Below, in pieces: positions 1-64,000 of a DNA stretch of 64,000 nucleotides. The stretch comes from Zygnema cylindricum (Eukaryota; Streptophyta; Zygnematophyceae; Zygnematales; Zygnemataceae): positions 1 through 64,000 of the forward strand of contig JBBHKE010003135.1 in assembly GCA_037447655.1 (NCBI GenBank). The letters are read 5' to 3'. Numbering within the stretch: the first letter of the stretch is position 1; each line of letters begins with the position of its first letter. Made by a program: the position numbers and the translations under genes. The notes beneath the pieces are model-generated. The model saw nothing but the letters and a program-made list of their open reading frames with translations, ran no database searches and was not told the origin of the DNA.

Positions 1-128
1 AAGTGTGCCACGCAAATATAATGTTGGAATTGACCCGACACAATGGAACGATGGCTTCAGTAAACGAGTTTTCGACGTTTATTGACCTCCTAATGGAACA
101 ACGCTCTTAAAAAATAATTAGAGCATAG

Positions 129-235
129 TTCAAAAGTAGGTGAAAGTAAGCCCATACAATATGCCTATTGTATGCAAAACATACAATATGACCTTAAGAC
201 CCATATTGTAATCGGACCTAACGCCTACTTTTGAA
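129..235. repeat. Small foldback (MITE-like) inverted repeat
   Basis: The ends are inverted copies: TTCAAAAGTAGG at 129-140 and its complement at 224-235. ACAATATG/CATATTGT pairs lie further in, plus a central CATACAATA/TATTGTATG hairpin. Total length is about 107 bp. No convincing target-site duplication is visible, so a MITE is an inference; a decayed palindrome is the alternative. Confidence 0.4.
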
Positions 236-820
236 ATATGAATTATAGTTATTCACGCTTATTAGGAATTTGGAGATTTTTAAAGGAAATCATTTACTCC
301 AATGATGGCGATCCATCAAGAAATTATGTAATCGTACGGCGAACACTACAGGATGCTACATTTTGAACGATGTTCTATCGCGGAGAGTGTGTAATCCACG
401 TGCTCAAAAGTGAATGGTACCACGTAAAAAAAGATTTTATATTGAAAATCGTCAAATATTTTTATCACCAACCAACTTCAACCTGAAATCTTCATTTGCG
501 TACCATGTACGTGTGGATTAGGTCATCGTACAACATAATTCTTGTACTCTTTGCATACTCCTTGTTAGATACCAGCTCAATTTTTTAAGGTTTTGTTACT
601 TTTCTGTTTTTTCGCGTGACGAATGAGCGCTGCCACAAATAGTGAGAGGAATGGGCGCTTACAAAAAAAGCGTGACGAAAGTTCGTTACGAGATTACTTT
701 TGTGATTTCGGTTAGGATTTTTGAATGGATGTATCATGTGCGAAATTTTTGGATTTCCGTTGGTTGTAGACTTGACACGTATGCTCATTATCCAACGTGT
801 CGCGGCTCAAGTTTTTTCTA

Positions 821-854
821 TAAATGGTGATGTACCTCGATACATCACCATTTA
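821..854. other. Perfect 14-bp stem hairpin
   Basis: TAAATGGTGATGTA (821-834) pairs perfectly with its complement at 841-854 around the six-base loop CCTCGA. A weaker GAAGC/GCTTC hairpin follows nearby. Function is unknown. Confidence 0.6.
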
Positions 855-961
855 CAAAAACTTTCGAAGCGAATGCTTCACGATAATAAATCCAACGGTC
901 ATTGTTACCTCCCAGAACTTTGGAGAATTTTGGCAAGATTCTCCTTAATGTTGTTCTCAGA

Positions 962-2131
962 TGTCATGCCGCATCGCGTCGCCGCATTTTAATTATATTT
1001 GATCACATTCTAACTGCATTTTTCTATATATTTGATCCTCATGTAAACGGTTCGTATAAACTAACGTCACACTAATTTGTATTCTGGTATGTTTCGGTGG
1101 CGACAAAACCATACTTTTTTTTGTTGATGCCGTGAAACCCGCGGACAGATTGGATTCCGTACGCGAAGTCGTCAGGCGACGTGAAATCGCGAACATTTTG
1201 AAGTTCGTACGTCTATTCGTTAGGCGCCGGAATTAACGCGAACAAGTCTAAATTCCGAATGTACGATTGGCGAACTGAAGCGCACACCTGGAAATATGTC
1301 AGGACCAGCGCGAATTCGAACGCGCATCTACGGCCGCAGATGATGTAGACGAACGAACGATTGCGATTCGAACTGCGCACGGCGACGCGATTGGTCCATT
1401 TTAAGTCGTGGACCCTTGGAGGTCTCACGCATTTACATGTTGCATAGGAAGGGTTTTTATCCCTAGGCTGTAGATTTTGTAACGTAAGGCAGACAATTCT
1501 GGTTGCCTATTGGCCAAAATCCAAACTAGGCGCATTCAACTACATAGAACGCATGTATTTGCAGTAGGTTAGGCGCTCAGTTGTAGACTTCATACTTAGC
1601 GAATTTTAGGAGAATTTTGTGCTCGCAATTTCAAGAGCACAAGAATTTTTATTTTGGAAGATTTGATCTAAATTTTGAGGATTTGTCTTGTGAAATTGTC
1701 AGGATAGTTTTAGTGACTATTTTTCTGGTCATTAAACGTTCTGCTGCTAAGCTCTTACGTTCTTTCTCTGTAAACCTGCCTTACAAATTAATCTACGCGG
1801 TTCACGCCGAGGCCTAACCGGTTTCCCTTCACTTCTTCTCGCGTCCTATCAAGTGGATTTCTGCTCGGCCTCCTTTCTCAGGCTGTTGCTGAACCTTGGA
1901 TTATGATTGGACAGTTTTGGGTTTGCTTGGGTGGTTTACTGCGTGATAGTGGATTAGGGTTGGCTTCCCTCGTATGTTTTGTGTGTGACTAAATCTGGTT
2001 ATCTCAGATTTGCTCGCAGTTTGTTACATTTTCAGTTTGTGTGTTGTGATAATGAGTTAAATCTTTATTTATTGAACTCCTGTAAGGAATATAAACTGAC
2101 CAAGGAGCCTAGTGGCTATCCGTTGGCTTAA
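962..2131 (+). repeat. 5' LTR of element L
   Basis: Starts TGTCATGCCGCATCGCG and matches, with scattered differences, 10500-11601, 16265-17437 and 17643-18248 plus 25728-26283. The match ends after GTGGCTATCCGTTGGCT (about 2131), where this copy turns into a T-rich leader. No terminal CA and no primer-binding site could be fixed, so the 3' border is approximate. In other copies about 205 bp of shared sequence precedes this start. Either that is 3' untranslated internal DNA or this LTR is truncated on its left. Confidence 0.65.
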
Positions 2132-3222
2132 TATTCCTGTGCTCTTGAAATTGTCAGTTTTTCTTCTATTTACTGCAATTTGACATTTTCAGTTTTGCTC
2201 CATTTTCTGCAATTTGAAATTGTCAGTTTTTCAAAGTTTCTTTATTCCTTGTGTCAATTGGTTTTTCTATTTAGTTTTTGTCAATTTGTCTGTATGTTTA
2301 GATTTCTACTATGCTTTATTTTCATTTCATTTGTTGGTAAGTTTGTTTTTGAGTTGTTGAATTTGTGATTGCTGAACTGTCCGGTATTGTTTTCTCTTCT
2401 TTCTTCCTACCGGATTAACTCACTCAAAACACCTAGCAAAAAAAAAAAAAACACCTTTAAGATATATATATATTTATAAATATTAGGTTGCACGAATTAT
2501 CACATGAAATTACCATTGCTTTATAGTCGGACAGAGCGTGGCCTAGTGTTGATACGTGTGCCCTAATAGGCTACTAACTAAGTTGGTAATTGAGCTGTGG
2601 TGTCTGCTTGACAATTTGGAGTGGAGATAGTGGAGCTGATTGTATTTGGGAGCTCTACAAAACTTTGGTTGGAGCGAACAACCGCAGTTTACCCTTGGCA
2701 ATCACCACATTGCTAAGAGTGGTGTGTTAGTTCACGATGCCTTGCGGGTGCAAGCGCGTGTCAGTATAGTTGTTGATCGTTTAGAGGGAAAGTGAGTGGA
2801 TTAGGTTCACCTAGACCTAATTGTATTGAGCATTTGCACTGTCCCCGCTTTCCATGCTTGCCATCTGGCTGTGTGTGGCCTTGTGTTTTTCTTGTTGTCT
2901 GTTTGGCGTGGAATTTTATTGTTAGATCTGGCCGTTGGTGACCTTGGATAGAAATATTTTCTGCCTGTGGAGCTTTAGATCTGCACCTCCGGGTGCTTGT
3001 TTAGCAAGTTTCTGCCTTTATAGATCTGCCCCTTTGGCCTTGCCCACTCGTTTGCAAGATAAAGGTTAAGGTAAAAGCGGCCTCTTGACTAGATCTGGCT
3101 ATTGTGGCCTTGTTAGAGACTGTTTGAGATTGTTGCCTATGTATGTGGTATGGTTTAGCATTTGTTGCACCTCGTATAGGGCGTATCCATTAGCGGATTT
3201 GTTTGTTATCTCAATCATTTTT
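2132..3222 (+). other. Leader / 5' untranslated region of element L
   Basis: No coding signal. The first part is T-rich with repeats of the words GAAATTGTCAGTTTTTC and CTGCAATTTGA. An A-run sits near 2440-2453 and a TA-repeat near 2463-2480. A convincing tRNA-complementary PBS was not found. Confidence 0.5.
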
Positions 3223-4620
3223 ATGCCCACTGATTGGGATAATCTTGACCACTCATACGGATCTACACGTAGTGGTAGAACTTTGCGTTCATCAAATTTT
3301 GATCAATCGAATTTATCAAATTTGGTTCCTTTGACGTTAAGTCCTTTAATCGAATCTAGAGCATCTTCTACTCGTTCAGATTTAACCACTGTCTCATCTT
3401 TGTCATCCATTCTTTCCACGCTACTTGTGGAAGAGGTAGATAATGAAAGGGAACTGATTCAGATTTTCTTTCTTTTTGGTCTCCGTTAGCACCGATTCAG
3501 GATTTGAATTCGACTAACTCGTCTCTTTTGATGGACTCCACATTGGAGGGTACTCATGGTAAACTTCAATTCTGCTTTTCTGGAATGAAATATACCATGA
3601 GTTTATCTCATTTTCGAATGCTATTCGACACTGAAATGCGAGATATAGCTTTTCGTTATCAAGATAGATTTGACATGCGTGTCGCTTTCTCCCTTTTTGA
3701 GCGTTATCTTCGCAAGTCCGCCCTTACCTTATATTCGCGCAAGTATGATGGCATATTTGCGATGACTGAATATTCTCCACAGTTTGTTGGTATGCTTGAG
3801 GCAATAGGTCAAGCAGAAATTCCTTATCAAACTGCAATTCTCGAGGGCTTAGATGCACTTGGCAATGTTCTTTACCCGGATGTGGCGGAGGTTCCCCACC
3901 AATATGCCATTGCAGCCCGAGCCGCCGTCCCGGCACGACCCAGGATAACTATTCCGTTACGAGACCCTCTCACCATAATATTTAATTTGTTGCAAGAGTA
4001 GTATCGCATGCAAAATCCTGACCAAGTTAAGAAATTAATGAATTTTGAGCGTAAACCAAGAGAAACTGCTCCCGCTTTACGAGCCCGCATGGAGACCTTG
4101 CGAGAAGTGTTACCTGATCTGATATCAGATGCCGAAGCTGTCTAGAAGTTTGTTGGACAGTTTCCTTTCCAGTCAAAGAAATTTATTCAAAGCCATCTTA
4201 CCCCAACATACTATCTCAGATTTACGTTCGACCAGGCAACTCAATACGCTGTAGAATACGAGATGCCAAATTGTTGGTGGGAGGCCTGCGATCAACCAAA
4301 AGCCCCTCAAAAAGAACCCAACTTTTTTCAATTCACCAATTCTTCGTAACTTGGGGCCAAATAATCGGCCACCAAGGGTCCCATCTATGGGAACCTCACC
4401 AAATCAACCATCCAATCGGATTTGTTTCCAATGTGGTAAGATCGAGCATGATGCTCGGATGTGCCCGGATAAATCTACGACGTGTACATACTGCAAACAG
4501 ACTGGCCACTTTGTGCATTGTTGTCACATCAAAAACCCTGAATTTTCATATCAAAATCAGATTCGAAATGGTGGCATACCGGCTAGATCTGCCAAAGTAG
4601 TCCAACCAATTAAAGAGTAA
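3223..4620 (+). pseudogene. gag: gag of element L with two CCHC zinc knuckles (broken)
   Basis: Gag-like polyprotein of a gypsy element, which would form the particle and bind genomic RNA. I take the Met at 3223 as likely start because the preceding codons look non-coding. The frame is interrupted near 3487, then continues 3504-4001, reads past a stop at 3999 and another at 4142, and resumes with the nucleocapsid part in the 4351-4620 ORF. That part shows CFQCGKIEHDARMC (the usual Gly before His is Glu) and CTYCKQTGHFVHCC, two CX2CX4HX4C knuckles. The part between is charged and Arg-rich, as expected of gag. No gag is made intact from this copy. Confidence 0.7.
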
Positions 4621-4672
4621 AAGAAAACTCTCCACCTACAGTGTCTCGTAGAGTAAAAGAGAGAGAGAGGAA

Positions 4673-5910
4673 ATGCAAACTCAAATGGCCACTATGATCA
4701 AAGACCAGTTTGCAGCCCTTATGGCTCAAATGAAACCGCCAACTCACTTAACCGGTATGGCTCGTACAGTTGTCCACCTTCCCACGCTAGCTGGTCGAGT
4801 TTTACGAGATTCAACCATCCAAAAGTGGGCAACCACATTTGACAAGGGGACAGTCGTTCACAATCGCGAGGGTAAACAGTCTAGCACTCGCGTACCATTA
4901 TCATTTTCAAAAGAAACCGCAACCAATTTGCCCGAAACAGCTTCCACCATCACGGCTGAAGCACTCACTATTATGGACCGCTCTATTCAGGACAGCCATA
5001 GGGTTAAGGAAAGATTATGTATTTTGTCTACTATGATTTCTGATTCACCCAACCTAAAAACTACGCTCACATCCATCCCATTTGCAACATTACAGGCTTT
5101 ACAAATGAACTGTAATCTTGATGCTCTTAGGCCTATCTCTACCGACGAGCGCAGTTCACTTGACCCACACATTAGTTTCCTAGATAATGGGAATGGTGCA
5201 TTTTCAGTCAATGGTGTCATTCCATCATTACCACTTATGGACACCGGTGCAAAACCAATTATCTTGGAGTCATCTTTTGCACTGAAACTAGGTCTGACTG
5301 GTGATAAACTTCAGTCCACTTCCACACCTTTACTCACCTCAGCGGGAACAACCAAACCAGTTTGGGCATTACAAAAGATCCACTCTGTTTTCGGTTTCAC
5401 AATGGTACAGAATCTGATTTTGCAGAAGTTCGTGCTCACGCGTTGGTCACCAAATGTAGTGATTATGAGTGTTTAGTGGGGCAAGATGTGATTTTCAGAG
5501 TAGGAGGCGGCGTTGATATGTACGATCAGACTTTTTCCTACCGTCCTACCAATTATCCGGAAAAGAAAATATGTCTCCCTCTAATTTCAGCACGCCAACC
5601 CATACCCATTATGGCTCACGCAACCCAATCTGTACCTGCTTATTCCGCAAATTTGGTGGGATTTGAAATTTTTCATTCTCATTCCGCAAAGGAAATTCTG
5701 CCCGACAGTCCTTCTTTGCCTGAACTTTTCGATAATCCAGGTTTTATTATTGATTCTCGCGAGTTTTATCACATCTACAAACACACCCTTCAGATTCCTT
5801 TATTGCGGGTTCCCCCTCTTCCTCATATTTTTGTAGATCCTTTTGGATTTCTTCCTATTAATTGGAAACCAATTCAGGTCAAACCTCATCAAGATGGTCT
5901 AGTCAATTAA
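4673..5910 (+). pseudogene. pol: Aspartic protease region of element L (frameshifted)
   Basis: The first ORF (4673-5476) has a Gln/Met-rich start and reaches LMDTGAKP, whose DTGA at 5240-5251 is the retropepsin catalytic motif. Downstream hydrophobic and Gly residues fit a retropepsin-like fold. Between about 5362 and 5476 the reading shifts to a second frame (5362-5910) that carries the C-terminal part, about 180 codons with no obvious domain. That frame runs through stop TAA 5908-5910 directly into the methyltransferase-like motif I at 5911. Protease tail and methyltransferase were therefore probably one polyprotein in the ancestral element. Confidence 0.65.
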
Positions 5911-6922
5911 GACCTATTCGCAGGCATAGGTACCTCTCTACTCTCATGCCTTCGCAACGGATTACTTATCTAGCACTACTACTCAGTTGACACTGACCAT
6001 TTAGCTCGGAAAGCCTAAACACATCACTGTAATCTTTTACACGGACAATATCCACATCATTTCTCGAAATCTGCCTTTGCTCACATGCATTCAACATTAT
6101 ATCAAGATATTCGTTTGATAGGAAACCAACTTCTTCTCGATGTGGAACCAATCGATCTTCTCTTTGCCGATTGGGAGTGTCAGGGAATGTCACGAGCAGG
6201 CAAAGGTCTCGGCTTAGCTGATCTCCGCACCAAATTATTCTTTGAATTAATTTGTATCATGCATTTTTTGCAATCTTTCGATTGTCTATTGGGATACATT
6301 TTTGGAAAACGTGGCAGCCTATAACGATCCTCGACCTACAGTGTTAGTTGATTACAAGCGGATAGAAGTATTAATTGGTCCTCCTCTTATCATTGATGTC
6401 GCTCGTCACGGGTCCTTAGCTTATCGCGTTCGATCTAAATGGACCAACTTGATTGATATTGGATGCCTTACAGAAGGAAATATTTGTGTCAAACCTCCTT
6501 TTACAAATATTAAGACTGCACTTTTTCCTTTTCACAAAGTCCAAACCTGTTTGCAACCTGATCACCCACCAAATTACAACATTAACGTCTCAGGCCAACC
6601 AGTCAAAGTTCTCCCCACTCTAGTGTCTTATCCACAATCTCATGCTTTCTCTGGTGATGGGCCCGGCCTGCTCAGAAATAGTCATACAGGCGGCCTACAT
6701 GAACCTACAGCCACAGAACGGAAACACCTTATACATTTCCTTCCCAACACTACGGTTGCCCATGGTCTCACAAAACGACAGCTGTGCATCCTTTTAGGTC
6801 GTGTCATGGACCCTCAATCTCTCTCATTTGTCTTAGGCCTCGGATTTGTAGCGGGTCGTTACGCACAAACCCATCCGTCTCAACCAGCAAGGGGGGGGGG
6901 GGAATGCATCACCAATTTCTAA
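5911..6922 (+). pseudogene. Cytosine-5 DNA methyltransferase-like domain inside the gypsy polyprotein
   Basis: The motifs appear in the order of C5-methyltransferases: motif I DLFAGIGT (5911-5934, SAM loop); an acidic motif-II-like VDTDHL (about 5986-6003); motif IV DLLFADWECQGMSRAGKG (6154-6207) with the candidate catalytic Cys codon at 6178-6180; GLADLRTKLFFEL after it; motif VI ENV at 6305-6313; a motif-VIII-like IDV...YRVRSKWTNL; and a C-terminal stretch KRQLCILLGRVMDPQSLS resembling motif X/DNMT3-type ends. The Pro normally before the catalytic Cys is Glu here. Stops lie at 5971 and 6016, and one frameshift lies between about 6241 and 6305. It sits between protease and RT. Retrotransposons with cytosine methyltransferases are known from dinoflagellates and Klebsormidium. 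The gene assignment is firm by motif; activity and exact family are inference. Confidence 0.82.
6888..6904 (+). promoter_or_regulatory. Internal polypurine/poly-G tract (possible central PPT)
   Basis: AGCAA followed by twelve G and AA lies at the end of the methyltransferase reading frame, before the RT. It closely resembles the purine tract at 10281-10298 near the element's 3' end. It may be a central PPT, a slippage-prone site, or a relic of the recombination that brought in the methyltransferase. Confidence 0.35.
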
Positions 6923-7044
6923 ACACATACCTACACGATCTCTTGTCACCCTTAGAGGGACACCTTCTCAATTTTTTTCTCTTCCCATCCTTTATATAAC
7001 CTTCTCCTGATTTCACAATCTACGATTTTTTCAACCCTAGCCAC

Positions 7045-8217
7045 ATGTCATGGTCCCTTCCGGCATATACTACTGCCCAATCTGCTCCCTCTAGTCATAT
7101 GTCAACACCTCCCCATTGGACTGCAGCCTTTCCTACTCGCAGCTGGCACCATTGGACAAACTGCTTACAGGAAACACCGGTTGTTTACTCATTAGGTCAG
7201 TCACTTATCGCGAATGAACAACTAGCTTTTGCAAAAGCCATGGAAGAAATGAGGATTAAATGTTCGGAAACTCCTAAGTGGAAATTTGGCTCAAATCTCT
7301 CTCAATCTGAACATGATCTACTGAACGAAGTGATTCTCCAGAATATCGAAGCTTTTGCTTTCTCTATGAATGATCTTGGTAGCCATACCACCTATAAAAT
7401 GTCTATAGACCTAGAAGACGATCGTACCATTTTCAAGCCAAAACACCGTTTATCCGAAACAGAATGGGAATTAGTGGACCAACGGTGCGCTAAGTTAGAG
7501 GAAGCTGGCCTCATTTATCGGTCGGTTTCTTCTTTTGCAGCACCCACTGTCATGCCCAGAAAAAAAGATGCCGAAGGAAACTTTACCGATCGCAGGATGT
7601 GCGGCGATTACCGTGAACTCAATGCTAGAACGATACAAGATCGACATCCAATGCCATTGGCCGAAGAAATATTTGATCATGTACGAGGCGCTAAATATTT
7701 CAGGATTCTCGATTTACGACAAGGATTTAACCAAATTGAAATAGAGGAGAAGGATAGGCCTAAAACCGCCTTTTGGGGTAGGGATGGTCGTTGGGAGTGG
7801 TATATCATGCCTTTTGGACTTAAGAACACCCCGGCAGTTTTTCAAAAAGTAATGGATTCACTTTTAGGTGGTTGCAAGTTTGCACGATGTTATATTGATG
7901 ATTTGATTATCGCCTCTGCCACAATTGAAGATCACGCAGCTCATATCAAATGGATCCTAACTGAACTGAAAAATGTCGAATTAAAATGTAATCCAACTAA
8001 ATGTACTTTCGGGTCCGTGGGTATGCCTTACCTTGGACATTTCATTTCCTCCGAGGGAGTCACACCACTTGAAGCGAAAACCGAGGCTATCAACAAATTG
8101 CCAACCCTTATTGATCTCACGAGTCTTCGAGCCTTCCTACGATTAGCCAATTATTATCGCAGGTTTGTTTCGAGTTTCAGCACTATCGCTTCACCATTGA
8201 ACGATTTGCTCAAGTAA
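7045..8217 (+). CDS. pol: Reverse transcriptase of element L (longest open pol segment)
   Basis: Open for 390 codons. It shows the gypsy RT series: a proximal region ending FKPKHRLSETEWELVDQ, MCGDYRELNART, motif A FRILDLRQGFNQI, IMPFGLKNTPAVFQKVM, the catalytic YIDDLI, then YLGHFIS and the connection LRAFLRLANYYRRFV. Both catalytic Asp positions of YIDD and the motif-A Asp are kept. The start Met is only the first in the open segment; in a live element this would be part of a polyprotein. It ends at a stop replacing the link to RNase H. This is the best preserved domain of L. Confidence 0.9.
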   Translation: MSWSLPAYTTAQSAPSSHMSTPPHWTAAFPTRSWHHWTNCLQETPVVYSLGQSLIANEQLAFAKAMEEMRIKCSETPKWKFGSNLSQSEHDLLNEVILQNIEAFAFSMNDLGSHTTYKMSIDLEDDRTIFKPKHRLSETEWELVDQRCAKLEEAGLIYRSVSSFAAPTVMPRKKDAEGNFTDRRMCGDYRELNARTIQDRHPMPLAEEIFDHVRGAKYFRILDLRQGFNQIEIEEKDRPKTAFWGRDGRWEWYIMPFGLKNTPAVFQKVMDSLLGGCKFARCYIDDLIIASATIEDHAAHIKWILTELKNVELKCNPTKCTFGSVGMPYLGHFISSEGVTPLEAKTEAINKLPTLIDLTSLRAFLRLANYYRRFVSSFSTIASPLNDLLK

Positions 8218-8265
8218 GAAGTTCTTTTCGTTTAGGGACCTGATCAGATTTCAGCGTTCCAAAAG

Positions 8266-8649
8266 TTGAAAGATGCCCTCTCTAGTTCTCCAATCTTCCG
8301 ACCTCCTAATCACAAATTACCTTTCTGCCTACAAACAGACTTCGGAAAGCCTGGCATTGCGGCCATCTTAACTCAGCGTGAACTAACAGGAGAAGAATAC
8401 GTGGTCTCTAACGCAAGCAGGAGTAATAATCCTGCGGAGTCAAATTACAGTAGTTATGAAGGAGAATGTCTAGCAGCAGTTTGGGGTATTGTACACTTTT
8501 GTCACTACCTTTACGGAAAACCGTTTACCCTTCTAATCGACCATCAGCCTTTACATTGGCTGATGACGAACGATAAACTGTCACGAAAATTAGCGCGATG
8601 GGCTTTAATTTTACAAGAATATGATGTGGAAATAATTCACCGTCCATGA
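8266..8649 (+). pseudogene. pol: RNase H of element L
   Basis: RNase H of gypsy type that would degrade RNA in RNA/DNA hybrids. Visible: FCLQTDFGKPGIAAIL (first catalytic Asp), YEGECLAAVWGIVHF (catalytic Glu), TLLIDHQPLHWL (Asp), and the usual end of the tether, EYDVEIIHRP. It is separated from RT by a stop at 8215-8217 and followed by stop TGA at 8647, where the linker to integrase should continue. Confidence 0.82.
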
Positions 8650-10064
8650 TTACTTAGTTTAAATGCAGACAGCATTTCCCGAAATCCTTTGCCAAGGACC
8701 ACAGATAATGGAGTTCGACAGGATTTAGATGACGACTTAGCTACTATCTCAACAAGGTTTTACATCACACATTCTTTAGCCTCGCTGCCCCACTCTCGTT
8801 CTACCCTGGATCCATGGTGAGACGGAGAACTAATTCTTTTCCTCTCCTCACAAACCTTCCGACCAGGCACTATATCCGAGGAGGAGGAACGACTAAAGAA
8901 AAGGGCTAAAAATTATCTTTGGTTAGGTGGCACGTTAGTTTGATTGTTAGCGGACAGTAGTCACAGACACGTGCCTCGCGTGACTGAACGCCTCTCGCTG
9001 ATTGAATAAATTCACTCTGAGCAGGGTCACTATGGGACCAAGCGCACCTTAAGCTTGCTGCTTGCACGCTATTGTTGGTCTAGGATGCAATCTGATGTCG
9101 CAGCGGTATTGCAAAAGTGTGCAATATGTGATCGTCTCCGTACCTTTTTTAGCAACCAGCAGACTACCCTCCAACTATAACCCATCAAGGGGTTATTTTA
9201 CCGCTCGTCGTGCGATCTAGCAAGCCCCTTCGCGATATCCCGGAGGGGGAAACAATATATAGTGATCATGATTGAAAATTTTAGCAAATGGGTTGAAGTA
9301 GTAGCGTAACCACACAAAACTGCTAAGCTCACAACCGCCGGTTTTAAAGAACATGTCCTTATGAGATACGACGCTCTAGCCGAAGTCCTCACATATCAAG
9401 GGACTGAATTTCGCGGAGAATTCCAAAAAATGCTAGATGACGCTCTCATAGACCATCGTCGAACAAGACGCGATCATCCCCAGGATGATGGATTGGCGGA
9501 ACGTGCAGTTCAGACCTTCAAGCGAGCATTACGCAAACATTGCTTGGAGAAACATATAACGGTGTGGGACGAGTCACTTGGCTATATTGCCATGGGGTAT
9601 TGAATGTCGGTATAGGCAAGTTTTCCTAATTTTCGGCCGTACTATGTCTTATTTGGGGGTCAACCCTTGCTGGGTAGGAATATCCAGAAAGTCGCAAGCT
9701 TTCCTCTTCCCTTACAATCTGACAAGGTTTTCTAGAAGAACTTACTAACAAGGCGCTGCTTTTTGCGTGAGAGATGCCCATGGCTTTTGACAACCTGCAG
9801 ATCGCCCAGCACAAAGATACTTTGCGCTTTGCCACTACACGCAGCGGCAGTTACCGGCCCCAGTACAAGCCTTACCGAGTGGGATATTATTTCTACTTAC
9901 GGCCCCAATCTTTCGATACCTTGGACACAGATATTTCACCTCATATTCTCCAAATAATCGAAGAATATACGAATTGCATGTTAGGACTTCAAGGAGCAAA
10001 TACTCGAACCTTGCGGGAGCATTCGAAGAACTGTGCTCCATGTTATTTACCGGATATGTTCTAG
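8650..10064 (+). pseudogene. pol: Integrase of element L (several stops; second catalytic Asp changed to Tyr)
   Basis: After a decayed linker (8650-8980) an HHCC zinc finger is readable: IHSEQGHYGTKRTL, then KCAICDRLR near 9111-9141. The core follows, with DLASPF near 9215, the open piece 9361-9603 and HPQDDGLAERAVQTFK holding the Glu. In the second catalytic block the expected Asp codon is TAT at 9394-9396 (TYQGTEF), so the DDE triad is broken. Stops interrupt before the core and at 9601. A C-terminal segment (9774-10064) has RVGYYFYLRP and ends NCAPCYLPDMF. That ending leads directly into the PHD-like domain. Confidence 0.78.
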
Positions 10065-10067
10065 GAC

Positions 10068-10301
10068 ATGGACCTTATGCGTATGCCTATCACGGAGGCT
10101 ATAGAATGCATACTTTGCAACCAAGCCGACGGAGAAACATCAATGCTTCTATGCGACCATTCCAACCAGGGATTTCACAGGGAGTGTTTCGTTCCTCCGT
10201 TAACAACATTCCCGACGGTCATTGGTTTTGTCACGGCTGCCGAGAAATACCTCTCGTATTGGCCAGCTCTTCGACAGGCTAAAGAGCTGGGGGGGGAATA
10301 A
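10068..10301 (+). pseudogene. PHD-finger-like zinc domain at the C-terminus of element L pol
   Basis: The ORF begins three codons after the integrase tail stop. It reads CILC (10107-10118), then SMLLCD, GFHRECFVPPL, a PHD signature (C-x2-C...C...H-x2-C). The last zinc pair, WFCHGC (about 10226-10243), is present but in the adjacent frame, so one frameshift separates it. The fourth ligand is Ser instead of Cys (CDHS). PHD fingers usually read histone H3 tails; in a retrotransposon this would fit targeting of integration, as chromodomains do in chromoviruses. The fold call is by pattern. Stop TAA at 10299 directly follows the G-run. Confidence 0.75.
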
Positions 10302-10499
10302 ACTGAGCCTCTTAGCTTCCTCTCTCACTCTACCTTTTCCTTTTCTTGTGATATGTTTATTTGTTGTTTGCTGCCTATACAAATTTTTGCTACCAATTCT
10401 TTGCTATGTCACAACCTTTTTTGCTGATTTCTTCATCCTTACCTTTTGCTGCTGATTGTGTTGCATATTTATCATTTCGTTTCTCACATACACGATAGC
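10281..10499 (+). promoter_or_regulatory. Polypurine tract and 3' untranslated region of element L
   Basis: AAAGAGCT plus eight G and AA (10281-10298) is a PPT candidate. About 200 bp follows that recurs before each L-type LTR unit (16061-16264, 17439-17642, 26284-26492). If the PPT abuts the LTR, the LTR starts near 10304 (TGAGCC). If the LTR starts at 10500, this is 3' UTR. The sequence does not settle it. Confidence 0.5.
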
Positions 10500-11601
10500 T
10501 ATCATGCTGCATCACATCGCCGCATTTTAATTAAATTTAATCACATTGTAACTGCATTTTTCTATATATTTGATCCTCATGTAAACGGTTCGTATAAACT
10601 AACGCCACACTAATTTGTATCTGGTATGTTTCAGTGGCGACAAGACCGTACATATTTTTGTTGACGCCGTGAAACACGCGGATAGATTGGATTCCGTACG
10701 TGAAGTCGTCAAGCAACGTGAAACGCGCGAACATTTTGAAGTTCGTACGTCTATTCGTTAGGCGCCGAAATTTACGCGAACAAGTCTAAATTTTGTATGT
10801 ACGATTGGCGAACTAAAGCGCCAACCTGGAAATATGTCAGGACCAACGCGAATTCGAACGCGCATCTACGGCCGCAGATGATGTAGACGAACGAACGATT
10901 ACGATTCGAACTGCGCACGGCGACGCGATTGGTCTATTTTAAGTCGTGGACCCTTGGAACTCTCATGCATTTACATGTAGCATAGGAAGGGTATTTATCC
11001 GTAGGCTGTACATTTTGTAACGTAAGGCATACGATTCTGGTCGCCTATTGGACAAAATCCAAACTAGGCGCAGACAACTATATAGAACGCATGTATTTGC
11101 AGTAGATTAGGGGCTCAGCTGTAGACTTCATACTTATCGAATTTTAGGATAATTCTGTGTTCACAATTTCAAGAGGACATGAATTCTCATTTTGGAAGAT
11201 TTGACCTAAAATTTGAGGATTTGTCTTGTGAAATTGTCAGGATAGCTTTAGTGACTATTTTTCTGGTCATTAAGCGTTTTGCTGCTTAGCTCTTACTTTC
11301 TTTCTCTGTATACCTGCCTTACAAATTAATCTACACGGTTCACAACGAGGCCTACCCTGTTTCATTTCACTTCTTCTCTTGTCCAATCAAGTGGATTGCT
11401 CCTCGGCCTTCTTTCTCAGGCTGTTGTTGAATCTTGGATTGTGATTGGACAGTTTTGGGTTTGCTTAGGTGGTTTACTGCGTCATAGTGGATTAGGGTTG
11501 GCTTCCCTCGTATGTTTTGTGTGTGACAAAATCTGGTTATCTCATATTTGCTCGCAGTTTGCTACATTTTCAGTTTGTGTGTTGGGATATTGAGTTAAAT
11601 T
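10500..11601 (+). repeat. 3' LTR of element L, cut by element A
   Basis: Direct repeat of 962-2131, beginning TATCATGCTGCATC. It ends at GAGTTAAAT (11592-11600), short of the CTTTATTTATTG continuation seen in other copies, because the A-type LTR begins at 11602. Same strand as the L coding region. Confidence 0.7.
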
Positions 11602-12515
11602 TGTTGATTTCGGAAAGCTTTAAGTCTCGGTATATTAGTGTCACGACAGAAAGGTAGTAACTTGTAGCGTAAGTTTTAAAAAGATATACGTCATCACTTG
11701 AGTGCAGTACAGGTCAACGCAGTTGCTATGTAGATAGAGCAACACAGCTGCTATGCAGATAGAGCAGCACAACTGCTATGATCACAGAGCAGCGCAGCTG
11801 CCTTGTAGACAAAGCAGCGCAGCAACGAAGCTGCAACACAGATAGGACAAACAGAGCCGCGATTACTTTGGATATGATCGGATATACAACGCTGCTGCTG
11901 ATATCTTGGATATGATACGGTGCGCGACACCGCAAGCGCGGTTGATGTGAATGTGATCCAATACGGGACAACGAAGCTGCGATTGATATGAATCAAGTCA
12001 AAGGACGAGATTCATAAGAGTATCACAAGTGACTTAGCCGACAAGTATTTGTACAATCACTTAAAATAGATTCTGAGTAATATTGACTGTACGATGATAG
12101 ATTGGGTTGGCACGATTAGGAACATGTATATCTCGCTAGGTGGGTTGATTTTGGACGTACCTCTAAGGGACACTTATATCGGTGATTGAACACCGAAATT
12201 ATAAGACTTAGGACTTAGAGCTTTTTTATGTATCCAGACTTCTAAGCAGTAAAACTGCAAACAGTTTTGGGAAACTTCTGAGTATTATCTCTTGAGAGTT
12301 GTCGGGTCAATTGTGCAAAAACTTTGGGAGTTGTCAGTGTTTATGCTACTCTATATTCTAATATAGTTTTGTGAGGTTTGGATGCTTTTGCAAGAGTTGG
12401 TGAGCACTTTAAAAAAACTGTTTGGTAGGATTCTTGATAGCTTCGGAGAGTGTATCATGTCTACTTCTACTACTACTGCTGCTCCTCCACCTACACCGGT
12501 GGTCGTAGAACAACA
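11602..12515 (+). repeat. Forward LTR of element A
   Basis: 914 bp, TGTTGATTTCGG...GAACAACA, followed directly by the PBS. It contains a cluster of imperfect repeats built on GAGCAGCGCAGCTGCTATG (about 11710-11830). It also contains the gag start codon at 12457, so gag begins inside the LTR and reads across the PBS. Confidence 0.85.
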
Positions 12516-13235
12516 GGTTATGGGCCTGTTGTCAAGAATGTCTATCTTTTCCGGGGAAAAGTATGTTTACTTGGCGAATATGGTGGAGACACATTTTGAG
12601 AATGTCAATCTTTTGGATATATTGGATGGTTCGCTGGATGAATCTTATCCGTCATGGTCTAAGAAAAACACACACGCTCGTTCTAATCAGAAATTTGTAT
12701 ATCTGAGGACTTAGCTATGTCTCGGATAAAAATGATAAAAACAATTGATATCTGGAAATCCTTTAAAATTGATTATGAAAAGGCTAATGTCTAAGAAGAG
12801 CTTCTATTAACTGGAAAAATTTGGGACTATAAGTATACTGGCAGTACAATGGCTGAATATTCTAACAAATTTCACATTCTTGTAGATGCACATGCTTGTG
12901 CAGGTGGTGTGTTTCCTCCGTATCAACAAGCAACTTTGCTCATGAGGGGTCTCCCTCGTAGTATAAAAGGAGCATCAGACATGCTCAAACAAAAAGATAA
13001 AGCTAGCTGGACTTTACAGTTAGCCATCAATATTTTACTAGAGGAGGAAGCTACATCTTATATTCTCAATGTTGAGCAAGTAGAGGCTTTTAATTCAGAC
13101 TTTGGGAGGAAAGGTCAGTTTTATCAGCAACGTAATCAATTTACCCAGTTCAGAGAGTTTTATTAGGGTGGAAATAGACAATCCAACAATGCATGATTTT
13201 ATTGCAGTGAGAGAGGTCATGGATACGAATTCTGT
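12457..13235 (+). pseudogene. gag: gag of element A (starts in the LTR, broken)
   Basis: The start ATG at 12457 gives MSTSTTTAAPPP, matching the equivalent start visible on the minus strand in the inverted LTR. The first part stays open to 12714. After stops the gag core is open at 12849-13166 (PYQQATLLMRGLPRSIKG, typical of copia gag). A zinc knuckle CSERGHGYEFC is readable at 13203-13235 with its first Cys displaced by a frameshift. It would form the RNA-binding capsid protein in an intact element. Confidence 0.75.
12516..12526 (+). other. Primer-binding site of element A
   Basis: GGTTATGGGCC directly after the LTR end AACAACA. It is complementary to the anticodon region of plant initiator tRNA-Met, implying a half-tRNA primer. 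It is translated as part of gag. Confidence 0.75.
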
Positions 13236-13412
13236 CCTAAACTTAAACAAGCTAACGATACAGGTTTATACAGGCTGGGATGGCAACAAAGTCAATTTTT
13301 CAAAAGCTTCACGGGGCCTACACCTCGTGGAAATGCACTATTTTCAGCTTCTTCATCACTCCAAGACGAGACTCTGACATTTTTTGAAGAGGACGACACG
13401 GATCTATTCGCA

Positions 13413-14557
13413 ATGGCTGTAGCAATGGAGGGCGCAAACGACCCTGGATGGATAATGGATACAGGAGCGTCAGCCCACATGTGCTCAAACAACGCCATCT
13501 TCAAAAATCTGAAAGCAACGACGGAGAAAAATATTTATTATGCTTGTGGAATGAGTGTCCAGACTCGTGCTATGGGTGATGTGTCCTTGCTAGTTGATGT
13601 AGAAGGAAAAGCAATTGAAAGAACCCTTCACAATGTCTTATTTGTGTCTGACTTTCAAGAAAATCTGTTTTCTACGTCGTTGGTAGAGAGTAAAGGCTTT
13701 GAGGTTAATTTGAAAAATGGTCGGCAGGTTGTTAGGAAAAATGGCAAGGTTGCGGTTACAGGTACTAGAGATAGTAGCAAGATGTACCGCATGGATATGG
13801 CTAATACCAAGGAGAATGATGTTCTGTACTCCGGTGTTTTGCACTCAGATGAGTTGTGGCATAAAAGATTAGGCCATGTAAACTATTATAGTTTGAGGAA
13901 AATGGTCATTGCTGGAAAAATAGAAGGTGTATCAATCACAGATGAGCCGGTCAAAACTTGTGATGGTTGCGCTTTAGGTAAAATCCACAGATTGCCATTT
14001 CCTAAAGAGTCTGAGCATTGGTTAACGAAACTTTTAAAACAAATTCATTCGGATGTTTTTGGTCCTGCGAAGGTTCCATCTGCCGGGGGGATGAAATATA
14101 TGGTCACCTTCACAAATGATTTCTCCAGGTTTACAAAAGTTTACTTCATGAAGGAGAAGAGTGAAGTGTTTGGTCACTTCAAACACTATAAAACATGGGT
14201 TGAAAAACTTCATAACTCACCTATTTTGCAGCTCAGATCGGACAATGGTGGTGAATATATGTCGAAAGAATTTAAAACCTTTTTACTCGAGGAAGGTATT
14301 ATTCATCTGTTAACTGTTCTATATTCACCGCAACAAAATGGGGTGTCGGAAAGACTCAATAGAACTCTCACGGATAGCTCTAGGTCGATGCTTGCAGATA
14401 AAAATGTGGATCCGAAATTCTGGGTTGAGGCTCTAAATTGTGCAGTTTATATTAAAAATAGGATAACATCCAGATCGGTAGACACTACTCCTTACGAGAT
14501 CTGGACAGGTAGCAAACCAAATGTAAGCCATTTCAAAGTCTTTGGTAATCATTGCTT
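13413..14557 (+). pseudogene. pol: Protease and integrase of element A, truncated in integrase
   Basis: Open for about 380 codons. Order: protease WIMDTGASAHMC (DTGA catalytic motif), GAG-pre-integrase zinc region ELWHKRLGHVNY...CDGCALGKIHRLPF, integrase core with HSDVFGP, LRSDNGGEY and SPQQNGVSERLNRT, so all three DDE residues are present. The open frame continues to 14747, but from about 14558 it translates inverted PBS and LTR, giving a meaningless tail. RT and RNase H never follow. Confidence 0.88.
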
Positions 14558-14563
14558 TATCTT

Positions 14564-15470
14564 GGCCCATAACCTGTTGTTCTCAACCACCGCTGCAGGT
14601 GGAGGAGCAGCAGTAGTAGTAAAAGTAGACATGATACACTCTCAGAAGCTATCAAGAATCCTACCAAACAGTTGTTTTCAAGTTCTCACCAACTCTTACA
14701 AAAGCATCCAAAACTCAAAAACTATATTAGAATATAGAGTAGCATAAACACTGACAACTCCCAAAGTTTTAGCACAATTGACCCGACAACTCTCAAGATA
14801 TAATACTCAGAAGTTTCCCAAAAACTGTGTGCAGCTTTACTACTTAGAAGTCTGGATACATAAAAAAACTCTAAGTCCTAAGTCTTATAATTTCGGTGTT
14901 CAATCGCCGATACAAGTGTACGTGAGAGGTACGTCCAAAATCAACCCACCTACTGAGATCTACGTGTTCCTAATCGTGCCAACCCAATCTATCATCGTAC
15001 AGTCAATATTACTCAGAATCCATATTAAGTGATTGTACAAATACTTGTCGGCTAAGTCACTTGGGATACTCTTATGAATCTTGTCCGTTGACTTGATTCA
15101 TATCAATCGCAGCTGCGTTGTCTCGTATTGGATCACATTCACATCACCCGCGGCTGCGGTGTCCCGCACTGCATCATATCCTAGATAGCAGCAGCTGAGT
15201 TGTCTGTACGTATCATATCCAATGTAACCGCAGCTGCGTTTGTCCTGTTTGTGTCGCAGCTTCGCTGCTACGCTACTTTGTCTGCAGGGCAGCTCCGTTG
15301 CTGCGCTGCTCTGTTAGCATAGCACTTGCGCTGCTATGTATGCATAGTAGCTGCGTTGTCTTGTGCTTCACTCAAGTGATGACGCAAATCCTAATGAAAC
15401 TTACGCTACAAATTACTACCTTTTTGCCGTCACACTAATATACCGAGACTTAAAGCTTTCCAAATCAACA
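14564..15470 (-). repeat. Inverted LTR and PBS of the A family
   Basis: Reverse complement of the forward A LTR with many small differences. PBS complement GGCCCATAACC at 14564-14574, LTR 14575-15470 (896 bp) ending AATCAACA. The GAGCAGCGCAGCTGC repeat cluster lies around 15250-15365. Confidence 0.85.
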
Positions 15471-18248
15471 CATAGAATGCATGTATTTGCAGTAGGTTAG
15501 GTGCTCAATTCTAGACTTCATACTTAGCAAATTTTAGGAGAAATATGTGCTCACAATTTCAAGAGCACAGGAATACTCATTTTGGAAGATTTGACCTAAA
15601 TTTGGAGGATTTGTCTTTTGAAATTGTCAGGATAGTTTTAATGACTATTATTTTGGTCATTAAGCGTTCTGCTACTTAGATCTTACTTTCTTTATTTGTA
15701 AACGTGCCTTACAAATTAATCTACCCGGTTCAAAGTGAGGCCTAACCGGTTTCCTTTCACTTCTTCTCTCGTCCTATCAAGTGGATTGCTGCTCGGCCTT
15801 CTTTCTCAGGCTGTTGCTAAACCTTGGATTGTGATTGGACTGTTTTGGGTTTTCTTGGGTGGTTTACTAGGTAATAGTGGATTAGGGTTGGCTTCCCTCG
15901 TATGTTTTGTGTGTGACAAAATCTGGTTATCACAGATTTGCTCGCAGTTTGCTACATTTTCAGTTTGTGTGTTGTGATATTGAGTTAAATCTTTATTTAT
16001 TGATCTCCTGTAAGAAATATAAACTGACCAAAGAGCCTAGTGGCTATCCGTTGGCTAAATAATAAATTGAGTTTCCTAGTTTTCTCTCTCACTCTACCTT
16101 TTTCTTTTTTTTGTGATATGTTTATGTGTTGTTTACTGCCTATACAAATTTCTGCTACCATTTCTCTGCTATGTCACAACCTCTTTTGCTGATTTCTTCA
16201 TCCTTTCCTTTTGCAGTTGATTCTGTTGCATGTTTATCATTTCGTTTGTCACATGCACGACAGCTGTCATGCCGCATCGCGTCGCCGCATTTTAATTATA
16301 TTTAATCACATTCTAACTGCATTTTTCTATATATTTGATCCTCATGTAAACGGTTCGTATAAACTAACGCCACACTAATTTGTATTCTTGTATGTTTCGG
16401 TGGCGACAGAACCGTACATATCTTTGTTGACGCCGTGAAACCTGCGGACAGATTGGATTCCGTACGCGAAGTCGTCAGGCGACGTGAAACCCGCGAACAT
16501 TTTGAAGTTTGTTCGTCTATTCGTTAAGCGACGGAATTTACGCGAACAAGTCTAAATTTCGTATGTGCGATTGGCAAACTGAAGAGCCAACCTGAAAAAT
16601 ATGTCAAGACTTGCGCAAATTCGAACGCGCATCTACGGCCGCACATGATGTAGAAGAAAGAACGATTGCGATTTGAACTGCGCACGGCGACGTGATTGGT
16701 CCATTTTAAGTCGTGGACCCTTGGAGGTCTCACGCATTTACATGTAGCATTGGAAGGGTTTTTATCCGTATGCTGTAGATTTTGTAACGTAAGGAAGACG
16801 TTTTTGGTCGCCTATTGGACAGAATCCAAACTAGGCGCAGGCAACTATATAGAACGCATGTATTTGTAGTAGGTTAGGCGCTCAACTGTAGACTTCATAC
16901 TTAGCAAATTTTAGGAGAATTTTGTGCTCACAATTTTAAGAGAACAGGAATTCTCATTTTAGAAGATTTGACCTAAACTTTGATTATTTGTCTTGTGAAA
17001 TTTTTCAGGATAGTTTTAGTGACTATTTTTCAAGTCATTAAGCGTTCTGCTACTTAGCTCTTACTTTATTTCTTTGTAAACCTGCCTTACAAATTAATCT
17101 ACGCGGTTCACATCGAGGCCTAACCGGTTTCCCTCCAATTCTTCTCTCCTCTTATCAAGTGGATTGTTGCTAGGCCTTCTTTCTCAGGTTGTTGCTGAAC
17201 CTTGGATTGTGATTAGACAATTTTGAGTTTGCTAGGGTGGTTTACTGTGTGATAGTGGATTAGGGTTGGCTTCCCTCGTATGTTTTGTGTGTGACAAAAT
17301 CTGGTTATCACAGATTTGCTCGCAGTTTGCTACATTTTCAGTTTGTGTGTTGTGATATTGAGTTAAATCTTTATTTATTGATCTCCTGTAAGAAATATAA
17401 ACTGACCAAAGAGCCTAGTGGCTATCCGTTGGCTAAATAATAAATTGAGTTTCCTAGTTTTCTCTCTCACTCTACCTTTTTCTTTTTTTTGTGATATGTT
17501 TATGTGTTGTTTACTGCCTATACAAATTTCTGCTACCATTTCTCTGCTATGTCACAACCTCTTTTGCTGATTTCTTCATCCTTTCCTTTTGCAGTTGATT
17601 CTGTTGCATGTTTATCATTTCGTTTGTCACATGCACGACAGCTGTCATGCCGCATCGCGTCGCCGCATTTTAATTATATTTAATCACATTCTAACTGCAT
17701 TTTTCTATATATGTGATCCTCATGTAAACGGTTCATATAAAATAATGCCACACTAATTTGTATTCTTGTATGTTTCGGTGGCGACAGAACCGTACATATA
17801 TTTGTTGAGGCCGTGAAACCTGCGGACAGATTGGATTCCGTACGCAAAGTCGTCATGCGACATGAAACCGCAAACATTTTGAAGTTCGTACGTCTATTTG
17901 TCAGGCGCCGAAATTTACGCGAACATGTCTAAATTTCGTTTGTACGATTAGCGATCTGAAGTGCCAACCTGGAAATATGTGAGGACGAGCGTGAGTTCAA
18001 ACGCGCATCTATGGCCGCAGATGATGCAGACGAACGAACTATTGCGATTCGAATTGCGCACAGCAACGCAATTGGTCCATTTTAAATCGTGGACCCTTGG
18101 AGGTCTCACGCATTTACATGTAGCATAGGAAGGGTTTTTATCCGTAGGCTGTAGATTTTGTAACGTAAGGCAGATGATTCTGGTCGCCTATTGGGTAGAA
18201 TCCAAACTAGGCGCAGGCAATACATAGAACGCATGTAATTGCAGTAGG
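15471..18248 (+). repeat. Head-to-tail array of body-less L-type LTR units
   Basis: Unit a (partial) 15471-16060, linker 16061-16264, LTR unit b 16265-17438, linker 17439-17642, unit c 17643-18248 (continues at 25728). Period is 1378 bp. Each junction reads GGCTAAATAATAAA, joining the 5' leader of L straight to its 3' leader, so the whole coding body is missing. About 15905-16340 and 17283-17718 look almost identical, pointing to recent unequal crossing-over or gene conversion. No genes. Confidence 0.75.
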
Positions 18249-19289
18249 TGTAGAAATTGATGGTTTGTTTAGTATTTTCTTGGTCTAAATACGCAAAAAA
18301 AAAAGCCAAGGCAGTTTGCCTTTTACTTCTCTCTTCAACTTCCACATTTGTTGCAGTCACTGAAAGTCGGAGATGAAGTTAGAGTCATTACTGCCTATGC
18401 TATCCTAAGATATACGGGTAGTAGATTAGTTGATTTACTAAAAAATAAGCTGTCGGGTATAAGATTTGATCCTGGTACCTACGGGCCGTCAAAGCCAATG
18501 GTAGCCGTTTGCTCTATCCATTTAGTCTATGAATAGTGTTAGAGTATATTGTGTTTGATAAATAGTTAAACATTACTAAGCTGAAAAATTCATTTAACGG
18601 AACTATTTATAGTATACATAGGTTCGGTTATGTAAATGTACGGATTAGCGTACGGACGAGAAACTAGTACCGCGCATTTGTTTCGATAGCGAAACAAATA
18701 CCGCGCAGGTATTTAATACGACTACGATTAAATCTGCATTTAATCGGACGACAGTAATGAATGTTGAGATTTCGGAAGAGGATTTTGGCGTTGTTTGGTC
18801 ATCACCACATCGGATGACACGTGGCTGAATGACATTGGATCGCGACATCTCCTGGGATTAAGGGAGCAAATCCGGAATACCACATGTCAACATTTAGGCC
18901 ATGTCGTACAATATTAGTACAAAAAGTACATCGTCAGCTGTACTTTTGTGTGCGGAAGTGTAACATGATAGGTACCGTACATCAGTAGATAGAGTTTCTG
19001 AGAGAGATAGAACTTAGTTAAATTGGTATATAGGACCCTCTCTCCCAGAGAACTTCTGTACAAAAGGTCAACTTTGACCCTCCATAACTTACTGCTCAGG
19101 GAAGCAAATTCAGAGACTCTTTTTGCTATCGACTCAAGGGAGTCTTCTCTTCACAAGGGTGAAAGTGGTCAGAGTTTTTGTTTGTTAGGGTGGCCGTTAT
19201 TCTTACTGAAACACAAAGGGGTCCGGGATATCCTAGAGACTTCTTAGAAGGTGTCCATTTTGAAGACCTATGGAGGTATCAAAGTTTCA
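18249..19289 (+). repeat. 5' LTR of element B
   Basis: 1041 bp, TG...CA. The shared TATTTTCTTGGTCTAA motif lies near the start. An antisense tRNA-like module is at about 18455-18525. The likely promoter/R region is around 19000-19150, with AGTAGATAGAG and CTCTCTCCCAGAGAG. Confidence 0.88.
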
Positions 19290-19304
19290 GGTTATGGGCC
19301 CACC
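19290..19304 (+). other. Primer-binding site of element B
   Basis: GGTTATGGGCCCACC immediately after the LTR. Its complement GGTGGGCCCATAACC is the anticodon stem-loop of plant initiator tRNA-Met. It does not match a tRNA 3' CCA end. Confidence 0.85.
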
Positions 19305-19370
19305 CTCTAGGGTACCCATCTTTAATGGAACTGGCTTCATATACTGGGAAAGCATGATGACATAAGCTCT

Positions 19371-20229
19371 ATGCGAGAAAAGGTTTTGGGGGATAGTGAG
19401 TGGACGAGTGGGGCGTCCATCAAGTGTTTGAATACCTCCAAGATTTGGAGGAAGCAGATTCAGAAGGAAGGTAGATCCATCTCCAACGGAGGAGACAAAA
19501 GAAGGAGAGGTGGTGGACAAAGGAACGAAGAAGGAGACGAACACACCAATAGCAACTTGTTCAGCATTCATGTCATATATTCCAAGCAACGATGAAAATG
19601 ATACTGATACCTAGGACTTCAACAATATAGCGGCAAAGCACTTCATACTCCGCCATCTTACTCAAAGGCTTGCATGTCATCATTTGCAGGTAGAAAGGGC
19701 ATCCAATCTTTGGATGGCTCTCATAGAGATGTACCGAAACAGTACAATTCACCAACAAGAGTTGGCTTTTCAGAAAGTTAAGGAGTATGTATACAAAGGG
19801 GGGAAGATGTTGGATTTTTGCAATGAGCTTGCTACACTCTTCATGGAGCTAGAGAGTACGGGAAGAGATTTTAGTGAAATAGAAAAGGTTAACTATTTAC
19901 TGATGAAGTTACCTGATGAGTTCGAGAACATAATCAACCGTGTGCAGGAGTTGCTAGACTCAAGGTGGATATGGAACTCAGTGGTAAGGATGATTCTCGT
20001 TCAGGAGAATACGATTGAGATCCGAAGGGGAGGAAAGAGTGGGCAAGCCTTAGCAGCTGCGACTGGTTGGAAGAACAAGGATTTCCGAAGACCGTTCGGA
20101 AACTATGGGGGGAGGGAGCAAAAAAATCAGACCGACGAGTTTGGACCAAGGGCTCCCAAAGGTTTATGTCATATTTGTAAGAAACCGGGGCACTATATGG
20201 CGGAGTGCACTAAGCTAACCGAGCTTTAG
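19371..20229 (+). pseudogene. gag: gag of element B
   Basis: The N-terminal part is spread over two frames (19371-19595 and around 19600-19683). The main open part, 19684-20229, has the copia gag core (LWMALIEMYRNSTIHQQ, YKGGKMLDFCNELATLFMEL, LLMKLPDEFENII) and ends with the zinc knuckle CHICKKPGHYMAEC. A stop at 20227 separates it from the protease part, which is in the same direction and begins 20233. Equivalent gag parts recur in F, C, D, G and H. Confidence 0.85.
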
Positions 20230-20232
20230 TTA

Positions 20233-20784
20233 ATGGAGGGGCACAATGGTGGAACCCCGAGAGGAAAGAAAAAGGCCCTTGTGACACAGGTGCATGAGGC
20301 AAAATTTGAGGACGAGGACGATGAGCTCTTATTGGATGAGGAGTTGGAGGCGAAAAACGAGGTCAAGATTCCACGAAGGCAGAAATGTGATTTCGGTGGA
20401 TTGAAAGGTGAAGCAGGCTGGATTGTAGATTTTGGTGCCTCCATGCACATGTGTAAGGATAAACACCGGTTCACTAAGATAAGAAAGATTCCCACCATAG
20501 ACATAGAGTACGGGGATGGGAGGATAGTCACTACTACTCTAGTAGGATTGGTAGATCTCAAAGTGCTAGTAGATCGAAAGACATCTATAGTAACATTCTC
20601 CGATGTATTATTTATTTTGGAGCTGAACAAAAACCTCATCTCTACATCTGTATTACACGATAAGGGTTTTTTCACTAGCACTAAGGAAGGAGTCTTTACT
20701 GCTAGTTTTGAGGAGGTCTATTTCATTGCTGAGAAAGGTAGCCAACGGATGTTTAGGCTGATTTTAAGTAATGAAACGAAGTAA
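20233..20784 (+). pseudogene. pol: Protease region of element B with altered active site (DFGAS)
   Basis: Copia retropepsin region, open for 183 codons after an acidic linker (DEDDELLLDEELEAKNE). The catalytic motif reads IVDFGASMHMC: the Ser/Thr after Asp, needed for the DS/TG loop, is Phe, so activity is doubtful. Related copies here have DSGAS (D, G). The frame ends in a stop at 20782 just before the pre-integrase domain. Confidence 0.82.
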
Positions 20785-20811
20785 CGTTTTTATGCAGGTG
20801 TTCATATAATT

Positions 20812-21765
20812 ATGATGTGGCATAAGAGGCTTGGGCATGTGAATCTAGATAAGTTAAGAGAGATGAAAAAGATGGGAGTGGTGGAAGGGATTCAATTCAG
20901 TGAGAGTGATAATATAAGTGATTGTATTGGATGTGCACAAGATAAAACACACAGATTACCCTTTCCTAAAATAGCCATCTATAAAGGAGAAAAATTTCTA
21001 GATCTAGTACACATAGATATTTGGGGACCGGCTAGAGTGCCCTCACTAGGGGGGAAGATATTTATGATGACTATCACTGATGATTGGTCTCGGTATTCCC
21101 GAGTGTATTTTTTGAAAAACAAGTCCGAAGCTCAGGATTGTTTTAGACAATATAAAGCATGGAGCGAAAAACTCCATGAAACTTCAATCAAGAGAATAAG
21201 GAGTGACAATGGTGGAGAGTATACTTCTAACCAGTTTGAGGATTTTCTGAGGGAAGATGGGGTCCAACACCAAAAGACAGTTCCAGAAAGCCCGGAATAG
21301 AATGGGGTAGCTAAAAGGTTAAATATAACACTAAGTGATAGTGCTAGAAATATGTTGTCAGATAAGAAGATAGGAAAAAGGTTTTGGGCAGAAGCAATGA
21401 ACTGTGCTAATTACCTCAAAAATAGAGTTCTTCAAACACCTTATGAGAGATGGACAGGCCGGAAACCAGACATATCTCACTTAAAGGTTTTTGGCAGTCA
21501 AGTATTCAGTCTAGATATAGATCGGTTTAATTGGAAGCTAGATCCTAAAGGAAAACCGGGATACTTATTAGGATATGATGAGGATGTTAAAGGATATAGA
21601 GTTTATGATCTAAAAAGGGAAGATATAATCTTAGTAAAGCATCTAGTAGTTATGGATGAAGGAAAGTTTGTGGATCCCTTCAAATATACAAAGTCAGTAA
21701 AAATCAGATTTGAGTTAGAAAATTCCGATGACTTTGAGCTTCCTAACTATCCAGGTTTTAGATAA
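20812..21765 (+). pseudogene. pol: Integrase of element B, catalytic Glu replaced by Lys
   Basis: Pre-integrase zinc region WHKRLGHVN...CIGCAQDKTHRLPF, then core blocks HIDIWGPA and IRSDNGGEY. A stop at 21298 is followed by NGVAKRLN, where family members have NGVAERLN, so the DDE Glu is Lys. The second open part, 21352-21765, holds the integrase C-terminus (FWAEAMNCANYLKNRV, TPYERWTGRKPDISHLKVFGS, GYLLGYDEDVKGYRVYD). Confidence 0.86.
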
Positions 21766-22745
21766 GATGACATTCTTGCAGGAATAAATCAGACCGAAAA
21801 GGACTCGGTTGTGGAAACTCTAATGACAACTCTACCCGAAGCGAAAGACGTGGTGGAAATTGATTAGGAATCAAGGGATACAGGAGAAGCCGAGTTTGTT
21901 CGAAAGAATCTACGAGAACCATCTATTCCAGCCTCAGATTTTGAAGGGGGGAGGAGAAGTAGCAAAAGATTGCAAGAAAAACAGGTTAATAACAAGGTAA
22001 CTAAACTATCTCATTAAGATGAACCTCAAACTTATGGAGAGGCGATGACTTGTTCAGAAAGGAATCGGTTGAAGACAACCATCAATGAGGAGATGTCATC
22101 AATTATGGCAGCCGATACTTGGGAGCTCGTGGATTGTCCACCTAACTGAAAACCAATAAGTTGTAAGTGGGTTTTCAAATTAAAACTGAACCCAGAAAAC
22201 ACAATTGAGCGCTACAAGGTGTGTTTAGTGGCAAAATGATTTACCCAAAAGGAGGGTATCGACTACGTGGAAACCTTTGCCATGGTATTCAGTTTTCCCT
22301 CCGTCGGCATACTTCTCAGTCTGGCAGCAGCGGAAGACATGGAGGTGCACCAGATGGACATCAAGACAACCTTTTTGCACGGAGAATTGGAAGAGGAGAT
22401 CTTCATGCGACAACCCGAAGGATTTGTGGAGGAAGGGGAGGAGAGTAAGGTATGCCAACTGATTAAAATCTCTTTATGGTTTGAAACAGGCGCCGCCATA
22501 GTGGAATAAGACGCTTGATGAGTTTCTTACTGGTCTGGGATACATCTGGATCAGCTTAGATCACTCAATCTATGTTTTTGACGTTGAGGAAGGTGTTATA
22601 CTTATTGCAATTTATGTTGATGATTTACTTGTTTTAAGTAAATCAATGGAAAAAATTAATAAACTGAAAACCGATCTTAAGGGGAGATTTGAAGTGAAGG
22701 ATATGGGGGAAGCAAAATATATTTTGAGAATTCTAGTAGAAAGAG
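21766..22745 (+). pseudogene. pol: Reverse transcriptase of element B (many stops and shifts)
   Basis: Copia RT remnants in several frames: linker, EEMSSIMAADTWELVDC, KWVFKLKLNPENTIERYK, motif A VHQMDIKTTFLHG in 22267-22509, GEESKVCQLIK, then past a shift VILIAIYVDDLLVLSK with intact YVDD near 22612-22626, and KDMGEAKYIL. In-frame stops near 22147, 22239 and 22748 and a shift near 22475 inactivate it. Confidence 0.8.
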
Positions 22746-23604
22746 ATTGATAAAAAAAGATTATAAGATTGACTCAAAAAGAACCAATAGGGAACATGTT
22801 TGAAAATTTTAGATGTTTAAAGCTAATAGTTCTACAACTCCAATGGAGTTAAAGAAGGGAAGTGAGGGGAGTGAGGAAAGAGGAGTCATAGTCTTAGACG
22901 AGGAATTATCTCCTGAAGAATAGAAGTTCATGTTGAGTATTCCTTACAAGCAAGTAGTGGGAAGTCTAATGTATTATATGAATTGTACCCGGCCAAACTT
23001 AGTTGTTGCTGTAGGAGTGCTGAATAGAAGTCTTAATGCTCCCACTAAGAGGGATTAGGAGGCAGCTAAGTGAGTCCTTAGATATTTGAAAGGAAGTAAG
23101 GATCTATGGTTGCATTTCGGTGGGGAGAATACTGACATCACTACTTGGAGTGATGCCAGTTATGGTGATGCTCTGATGAGGAGATGTACTTTTGGATATG
23201 TATTATATGTGGGTGATGGGGCTTGCTGTTGGAGTAGCAAACAACAAAAGGTTATTGCTTATTGTACCATGGAGGCTGAGTATATGGCCTCTTGCTCTGC
23301 TGTAAAAGAATTGATGTGGGTCAAGTCTTTGCTTGGTGAGCTTGGTCACCTTAAGAGTGGTGTGCATTTTGTTTTTTGTGATAATCAAGCAGCAATTGCT
23401 ATTTCTGCCAATCTTAAACATCATTTTAGAGCTAAACACATGGACATTAGACTCAGTTTTGTTAGAGAGAAAGTAGAAAATAAAAAAATCAGTTTAGAGT
23501 ACAGACCAGATAGCGAGGTGGTAGCAGATATGATGACCAAACCAGTGCCTTCCCAAAAGCTAATTTTTTTACAGGGAGAAGTGTGGTCTGAAATTATAGA
23601 TTGA
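22746..23604 (+). pseudogene. pol: RNase H of element B
   Basis: The connection (QMDKANS-like, NCTRPN-like) is broken by stops. From 23086 it is open for 172 codons with TTWSDASYGDAL (first Asp), GACCWSSKQQKVIAYCTMEAEYMA (Glu), FCDNQAAIAIS (Asp), KHMDIRLSFVREKVENK and the terminal VADMMTKPVPSQK typical of copia RNase H. Confidence 0.86.
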
Positions 23605-23655
23605 CTAGAAAATAAGGGGAGTGTAGAAATTGATGGTTCGTTTAGTATTTTCTAG
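23605..23655 (+). other. Inverted repeat spanning PPT and 3' LTR start (element B)
   Basis: CTAGAAAATA (23605-23614) pairs with TATTTTCTAG (23646-23655). The loop holds the PPT AAGGGGAG and the LTR start TGTAGAAATTG. The same arrangement occurs in C, G, H, I, J and K. Confidence 0.7.
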
Positions 23656-25722
23656 GTCTAAAATAAAATGCACAAAAGGCAGTCTACCTCTAACTTCTCT
23701 CTTCAACTCCCACACTTGTTGCAGTCATTAAATGTTAGAGATGAAGCTAGAGCCATGGCTACCTAAGCTATCCTGAGATATACGGGTAGTGGATTAGTTG
23801 ATTTACTAAAAATTAAGCTGTCGGGTACAGGATTTGATCCTGGTACCTACCGGCCGTCAAAGCCGCCGGGAGCCGGTTGCTCTATCAATTTAGTCTATGA
23901 ATACTGTTAGAGTATATTGTGTTTGATAAATAGTTAAACATTACTACGCTGACAAATTCATTTAACGGAACTATTTACAGGATACATAGGTTCGGTTATG
24001 TAAATGTACGGATTAGGGTACGGACGAGAAACAAGTACCGCGCATTTGTTTCGATAGCGAAACGAATACTGCGCAGGTATTTATTACGGATTAATCTGCA
24101 TTTAATCGGACAGCCGGAATTGTCGTTCATAGCCATTTTCAGCCATGAATGTACCCTCGGAAGCACCACAGACTACCCCAAAACAGCCTCCTTTGATTCC
24201 ACTCAGAATTCTACATAATAACCAAACCCAGCTGAAACTACTCAACAAGAGAGTTCGTAGGCTACTTAGTATTTCCACAAATTTTCATATAACAATAGTT
24301 AACCGAATAATCACAACACTCAGTCAAAGTTGCAGAAAGACACCCTGCCAGAATTTTGATAAATATGATCAACTTCACAATGAAGCCCCAATCAAATCAG
24401 ACACACACTAGGTCTGCAAATTTGTCACAATATTGCCAATACAAATAGAAACTCACATGCAAAATTTCAGATAATTCTGCCAATAAAACCGTGAGCAATT
24501 CTCAGATGAAAATCCCAAAAAGGAGCAGAAACAGTTTCTGTCCAAAAAGTTCCTAAGTCTCAAAATGACTAAGTCCTACAAAATACACTACAGCTTACTA
24601 CTCACTGTACGGAGGCATACCAGCCGTACGTAATCAATCAGCTACCTCTCTTAATGTGAGTGTACCAACAGTCTACACAAATAATGAAAACACATGACAA
24701 AACTTTGTTGCATATTTATAAGCCTTACGAATTCTGTCATATGAATCTGGACCGTCCAAATTAAGTATCATGTGATGGACGCGATTTCGCGTCCCTCACC
24801 AAAATGTCCAAACTGATGCCGCCACCGTCCGTAGCTCCGGTGGTATCCAATTCACCAAATATCGGCTGCCGCATTATGTTTCGTACGGCCAGTTAATATT
24901 TCGAACATTAATCATCGTATCGCTTCGCGATCCACCGCACATTTCTTCGCGTCACTTGAAGTCCAATTCCGTACGTTCCATTATTCTTAGTACTTAGTAC
25001 GCAAGCTGCTATGACTGCGATGTGACCAGCGCAGCATGGCAGCACAATATCTTTTCCATACATGCTGCTATGGCTGGGATGTAACCATCGCAGCATAGCA
25101 ATGTGATACAGAGAGGACTAAAGGTTTCTGAAAACCAACAAGAATGAATGCAGAGATCGCGGAAGAGGATTTCGGCAGTTTTTGGTCTTCGCCACTTCGG
25201 ATGACACGTGGCTGAATGACATTGGATCGCGGCATCTCCGAGGATTAAGGGAGCAAATCCAGATATACCACGTGTTGACATTTAGGCCATGTCGTACAGT
25301 ATTCCTACAGAAAGTACACCGGCAGCTATACTTTTGTGTTAGGAAGTGTAATACAACTGGTTCCGTACATCAGTAGATAGAGTGTGTGAGAGAGATAGGA
25401 CTTAGAAAAATTGGTAGATAGGACCCTCTCTCCCAGAGAGCTTTAGTACAAAAGCTCAACTTTGACCCTCTATAACTTACTGCTCAGGGGAGCAAATTCA
25501 GAGATTCTTTTTGCTATAGACTCAAGGGAGTCTTCTTCAAATTCAGAGATTCTTTTTGCTATAGACTCAAGGGAGTCTTCTTTTCACAGGGTTGAAGGTG
25601 GTCAGAGTTTTTGTCTGCCAAGGTGGTAGTTATTAATGTTGAAACACAAAGGGGTACGGGATATCCTAAAGGCTTCTTGGAAGCTATCCATTCTGAGGAC
25701 CTATGGAGGTCTCAGAGTTTCA
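23622..25722 (+). repeat. 3' LTR of element B, enlarged by a nested solo LTR
   Basis: Matches 18249-19289 outside the inserted 24121-25140. It also carries a local tandem duplication of about 45 bp (around 25494-25582, unit CAAATTCAGAGATTCTTTTT...). The antisense tRNA-like module is at about 23820-23895. Ends GAGTTTCA at 25722. Confidence 0.88.
24121..25140 (-). mobile_element. Solo LTR nested in the 3' LTR of element B
   Basis: 1020 bp. On the + strand it begins TGTCGTTCATAGCC and ends AAAACCAACA, so on the minus strand it runs TGTTGGTTTTCAG...ACGACA. Flanks GGAAT (24116-24120) and AGAAT (25141-25145) are an imperfect 5-bp duplication. It shares the GCAGCATAG/CAGCTGC-type words with A-family LTRs. 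No internal domain accompanies it. The 88-codon ORF inside is not credible. Confidence 0.82.
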
Positions 25723-25727
25723 GTAGG

Positions 25728-26492
25728 TTAGGCGCTCAGCTATAGACTTCATAATTAGCTAATTTTAGGAGAATTTTGTGCTCACAATTTCAAGAGCACA
25801 GGAATTCTAATTTTGGAAGATTTGACCTAAACTTTGAGTATTTGTCTTGTGAAATTGTCAAGATAATTTTAGTGACTATTTTTCTGGTCATTAAGCGTTC
25901 TGCTACTTAGATCTTACTTTCTTTATTTGTAAACGTGCCTTACAAATTAATCTACACGGTTCCCACCGAGGCCTATCCGGTTTCCCTTCACTTTTTCTCT
26001 CGTCCTATCAAGTGGATTGTTGCTCGGCCTTCTTTCTCAGGCTGTTGCAAAACCTTAGATTGTGATTGGACTGTTTTGGGTTTGCTTGGTTGGTTTACTG
26101 CGTGATAGTGGATTAGGGTTGGCTTCCCTCGTATGTTTTGTGTGTGACTAAATCTTGTTATCTCAGATTTGCTCGCAGTTTGCTACATTTTCAGTTTGTG
26201 TGTTGTGATATTGAGTTAAATCTTTATTTATTGAACTCCTGTAAGGAATATAAACTGACCAAGGAGAGTAGTGGCTATCCGTTGGCTAAATAATAAACTG
26301 AGCCTCCTAGCTTCCTCTCTCACTCTACCTTTTCCTTTTCTTGTGATATGTTTATGTGTTGTTTGCTGCCTGTACAAATTTCTGCTACCAATTCTCTGTT
26401 ATGTCATGACATTTTTTGCTGATTTCTTCATCCTTTCCATTTGCAGCTGATTATGTTGCATGTTTATCATTTCGTTTGTCATATGTACGACA
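25728..26492 (+). repeat. Continuation of the L-type LTR array
   Basis: After the GTAGG duplication, LTR unit c resumes (TTAGGCGCTCAGC) and ends about 26283. A 3'-leader copy follows (AATAAACTGAGCCTCC) and stops at ...GTACGACA, just before the point where the next LTR would start. Element C sequence takes over there. Confidence 0.72.
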
Positions 26493-27206
26493 TGAACCCC
26501 AAACTTATGGTGAGGCGATGAATTGTCCTGAGAGGAACTGGTGGAAGATAACCATTAATGAGGAGATGGCTTCGATTATGGCAGTCGATACTTGGGAATT
26601 GGTGGACTGTCTCCCTGACAGGAAGCCAATCGGGTGTAAGTGAGTATTTTAATTGAAATCAACCCGGATGACACCATTGAGCGCTACGAGGCTTGGTTAG
26701 TTGCGAAAGGATTTACCCAAAAAGAGGGAATTGACTACGAGGAGACATTTGCCCCAGTCGTCAAGTTCCCTCCTGTCCGGATATTTCTCAGTTTGTCAAC
26801 ACCAGAAGACATGGAAGTACATCAAATGTGTATGAAGACAACCTTCCTATATGGAGAGGTGGAAGAGGAGATCTTTATGCGACAGCCTAAAGGAATTGTG
26901 GAGAAAGGGGAGGAGAGCAAGGTTTGCCGATTGATCAAATCTTTGTATGGGCTGAAACCTGCGCAGCGTAAATGGAATAAGAAGCTCGATGAGTTTCTTA
27001 CAGGTTTGGGATACATTCGGATTAGCTTAGATCACTCAATTTTTTTGTTTGGAGATGAGGAAGGAAATATATTTATTGCAATTTATGTTGATGACTTGCT
27101 TGTCTTAAGTAAATCTATGGATAAAATATATAAGTTGAAAATGGATCTAAAAGGTAGATATCAGATGAAGGATATGGGTGAAGCAAGGTGTGTTTTAGGA
27201 ATTTAG
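26493..27206 (+). pseudogene. pol: Reverse transcriptase fragment of element C
   Basis: The part 26500-26643 (INEEMASIMAVDTWELVDC, KPIGCK) is followed after a stop by 26640-27206 with GFTQKEGIDYEETFAPVVKFP, VHQMCMKTTFL, SLYGLKPAQRKWNKKLDEF and IYVDDLLVLSK. YVDD is intact, but the motif-A catalytic Asp (VHQMDIKT in relatives) is Cys. The region ends with a stop in MERD-like context. Confidence 0.82.
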
Positions 27207-28075
27207 GTATAGAGAGACAGAGAAAATAAACTAATCAGATTAACTCAAATGGAGGCCATTGGAAACATGTTAGATAGATTCCAAATGGACAAGGCTAATA
27301 GTTATACTTCTATGGAACTAAACAATGGAAGTGAGAGGAGTGTGGAAGAGGGAGTTATAATATTGGATGATGATTTAGGCCATGAAGAGAAAATATTTAT
27401 GCAGACAATTCTTTATAGACAAGTAGTGAGTAGCTTAATATGTTTTATGAATTGTACCCGTCTAGACATAGTTGTAGCCATAGGAGTACTAAGTAGAAGT
27501 CTGACTGCTCCTACTAGGAAATATTAGAGGGCAGCTAAGAGAGTCCTTAGATATCTCATAGGGACTACAAATCTATGGTTGCATTTGGGTGGGAACAATA
27601 CGGACATCACCACTTAGAGTGATGCCAGCTATTGGTATTCTCCTTTGAGGAGATGCACGTCTAGGAATGTATTGTTTGTGGTTGATGGGGCTTCATGTTG
27701 GAGCAACAAGCAACAAAAGGTCATTGCTCAGTCCACAATGGAGGCTGAGTACATGGCCTCTTGCTTTGCTATAAATGAATTTATGTGGCTGAAGTCTTTG
27801 TTTGGTGAGCTTGGTCATCTTAAGAGTGGTGTCCCAAAAGTGTTTTGTGATAATCTAGCAGCCATTGCCATATCTGCCAATTGTAAACACCACTTTAAAG
27901 CCTAACATATGGACATTAGACTTAGCTTTGTTAGGGAGAAGGTTGAAAACAAGCTAATCAGCCTAGAGTATAGACCAGATAGTGAAATGGTAGCAGATAT
28001 GATGACCAAACCTGTACCTTCCCCCAAGCTAACTTTTTCCAGAGAGAAGTGTGGTCTTAAATTAAAAAGTGACTA
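27207..28075 (+). pseudogene. pol: RNase H fragment of element C
   Basis: The connection 27249-27527 is followed after a stop by 27645-27905 with GASCWSNKQQKVIAQSTMEAEYMA, VFCDNLAAIAIS and KHHFKA. A stop at 27903 is followed by a readable MDIRLSFVREKVENKLISLEY tail and MVADMMTKPVPSPK. The first catalytic region has a stop (TT*SDAS). Confidence 0.82.
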
Positions 28076-28162
28076 GAAAATAACGGGAGGTAGAAATTAA
28101 AGGTTATTCTAGTATTTTCTAGGTCTAAAAGGAAATGTAGAAAAGAAGCCAAGGCGGTCTGC

Positions 28163-29166
28163 TGCAATTTTGTGTCCCCCATGGGACAACAGAATTTAAG
28201 AAGCCTTTAGGTAGTTTTTGACTAACTCCCATTCAACTAGGACCAGTGCTACCCAAGCAAGAAAATAGACAACTTGAGTGCACCCTTGTGCAGATTGGAC
28301 TCTCTTGAGTCCGGAGCAAAAAAAATCACTGAAAACGCCCAACTAGGCGATTAATTATCACGTGGCAAAGATGCCAAGATTTATACAAGCTCCTTCGGAG
28401 AGAGGCGGCTACCTCCAGTGTTCTCTAAGTCTTAAACCCCTCTCAAAACCCCTATCTACTAGTGTACGCTCCAATCAGAAGAATATACAGTACACAAAGG
28501 TATGATAGCCGATGTACTTTCTGTACGTCCTGTGTACGACAAGACCATGGAGTGGACGCCTGTCTTCTTTGGACTTATCCTCATGCTCTCGAGATTCCCG
28601 CTTCCTAATACTATCTTGCCACGTAGCACCCAGTCATGTTCCGCCCGGAAATCGCGAAAACGCCATTCCGCGATCTGGGCGATGATGTGTGCCGTAGGAT
28701 CCAAACCGACTTTTAACAATAGCCGTTGAAACAAATGTCCGGTACATTTATTTCGTGTCGGCTCAGACTAGTACTAAATTTTAACTAGTCTCCATTTTCC
28801 CTATCTGTAATTCTGTTAATCAAATTAAATTTCCTAAACGGTGTTCAAATACATTTCAAACCCTATGTAGTCTAACAAACTCCTACGACAGACTGGTTAG
28901 AGTTGACGACTACGCCTCGTTCTGCCGGTTGGAGGTTCGAGTCTTGCTGGACTTAACCTTTTTATGAGAGTGACTTATATCACTCTTTAGTCGTGCCTAT
29001 GGAGCTGAGGCATCCATGGCTCCACCACCCTCTCTTTCCTTCAATGACTACAAAAAGTATGGGGGCTAGATAAAAGAGGTGGAGGCAGGCTGCCTACGCT
29101 TTCCCTTTTGATTTTATTTATTCATTCAGACCTAGAAAATACCCCCTAAATCTAGTGATTTCAACA
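28163..29166 (-). mobile_element. Solo LTR (D/G/H-type family) with TSD TCTGC
   Basis: 1004 bp. + strand TGCAATTTTGTGTCC...GATTTCAACA; minus strand TGTTGAAATCACTAG...AATTGCA. Perfect 5-bp duplication TCTGC at 28158-28162 and 29167-29171. It includes the antisense tRNA-like module at about 28890-28965 (GGTTAGAG...GGTTCGAGTC). Confidence 0.93.
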
Positions 29167-29782
29167 TCTGCCTCTAACCCCTCTCTTGAGATCCCACACT
29201 TGTCGCAATCACTCAAGGTTAGAGAGGGAGCTAGAAGCCATTGCTACTTATGCAGTCTAGAGATAGATACAGGCAGTAGATTTTGGTAGGTTTACCAAAA
29301 TGTACTTGACGGACCCAGGATTTGATCCTGGTACCTGTCGTCCGTTAGGAACACAATAGTTGGTAGCTTTATCCTATATTCTAGGACCAGTGTTGAGACA
29401 TATAGGGTTTGATAGTTATTAAAAGATGTACGTTTACATTAATTCATTTAACAGCGCGAACTGACATGTAACATAGACACAGTTAAAATATAGGTACGGC
29501 GTACGTTACCTCGCGAAATAAATACCGCGCATTTGTTTTTCGACAGCTAGAATCAAAAGCCGGTTTTGATCGAACGGCCACGATAGGTGTCGAGATCGCG
29601 AAATAGGCGCTTTGGCGTTTTTTGGTCAGCGCCACGTCAAGCGCCACGTGGCACGACATCATTGGCTTGTGGCATCTCTGGAAAATAATAGAACTAACCC
29701 GGATAAGGCAAGCGTCAACATTTCAGCCATGCCGTACAATGGCTGTATAGAAAGTTCTTCGGCACCTGTACGTTTCTGTATT

Positions 29783-30032
29783 GATACATGGGATTACAAT
29801 AACATGCCTGCAAAACACTTAATACTCCGCCATCTTACCCAAAGACTTGCATCTCCTCATTTGCAGGTAGATAGGGCATCCGATCTATGGGTGGCTCTCA
29901 TAAAGATGTACCGAAGTGGTAAAATTCAGCCACAGCAGTTTGTTGATCAGAAAATAGATGCATATGTATACAAAGGGTGGAAGATGTTGGACTTTTCGCA
30001 ACACTTTTCATGGAACTAGAGAGTGTTAGAAA
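29783..30032 (+). pseudogene. gag: gag fragment captured inside the LTR of element C
   Basis: Reads MPAKHLILRHLTQRLASPHL, RASDLWVALIKMYRSGKIQ, AYVYKGWKMLDF, matching the gag cores of B and F. It then breaks off at CATGGAACTAGAGAGTGT and LTR sequence resumes (GTTGAAGGTGGTC). The surrounding 135-codon ORF is a chimera of LTR and gag. Confidence 0.8.
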
Positions 30033-30163
30033 GTTGAAGGTGGTCAAAGTTTTTGTTTTACAGGGTGGCAGTTATTCTTGCTGAAACACAAACGGGTCAG
30101 GCAATCCAAGGGGCTTCGTGTGAGCTGCCTACTTTGAGGACCAATGGAGGTCTCTCAGTTGCA

Positions 30164-32395
30164 TATCGGCGATAACACCGATAACGATATATCCTACCAA
30201 TATATCGATTATCGGCTACCCGAAAAAATGCCCGTATCTGTTATCGGTAAATCCTTATCGATACACAACACTACAAAAAAAAATCGAAAGGTCAATGCTC
30301 TTGATATAAGGATGCGTCGCCATGTAGTGTTTTGTGTCGGGCAAAAACTTGTCGAGGTAAAACCGATACCGACATGTATCGGTCATTGATAGGTGGTACT
30401 GATATATTGGTACAATTAGTACGGAATTTGTGTTACAAAAATAATATACAAAATGAGTACGGAGGTATCGAGTGTTGTTTTTAGGAAGATTCAGTTTTGT
30501 ACATGCATGCGCGTATTTGTGTACGCACGTAATGATTGGAATTATTGTGGAGGCTTAAACAGATTTGCGGATTGGGGGAGTAAGTGTACGAGTGAAATTA
30601 AAGCGACGTGGGGAACAAATTGAGTGGTGCAGAATGCGCTTGGAAATGAACGGCGGATCGCGAAGCGATCCGATATGAAATGCTTGAAATATTTAAATTG
30701 TACGCCGGCCGTACGGAACCTAATGTGACGGGCGACAATTATGGAAAGTACGCGATGGTACAAAAGAATCTTTTTGGATAAGTATTCTTCAATTTTGACT
30801 TGCGGCATTTATGACGAAGTTCGCGATTTCGATACGGACAAGATTTTTGATGGTACCGTATCGTTTCGAGAGTGGATTATGTTGTACTTAGAAGGCGGAC
30901 AACGTCCGCCGGTTTTTTATGATTCACACTATTTTGAGGACATGAAATCAAATTGGATTGTATGTATGTGATGACGACTTGCTGCGTGGACTTATCGGCA
31001 AGTCACTAAGCAAGTTATCACTTATGACGCAGATTTGTAGATACGTCGGTGTAAATATTTGAAACATCAATGCTTTGGTTTATGCGAATTAATGATTTAG
31101 TGTTGATTAAAAGAGTTATATTTTACGTGACCAATTAGGGTTTCAAGAGTTCAATTTGTGTGTGTTTATGTGTTGTATTTGCAGACAAGTGTACGCTTAC
31201 CATTCTTTGACTTTCAGGTGTACGCTTACAATTAGTTTATTCTTAGTAATGTGCTAGTATGGTTAAATAGGACCTAATGACAGTTACGTAATTTAAGTTG
31301 GTTATTTTGACACTTAGTGTTTCGTTGACAGCTCACAAGTGTATATATATGAACGAGCTTTGTTAGGAAAATGATCATCAATGCTTAGCATGAAAAGTAG
31401 GGACCGAAGATGTAAACTTTTAGGGTTGCCGATTATGTCATGCATTTAAATGATACACTTATCATCTGATTATACTTTTGTTTATATGTGATGCATTCAT
31501 TTATTATTATATATATGTGTTAACTTTATGTTTGTTTGATATGCATTGTTAATGCATTTGTCCTAGGGTTTGTTATGTTGATTATTCCATCAAACCTTAG
31601 ATGTTATCCTAAGGTTTGTTTATGTTGATTACTCCATCAAACCTTAATGTTATGTTGTTATATCATGCATTGTCTTAGGGTTTGTTATGATGATGGAGAT
31701 ATATTAAACTTCTATTCTATGAAACCCTAGATGATTTCATGCGTCTGTGTACGCATGCTTGCTCCGTCTGTGTGCGGATGAATGATTGCATCTGTGTATG
31801 CATGTATGTTAAATGGAGGATGCATTTCAAATGATTGTTCATTAGCCTAACTTTGCTTAACATTTTGTTTGATAGTTTGGGTGGCTTCTGCGGTCTATTT
31901 TAGACCAAAGAACAAACATCGAGAAGGAGAGGGGGTGGTTGTGGCTGGTTTTTGAAAAAAAAAATCAGAATCCATTCGATATTAGAGTGCGTAGTTATCG
32001 CCGATGGTTATGAAACCAAGTGTTATTGAAATTGAATATAGATATTATCGGTTTATCTGTTTGTTATATGATAACACTAGTATCGATGTACGGTTCCAAC
32101 ATATTGATTACTGCTTAGGCAAAAAAATGACATATCAGTTGTCGACAAATGACTACAAATACATAACACTAGTTGATTTTGTTTTTTTGCTCAAAATATT
32201 AGCACCATGTAGTTAAAATCTACAATTTTACGAAGAACCAACAATAAATGGAGTAAGCGTCAACATCAACGTAAGGATGTAGTACAATTTGTAGTCTTTT
32301 GTTTTTTGTCGACCCACAACCAAGTACTTTTCAAACTTTACCTTCAAACATAACAAAGATGTGTGAAAAGTATCATCGAACCACAACTAAGAAAA
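30164..32395. other. Unassigned island between elements C and D
   Basis: No LTR or pol similarity is visible. It holds a diverged direct repeat (about 30168-30275 and 32070-32175, GATAACAC...AAAAAAATG...ACACTA). It also has a GC-rich hairpin CGGATCGC-GAA-GCGATCCG (30654-30672), a weak ORF (30741-30971), repeated CTAGGGTTTG/AAACCTTA words at 31560-31725, and (CG)TCTGTGTACGCATG words at 31740-31805. It could be host intergenic DNA or an unrecognised transposon. Confidence 0.5.
30741..30971 (+). CDS. Weak 76-codon ORF, no recognised family
   Basis: Begins MESTRWYKRIFLDKYSS and is acidic and aromatic-rich (FREWIMLYLEGG, FYDSHYFEDM). Composition is more protein-like than neighbouring ORFs, and the base composition differs from the AT-rich surroundings. 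A GTATGT splice-donor-like word follows near the end. No domain recognised. It may be an exon remnant of a host gene or chance. Confidence 0.25.
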   Translation: MESTRWYKRIFLDKYSSILTCGIYDEVRDFDTDKIFDGTVSFREWIMLYLEGGQRPPVFYDSHYFEDMKSNWIVCM

Positions 32396-33402
32396 TGTTG
32401 AAATAGCTAGATTTATAGTGTATTTTCTAGGTCAAATTAGTTTAATGAAAAAGGCAACACAAGCGGAGTTAGCCTGCCTCCACCCCTTCTCTCTAGCCCC
32501 TATACTTGTTGTAGTCACTGAAGAGGAGAGAGAGTGATGGAGCCATGGCTGCCTCAGCTCCATAAGTAGGGCTAAAGAGTGACATAAGTCACTCTCAACA
32601 AAAGGTTGAGTTTGGCAGGACTCGAACCTCCAACAAGCAGAGGGAAGCGTAGCCGGCAGCTCTAACCGGTCTGTCTTAGAAGTTCGCTAGTATACATAAG
32701 GTGTGATAAATAAATAAACCGTAATATGATTGTTAAACCAATTAACGGAATTATGAATGAGGGAACATAAAAGTAGTTGAAGATATAGTGCGAACATGAT
32801 CTACGCACAAAACAAATGAATCGGACATCTGTTTCGACGGTACACATTAAATAATGGATTTTGATCCAACGGCACATATTGGCGCCGAGATCCCAGAATG
32901 GTCACTTTGGCGGTTTTCGGACGTGGCATGACTTGACCCCACGCGGAGGGATAACATTTGGCTGCGGAAATTCTGGGGAAGATAAAAACGAGAAAAAGGT
33001 AGACACGCGTCCACTCAATGGCCTTGTCGTACACAGGCCGTACAGAAAGTACATCGGCCGTAGTACCTTTCTGTACTACACAGTGATTTCATTGGATCGT
33101 ACTATAGTAGATAGGGGTTGTGAGAGGGGTTTAGTACTTAGTAATTATTCAGTAGATAGTCACCTCTCTCTTTGAGAACTTGTATAAATTGGCATCTTTG
33201 CCACCTCATAACGTATCGGCTACTTGGCTGTTTTCAGTGATTCTTTTTGATACACACTCAGAGGAGTCCAGGATGCAGGGGGTGCGGTCAGATTGTTAAT
33301 TTGTCCTCTTGGGCAGGAGTGGTTATGGCTGAATGTGGGTTGGTTAAAAGCTATCTAGAGGCATTTGATATTATGTTGTCCAATGGAGGACACATAATTG
33401 CA
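32396..33402 (+). repeat. 5' LTR of element D
   Basis: 1007 bp. Contains the TATTTTCTAGGTC motif near its start, an antisense tRNA-like module (about 32610-32680), a TATA-like TTGTATAAATTGGC near 33180, and the CTCTCTCTTTGAGAACTTG region. Confidence 0.85.
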
Positions 33403-33519
33403 AGTTATTGGCCGCCCTCTAGGGTGCCCAGCTTCAATGGATCTGGGTTCATCTATTGGGAAGCCATGATGATATGTGCTTTGTGCGAAAAATGATACTG
33501 GGATATTGTTAGTGGACAA

Positions 33520-34345
33520 GTGAAATGTTCACCTCAGGTAACTCCACCATGGTTTGGGGGAATAAGGTTTTCTGCAGCAACCTCTGCTGCGGCAATTGAG
33601 GCAAATGATGGAGACAGTTGTGTGTCCGAAAAGGGGAAAGAGAAAGAGACGCCTCTTAGTCCTATTGCTCTTATTACCACGGCACTTGGAGTAAGGACCG
33701 TGAAGACCGCGGAGAATGACACACAAACGTGGGAAGACATCAACATCGCTGCCAAAAACTTCATTCTAAGAAACCTCACTCAAGCTTTGGCAACCCCCCA
33801 TCTTCACATCTAGAAGGCCGAGGAGTTGTGGGTGAGCTTGGTGGAAATCTATAGAGATTGTTCTATTCAGGAGCTCAAGTTGGCCGAACAAAAGTTAGGG
33901 AATTATAGTAACAAATGGGGAAAGATGTTAGATAATTGTAATGATCTCTCTTGTTTGTATATGGAGATGGAGAGTGCCGGGTGGACAGGTACAATGAGGA
34001 CGAAAGTTAACACTCTCATCATAAAGTTACCCGACGAGTATGAGAACATAGTGTACCGAGTACAGGAAATGATTTACATTTCATGGAAGTGGAAGGTAGT
34101 GGTTTGGATGATGCTTTTGCAGGAGAACGCAATTAAGATTAAGAGGTGGGGAAAGAGCAATTAAGCTCTAGTTGCAGGAGGAAACCGATGGGGGAAGGAT
34201 CCAAAGAAACCATTCAAAGGAGAGAGAGATCGGTCTGGAGGACCGAGCCCCCCAAAGGGTCTTTGTCATTTTTGCAAAAAGTCGAGACACTTCATAGCGG
34301 ATTGTGTCAAGCTGTCGCAGCTGAGGCTTCAAGAGAACCGTGGAG
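33520..34345 (+). pseudogene. gag: gag of element D
   Basis: 33520-33813 and 33826-34164 are one frame split by a stop (HI*KAEELWVSLVEIY). It shows NFILRNLTQALATPHLH, KWGKMLDNCNDLSCLYMEMES and IIKLPDEYENIVYRVQE. A stop at 34162 and frameshifts follow. The knuckle CHFCKKSRHFIADC near 34265-34306 has Arg in place of Gly. Confidence 0.82.
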
Positions 34346-34708
34346 GGGGCTCTTCTGGAGGGAAGAAAAAGGCACCTGTGGTCACAAAAGTGAAAGGAGA
34401 AACGGAGAACAAGTCCTTTGAGGAGGAGGAAGGGGTGCTTCTTCTTGACGAGAGTTTGGAGGAGAATGAGATCTCTCAAAAATAGAAGTGTGCTCTTGGA
34501 GCAATTCGGAAAGCTCCACAGGAAGAAATGGATCATTGACTCAGGAGCATCCATGCATATGTGTCGTGATAAACACCTCTTTAATAAGCTAAGAAAGATC
34601 CCTACTGTAGAGATAGAGTATGGGGATGGGAGAGTGGTTACCACAGATCTAGTGGGGTCGGTAGATCTGAAAGTCTTAGTGGAGGGTAAGACTTCTATAC
34701 TCACATTT
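34346..34708 (+). pseudogene. pol: Protease region of element D, cut by element E
   Basis: Acidic linker, then WIIDSGASMHMCRDKH with the intact DSGA motif, and KIPTVEIEYGDGRVVTTDLVG and VLVEGKTSILTF. Copia sequence stops at 34708, where element E starts. The ORF to 34810 continues into foreign LTR. Confidence 0.84.
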
Positions 34709-34854
34709 TGCAGGGGTATTGTTTTCTTCCTATTTGGTTATCTCCGTGAGACAGCCATGGCTGCTTGCCAGTTCTCAATGACTATGAGAAGTATGAGAAC
34801 TATAGAATAATCATAGATAAAAAAAAATAGAATATAAAATACCTTTTTGCAACA
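34709..34854 (-). repeat. Short (146 bp) 3' LTR of element E
   Basis: Bounded TG...CA and flanked by D protease sequence on the left and E's PPT on the right. It keeps only the first part of a typical 1-kb LTR (including GCCATGGCTG). It is probably an internally deleted LTR, or less likely a genuinely short-LTR family. Confidence 0.6.
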
Positions 34855-35534
34855 CTCTGTTTTTTTTCTAGTCTATCTTTTGCTTCAGTCCACACTTCTC
34901 CCTACAAAATATAAATTTGGGAGAAGGAACTGGCTTAGTCATCATATCTCATACCATTTCTCCATCCTGCCTATATTCCAAACTAATTATTTTATTCTCA
35001 ACTTTCTCTCTAACAAAGCTGAACCAAATGTCCATATGCTTTGCTTTAAAGTGATGCTTGAGATTTGCTGCAATTGCAATCGCGGCTTGTTTATCACAAT
35101 ATATATTTTGCACTCTACTTTTCATATATCTAAGTTCTTGAAGCAAAGATTTCACCCACATTAATTCTTTCACAGTCGAACAAGAGGCCATAAACCCAGC
35201 CTCCATGGTGGACTGAGCAGTCACCTTTTGTTGCTTAGTGCTCCAACAATAAGCCCCCTTCGCTGCTTCGCTGCTTCGCTGCTCTGCTGCTGCGCTGCTC
35301 TGCTGTATAGCAGCTGGGCTGCTCTGTTGTATAGCAGCTGCGCTGCTCTGTCTGTATAGCAGCTGCGCTGCTTTGTCTGTAAAGCAGCTGCGCTGCTCTG
35401 AGAGTGAAAGCTTTCCAAAAAAGACAACATTTGGTAGCTTCCCAATCTTTCTTCCTATGATCATTTAGACTCCTACTTAATATCCCTACAGCCGTTGCTA
35501 TATATGGACGAGTATAGTTCATAAAATGGATCAA
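34855..35534 (-). pseudogene. pol: RNase H of element E with an inserted GCAGC minisatellite
   Basis: Minus strand: NYTRPYIATAVGILSRSLNDH, then repeat-derived sequence (35255-35420), then WSTKQQKVTAQSTMEAGFMA, YCDKQAAIAIA, KHMDIWFSFVREKVENK. The insert removes the first RNase H block (SDASYGD). The Glu block is AGF instead of AEY. Confidence 0.8.
35255..35420 (-). repeat. GCAGC-rich minisatellite inside RNase H of element E
   Basis: About five imperfect units near AGAGCAGCGCAGCTGCTATACAG on the minus strand, flanked by GGAAAGCTTTC. The same words cluster in the A-family LTRs (11710-11830, 15250-15365), which also carry GGAAAGCTTTAAG. A patch of A-type LTR probably landed here. Confidence 0.75.
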
Positions 35535-36451
35535 ACAACCGACAACCTTCTTTATGGAATAGTTTGCATAAATTCATTTTCCAACTCATTATTGAAGATC
35601 AAGACTCCCTCTTCTGAGCTCCCCTCATTTCCCTTCTTTAAGTCCATTGGAATCATACAACTATATGCTTTATCCATTTGAAAATTTTCAAGCATATTTC
35701 CTATTGCTTTCTTTTGAGTTAGTCTAATTGTTTTCTTCTCTCTATCCCTCTCCATCTGAATTCCCAAAATATACTTTGATTCCTCATGTCTTTCATTTCA
35801 GATCTACTCTTTAGATCGTTTTTCAATCTATTAATTTTCTCCATTGACTTACTCAAAATAAACAAATCATCAAGATATATGGCAATGAAAATTATACCTT
35901 CCTCATCCTCAAATAGATAGATAGAATGAACCGAACTGATTCGGATATATCCCAAACTCGTGAAAAACTCGTCCAGCTTCTTGTTCCATTGGCCTGGAGC
36001 TTGCTTTAGTCTATAAAGAGACTTTATCAATCTGCACACCTTACTTTCTTCTCCTTTCTCCACAAATCCTTGTAGCTGTTGCATGAAGATCTCTTCTTCT
36101 AATTCTCCTTGTAAGAAAGCGGTTTTTATGTCCATCTGGTGCCCTTCTATGTCTTCGGCTACCGTTAGAATTAATAAAATTCGGACAGAGGGAAATCTAA
36201 CAACCGGAGCGAAGGTCTCCTCATAATCGATTCCCTTCTTCTGTGTGAACCCCTTTACAACTAATCTGGCCTTGTATCGCTCGATACTGTTATCCACATT
36301 GAGTTTCAACTTAAATACCCACTTGCATCCTATCAGCTTTTTGTCCGTAAGACAATTCACCAACTCCCATGTGTTTGCTTCTATAATGGAAGCCATCTCA
36401 TCATTAATGGTTGTCACGCATCTACTACGCTCCGAACTATTAATTGTTTCT
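35535..36451 (-). pseudogene. pol: Reverse transcriptase of element E
   Basis: The minus-strand ORF 36417-35719 (232 codons) is the longest copia RT piece here: EANTWELVNCLTDKKLIGCKW, GFTQKKGIDYEETFAPVVRFP, motif A GHQMDIKTAFLQGELEEEIFM, SLYRLKQAPGQWNKKLDEFF and IYLDDLFILSK (YLDD variant of YVDD). The connection follows in another frame at 35767-35552. Upstream RT sequence is lost at the F junction. Confidence 0.86.
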
Positions 36452-37500
36452 TGTAGAAATTAATGGTTTTTTTAGTATTTTCTAGGTCTAAAATGAATTG
36501 CAAAAAAGAAGCCGAGGCAGTCTGCCTCTAACTCCTATCTTCAGCTCCCACACTTGTCGCAATCACTAAAGGTTGAAGAAGGAGCTAGAGCCATGGCTGC
36601 CTATGTTGTCCAAAGAGAGACGGGGAGTAGTTTTTTTGTGGGTTTACTAAAAAGATACTTGATGGACCAAAGATTCATCTTAGTATCTGTCGTCCGTCAA
36701 GTTAGCGTGTAGCCGTTAGTTTTATCTTACAAGCCTAAGACCAATGGTAGTATATATAAGGTTTGACAAAGATTAAAATAGTTAGACGTAAACTATTTCA
36801 TTTAACGCAAACTATATACATCATGCATAGATACAGCTTTGTAAAGTACGGTGTTAGGTACAATTCCGAAACGAATACCGCGCATTTTTATTTCGACAGT
36901 GAAACAAATATCGCGCAAGTATTTATGACGGCTACTATTGAAACTTGGATTTGATCGGACGGCCATGAAAGATGTTGAGATCGCGGAATAGGATTATGGT
37001 GGTTTGTGGTCAACGCCTTATCAATTGACACGTGGCATAACCACATTGGATTACAACATCTCCGGGGATTACATGAAAGAATCGAAATATGACATGTGTT
37101 GACTTATTGGCCATGTCGTACAATGGCCGTAAACAAAGTACACTGGCACCTGTACCTTTCTATACGACACAGTATTATGAATGGTGCCGTACTTTAGTAG
37201 ATAGAGTTTTAGAGAGAGATAGGACTTAAATAAATTTGGTAGATAGGACCCTCTTTCCGAGAGAGCTTCAGTACAAAAGGTCAACTTTGACCCTCCATAA
37301 CTTACTGCTTAGGGGAGCAATACAGAGACTCTTTTTGCTATCGACTCACCAAAGTCTTGTGTTCACAAGGGCGAAGGTGGTTAGAGTTTTTGTGTGCCTG
37401 GGTGGCACTTATTTTGCTGAAACACAAAGGGGTCAATGTTATCTTAGAGGCTTCGTGTGAGCTGCCTACTTTGAGGACCTATCGCGGTCTCAGAGTTGTA
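36452..37500 (+). repeat. 5' LTR of element F
   Basis: 1049 bp, same family as the B, C and K LTRs. The antisense tRNA-like module (about 36650-36735) is more decayed. Promoter-like AGATAGGACCCTCTTTCCGAGAGAG at 37243-37266. Confidence 0.85.
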
Positions 37501-37769
37501 GGTTAGGGGTCTACCCTCTACGGTGCCCATCTTCAATGGAACTGGCTTTATATACTAGGAAACTATGATGATAGGAGCTCTATGTGAGATAAGATTTTGG
37601 GGAATAGTGAGTGGACGGGTGAGGCGTCCATCTAGTCTTGGGATACCTCCACGCTTTACAAGAAGCAAATTCACCATAGATGCATATCCATCTCCAACGG
37701 AGGAAACATAGGCTTGGGAGGTGGTGGAAAAAGGTAAAAAGAAGGAGACGGTCACACCAATAGGAACCG

Positions 37770-38395
37770 GTTTGGCATTCATGTCACCTATTCTGGGGAA
37801 CGAGGAGAATGATACCGATGCCTAGAACTACAACAATATGATGGCAAAGCATTTCATCCTCCGCCATCTTACTAAAGGGCTTGCATCTCCTCATTTGCAG
37901 GAAGAGAGGGCATCTGATCTTTGGGTGGCTCTCATAGAGATGTACCGAAGTGGTACGATTCAGCAACAACAATTGGCTAATCAGAAAATTAACGCATATG
38001 TATACAAAGGGGGGAAGATGTTAGTGAAACTGAAAAGATGAAGGTTAACTGCTAGCTTGTCAAGTTACTATATGAGTTGGAGAACATAGTCAACCGTGTG
38101 GAAGACTTGCCGGACTCAAGGTGGACATAGAATTCAATAGTAGAGATGATCCTTGTTCGGGAGAATACGATTGAGATCTGAAGGGGAGGAAAAAGTGGGC
38201 AAGCCTTGGCAACTTGGATGATTTAGAGGAACAATAATTCTAAGAAACAGGTTGGAAATTATAGAGGGGGAAGACAGAAAAATCAGACGGACGAGTTCGG
38301 ACCAAGAGCTCCCAAGGGTTTGTGCAACTTTTGTAAGAAACCAGGGCATTATATGGCGGAGTGCACTAAGTTAACCGAGCTGCGGTTAAAGGAGG
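37770..38395 (+). pseudogene. gag: gag of element F
   Basis: 37838-38041 reads MMAKHFILRHLTKGLASPHL, SDLWVALIEMYRSGTIQQQQ, YVYKGGKML. Relative to B about 70 bp is then missing (GATGTT joined to AGTGAAA), and the middle part is shifted. The knuckle CNFCKKPGHYMAEC is intact at 38320-38361. Confidence 0.82.
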
Positions 38396-38746
38396 GGGAA
38401 ACAAGTGGACCCTCGAGAGGAAAGAAAAAAGCCCTTACAACACAGGTACATGAGGCGGAGTCCGAGGACGACGACGATGAGCTCCTATTGGATGAGAAGT
38501 TGGAGGTGAAAAACGAGGTCAAATTTCCACGAAAGAAGAAATGTGCTTTTGATGGATTGATAGGTGAAACAGATTGGATTGTAGATTTAGGTGCCTCTAT
38601 GCACATCTATAAGGATAATCATTTGTTCTCTAAGATAAGAAAGATTCCCACCGTAAAGATAGAGTACGGGGATGGGAGGATATTCACTACTACTCTTGTA
38701 GGACCAGTAGATTTGAAAGTGTTAGTAGAAGGAAAGACATCCATAA
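38396..38746 (+). pseudogene. pol: Protease region of element F (DLGAS), cut by K
   Basis: Acidic linker ESEDDDDELLLDEKLEVKNE, then WIVDLGASMHIYKD, in which the active-site Ser is Leu, and KIPTVKIEYGDGRIFTTTLVG. It ends after VLVEGKTSI at the K insertion point, only a few codons from the point where E interrupts D. Confidence 0.82.
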
Positions 38747-39427
38747 TGGGACTCTGAGAGCTCCATAGGTCCTCAGAGTAGTCAGCTGATACGAAGCCTC
38801 TAGGATAATCTTGACCCCTTTGTGTTTTAGAAAGAATAAATACCACCCTGACAAACAAAAACTTTAACAACCTTCACCCCTTTAAAGGTAAGACTACCTT
38901 GAGTCGATAGCAAAAAGAATCTCTGAATTTGTTCCCCTGAGATCTAAGTTATAAAGGGTCAAAGTTGACCTTTTGTACAAAAGCTCTCTTGGAGAGAGGG
39001 TCCTATCTACCAAATTTTTCTAAGTCCCTTCTCTCTCTAAAACTCTATCTACTAAAGTACGGCACCAATCACAATGTTGTGTCGTATAAAAAGGTACTGG
39101 TGTCGGTATACTTTCGGTACTACCATTGTACGACATGGCCAACAAGTCGACACATGTCATATTTCGATTCATTCATTGAATTTTCGAAGATGCTGTAATC
39201 TATTGTGGATGTGCCACGTGTCAATCGATGTGGCGGTGACGACAAACCGCCAAAAACCTATTCCTTGATCTGGACATCCTTCGTAGCCGTCCAATCAAAA
39301 TTGGGTTTCAAGCGTAGCCGTCATAAATTCTTGAGCGATATTTTTTTCGCTGTCGAAACAAAATACGCGGTATCCGTTTTGGAAACGTACCAAACTTCGT
39401 ACTTTACAAAATTGACTCTATGCATGA
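38747..39427 (-). repeat. 3' LTR of element K, distal piece
   Basis: U3 end/R/U5 part of a B-type LTR on the minus strand (ends CTCAGAGTCCCA). Contains CTCTCTCCAAGAGAG and the TTTTGTACAAAAGGTC region. Continues at 61240. Confidence 0.85.
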
Positions 39428-39806
39428 TGTTGAAATTAGTAGATATATAGGGTATTTTCTAGGTCTAAGTTTATCACCAAATAGGAAAAAAAAAGAGCAA
39501 ACAACCTGCCTCCACCTCCTCTCTCTAGCCCCCATACTTGTTGTAGTCACTGAAGGTTAGAGAGGGTGGTTGAGCCATTGCTGCCTTAGCTCCACAGGCA
39601 GGACTAAAGAGTGATATAAGTCACTCTCAACAAAAGATTGAGTCACGCAGGACTCGAACCTCCGAGCGGCAAAGCGAGGCGTAACCGTCAGCTCTAAGCG
39701 GTCTGTCGTAGAAGTTCGTTACAGTACATGGGGTAAGATTTTTATTAAATATGAACATTAGTTCGATTAACGGAACTACGACTAGTGAACATAGAGCCAT
39801 ATTAGA

Positions 39807-40800
39807 TGTTGAAATAACTAGTTTTATTTCGTTATTTTCTAAGTCTAAATAGATTAGTGGAAAAAGGAAAAAAGGTGCAGGTAGCCTGCCTCCATCCCTT
39901 CTCTAGCTCCCACACTTGTTGTAGTCAGTGAAGGAGATAGAGAGAGTGATGGAATCATGGCTGCCTAGCTCCATAGGCAAGACGAAAGAGTGAGTTAAAT
40001 CACTCTCAACAAAAGGTTGATTCCGCCAAGACTCGAACCTTTGACCGGCAGAGCGCGACGTAAGCTCAAACCTATCTGTCGTGGAAGTCTGTTAAAATAC
40101 ATATGGTTTGATATCTATTAAAACATACGTACACTATTGAAACCGATTAACTAAAATAGGAACGAAGGAACATATAACTATTTAAAGTTTAGTGCGGTCG
40201 TCATTTCCCACGAAACAAATGAATCGGACATTGGTTTCGATGGCTAAAATTCAATGTTAGATTTAATCCTACTGCATACATTGCAGCCGGGATCCAAGAA
40301 TGGTCACCTTGGCGTTTATGGACGTGGCATGACTCTGCGCCACGTGGAGGGATAACATTTGGTCGTAGGAATTCCGGGGAGCGTACGAACGAGTGAAAGA
40401 TTGACACGGGTCCAATCAGCAGCCTTGTCGTACACAGGCCGTACAGAAAAGACTCTGGCCGTAGTACCTTTCTGTACTATACAGTTATGTGATTGGGTCG
40501 AACATTAGTAGATAGGGGTTGTGAGTGGGAAACATGACTTAGCATATTTTAAGACACTTACCTCTCCCTTGGGAGCTTTGTATAAATTGGAATTTTTGCC
40601 ACCTGATAACTTATCGGCTGGTTGGCCGTTTTTAGTGATTTTTTTTGCTACGGACTCAAAGGAGTCCAAGCTTAACAAGGGTGTAGTTGGATTGTCATTT
40701 TTTCCTCTTGGGCAACATTGGTTGTGGCTTGAAGTGGGTTAGTTAAAAGCAATGTAGAGGCTCCTGAATTCGGTAGACCAATGGAAGACACATAATTGCA
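39807..40800 (+). repeat. 5' LTR of element G
   Basis: 994 bp, TGTTGAAATAACTAG...ATAATTGCA. Antisense tRNA-like module about 40015-40085. TATA-like TTTGTATAAATTGG near 40576. Confidence 0.9.
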
Positions 40801-41143
40801 GGTTATTGGCCCACCCTCTAGGGTGCATACCTTCAATGGATTAGGGTTCATCAATTGGGAAGCCATGATGATGGGGGATTTGTGAGAAAAATGATACTGG
40901 GATATTGTTAGTGGACAAGTGGAACGTCCACCTCAGGGAACTCCACCAGGGTTTGGTGGAATAAGGTTTGCTGCAGCAACCTCTGCTGGACCATAGAAGG
41001 CAGATGATAGGGACAACAGTGTGTCCAAAAAAGGGAAGGAGAAGGAGATGCCTCTTACTGCAATTGCTCCTATTACCACGACACCCGGAGCGGCGACCGT
41101 AAAGATTGCGGAGAACGACACCCAAACGTGAGAAGACATCAAC

Positions 41144-41700
41144 ATGGCTGCCAAAAACTTCATTCTAAAATACCTCACTCAGGCTTTGGCAACCCCCGAT
41201 CGTCACATTTACAAGGCCGAGGAGTTTTGGGTGAGTTTGGTGGAAATCTGTAGAGCTGGTACTAATCACGAGCTCAAGTTGGCCGAACAAATGTTGGGAA
41301 GTTTTACTTACAAATGGGGAAAGATGTTAGACTATTGTAATGATCTCTCTTGTTTGTATATGGAGATGGAGAGTGCCGGGTGGAGAGGAACAATGAAGAT
41401 GAAAGTTAACACTCTCAACATGAAGTTACCCGACGAGTATGAAAACATAGTGTATGAAGTATAGGAAATGATTCACAATTCATGGAAGTGGAACACAGTG
41501 GTCCGGATGATACTTGTGTAGGAGAACACTATTGAGATTAGCAGGGGGGGGAAAGCATCCAAGCTCTAGCTGCAAGAGGAAACCAATGGGGGAGGGATCT
41601 CAAGAAACCATTCAAAAGAGAGAGTGATCAACTAGGAGGACTAAGGCCCCCAAAGGGCCTTTGTCATTTTTGCAAAAAACCGACACACTTTATCACATAT
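41144..41700 (+). pseudogene. gag: gag of element G
   Basis: Open 41144-41464: NFILKYLTQALATP, EFWVSLVEICRAGT, KWGKMLDYCNDLSCLYMEMES, MKLPDEYENIVYEV, then a stop. An upstream part (40930-41130) is readable but stopped. The zinc knuckle CHFCKKPTHFIT (41665-41700) lacks Gly and its final Cys, so RNA binding is probably lost. Confidence 0.82.
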
Positions 41701-42228
41701 GTGTCAAGTTGTCGTAGCTGAGACTCCAAGAGATCCGTGGAGGGTGTTCTTTCGAAAGGAAGAAAAAGGCACTTGTGGTCCAAAAGTGACAAGAGAAACC
41801 AAGGACGAGTCCTATGAGGAGGATGGGGAGTTTCTTCTTGACAAGAGTCTAGAGGAGAAGGAGATCCCTCGGAGACAAAAGTGTGCCCTTAGAGGGATTT
41901 GGGAAGCTCCACAGGAAGGGTGGATTATTGACTCAGGTGCATCCATGCATATTGTCGTGATAATCAACTCTTCACTAAGCTAAGAAAGATCCCTACTGTA
42001 GAGATATAGTATGGGGATGGGAGAGTGTTTACTACAAATCTATTGGGGTCAGTAGATTTGAAAGTCTTAGTGGAGGGTAAGACTTCTATACTCACATTCA
42101 CAGATGTACTTTACATTCATCAACTGAGTAAAAATCTTATCTTTACATCTGTGTAAGATGACAAAGAGTTTGATACCTACACTAGAAAGGGAGTCTTCAC
42201 AACTAAGTATGGGGATGAAGTCTACTTC
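41701..42228 (+). pseudogene. pol: Protease region of element G
   Basis: WIIDSGASMHI in ORF 41699-41983 keeps the DSGA motif, but a one-base loss shifts the frame immediately after. IEYGDGRV-like and LVEGKTSILTFTD-like sequence follows with stops at about 42009 and 42154. Confidence 0.8.
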
Positions 42229-43242
42229 ATGGTAGATAAGGGTAGCCAAGGCATGTTTAGGCTTAACCTGAGTAATGAAAAGAAGAATGGTTATTATTTT
42301 GGTGTTCGAAAATTGATGATTTGGCATAAGCAGTTGGGACATGTGCATTTTGATAGGTTGAGGGAAATGAAGAAGCTTGTTGTTGGAGAAGGCATTCAAT
42401 TTGGTGGTAATGAAATGGTGGATGGTTGTAGTGGATGTGCTCAAGGAAAAGCTCACAGATTTCCTTTCCCCAAAAGAGCCACATATAGGGGGGAAAAGGT
42501 ACTAGATATAGTCCACACAGATATCTGGGAACCTACAAGAGTAACTTCGGTTGGAGGGAAGAGGTTTATGTTAACAATACCCGATGACTGGTCTAGGTAC
42601 TCTAGAGTCTACTTCCTAAAAACAAAGTCTGAAACACCAACTTACTTTAAAGAATATTAAGCCTGGAGTGAGAAGTTCCATGGAACTCCCATTAAGAGAA
42701 TAAGGAGTGATAATGGGGGAGAATATACCTATAAATAATTTGAGGAATACCTTAGAGATGAGGGAGTTCAACACCAAAAAACTGTACCATATAACCTGGA
42801 AAAAAATAGAGTAGTTGAAAGATTGAAACAAACACTAGGAGATAGTGTATGTAGTATGTTGGCTAGCAAGAAAATAGGAAAGAGATATTGGGTAGAAGCC
42901 ATGAACTGTGCCAACTATATTAAGAAAATAGTCCTTACCTCAACTGTAAAGGGAATGACACCTTATGAGAGATGAGCTGGAAAGAAATCAGACATCTCAC
43001 ACCTTAAAGTATTGGATAACCAAGTCTATAATCTTGATACGGATAAGAAAAACTGGAAGCTAGATGCTAAGGGCAAACCTGGATACTTTGTAGGATATGA
43101 TGAGGATGTCTAGGGACATAGAGTCTATGACTTAGCAAAGCAAGATATTATATTGGTCAAACACCTAGTTGCCATTGATGAAGGGAAGTCATTTGACCCC
43201 TTCAAAAATACAAAGAAGATAAAAATCCGTTTTGCGTCTTAA
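42229..43242 (+). pseudogene. pol: Integrase of element G
   Basis: 42229-42660: IWHKQLGHVHFD, CSGCAQGKAHRFPF, HTDIWEP. Beyond the stop at 42658 the frame stays readable: IRSDNGGEYT, then NRVVERLKQTLGD (Glu present). The C-terminus has HLKVLDNQVYNLD and GYFVGYDEDV. Stops also lie at about 42736, 42973 and 43111. Confidence 0.84.
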
Positions 43243-44255
43243 AACGAGGAGATTCAACCCTTTCCCAAAAAGGACATGAGTGAAACAATGTTTGCTGATT
43301 CAGGGGAGATCCAAGATACAAGAGATCTATTGGACACCTCACATATTCCTATGAACTTTGAGGAGATTGAAGAGAAGAAACTCGAACGGGCTTCCATGAA
43401 CAAGGGAGCCGATGAGACACTAAGGAGAAATTTGGGACTTCCTTCCATTCCAACTTCAGAGTTTGAGGGAGGGAGAAGGAGCAGCAAAAGGATACAAGAG
43501 AAACAAACTGCTCATAAGGTAACTAAGTTATCTCATCATGATGAGCCTCAGTCATACTTGGAGGCAATGAACAACCCAGAAAAAGAAAGATGGATTAGAG
43601 CCATAAATGATGAGATGGCTTCCATCATGGAAGCAAATACTTGGGAACTAGTGGATTGTCCTCAAGAAAGAAAACCTATTGGCTGTAAATGGGTATTTAA
43701 ACTAAAACCGAACCCAGGTAATACCATTGAAAGATATAAAGCTCGTTTGGTAGCAAAGGGGTTCACCCAAAAAGAAGGGATTTACTATGAGGAGACGTTT
43801 ACTCTAGATGTTTGGTTCCCATCTGTAAGGATTCTTCTCAATCTAACAGCAGCGGAAAAAATGGAAATTCATCAGATGGATATTAAGTCCCATTTCTCAA
43901 TGGTGAGTTAGAAGAATAAATCTTCATGCGCCAACCAGAGGGATTCGTGGAGAATGGGGAAGAGAGCAAAGTCTGCAGGCTGAAAAAGTCTTTATTTGGA
44001 CTTAAGCAGGCTCCTCGATAGTGGAATAAGAAACTAGATGAGTTTCTCACTTTTATGGGATATATCCAGATCAATTCTGGCAATTCTATCTATATGTTTG
44101 AAGGTGAGAATGGTGTGATTTTTATTGCAATTTATGTGAATGATCTGCTTGTGTTAAGTAAGTCTTTGGAAAAGATCAATAAATTAAAGAAAGATCTTAG
44201 TAGCAAATTTGATATGAAGGATTTCGGGGAGGTAAGATATTATTTGGGGATCTAA
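43243..44255 (+). pseudogene. pol: Reverse transcriptase of element G (YVND)
   Basis: 43276-43911 holds the acidic linker, SSKRIQEKQ, EPQSYLEAMNNPEKERW, GCKWVFKLKPNPGNTIERYKA and motif A IHQMDIKS, then a shift. 44055-44255 has FIAIYVNDLLVLSK: the first Asp of YVDD is Asn, which should abolish polymerase activity. Ends at a stop after YYLGI. Confidence 0.86.
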
Positions 44256-45135
44256 TTGGAAAGAGATAGGGCGAAAAGGATTATCAGACTTACTCAAAAA
44301 GAAGCAATAAGTAATATGCTTGAGAAATCCCAGATGGATAAGGCAAACATTTGTGCCACTCCCATGGACTTGAAAAAAGTAAATGATGGGAGTGTAGAAG
44401 GAGGAGTGATAATCTTAGATGACCACATGTGTCCAGAGGAGAGAAAGTTTATGAAGTCTATTCCTTATAGACAAGTCGTAAGAAGTTTGATCTACTTTAT
44501 GAACTGTAAAAGGCCGGACATAGCTGTTGCACTAGGATTCCTCAGTAGGAGTCTTAACGATCCTAAGAAGAGAGATTGGGAGGCAGCCAAGAGAGTCATG
44601 AGATATTTCGTAGGAACCAGAGAGTTATATTTGCATTTGGGAGGGGAGTCACACTAATATCACTACTTAGAGTGATGCCAGTTATGGGGATGCACCTATG
44701 AGATGATGCACTTCTGGGTATGTGTTTTATGTGGGGGAAGGTGCTTGTTGTTGGAGCAGCATGCAACAAAAGGTGGTTGCTCAGTTTACTGTGGAGGCTG
44801 AGTACATGGCCTCTTGTTCTGATGTGAAAGAGTTGATGTGGGTCAAGTCCTTGTTGCAAGAAGTGGGGTATATGAAAGAGGGAGTGCATGAAGTGTTTTG
44901 TGATAATCAAGCTGCCATTGCAATTGCAGCTATTCCAAAACATAATTTCAAGGCTAAGCATATGGACATAAGATTGAGTTTTGTGAAAGAAAAAGCTGAG
45001 AATAAGATTGTGAATCTTGTATATAGATCTGATGAGGAAATGGTGACTGATATTATGACAAAACCAGTGCTAACTCCCAAGTTCAAATATTGCAGAGAAA
45101 AGTGTGGACTAAAACTGAAGTTGAAGTTAGACTAG
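44256..45135 (+). pseudogene. pol: RNase H of element G
   Basis: The connection 44256-44657 (LTQKEAISNMLEKSQMDKA, YFMNCKRPDIAVALGFLSRSLND) ends at a stop before SDASYGD. 44722-45135 has CCWSSMQQKVVAQFTVEAEYMA, FCDNQAAIAIA, HMDIRLSFVKEKAENK and the end MTKPVLTPK...KLKLD. Confidence 0.86.
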
Positions 45136-45184
45136 AAAATAAGGGGAGTGTTGAAATAACTAGTTTTATTTGGGTATTTTCTAG
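45132..45184 (+). other. Inverted repeat spanning PPT and 3' LTR start (element G)
   Basis: CTAGAAAATA (45132-45141) pairs with TATTTTCTAG (45175-45184). AAGGGGAG and the LTR start TGTTGAAATAAC lie in the loop. Confidence 0.7.
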
Positions 45185-46145
45185 GTCTAAATTGATTAGC
45201 GGAAAAAGACAAAAAGGTGCAGACAGCCTGCCTCCATCCCTTCTCTCTAGCCCCCACACTTGATGTTGTCACTGAAGGAGAGAAAAAGTGATGGAGCCTT
45301 GGCTGCCTCAGCTCCATAGGCAAGACTAAAGAGTGACTTAAGTCATTCTCAACAAAAGGTTGAGTCCGGCAGGACTCGAACCTCCGACCAGCATAGCGCG
45401 GAGTAGCTGTTAGCTCTAACCAGTCTGTCGTGGAAGCGTGTAAAAATATATACGGTTTGATATATATTTAAACTTGTGTATGGTTCTGAAACAAATTCAC
45501 TAAAACATGAACAAAGGAACATAAAACTAGTTAAAGTTTAGTGCGGATGTCATTTCGCACGAAGCAAATGAATCGGACATATGTTTTGCTACGGCTAAAA
45601 TTCTATGTTAGATTTAATCATACGGCATACATCGTTGCCGGGATCCCGGAATGGTCACTTTGGCGTTTATGGACGTGGCATGACCTGGCGCCACGTGGAG
45701 GGATAACATTTAGTCTTAGGAATTCCGCATAGCGTACGGACGAGTGAAAGGTTGACACGCGTCCATTCAACGTCCTTCTCGTACACATACCTTACAGAAA
45801 GGACTCTGGTCGTAGTACCTTTCTGTACTATACATTTATGTGATTGGGTGGTACATTAGAAGATAGGGGTTGTGAGAGGAAGTAGAACATCGCATATTTT
45901 AGAAGTCACCTCTCCTTGGGAGCTTGTATAAAATGGCATGTTGCCACCTCATAACTTATCGGCTGGTTGGCTATATTTAGTGATTCTTTTTGCTACAGAC
46001 TCAGGGGAGTCTAAGCTGCACAAGTGCGTAGTAGGACTGTTATTTTGTCCTCTTTAGCAGCAGTGGCTGTGGCTTAAAGTGGGTTAGTTAAAAGTTATCT
46101 AGAGGACTTTGAATTTTGTTGTTCAATAAAGGATACATAATTACA
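45149..46145 (+). repeat. 3' LTR of element G
   Basis: 997 bp, matches 39807-40800 with many point differences, so the insertion is not recent. Ends AATTACA instead of AATTGCA. Antisense tRNA-like module about 45355-45435. Confidence 0.9.
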
Positions 46146-46778
46146 TTAGATTCAATGCGTGCATAAAATCTGCCGCACGAAATAAATGAATCGGACATTT
46201 ATTTCGATGACGTATTTCAAAAGTTAGTCTTCATCCGACGGCGCTAATCATCGCTGAGGTCCCGAAATAGTCACTTTGGCATTTTTCGGACGTGGCCTGA
46301 CCTAGTGATACGTGGCACAAAAAAATTGAGCAGCAACAATCGCGGACGACATGAGGACGAGTCCGAATGCGACACGCGTCCACTCCATGTCCTTGTCGTA
46401 CACAGGCCGTACAGAAAGTATATTGACCACAGTACTTTTTTGTACTTTACTGTCTCCTGATTCGAGCAAACCTCAATAGATAGGGGTTGTGGGGAGGGGG
46501 GGTTTTGGGACTTAGGGTATTTGGGTAGGTTGCACCTCTCTCCCAAAGAGCTTGTATAAAAGATTGACATCTTTTGTGCCTAATAACTAATCCGTTAGTT
46601 GGCCGTTTTCTATGAATTTTTTTTCTACGGACTTAATGAAGTCCAGGCTGCACAGAGGTGCAGTCAGATTGTCAATTTGTCTACTTTGGCACCACATGTT
46701 GTGGATGAAAGTGGGTTAGATAAAAAACATCTAGAGGCGTTCTGAATTCTATAGTCCAATGGAGGAGACAGAATTGCA

Positions 46779-46793
46779 GATTACGGGCCCACC
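46779..46793 (+). other. Primer-binding site of element H
   Basis: GATTACGGGCCCACC, two mismatches from the consensus GGTTATGGGCCCACC, directly after the LTR end AATTGCA. Confidence 0.75.
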
Positions 46794-46997
46794 TTCTAGG
46801 GTGTCCATCTTCAATGGATCTGGGTTCATCTATTGAAAGCCATGATGATGGGGGATTTGTGCGAAAAACAATACTGGGGTATCGTCAGTGGACAAGTAAA
46901 ACGTCCACCTTCCGGAACTCCACCACGATTTGGATGAATAAGGCTTCCTACAACAACGACTGCTTCAGCAGAGGTAGCAGATGATGGGGACAGCAAT

Positions 46998-47770
46998 GTG
47001 TTCAAAAAGGGGAAAGGGAAGGAGACACCCCTCACTCCTATTGCCACAACACCTGGAGCGGTGGCCGTGAAAGTTGCGGAGAATGACACTCAAATATGGG
47101 AATACTTACATATGGTTGCCAAGAACTTAATTCTAAGGCACCTCACTCAAGCTTTGGCCACACCTCACTTTCATATTTATTAGGCCGAGGAGTTGTGGGT
47201 GAGTTTGGTGGAGTTTATAGAGATGGTACTATTCAAGAGCTCCAGTTAGCTGAGCAAAAGTTAGTGAACAAAGAAGGAAAGATGTTAAATTACTTCTATG
47301 AACTCTTTTGTTTGTATATGGAGATGGAGAGTGTCGGGTGGACAGAAACAATGAAGATGAAAGCTAACACTCTAATCATGAAGTTATTAGACGAGAACGA
47401 GAATATATTGTACCGAGTACACTATATTAGTGATAGTTCATACAAGTGGAATACAGTGGTCCAGATGATACTTTTGCAAGAAAACACAATGGAGATTAAG
47501 AGAGGAGGAGTGAGCATTCAAGCTCTTTCTGATCAAACGGACCGATGGGGGAAGGACCCGAAGAAATTGTACAAAGGGGAAAGAGATCAGTTTGGAGGAC
47601 CGAGGCCTCCAAAGGGTCTTTTTCTCTTTTGCAAAATGTCGGCACACTTCATAGTGAATCGTGTCAAGCTGTCGGATCTGAAGCTCGAACAAAACTGTGG
47701 AGGGGGTTCTTCCGGAGGGAAGGAGAAGGAAGTTGTGGTCACAAAAGTGAAAGGGAAAACCGAGGACTAG
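46998..47770 (+). pseudogene. gag: gag of element H
   Basis: 46998-47183 (KGKGKETPLTPIATT, KNLILRHLTQALATPHFH) shifts into 47096-47770 (LYMEMESVGW, MKLLDENENILYRV, SFRREGEG-like basic end). The knuckle is reduced to FLFCKMSAHFIVNRV, missing ligands. The stop at 47768 precedes the protease part. Confidence 0.8.
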
Positions 47771-48273
47771 CCCTCTGAGGAAGAGGATGAGGAGCTTCTT
47801 CTTGACGAGAATTTGGAGGAGAAGGAGATTCTTCGGAAACAAAAGTGTGCTCTTGGAGCCATTCGAGAAGCCTCACAGGAAGGATGGATCATCGACTCAA
47901 ATTCATCCATGCATATGTGTCGTGAAATGCATCATTTCATCAAGCTTAGAAAGATTCCCACAGTAGAGATTGAGTATGGGGATAGGAGAGTACAAACTAC
48001 AGATCTAGTGGGTTCGATAGATCTGAAAGTCTTAGTGGAGGGTAAAACTTCTATACGCGCCTTCTCAGATGTACTTTACATTCCTCAGCTGAAGAAAAAT
48101 CTTATCTCTACATTTGTATTAGATGACAAAGAGTTTAATACCTTCACTAGAAAGGGAGTCTTTACTGCTAAGTTTGGGGATGAGGTCTATTTCACAACAG
48201 ATAAGGGTAGCCAAGGAATGTTTAGGCTTAACGTGAGTAAAGAAAAAAAGAATGCTTACTATGTTCGTGTTCC
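47771..48273 (+). pseudogene. pol: Protease region of element H (DSNSS)
   Basis: Open in 47813-48334. WIIDSNSSMHMC replaces DSGAS, so the catalytic Gly is lost. KIPTVEIEYGDRRVQTTDLVG and YIPQLKKNLISTFVLDDKEF follow, as in family members. Confidence 0.83.
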
Positions 48274-49234
48274 AAAGTTGATGATTTGGCATAAGCCGTT
48301 GGGGCATGTGCATTTTGTTAGGTTGAGGGAATGAAGAAGCTTGGTGTAGTAGAAGGCATTCAGTTTGGGGATAATGAAATTGTCGATGATTGTAGTGATT
48401 GTGTCCAAGGTAAGGCTCACAAACTTCCCTTTCCAAAAGCCACCACATATAGAGGTGAGAGTACTAGATCTAATCCACAAAGATATCTGGGGATTGGCAT
48501 AAGTACCCCCGGTTTGGAGGAGAAAGGTTTATGCTGACAATAACAGATGATTAATTCAAATACTTTAGAGTTTACGTTCTAAAACCAAAGTCTAAAACAC
48601 CAACTTACTTCAAAGAATATAAGGCTTGGAGTGAGAAGTTGCACGGAACCCCTATTAAGAGAATAATGAGTGATAATGGGGGTGAGTATACCTCTAATCA
48701 GTTTGAGGAATACTTGAGGAATGAGAGAGTTCAACATCAGAAAACTATGCCTTATAATCCTGAGCAAAATGGGGTAGCTGAGAGGTTGAACCGGACTCTG
48801 GGAGATAGTGTATGCAGTATGTTGGCGGACAAATATATATGAAAGAGATTTTGGGTAGAAGCCATGAACTGTGCTAACTAAATTAAGAATAGAGTCCTAC
48901 CTCAACCGTGAAAGGAATGACACCTTATTAAAAATTGGTCTGAAAGAAACCGGACATTTCTCACGTGAAAGTATTCGGTAGTCAAGTTTACGGTCTTGAT
49001 ACGGATAGGAAAAATTGTAAACTAGATGATAAGGGAAAACCAAGATATTTTGTGAGATAGGATAAGGATGTCAACGGATATAGAGTATATGACTTAGCAA
49101 AACAAGATATCATTCTGGTAAAACTCCTAGTTGTCAAGGATAAAAGGAAGTCATTTGATCCCTTCAAATATACGAAAAAGATCAGAATCAGTTTTGAGTC
49201 CAAGAGTGAGGAGGATTTCGTTTTTTATGGATGA
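48274..49234 (+). pseudogene. pol: Integrase of element H
   Basis: IWHKPLGHVHF, then a shift at about 48331. CSDCVQGKAHKLPF and a damaged core start follow. 48639-48842 has IMSDNGGEYTSNQFEEYL and NPEQNGVAERLNRTLGD with Asp and Glu intact. The C-terminus is scattered with stops (48841, 48880 and later). Confidence 0.83.
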
Positions 49235-50207
49235 GATATAAATGAAACGGTGATTGCAAATTCAGGGGAGATACAAGATAAAAGAGATATACATGAACCT
49301 CCTACGCACTCTGAGGAGACAAAAGAGGAGGAATCGAAACTGACTTCCATAGACAGGGGAGCAGATGAAACATTGAGGAGAAATCCGAGAATTCCCTCCA
49401 TTCCAGCTTCGGATTTTGAAGGAGGGCGAATAAGCAGCAAAAGGATACGTGAAAAATAGGTTGATCACAAGGTAACTAAGCTTTCTCACCCTAATAAGCA
49501 TCAGTCATACTCGGAGGCAGTGAATAGTCTTGAGAGAGACAGATGGGTTAGAGCCATGAATGATGAAATGGCTTTCATCATGGAATCAAATACTTGGGAA
49601 CTAGTGAACTTTTCCCCGGATATAAGACTGATTGGGTGCAAATGGGTGTTTAAATTGAAACTGTACCCAGATAATACCATTAAAAGATATAAGGCTCGTT
49701 TAGTAACAAAAGGAGGTTCACTCAAAAAGAGGGGATTGACTATGAGGAGACGTTTACTCCAGTTGTTCGCTTCCCATCAGTAAGGATTCTTCTCAGTCTA
49801 GGAGGTTGCGGAACAGATGGAGATACACCAGATACACATTAAAACCGCCTTCCTCAATGGTGAGCTAGAGAAAAAAACTTCATGGGCAACCAAAGGGGTT
49901 TGTGGAGGAAGGAGAGGAGAGCAAAGTCTGCAAGCTCAAAAAATCCTTATATGGACTGAAGTAGGCTCCTTGACAGTGGAACAAGAAACTAGATGAGTTT
50001 CTCACCGGTCAGGGATATATCCGGATCACCTCTGAGGATTTTACCTATATGTTTGAGGATGAGAATGGCGTCATTTTTATTGCAGTTTATGTGGATGATT
50101 TGCTGGCATTAAGTCATTAGATAATATCAATTAGTTAAAGAAAGATCTTATTAGCAGATTTTACATGAAGGATTTAGGGGAGGCAAGATATATTTTAGGA
50201 ATTCAAA
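49235..50207 (+). pseudogene. pol: Reverse transcriptase of element H
   Basis: 49250-49459 (linker, ADETLRRNPRIPSIPAS), 49520-49783 (INDEMA-like, GCKWVFKLKLYPDNTIKRYKA, then shifted), motif A region around 49840 with HIK-like change, and IFIAVYVDDLLALSH near 50080 with YVDD intact. Several stops and small deletions. Confidence 0.82.
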
Positions 50208-51082
50208 TGGAAAGAGATAGGAAGAAAAAGATCATCAGACTTACTCAGAAAAAAGCAATAGGAAATATGCTGAAGAAATTCCAGATGGATAAGGCAAACA
50301 ATTCGACCACTCCCATAGACTTGAAGAAAGTAAGTGATGTGAGTGTAGAAAGAAGAGTGAAAATCTTAGATGATCAGATGAGTCCAAAAGACAGACAATT
50401 TATGAAGTAAAATTCTTAAAGGCAGGTAGTAGGAAGTTTAATCTACATTATGAACTGTACCAGGCCAGACATAGCGGCAGCAATTGGAGTACTCAGTAGG
50501 AGTATTAATGATCCTAGGAAGAGAGACTGGGAGGCAGCCAAGAGAGTCATGAGAAATCTGGTCGGAACCAGAAAGTTATGGTTGTATTTAGGAGGGGAGC
50601 ATACTGACATCACTACTTGAAGTGGTGTCAGTTATAGGGATGCATCTATGAGAAGATGTACTTATGGACATATTTTGTATATGAGGGAAGGTGTTTGCTG
50701 TTGGAGTAGCAAGCAACAAAAAGTGGTTGTTCAGTCTACTATGGAGGCTGAGAACATGGCCTCTTTTTCTGCTATAAAAGAGTTGATGTGGGTTAAGTCC
50801 TTGTTGCAAGAACTGGGATATATGAAAGGAGTTTATGAAGTGTTTTGTGATAATCAAGTTGCCATTGCAATTGCAGCTAATCCAAAACATCATTTCAAAG
50901 CTAAGCATATGGACATAAGATTGAGTTTTGTGAGAGAAAAAGTTGAGAATAAGATTGTGAATCTTGCATATAAATATGATGAGAAGATGGTGGCTGATAT
51001 GATGACAAAACCTGTGCTTTCTCCCAAGTTAAAATATTGTAGAGAAAAGTGTAGACTAAAACTAAAGTTAAAATTAGACTAG
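50208..51082 (+). pseudogene. pol: RNase H of element H
   Basis: The connection ORF 50165-50410 runs from RT into QKKAIGNMLKKFQMDKANN. NCTRPDIAAAIGVLSRSIND is followed by a stop in the SDAS block. 50648-51082 has CCWSSKQQKVVVQSTMEAENMA, FCDNQVAIAIA, HMDIRLSFVREKVENK and MTKPVLSPK. Confidence 0.85.
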
Positions 51083-51280
51083 CAAATAAGGGGAGTGTTG
51101 AAAGTACTAGATTTATAGGGTATTTTCTAATTCTAAATATATCAGCAAAATAGGAAAAGAAAAGGGCAGACAGCCTGCCTCCACCTCCTTTCTCTAGCCC
51201 CGATACTTGTTGTAGTCACTGAAGGTTAGAGAGGGTGTTTAAACCATGGCTGCCTTAGCTCCACAGAGAGGACTAAAGAG

Positions 51281-52426
51281 TGTAATTCTATGGGCTCCAT
51301 TGCCAGAAAGAATTCGCAGGTCCAAAGAAACTAATCTAGATAGTGCCGACTCTAAGTATATATAAACCCAAATGATTGACCCTTTGACAACCATAACCCC
51401 ATTACAGCTTCACCCTTGTGAAATAAGACTTTTAGTGTGCTCAGTTTCACCACAGAATGCAAAGTTGGAATATGAGTTTTGGATAATTTTCCCCACTTTG
51501 AATTTCCCTTATAAACGCAGCTACCCTGGCATGGAAACACTTTGATTGACTATACCTATGTGTAGCTTGAACTCCCTTGAGTCCGCAGCAAAAAAAATCA
51601 CTAAAAATGGTCAACTAAATGAATTGATATTAAATGGCAAAGTTTGCCGATTTATACAGATGCTCTCTAAGAAAGAGGTGGCTACCTGCCAAAATATTCT
51701 AAGTACTAAACCCTCTCTAAACCCTCTAGTTATGAGGTACGGACCAATTGCAACACTGTATAATACATAAAGGTACAAGTGCCAGTGTACCTTTTGTACA
51801 GCCATAGTACAACATGGCTAAAAAGTCGATAAATTGCATGTCCGGATCTGTTCTTATAATCCTCGGAGATGCCACAAGCCAATGTGGTTTTGCCACGTGT
51901 CAATTCACGCTATTATGACCGCAAACCGCCAAAAACCAACTCCGCGATCTCAGCATCTATGGCTGCCATCCGATCTGAGCATGCATTTAATTATAGTCGT
52001 CGAAAATTGATGCGGTATTTGTTTCGTTATGGTACCGCACTCCGTACTATATGAAACTCTATCTATGCACTACGTATCTATTTATCGTTAAACGAATTAG
52101 TCTACGTGTAATTGTTTAAGTACTTATCAAACGTTATGTATTGTATCATTAGTCTTATGCTTAACGACAAAGCTAATAGCTACGAGTGACTTGACGGACA
52201 GTAGGTACCAAGATCAATTCCTGGGTTCTTCAAATCCCTATTTAAGAAAAACCTACCAAGTCTACTTCCTATCTCTCTAGAGGGCATAGGCATTCATAGC
52301 TCTGTCTCCTTATCCAGCCTTTAGTGACTACAACAAGTGTGGGGGCTTGGAGAAAGGAGTTAGAGGTAGACTGCATTTGCTTTTTTCTATCCTAATATAG
52401 ACCTAGAAAATACACAAATATTAACA
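51281..52426 (-). repeat. 3' LTR of element I
   Basis: 1146 bp. On the minus strand TGTTAATATTTGTG...CATAGAATTACA. Antisense tRNA-like module at about 52160-52240 (+ strand GACTTGACGGACAG...GTACCAAGATCAATTCC). Confidence 0.9.
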
Positions 52427-53160
52427 ATCCCCTCATTTTCTAGTCTATTTACTTTTCAACTCCTACACAAAAATGAAAACAAACACCCGCTCCCCTTTTT
52501 TTTTTCCTTTTCCTTTTCCATTCACAAAACTTTAAGAAAATACCCTTATATTTTAAAAGGTCTATTATATGTGCTAAAATAAACATTCCATCTTGTTGAT
52601 CACACATTTTATTTAGCATCTCACTTTTTATAAATCCGAGCAAAGATTTTATCCACCTAATCTCTTTTCCATCCACACAAAATCGGATTTCCCTCTTGCA
52701 GTTTAAACAACCAGCCACATCTCAAATCTGCAACACACACCCAGATGCTAACCCTTTTACAACCACACTTGCATAGATGGCATCACTCCCATTAGTGATG
52801 TCAAGTCCATTGTTCCCCAAGTTTTTGGAAAAATCAGGTATCCCGGTTAAGTTCCTCATATAATCTTCGTCTTCCGTACTCATATTTTTATCTATGATAC
52901 TCACCCAATTTTTTGAACTTTCCTCACTCTCTCCCATGGATTTCTTTCCACTATCAATTTCTAGCTTTATTCCCAATAAATATATCTCCTCCCCTAAACC
53001 TTTCATTAAAAAATTTTCTTCTCCCCTAGCCTTTAAAACCTCCTCTAGTTATACATCTCCCCTTTCCTCAAAATTCGTTAAAGTTTCCCTATCCGACCAA
53101 TTTTCTGTTTCAAACATATCTATAATATAATCTTCATTATTTCTAACTCCCTCAAGTAAC
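52427..53160 (-). pseudogene. RT-end/RNase H remnant of element I
   Basis: Minus strand. 53006-52722 begins MKGLGEEIYLLGIKLEID, the end of a copia RT. Then comes a Ser/Glu-rich spacer, then LDITNGSDAIYASVVVKGLASGCVLQI, which resembles the first RNase H block (SDASYA...SGYVL) with catalytic residues lost. 52718-52449 continues with EIRWIKSLLGFIKSEM and a Lys-rich tail. The RNase H Glu and second Asp blocks are not recognisable. Confidence 0.65.
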
Positions 53161-53198
53161 TCCCGTCCTTTTACTGCCCTTATACTTCCATAAGCACA

Positions 53199-54253
53199 CT
53201 ATTGCTTTTGTGGAATTTCTGTGTACTTTTCTCTATTCTTCATTCTACCTATGTGAAGAAGCTCCAAAATTTCTTTATCCTCTTTCTCCTCTTCCCTTTC
53301 TTTTTCCTCATCCACATTCCAACTTCTAAGTTCTTCAAAACAAGGGCATTCCTCCATATAGTGACCCAGTTCCCTGCAAAAGAAACAAACCCACTTTTTC
53401 AAAGCTCCCATTTCTTTTCCTCTCCCTCTTTTTCCACCGAAGTCCTGATAAGGTTTACCTTTGTCTTTTTTTTTATCATCACGCTTCCGCTTGTCATCGT
53501 CGTTCCTTTTATCACGCTTTTGCCATGCACCACCAGCTGTTAGTGCATTCACCCTATCACTTCCTCTACGAAACTCCAAAGTGCTTTCCCTTACAAGAAT
53601 TATCCCAATGGTAATGCTCCAAGTCCATGAGAAACCATCCATTGCTTGCATACGGTAAAAATGATGTCTTCGTACTCATCTGGGAGTTTCATGATTAGTG
53701 TGATAATCTTTCTCTCGTCAGATTCTACATATCCCGCACAAGCAAGCTCAACATATAATGCAGCAATATCATTGCAAAACTTTATCATGCTACCGCCTTT
53801 ATAAACATAGGCCTCTATTTCCTCTTTGACTCTTATAAATCTGTCTTAGTGTTTCCCAGATTTGTGAAGACTTTGTTTTATTTAAAAGAGTGATAGCTAT
53901 GGACTTAGACACATTTCTAAGTATAAGATGTTTTGCTATAGTGTTTTTATACTCCCAAAATTTACTGTCAGTTTCTTTAGTTTTAGTTATAACCCCTAGG
54001 AGTTGGACCGTAGCCGAGAGCCTAGCTCCCCTCACCATAGGTGTTTTTTTATCCTTCTCCCTTTTTCCCCCTTCCATGGTAATGATTTTCCCTTCACCTT
54101 CCGTTGAATCCTTACTCCGGTTGGTTTCCTAAAAGCCCCAGATGATTCTCCATAGCGAGTTCCTCTAAAGCCCGGTGGCGCACATCTCACTTGTTCGTAA
54201 CAATTCCCCATAAGTGCTTTTCGAAAAGCAATCCCTCCATTGTGAACTCCCAA
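53199..54253 (-). pseudogene. gag: gag of element I
   Basis: Minus strand. 54253-54032 is the N-terminus (PPGFRGTRYGESSGA). 54077-53799 has KFWEYKNTIAKHLILRNVSKS and SSQIWETLRQIYKS. 53788-53600 has MIKFCNDIAALYVELACAGY and LIMKLPDEYEDIIF. 53651-53199 has the Arg/Lys-rich spacer and knuckle CFFCRELGHYMEEC. It corresponds piece by piece to the single ORF in element J, but with small deletions and shifts. Confidence 0.84.
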
Positions 54254-54292
54254 TAAGTGAAGTCTGTTCCATCAAACATATGCGCCCTAGAT

Positions 54293-54307
54293 GGTGGGCC
54301 CATAACC
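54293..54307 (-). other. Primer-binding site of element I
   Basis: Minus strand GGTTATGGGCCCACC, a perfect complement to the initiator tRNA-Met anticodon arm, directly next to the LTR end. Confidence 0.88.
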
Positions 54308-55463
54308 TGTAATTCTATGGGCACTATTGCCACACAGAATTCGCAGGTCCAAAAAGGCTAAACTAGATAGTGCCAACTCCAAGTATATATAAACCCAAAT
54401 GATTGACCCTTTGACAATCAAAAACCCATTACAACTTCACCCATGTGAAATAAGACTTTTCTGTGTGCTCAGTTCCACCACAGAATGCAAAGTTGGAATG
54501 TGACTTTTGAATAACTTTCCCCACTTTGACTTTCCCTTAGAAATGCATCCACCCCCACAGGAAAACACTCTGATCAACTACACCCCTATGTAGTTTGGAC
54601 TGCCTTGAGTCCGCAACAAAAAGAATCATTGAAAATGGTCGACTAAATGAGTTGATATTGAATGGCAATGTTTGCCGATTTATACAGAAGCTCTTTGGGA
54701 GAGAGGTGGCTACCTAGCAAAATATTCTAAGTCCTAAAACCCCTCTCTCAACCCTCTAGTACTGAGGTACAAACCAATTGCAACAGTGTATAGTACATAA
54801 AAGTACAGGTGCCGGTGTACCTTTTGTAGGGCCATTGTACGACATGGCCAAAAAGTCGATAAATGGCATATCCGGATTTGTTCCTATAATCCCCGGAGGT
54901 GCCGCAAGCCAATGTGGTTTTGCCACGTGTCAATTGACGTGGTTCTGACCAAAAACTGCCAAAAATGTACTCCGCGATCTCGACATCTATCACTGTCGTC
55001 CGATCCGAACGTGCATTGTATTATAGTCGTCAAAAATTGATGCGCGATATTTGTTTCGCTATCGAAACAAATGCGCGGTATTTTTATTGTAATCATATCG
55101 TACTCCTTACTATATGAAACTCTATCTATGCACTACGTATCTATTTCTTGTTAAACGAATTAGTCTACGTGCAATTGTTTAAGTACTTTTCAAACGCTTT
55201 GTATTGTATCACTAGTCTTATGCTTAACGGACAAAGCTAATAGCTACGGGTGACTTGACGGGCGGTAGGTACCAAGATCAATTCCTTGGTCCGTCAAATC
55301 CCAATTTAGTTAAACCTACCAAGTCTACTTCCTATATCTCTGTCTCCTCATCTAGCTTTCAGTGACTACAACAAGTTTGGGTGCTTGGAGAATGGAGTTA
55401 GATGCAGAATGCATTTATCTTTTTCTATCCTAATATAGACCGAGCAATACACAAACATCAACA
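54308..55463 (-). repeat. 5' LTR of element I
   Basis: 1156 bp. Antisense tRNA-like module at about 55225-55300 on the + strand. CTCTCTCCCAAAGAGCTTC promoter-like region on the minus strand near 54690-54710. Confidence 0.9.
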
Positions 55464-55727
55464 AAGAGTGACATAAGTCACTCGCAACAAATAGTTGAGT
55501 CCGACTAGACTCGAACCTCCGTCCGGCAAAGTAACGCGTAGCCGTCAGCTCTAACCAGTCTGTCGCAGATGTTCGTTACTATACATGGGGTAAGATATTT
55601 ATTTAGACATTAATATGAACATTAGTCTGTTTAACGGAACTACGAATAGTGAACATAGAGACATTGAAACTCTATGGGCTCCATTGCCCACAGAATTCGC
55701 AGATCCAAAAGAAGCTCTGTAGAGAGG

Positions 55728-56535
55728 CATGTGGACTGAGTGACTAACAGAGTCTAAAGCTTTAGGGGAGTGTTGTTTTTAGAAAGCTTTAGTCCTCTTT
55801 ATGCCTCAGCTGTGAGAGAGAGCTGTACAGGACTTAAGCTATTTTTTGGTTGAGTTCGGTTCAGTACTTACCGAAATTAGTGTGACAGTGAAGTTGGGAG
55901 TTCACGGTTCATTCACACTTGGGACACGTGTCGTCACTTGGGAGAATGCGTGAGTATGTCCTCCGCGGACGTACGGAAATTTGGCAGGACCACTGGACTT
56001 CGTGAAGTCAATTCTACGGTGCCAAATCCTCTAATCGGACCACGGTGCCAAATCCTCTAATCGGACCGCTGACAGCCGCCGCCAACAAATAGTGACGAGG
56101 CGTGACTAGATCATTATCACTTTACGTTGTCTGAACTTCGGTGTAAATATTTGTGATAGAATGTTAGATGTACGGCTGGAATGTCTCTGTACAGCTTAGT
56201 GTAGTTTCGGTGTATAAAAGTAAGACTTAGTGAATTTGATTTTTAGGAACAAATGATATGAAAACTGTACACTCAGTTTTATGTAATTTCATTTCTACAT
56301 ATCTCGCATACTTTTGAGCGGAATTGATTGAAATTTTTTGTGTATTTTCTTTTTTATGTTATCTACAGTGTGGCAAATTTTCAGGACGTTTGGAGCGTTT
56401 TTATGAAAGTTATAGTTTTTCAAAGTTGTTGTTCAGCCATTGGTATTTGTGGAAGCTTCCTCTCTTGATTTGTTCTACGATGACTACTGCTGCATCTTCT
56501 TCATCTTCAGTTCCAGCAGTTGTCTCAGAACAACA
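55728..56535 (+). mobile_element. Fragment of an A-type element inside the 3' LTR of J
   Basis: 43 bp of body end with PPT TTTAGGGGAG, then LTR 55771-56535 (TGTTGTTTTTAGAAAGC...CAGAACAACA). Direct repeats AGAGG at 55723-55727 and 56536-56540 flank it. The MTTAASSSSSVPAVV start codon in the LTR end (ATG near 56480) parallels the gag start inside the A LTR. The 5' LTR and coding part are missing. Confidence 0.75.
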
Positions 56536-57249
56536 AGAGGTACCTAAATATCACTAAGTCTTGGTCTGCTTACTCACGATTACCTACTACTAAATCCTAG
56601 TGCAATAAGAACACTATATAGTACATGAAGGTACGATAGTTGATGTACTTATTGTACGGCCATTGTACGACATGGTCTACAAGGTGACATTTGCCAAATC
56701 GGGAGCCATGGTTCCTCCTCCCATCTTCTCCGGTATCAAATAATGTGGCGCCACGTGGTATCGCGTGACGCTATCCTCAAAGGCCGCCGAAAGCTTATTG
56801 TGGGTGGCGGCTGTAATGGTGGCCGTCCGATCAGTTGTATTTATACGGATTCGATTTGCTTCCATGCATGAATTGATTAATGCGCGTTTTCGTTAGTCTG
56901 TTGCGAATTAGTCCTTTGGACCCATACATAAATGTGTAAAACATTCCATGTGTATCGTTTTGTTAGTGCCTTAAAGGATAAGGCGCGCGTCTACACAAAC
57001 TTTTGTAGACCCTGGTTCAAATGCGGCCACCGGTTCAAATACGGCCAGAGGCAGCATTTTGCTAAAACTAGTTAAACACCTTCTAATTCATTCTGCCTCC
57101 TTCTAAATGACCCAGCAGCCATGGCCTCCCTTTGGTCCTCTCTTTCTCTTTACATTCTAACTAAAACATAGAAGTGAACTATTAATTACCTCTTTTCCAA
57201 CACTCTATTTATTTTTCCAATACAGACCTAGAAGATACATGTTTCAACA

Positions 57250-57840
57250 CTCCTTATTTTCTAGTCTACTTTCTTTTGAACTCCCACTAAACACACATTT
57301 TTTATTTTTTTTCTTTTCTTTTTCTTCTTTTTTTTCTCCTCATAAAACTTTAAGTGAATACCCTCGTATTTAAAGAAGTGTATTAGATGAGCTGGAATAA
57401 AAATTACATCACACATTTTATTTTGCATGTCATTTTTCATAAATTCGAGAAAAGATATTATCCACCTCATCTCTTTTCTATCCACACTAAATCCAATTTC
57501 CCTTTTGCAATTCAAACAACCAGCCCCATCACCAATCCGCAACACATACCCAGATGCTAACCCTTTTACAAACACACCTTCATAAATGCCAACACTCCCA
57601 TTAGTGATGTCAAATCCATTAGCCCCCAAATTTTTCCAAAAAAATAGTGTCCCCACTAAGTACCTAATAAGATCTACGTCTTCCGTGCTCATATTTTTAT
57701 CCATGATACTCACCCCATTTTCTGAACTTTCATCACTCTCTCCCATGGAATTCTTTCCGCTATCACCTATTTTATTCTAACAAATATTTCCTCCCCTAAA
57801 CCTTTCATTAAATATTCCTCTTCTCCCTTATCTTTGAAAA
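57250..57840 (-). CDS. RT-end/RNase H-like remnant of element J
   Basis: The minus-strand ORF 57746-57261 has 161 codons: a Ser/Glu/Asp-rich start (SDESSENGVSIMDKNMS), FDITNGSVGIYEGVFVKGLASGYVLRI (decayed RNase H start), CKREIGFSVDRKEMRWIISFL, and a very Lys-rich tail (EEKKKKKKKRKKIKN). It corresponds to the remnant in element I, including the same join, so the reduced coding region was inherited and not lost separately. Function, if any, is unknown. Confidence 0.6.
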
Positions 57841-58143
57841 TCCCCTCTAGATTTACTTCTCCCTTTTCCTCGGAATCCGTTGAAGTCTCCCTTTTCGACC
57901 AGTTTTCTGTTTCCAAAATATCTATAAAATTATCCTCATTTTTTTTATTTTTCCCTTTTCTAGATCTGACTTTCTATACTCTTTGACATACACATCATGT
58001 CTAACTCCTTTAAGTACCTCCCTTCCCTTTACTTCCCTTATACCTCCAAAAGCACACTGTTGCTTTCGTGGAATTTCTGTGTACTTTTCTCTCTTCTCTA
58101 TTCTACCGCTAAGGAGAAGCTCTAAGATTTCTTTATCCTCTTT
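57841..58143 (-). other. Spacer between gag and the RNase H remnant in element J
   Basis: AT-rich, low-complexity sequence with Lys/Glu-type codons on the minus strand (KEREVLKGVRH-like). It contains the region that in I reads REKYTEIPQKQ. It probably encoded the linker after gag; it is now stopped. Confidence 0.45.
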
Positions 58144-59010
58144 CTACTCTTCCCTTTCTTCCTCCTCATCCACATTCCAACTTCTAAGTTCTTCCAAACA
58201 AGGGCATCGCTCTATATAATGACCCGGTTTTCCTCTCCCTCTCTTTCCACCAAAGTAACGATAAGGTTTACCTTTGTCTTTCTTCCTCCGCTCGTCACAG
58301 CCGTTCCTCTGATCACGCTTCCCCCGGTCACCACCAGCTGTAAATGCAGTCACCCTCTCACTTCCCCTACAAAGCTCCAAGGTGCTTTCCCTCACAAAAA
58401 TTATCCCCATGGTAATGCTCCTAGTACATGATGAGCCATCCATTCGCTGCATACGGTAAATGATGTCTTCGTACTCATCTGGGAGCTTCATGATTAGTGT
58501 ATTAATCTTTCTCACCTCAGATTCTACATATCCCGCACTAGCAAGCTCAACATATAACGCAGCAATAACATTGCCAAACTCTATCATACTACCGCTTTTA
58601 TAAACATATGCCTCTATTTGTTGTTTTACTAACTGCTGCCTCTGTATAGTCTCACTCTTATAAATCTGAATTAGTGCTTCCCAGATTTCCAAAGACTTGG
58701 TTAGACCTAAAAGAGTGATAGCTAAGGACTTAGATTCATATCTAAGTATGAGATGTTTTGCTATAATGTTTTTATATTCCCATATTTTTCTGTCATTTTC
58801 TTCAGTTTTAATCACTACAAGTGATACCATAGCTAAGAGCCTAGCTCCCCTCACCATAAGTGTCCCTTTATCCTTCTCCCCTATTTCCCCATCCACGGGA
58901 AGGTTTTTTCCTTCACCTTCCGTTGTATCTGAACTCCGGTTGATATTCTGGGCAACCTTAGATGATTCTCCATAGTAAGCTCCTCCAAAGCCAGGTGGCG
59001 GACAACTCAC
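58144..59010 (-). CDS. gag: gag of element J, open for 288 codons
   Basis: The longest intact gag of the window. It starts MSCPPPGFGGAYYGESS. Core: IWEYKNIIAKHLILRYESKS, EIWEALIQIYKSETIQRQQ, AYVYKSGSMIEFGNVIAALY, LIMKLPDEYEDIIYRMQ. A basic spacer follows (RKKDKGKPYRYFGGKRGRGK), then GHYIERC. The first two Cys of the CCHC knuckle are missing compared with element I, so the knuckle is incomplete although the frame is open. It could still assemble or be packaged with help from relatives. It ends near a Glu-rich tail at a stop. Confidence 0.85.
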   Translation of the reverse strand: MSCPPPGFGGAYYGESSKVAQNINRSSDTTEGEGKNLPVDGEIGEKDKGTLMVRGARLLAMVSLVVIKTEENDRKIWEYKNIIAKHLILRYESKSLAITLLGLTKSLEIWEALIQIYKSETIQRQQLVKQQIEAYVYKSGSMIEFGNVIAALYVELASAGYVESEVRKINTLIMKLPDEYEDIIYRMQRMDGSSCTRSITMGIIFVRESTLELCRGSERVTAFTAGGDRGKRDQRNGCDERRKKDKGKPYRYFGGKRGRGKPGHYIERCPCLEELRSWNVDEEEEREE

Positions 59011-59113
59011 TTGTCCCGAAACAATTCCCCATAAGTGCTTCTAGAAAAGCAACCCCTCCATCGTAAACTCCCAATAAGTGAAGTTTGTTCCATCGAACAT
59101 AGGCACCCAAGAT

Positions 59114-59128
59114 GGTGGGCCCATAACC
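59114..59128 (-). other. Primer-binding site of element J
   Basis: Minus strand GGTTATGGGCCCACC, perfect complement to the initiator tRNA-Met anticodon arm. Confidence 0.88.
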
Positions 59129-60363
59129 TGAAATTCTATGTGCTCCATTGCCCACAGAATTCGCAGATCCAAAAGAAGCTAATCTAGATAGTGCCAACTC
59201 CAAGTTGATATAAATCCAAATAAATGATCCCTTGACAATAAGAACCCCAATATACCTTCACTCCTGTGAAAAGAAGACCTTATGTGTGCTCAGTTCCACC
59301 ACAAAATGCAAAGCTTCAATATGTGTTTTGGACAATATTCCCCACTTTGACTTTCCCACTGAATAAGTGCCACCCTGGCACGCAAAGACTCTGACCGACT
59401 ACACCCTTGTGTAGCTTGGACTCCCCTGAGTCCGCAGCAAAAAGAATCACTGAATTTGCTCACCCGCGCATTAAGTTATGGCTGGTCATAGATGACCTTT
59501 ATAGTTACAAGCTCTCTTAGAGAGAGGTACCGAAATATCACTAAGTCTTAGTCTGCCTAGTCATGACTACCTACTACTAAACCCTAGTCCAATAGGAACA
59601 CTATATAGTACAAGAAGGTACAATGGGCGATGTACTTATTGTACGACCATTGTACGACAAGGTCTACAAGGTGACACCTGTCAAATCGGAAGCCATGGTT
59701 CCTCCTCCCATCTTCTCCGGTATCAAATAATGTGGCGCCACGTGGCACCGCGTGACGCTATCTCCGTATGCCGCCAAAAGCTCACTTCGCGTGGCGGCTA
59801 TAATGCCGACCGTCCGATCAAAACATATTTTACACGGTTCAGATTCTCGTACATGCAGGAATTGCTCCTTTTGGTTAGTCTGCTGTTAATTAGCTGTTGC
59901 GTTAATGTTTATGTATTTATGAAACCCGTCACGTGTATCGTTTCGATAACGCCTTATTGGTTAAGGCTTACGTCTACAAATATAACCACAGATCCTGGTT
60001 CAATTCTGGTTTAGAGCAGTTTTTGGTTATTTGTTAGTTTGTTAGAACTCTCTTCTTGTCCATGTATAAATACCTATTGTACCCTACATATGCCATCGTT
60101 TACTCTAAGCTATAGGCTAAAGCTAACGTCCGAGCAGGATGTAGGTACCAGGATCAAATCCTGGAACCGTCATAACCATTTTGGTACAAACTACGAATTA
60201 GTCTATCCTCTTTAGACAGCCATGGCTCTAGCTCTCTCTCTGGTCTTCAGTGACTGCAACAAGTATGGGGACCGGAGAGAGTTGAGCGAGAAGCAGGTTG
60301 CCTTTGCTGACTTACTCTATTTATTTTTCCAATACAGACCTAGAAAATACATAAATTTCAACA
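59129..60363 (-). repeat. 5' LTR of element J with two tRNA-like modules
   Basis: 1235 bp, minus strand TGTTGAAATTTATG...AGAATTTCA. + strand modules: about 59950-60010 (TTGGTTAAGGC...GATCCTGGTTCAATTC) and about 60108-60172 (GGCTAAAGCTAACG...ACCAGGATCAAATCCTGG). They belong to two different types, suggesting a recombinant LTR. Confidence 0.8.
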
Positions 60364-60688
60364 CTCCCCTTATTTTCTAGTCTACTTTCTTTTCAACTCC
60401 CACTAACTTAAAGGATAAGGCGCGCGTCTACACAAAATTGTGTAGACCCCGGTTCAAATGCGGCCACCGGTTAAAATGCGGCCAGAGGCAGCATTTTGCT
60501 AAAACTAGTAAAATACCTTCTAATTCATTTTGCCTCCTTCTAAATGACGCAGCAGCCATGGCTTGTCTTTGGTCCTCTCTTTTTCTTTACATTCTAACTA
60601 AAACATAGAAGTGAACTATTAAATACCTTTTTTCCAACACTCTATTTGTTTTTCCAATACAGACCTAGAAAATATATAAATTTCAACA
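60364..60688 (-). repeat. Collapsed tandem LTR remnant of element J
   Basis: 60364-60406 is PPT and body end (CTCCCCTTATTTTCTAGTC), then LTR from TTAAAGGATAAGGCGCGCG to TTTCAACA. It matches 56968-57249. Confidence 0.75.
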
Positions 60689-61234
60689 TATTGGATTCAG
60701 TGCATGCATCAAATTTGCCGCACGAAATAAATGAATCGGACATTTATTTCGACGGCGTATATCAAAAGCCGGTCTTCATCCGATGGCGCTAATCATCCCC
60801 GAGGTCCCACAATGGTCACTTTGGCGGTTTTTGGACGGTAACCTCGATACGCGTGCAACATGAATTGAAGCGACCACGAATCTGTCATTATGGATGAGTC
60901 GAATCACTTGTCGACTCCAGCACTGCATTTATGCATAATTTACGCCTGCCGTTGGAGCATAACATATATATAGGCAGGTAGTGGGTAGCACCTCTCTCCC
61001 AGAGAGCTTGTATAAATGATTTGCATCTTTGCTGCCTCATAACTAATTGGCTCGTTTGCCGTTTTTAGTGATTCTTTTTTCTACACAAACACAAAAGTCT
61101 ACGCTACACAGATATGTAGTCACACTATCAATTTGTTTGCTTGGGTAGGAGTGGTTGTGGCTGAAAGTGGGTTAGTTAAAAACTTTCTAGAGGATTTCTG
61201 AAATCTGTAGTCCATTGGAGGACACAGAATTGCA
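60689..61234 (+). repeat. Last piece of the 3' LTR of element H
   Basis: Continues the H LTR (TATTGGATTCAGTGC, as 46146 onward in the 5' LTR). TATA-like TTGTATAAATGAT near 61010. Ends AGAATTGCA, then CATGA. Confidence 0.88.
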
Positions 61235-61239
61235 CATGA

Positions 61240-61607
61240 CGTATATAGTTTCCGTTGAATGAAATAGTTAATGTTTAATTGTTTAAGTATGTGTCAAACA
61301 CTATTTGTCTTAGCACAATCAAAGACTTGTAGGATAAAGCTAACCGCTACCGGCTAACTTGAAGGACGCCAGGTACCACGATCGAATCCTAGGTCCGTCA
61401 AGTATCCTTTTAGTAAACCCACTAAAAACTACTACCCGTCTCTCCTTGGACTGCACAGGCAGCCATGGCTCTAGCTCCCTCTTCAACATTCAGTGATTAC
61501 GACAAGTGTAGAAGCTAGATATATGCATTAGAGGTAGAATGCCTCAGATTCTTTTCTACATTTCATTTTAGACCTAGAAAATACTAAAAGAACCATTAAT
61601 TTCTACA
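61240..61607 (-). repeat. 3' LTR of element K, proximal piece
   Basis: Minus strand start TGTAGAAATTAATGG at 61607. + strand tRNA-like module GGATAAAGCTAACCGC...TCGAATCCTAGGTCCGTCA at about 61332-61400. Joins 38747-39427 when H is removed. Confidence 0.88.
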
Positions 61608-62480
61608 CGCACCTTATTTTCTAGTCACTCTTGAATTTCAGGCCACGCTTCTCTTTGCAGAAAAACTTGTTTTATGGGAAAGCACAGGTTTGGTCATCAT
61701 ATGTGCTACCATCTCGCTATGTGGTCTGTACTCTAAACTATTTTTTTTTCCACCTTCTCTTTAACAAAGCTTTGTCTAATGTTCGTGTGTTTGGCTTTAA
61801 AATGATGTTTAGGATTGGCAGCAATAGCGATTACTACTTGATTATCACAAAGTATTTTCTGCACACAACTCTTAAGGTGACCAAGCTCACCTAGCAAAGA
61901 CTTGACCCACATCAATTATTATACAGCAGAGCAAGAGGCCATATACTCAGCCTCTTTGGTGGACTGGGCAATAAAATTTTGCGGTTGGCTACTCCAGCAA
62001 CAAGCCCCATCACCCACATTTAATACATATCCAGAATTACATCTCCTCATCGAAGCATCACCATAACTGGCATCACTCCAAGTAGTGATCTCACTACCCC
62101 CCTCACCAAATGTAATCATAGATCCCTAGTTCCTTTCAAATATGTAAGGACTCTTTTAGCTGCCTCCAAATCTCTCTTTGTGAAAGCATTTAGACTTATA
62201 CTCAGCACTCCGACAACTGTAGCTAAATCCGGCCGGGTACAATTTATAAAATAGATTAGACTTCCCACTACTTGCCAGTAAGAAATAGTCTGCATAAACT
62301 TTGTCATTTCAGGACCAAATTCTTCGTCTAAGATTATGACTCCTTCCACACTCCCCTCACATAACTTCTTTAACTCCATTGGAGTTGTATAACTATTAGC
62401 CTTATCTATATGAAGTTTTTCCAACATGTTCCCTATTGCTTCTTTCTAAGTCAGTCTTATAATCTTTCTTTCTCGATCTC
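61608..62480 (-). pseudogene. pol: RNase H of element K
   Basis: Minus strand. 62427-62116: NSYTTPMELKKL, YFINCTRPDLATVVGVLSISLN. 62119-61919: TTWSDASYGDASMRRCNSGYVL, CCWSSQPQNFIAQSTKEAEYMA. 61915-61733: MMWVKSLLGELGHL, LCDNQVVIAIA, HTNIRQSFVKEKVEKK. All three catalytic blocks are recognisable, split by single-base shifts and stops. Confidence 0.85.
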
Positions 62481-63317
62481 TTTCTACTTCAATTCCTAAA
62501 TATATCTTGCCTCCCCCATTTCCTTCATCTCACATCTCCCCATAAGATCCGTTTTTAGTTTAATAATTTTGTCCAATGATTTACTTAAAACAAGCAAATC
62601 ATCAACATTAATTGCAAAAAAAATAACACCTTCCTCTTCTTCAAAAACATAGATAGAGTGATCTGAGCTGATCCAGATATATCCCAGATCGGTAAGAAAC
62701 TCATCAAGCTTGTTATTCCACTGTGAGGGCGCCTGTTTCAAGCCATAAAGAGATTTAATCAACCAGCATACCTTACTCTCCTCTCTTTGCTCTACAAATC
62801 CTTCGGGTTATCACATAAAGATCTCCTCTTCCAATTCTCCATGCAAAAAGGGTAACTTGATGTCCATCTGGTGCACCTCGATGTCTTCCACTATTGCAAA
62901 ACTGAGAAGTATGCAGACGGAGGGAAATTGGACGACCAAGGCAAAAGTTTACTTGTGGTCGATTCCCTCTTTTTGTGTAAACCTTTTTGCCACTTACCGA
63001 GCCTTGTAGCGCTCAATGGTGTTAACCGGGTTCAATTTTAATTTGAACACCCACTTACACCCGATTGGTTTTTGGTTAGGTGGACAATCCACCATCTCCC
63101 AAGTGTCGGCTGCCATAATTGAGGCCATCTCCTCATTGATAACTATCTTCCACCGGTTCCTTTCTGGACAATTCTTCGCTCCTACATAAGTTCGAGGTTC
63201 ATCTGAGTGAGAGAGTTTTTTTACCTTGTTGTTAACGTGTTTTTCTTGCAACCTTTTGCTACTTCTCTTTCCCCCCTCAAAATTTGTGGCCGAAATAGAT
63301 GGTTCCCGTGGATTCAT
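62481..63317 (-). pseudogene. pol: Reverse transcriptase of element K (NVDD)
   Basis: Minus strand. 63317-62994: SSKRLQEKHVNNKVKKLSH, EPRTYVGAKNCPERNRWK, GCKWVFKLKLNPVNTIERYKA. Then a damaged middle (VEVHQMDIKLPF-like). 62762-62496: SLYGLKQAPSQWNNKLDEFL and FFAINVDDLLVLSK, where the Tyr of YVDD is Asn. The end is EMGEARYI. Confidence 0.85.
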
Positions 63318-64000
63318 TCGGACAATTTCGGCTTTCCCCTTGTCCCGTCATTCCGAATCGATTTCCACCACGTGGTCCACTTTTGGTAGAGTTGTCACTA
63401 GATTTTTTGCGGCCGAGTCCTTCTCTTTTTGATTTGTACCTGCACAAATATCATCTTCTCTTAAACCAAGACAGTTAGGAAGCTCAAAGTAATCGGAATT
63501 TTCTGACTCAAATATGATTTTTATTGACTTTGTACACTTGAAGAGATCGACACACTTTCCTTCATCTATAACTACTAGATGCTTTACTAAGATTATATCT
63601 TCTCTTTTTAGATCATAAACTCTGTATCCTTTTACATCCTCATCATATCTTAATAAGTACCTCGGTTTTCCTTTAGGATCTGGTTTACAATTAGACCGAT
63701 CTCTATCTAGACTGAACACTTGACTGCCGAAAACCTTTAAGTGAGATATGTCTAAATTCCGACCAGTCTATCTCTCATAAGGTGTTTGGCCTTTTACCGT
63801 TGAAGTGATTACTCTATATTTGAGGTCATTAACATGGTTCATGGCTTCGACCCAAAACGATTTTCCTATCTTCTTATCTGACGACATACTTCTAACACTA
63901 TCACGTAGTGTTCTATTTAATCTTTCGGCTACACCATTCTGCTCAAATTTTCAGTAACTATCTTTTGATGTTACACTCTATCTTCTCTCAGAAATTCCTC
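63318..64000 (-). pseudogene. pol: Integrase C-terminus of element K, running off the window
   Basis: Minus strand. 63719-63348 has SLDRDRSNCKPDPKGKPRYL, YDEDVKGYRVYDLKREDIIL and VVIDEGKCVDLF. Before it (63720-64000) HLKVFGSQV, FWVEAMNHVN and an NGVAERLN-like region are readable with shifts. The catalytic core lies beyond 64000. Confidence 0.82.

Follow-up and report, generated by a model that had tools for sequence, protein, structure and literature searches.

Cytosine-5 DNA methyltransferases (MTases) carried by gypsy, DIRS and LINE retrotransposons have been published, and when retrotransposon DNMTs from Symbiodinium were tested they proved able to methylate CGs de novo, as stated in the available part of PMC5890265; the available part of PMC12344493 likewise places some DNMT3 members in retrotransposons. 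In KnitGypsy-Dnmt3 from Klebsormidium nitens, as far as the same part of PMC5890265 describes it, a DNMT3-type MTase also lies inside the gypsy Pol frame, is intron-less and is under purifying selection. Compared by description, its repeats have a DIRS-like arrangement, whereas the element reported here has direct LTRs, and 'PHD' occurs 0 times in the main text on KnitGypsy-Dnmt3, whereas the present family has a PHD finger. SymbioDIRS-Dnmt3 and SymbioLINE-Dnmt likewise encode a C5-MTase, but are described in that part of PMC5890265 as dinoflagellate elements of the tyrosine-recombinase DIRS and LINE types. Chromatin-type domains are also found in CR1-like non-LTR elements, which belong to another element class and have a PHD domain, and in an arthropod retrotransposon family with a different domain, methyl-CpG-binding; the title of neither report names an MTase. 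No report of a PHD finger in gypsy elements was found among titles and abstracts of the open-licence literature; none in a gypsy polyprotein is described in the available parts of PMC5408684 and PMC3286476, the latter mentioning an insertion with a PHD gene nearby, outside the element. The same titles and abstracts also yielded no MTase elements of Marchantia, Closterium or other streptophytes beyond PMC5890265.

The element reported here lies in a 64 kb stretch of DNA, the whole of which was analysed (the window). MTase-bearing gypsy elements are known in kind; the PHD finger, the ECQ variant of motif IV and the wider spread are apparently new. The published idea is extended from one charophyte to two liverworts, Closterium and the chlorophyte Cymbomonas (among the proteins listed), as well as to a further green-lineage genome; a PHD finger is added to the same polyprotein as the MTase, and one genome offers natural PCQ and ECQ enzymes. 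Why a transposon carries the writer of a mark commonly used to silence transposons becomes directly testable. Our main reading, to which we assign a probability of about 0.6, is a Ty3/gypsy family with protease (PR), DNMT3-like C5-MTase, reverse transcriptase (RT), RNase H, integrase and a PHD finger in one pol, in which the MTase would mark the cDNA or the insertion site and the PHD finger would steer insertion.

The element in the window

The window is eukaryotic DNA rich in retrotransposons. The MTase-bearing element lies on the + strand, framed by direct LTRs at 964-2062 and 10297-11600, and its features are as follows, with identities to one natural copy in the same genome and to P0115, a database protein with RT and MTase.

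964-2062, + strand: 5′ LTR, as far as it aligns with the 3′ LTR (1100 columns against 10502-11600, 91.9% identical)
4423-4524, + strand: end of gag with two CCHC zinc knuckles, read by eye
5210-5538, + strand: aspartic protease (DTGA), frame-broken (72% and 71% to the natural copy)
5893-6303, + strand: C5-MTase N-half, motifs I-IV, frame 1, with stops at 5908, 5971 and 6016 (PF00145 E 1.6e-6; 39% to P0115 over 121 aa, E 2e-25; 72% to the natural copy)
6172-6183, + strand: motif IV, W-E-C-Q, with Glu at 6175-6177 where Pro is usual and the catalytic Cys at 6178-6180
6302-6844, + strand: C5-MTase C-half, motifs VI, VIII and X, frame 2 (32% to P0115 over 204 aa, E 7e-26; 71% to the natural copy)
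7447-8061, + strand: reverse transcriptase (PF00078 E 1.5e-27; 85% to the natural copy)
8227-8631, + strand: RNase H (PF17917 E 2.2e-31; 89% to the natural copy)
8974-9657, + strand: integrase, H2C2 and core (81% to the natural copy, which itself has Pfam H2C2 and rve matches)
10098-10246, + strand: C-terminal PHD finger of pol, in two pieces that lie in different frames (the first piece by itself gives PF00628 E 9.6e-7)
10297-11600, + strand: 3′ LTR, aligned with its 5′ counterpart and with further LTR copies of the window

The direct LTRs and the order PR-RT-RNase H-integrase (RVT_1, RT_RNaseH, H2C2, rve) identify the element as Ty3/gypsy, the protease in this order being recognized solely by DTGA and a weak profile match (PF13650, E 9.1e-4, 20.3 bits, under the cut-off of 24.3). 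Judged from other LTR copies, the 5′ LTR probably ends at about 2133, and a G-rich polypurine tract stands directly 5′ of the 3′ LTR. Further LTR copies of the element occur at 15472-18247 and 25718-26490, the former head to tail with the same junction, as a tandem LTR array without an internal region. Open copia pieces (gag, Pol_BBD, integrase, RVT_2) were found at 13197-14744, 19615-21297, 26640-27203, 35722-36459 (-), 38227-48331 and 58147-59040 (-). Scans of the 64 kb window for tRNAs and ncRNAs (ARAGORN; Rfam at gathering thresholds) were empty.

The preliminary description had placed a C5-MTase between the protease and the RT of a gypsy LTR element, and the PF00145 match, the LTR pair and the alignments to P0115 (E-values computed for a set of 120 proteins) bear this out. 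The motifs also stand in the order that it gave: DLFAGIGT (I) at 5911, WECQGMSRAGKG (IV) from 6172, then LENV (VI), YRVRSKWTNL (VIII) and the X-like ERKHLIHFLP...LLGRVMDP, the numbers being those to which we take these blocks to correspond. Its profile check came out positive for the N-half, which, translated with X at its two inner stops, scored 28.3 bits against a cut-off of 22; the C-half alone matched no Pfam family and found no homologue in a protein database search. The span then given, 5911 to 6922, does contain the MTase, but the domain extends from about 5893 to 6844, as delimited by the natural copy. Likewise, the MTase shares the frame of the protease, as had been stated, but TAA at 5908-5910 intervenes, followed by the two further stops and by a frame shift near 6302, the original frame returning around 6886, next to 12 consecutive G residues. 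The window MTase copy is a pseudogene, some of whose relatives are open, and the window holds a decayed old copy of the family. No relative appeared in scans of viral contig and genome contig collections.

Copies in the same genome and selection on the methyltransferase

The genome that holds the window comprises 352,776,454 bases in 2689 contigs. Its assembly contains no match to rbcL and at least 88 matches to LHC-type genes (150 of 160 candidates scored). Among the best 60 of 206 rows, one LHCII protein (L037) reached 413-460 bits against chlorophyll a-b chains that are mostly moss and seed-plant entries and no more than 402 bits against Chlamydomonas chains; rows of 9vfj and of long LHCI chains, one of which came first with 549 bits, were set aside in this comparison. 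The host is probably a streptophyte. The element is present in multiple copies in this genome. A PF00145 profile search gave at least 123 places (123 of 782 candidates scored), and a search with the C-half of the window gave at least 152 MTase places (150 of 1376 candidates scored), which, among the places listed and with the window itself excluded, are 59-87% identical to the window. The protease-side probe, the MTase and the RT occur together in 23 of 27 window-family rows, of which L009 is the window itself and L005 and L012 are one place. Both MTase halves are present in 35 of the 36 rows examined in detail (L026 and L035 also being one place), L007 having neither, and 12 of the 36 are open over the examined stretch, five of these belonging to a second lineage (L001, L002, L006, L008 and L036). 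Less decayed copies, for which the preliminary description proposed a search, are present in the same genome, with the MTase at the same place in the element; in one natural copy, the MTase (44.8 bits against PF00145), RT, RNase H, integrase and PHD finger lie within a single open stretch of 1906 aa.

The stops and frame changes of the window copy would suit a fragment of a host MTase gene that landed by chance in one old gypsy copy. Such an insertion is extremely improbable, being refuted by the in-frame copies and by the recurrence of this order across many copies and in proteins of other species.

A second MTase-gypsy lineage was observed in this genome (L001, L002, L003, L006, L008 and L036); it is PCQ-type and P0115-like, its MTase being 53-56% identical to P0115 in five rows. 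One copy, which provided the single long frame examined for this lineage, unites the same domain set in 1524 aa and ends with a PHD-like match under the Pfam cut-off (21.5 versus 24 bits).

Comparison of subfamilies shows purifying selection on the MTase, the protein being conserved although synonymous changes are almost saturated. In the C-half, L026 and L031 differ at 41 of 426 nonsynonymous and 104 of 141 synonymous sites, the RT of the same pair being tighter than the MTase (14 of 388 versus 94 of 107); the MTase dN/dS is 0.13 for L034 and L004, and in the second lineage it is 0.06-0.29 for the N-half and 0.12-0.30 for the C-half. Close pairs are looser, with median dN/dS of 0.42 for the MTase N-half (26 pairs), 0.49 for the C-half (19 pairs) and 0.63 for the RT (6 pairs). 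Over 3587 aligned bases, 6 substitutions separate L026 from L028, a near-identity that indicates recent movement or recent duplication. Because some copies in the same genome keep the enzyme readable, the MTase is probably useful to its element. L027, L028 and L029, however, have a broken frame in the MTase N-half, at nearly the same position in L027 and L028, although over the compared segments of the C-half (189 aa) and the RT (165 aa) they match an open copy without a difference. Possibly an element can do without the MTase in cis, or the breaks are artefacts of assembly.

With so many copies (at least 152 matches among 1376 first-look candidates), the MTase might instead act in trans on host silencing, for example through genome-wide methylation, and not on its own cDNA; a similar idea is argued for Symbiodinium in the available part of PMC5890265. 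The CpG o/e of the window is 0.70, however, which is not extreme, and K. nitens has such elements yet a plant-like methylome according to the same part of PMC5890265, so that action in trans seems decidedly unlikely. Counting against self-marking, the one LTR pair compared showed no excess of CpG decay (16 of 75 CpG sites versus 13 of 68 GpC controls), and so no footprint of heavy self-methylation.

Relatives, fold and motif IV

The RT search gave 337 relatives, the best 120 of which include proteins from Calypogeia (a liverwort), Closterium and Klebsormidium; in 10 of these 120, an MTase part lies N-terminal to the RT (union of four probes). The P0115 MTase as query gave 1531 matches, and the best 120 include proteins from Marchantia, Calypogeia, Closterium, Cymbomonas (Chlorophyta) and metagenomes, together with many unnamed proteins, and no Klebsormidium MTase. 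The retrotransposon proteins in these 120 are followed by C5-MTases that are mostly unnamed, one being named Bathyarchaeota archaeon. The relatives among the matches listed go beyond the two published host groups, in agreement with the earlier suggestion of a new one.

The MTase occupies two positions among the relatives, after the protease or between RNase H and integrase. In the first type, one Closterium protein joins gag, PR, MTase and RT, five proteins from Marchantia contain gag, PR and the MTase but no RT, and other relatives are PR-MTase or MTase-RT. The second type comprises Cymbomonas, a eukprot entry and others, no one protein spanning RNase H to integrase; the PHD finger follows the core in eight of the ten such proteins with an integrase-core match, and the remaining two, P0138 and P0152, end within or shortly past the integrase. 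Marchantia P0142, with RNase H and integrase pieces after the MTase, fits neither position cleanly. In the eight database proteins of the second type that have the finger, it is united with MTase and integrase.

In a phylogeny of the kind proposed in the preliminary description, the retrotransposon MTases form one group against ten other C5-MTases (100/100), in a tree that took in no full DNMT3 row, and the RNase H/integrase type falls within one group of 24 rows (97/94). In a tree that included the window row, this row has no firm placement and the longest end branch (1.54). P0137, P0163, P0167 and P0169 were left out before the trees were built. The RT tree leaves the relation of the two MTase positions unsettled, because just two MTase-after-RNase-H rows passed the length filter, both on long branches.

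The MTase is DNMT3-like in fold according to a structure model of P0122, a PCQ-type relative and not the ECQ-type protein of the window (mean pLDDT 76, 16 sequences). In a Foldseek search of the PDB with this model, all 50 listed rows are DNMT3 proteins or complexes, with target-normalised TM up to 0.82, and a viral library gave phage and giant-virus C5-MTases first, with weaker E-values. By phmmer, P0122 matches DNMT3A (9.7e-8), HhaI (1.3e-4) and DRM2 (0.028); for the P0115 piece, DNMT3A (2.8e-6) leads HhaI (1.8e-5) narrowly, and the joined MTase halves of the window found HhaI alone in the PDB, at E 0.17 or worse. The MTase fold is common to animal DNMT3A/B and the present family, but identity is about 20% over the model, DNMT3A/B are cellular genes and their alignments have PCN at motif IV. 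In animals, the DNMT3A/B MTase has an ADD reader attached to it.

Neither the PHD finger that ends pol nor the standing of ECQ for the usual PCQ is mentioned in the preliminary description. A test of the window MTase for the PCQ triad returned ECQ: motif IV reads WECQ in place of the usual PCQ, the Cys itself being kept. Decay of the window copy alone is ruled out as the source, since the exact pattern W-E-C-Q-G-M occurs 175 times in the genome (reversed pattern, 0), W-P-C-Q-G-M occurs 0 times and the window-family rows agree. Among 100 listed places, both GAA and GAG serve as the Glu codon. Motif IV is printed for 20 of 29 window-family rows (18 places), with Glu in all; of the other rows, seven have no printed motif IV and two gave a false match, one of these (L034) reading GWECQ. 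Among 49 relatives, 47 are readable at motif IV, 35 with Pro and 12 with Glu, so that the triad is not invariant in the family. At least eight Pro/Glu changes are needed on a family tree built without that residue, in which 16 of the 54 inner branches have weak support. This tree also lacks P0158, P0168, the row of the window and four of seven host rows (L031, L036, L002 and L006), and so contains no second-lineage row. Another tree gives a minimum of eight changes with the window row and seven without it. A text search of the open-licence literature for ECQ alongside PCQ found no paper with ECQ; fungal RID-like enzymes deviate in motif VI instead, with EQT or EET for ENV, according to the available part of PMC6709928.

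The motif IV Glu could have altered or abolished ordinary catalysis. Its presence in every window-family row with the motif printed, and its recurrence among relatives, would fit an enzyme that is dead or chemically changed and kept as a nucleic-acid-binding module, such as a cDNA chaperone or a sensor of host methylation. This is unlikely, however, as the relatives keep the Cys (47 of 47), the motif VI Glu (49 of 49) and the motif VIII Arg (48 of 49), and the second lineage of the same genome has PCQ in all six rows.

The PHD finger and the proposed working of the element

In our main reading, that of a self-marking gypsy family, the MTase would most likely be produced within pol, enter the particle and methylate cytosines, either of the new cDNA or of the insertion-site DNA, to the benefit of the element. 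The PHD finger at the integrase end would most likely dock on histone H3 tails and thereby steer insertion, much as chromodomains are supposed to do in chromoviruses. Chromoviruses also have a histone reader at the integrase C-terminus, but it is a chromodomain, not a PHD finger, and they lack an MTase.

A bolder and rather doubtful extension is that a widespread green-lineage gypsy clade forms a self-contained epigenetic device. Repeated PCQ/ECQ switches in its de novo MTase would then reflect convergence on another substrate or chemistry, such as action on an RNA:DNA hybrid or on single-stranded cDNA within the particle, and the integrase-borne PHD finger would read H3K4-unmethylated chromatin, so that new copies would arrive pre-marked in silent chromatin.

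The first PHD piece of the window scores 29.2 bits against PF00628 (cut-off 24), and the natural copy has a full C4HC3 finger (E 5.2e-10, 39.6 bits). The nearest solved sequences are PHF12, BAZ2B, a KDM5-type lid, WSTF, KDM5B and PHF21A; several fingers of the PHF12, BAZ2B, KDM5, WSTF and PHF21A types read unmethylated H3K4. Behind the PHD finger of P0133, an MTase-integrase protein, residues 894-948 give a weak Tudor-like match (PF21743, PTM/DIR17 type) of 19.6 bits, under the cut-off of 27.2.
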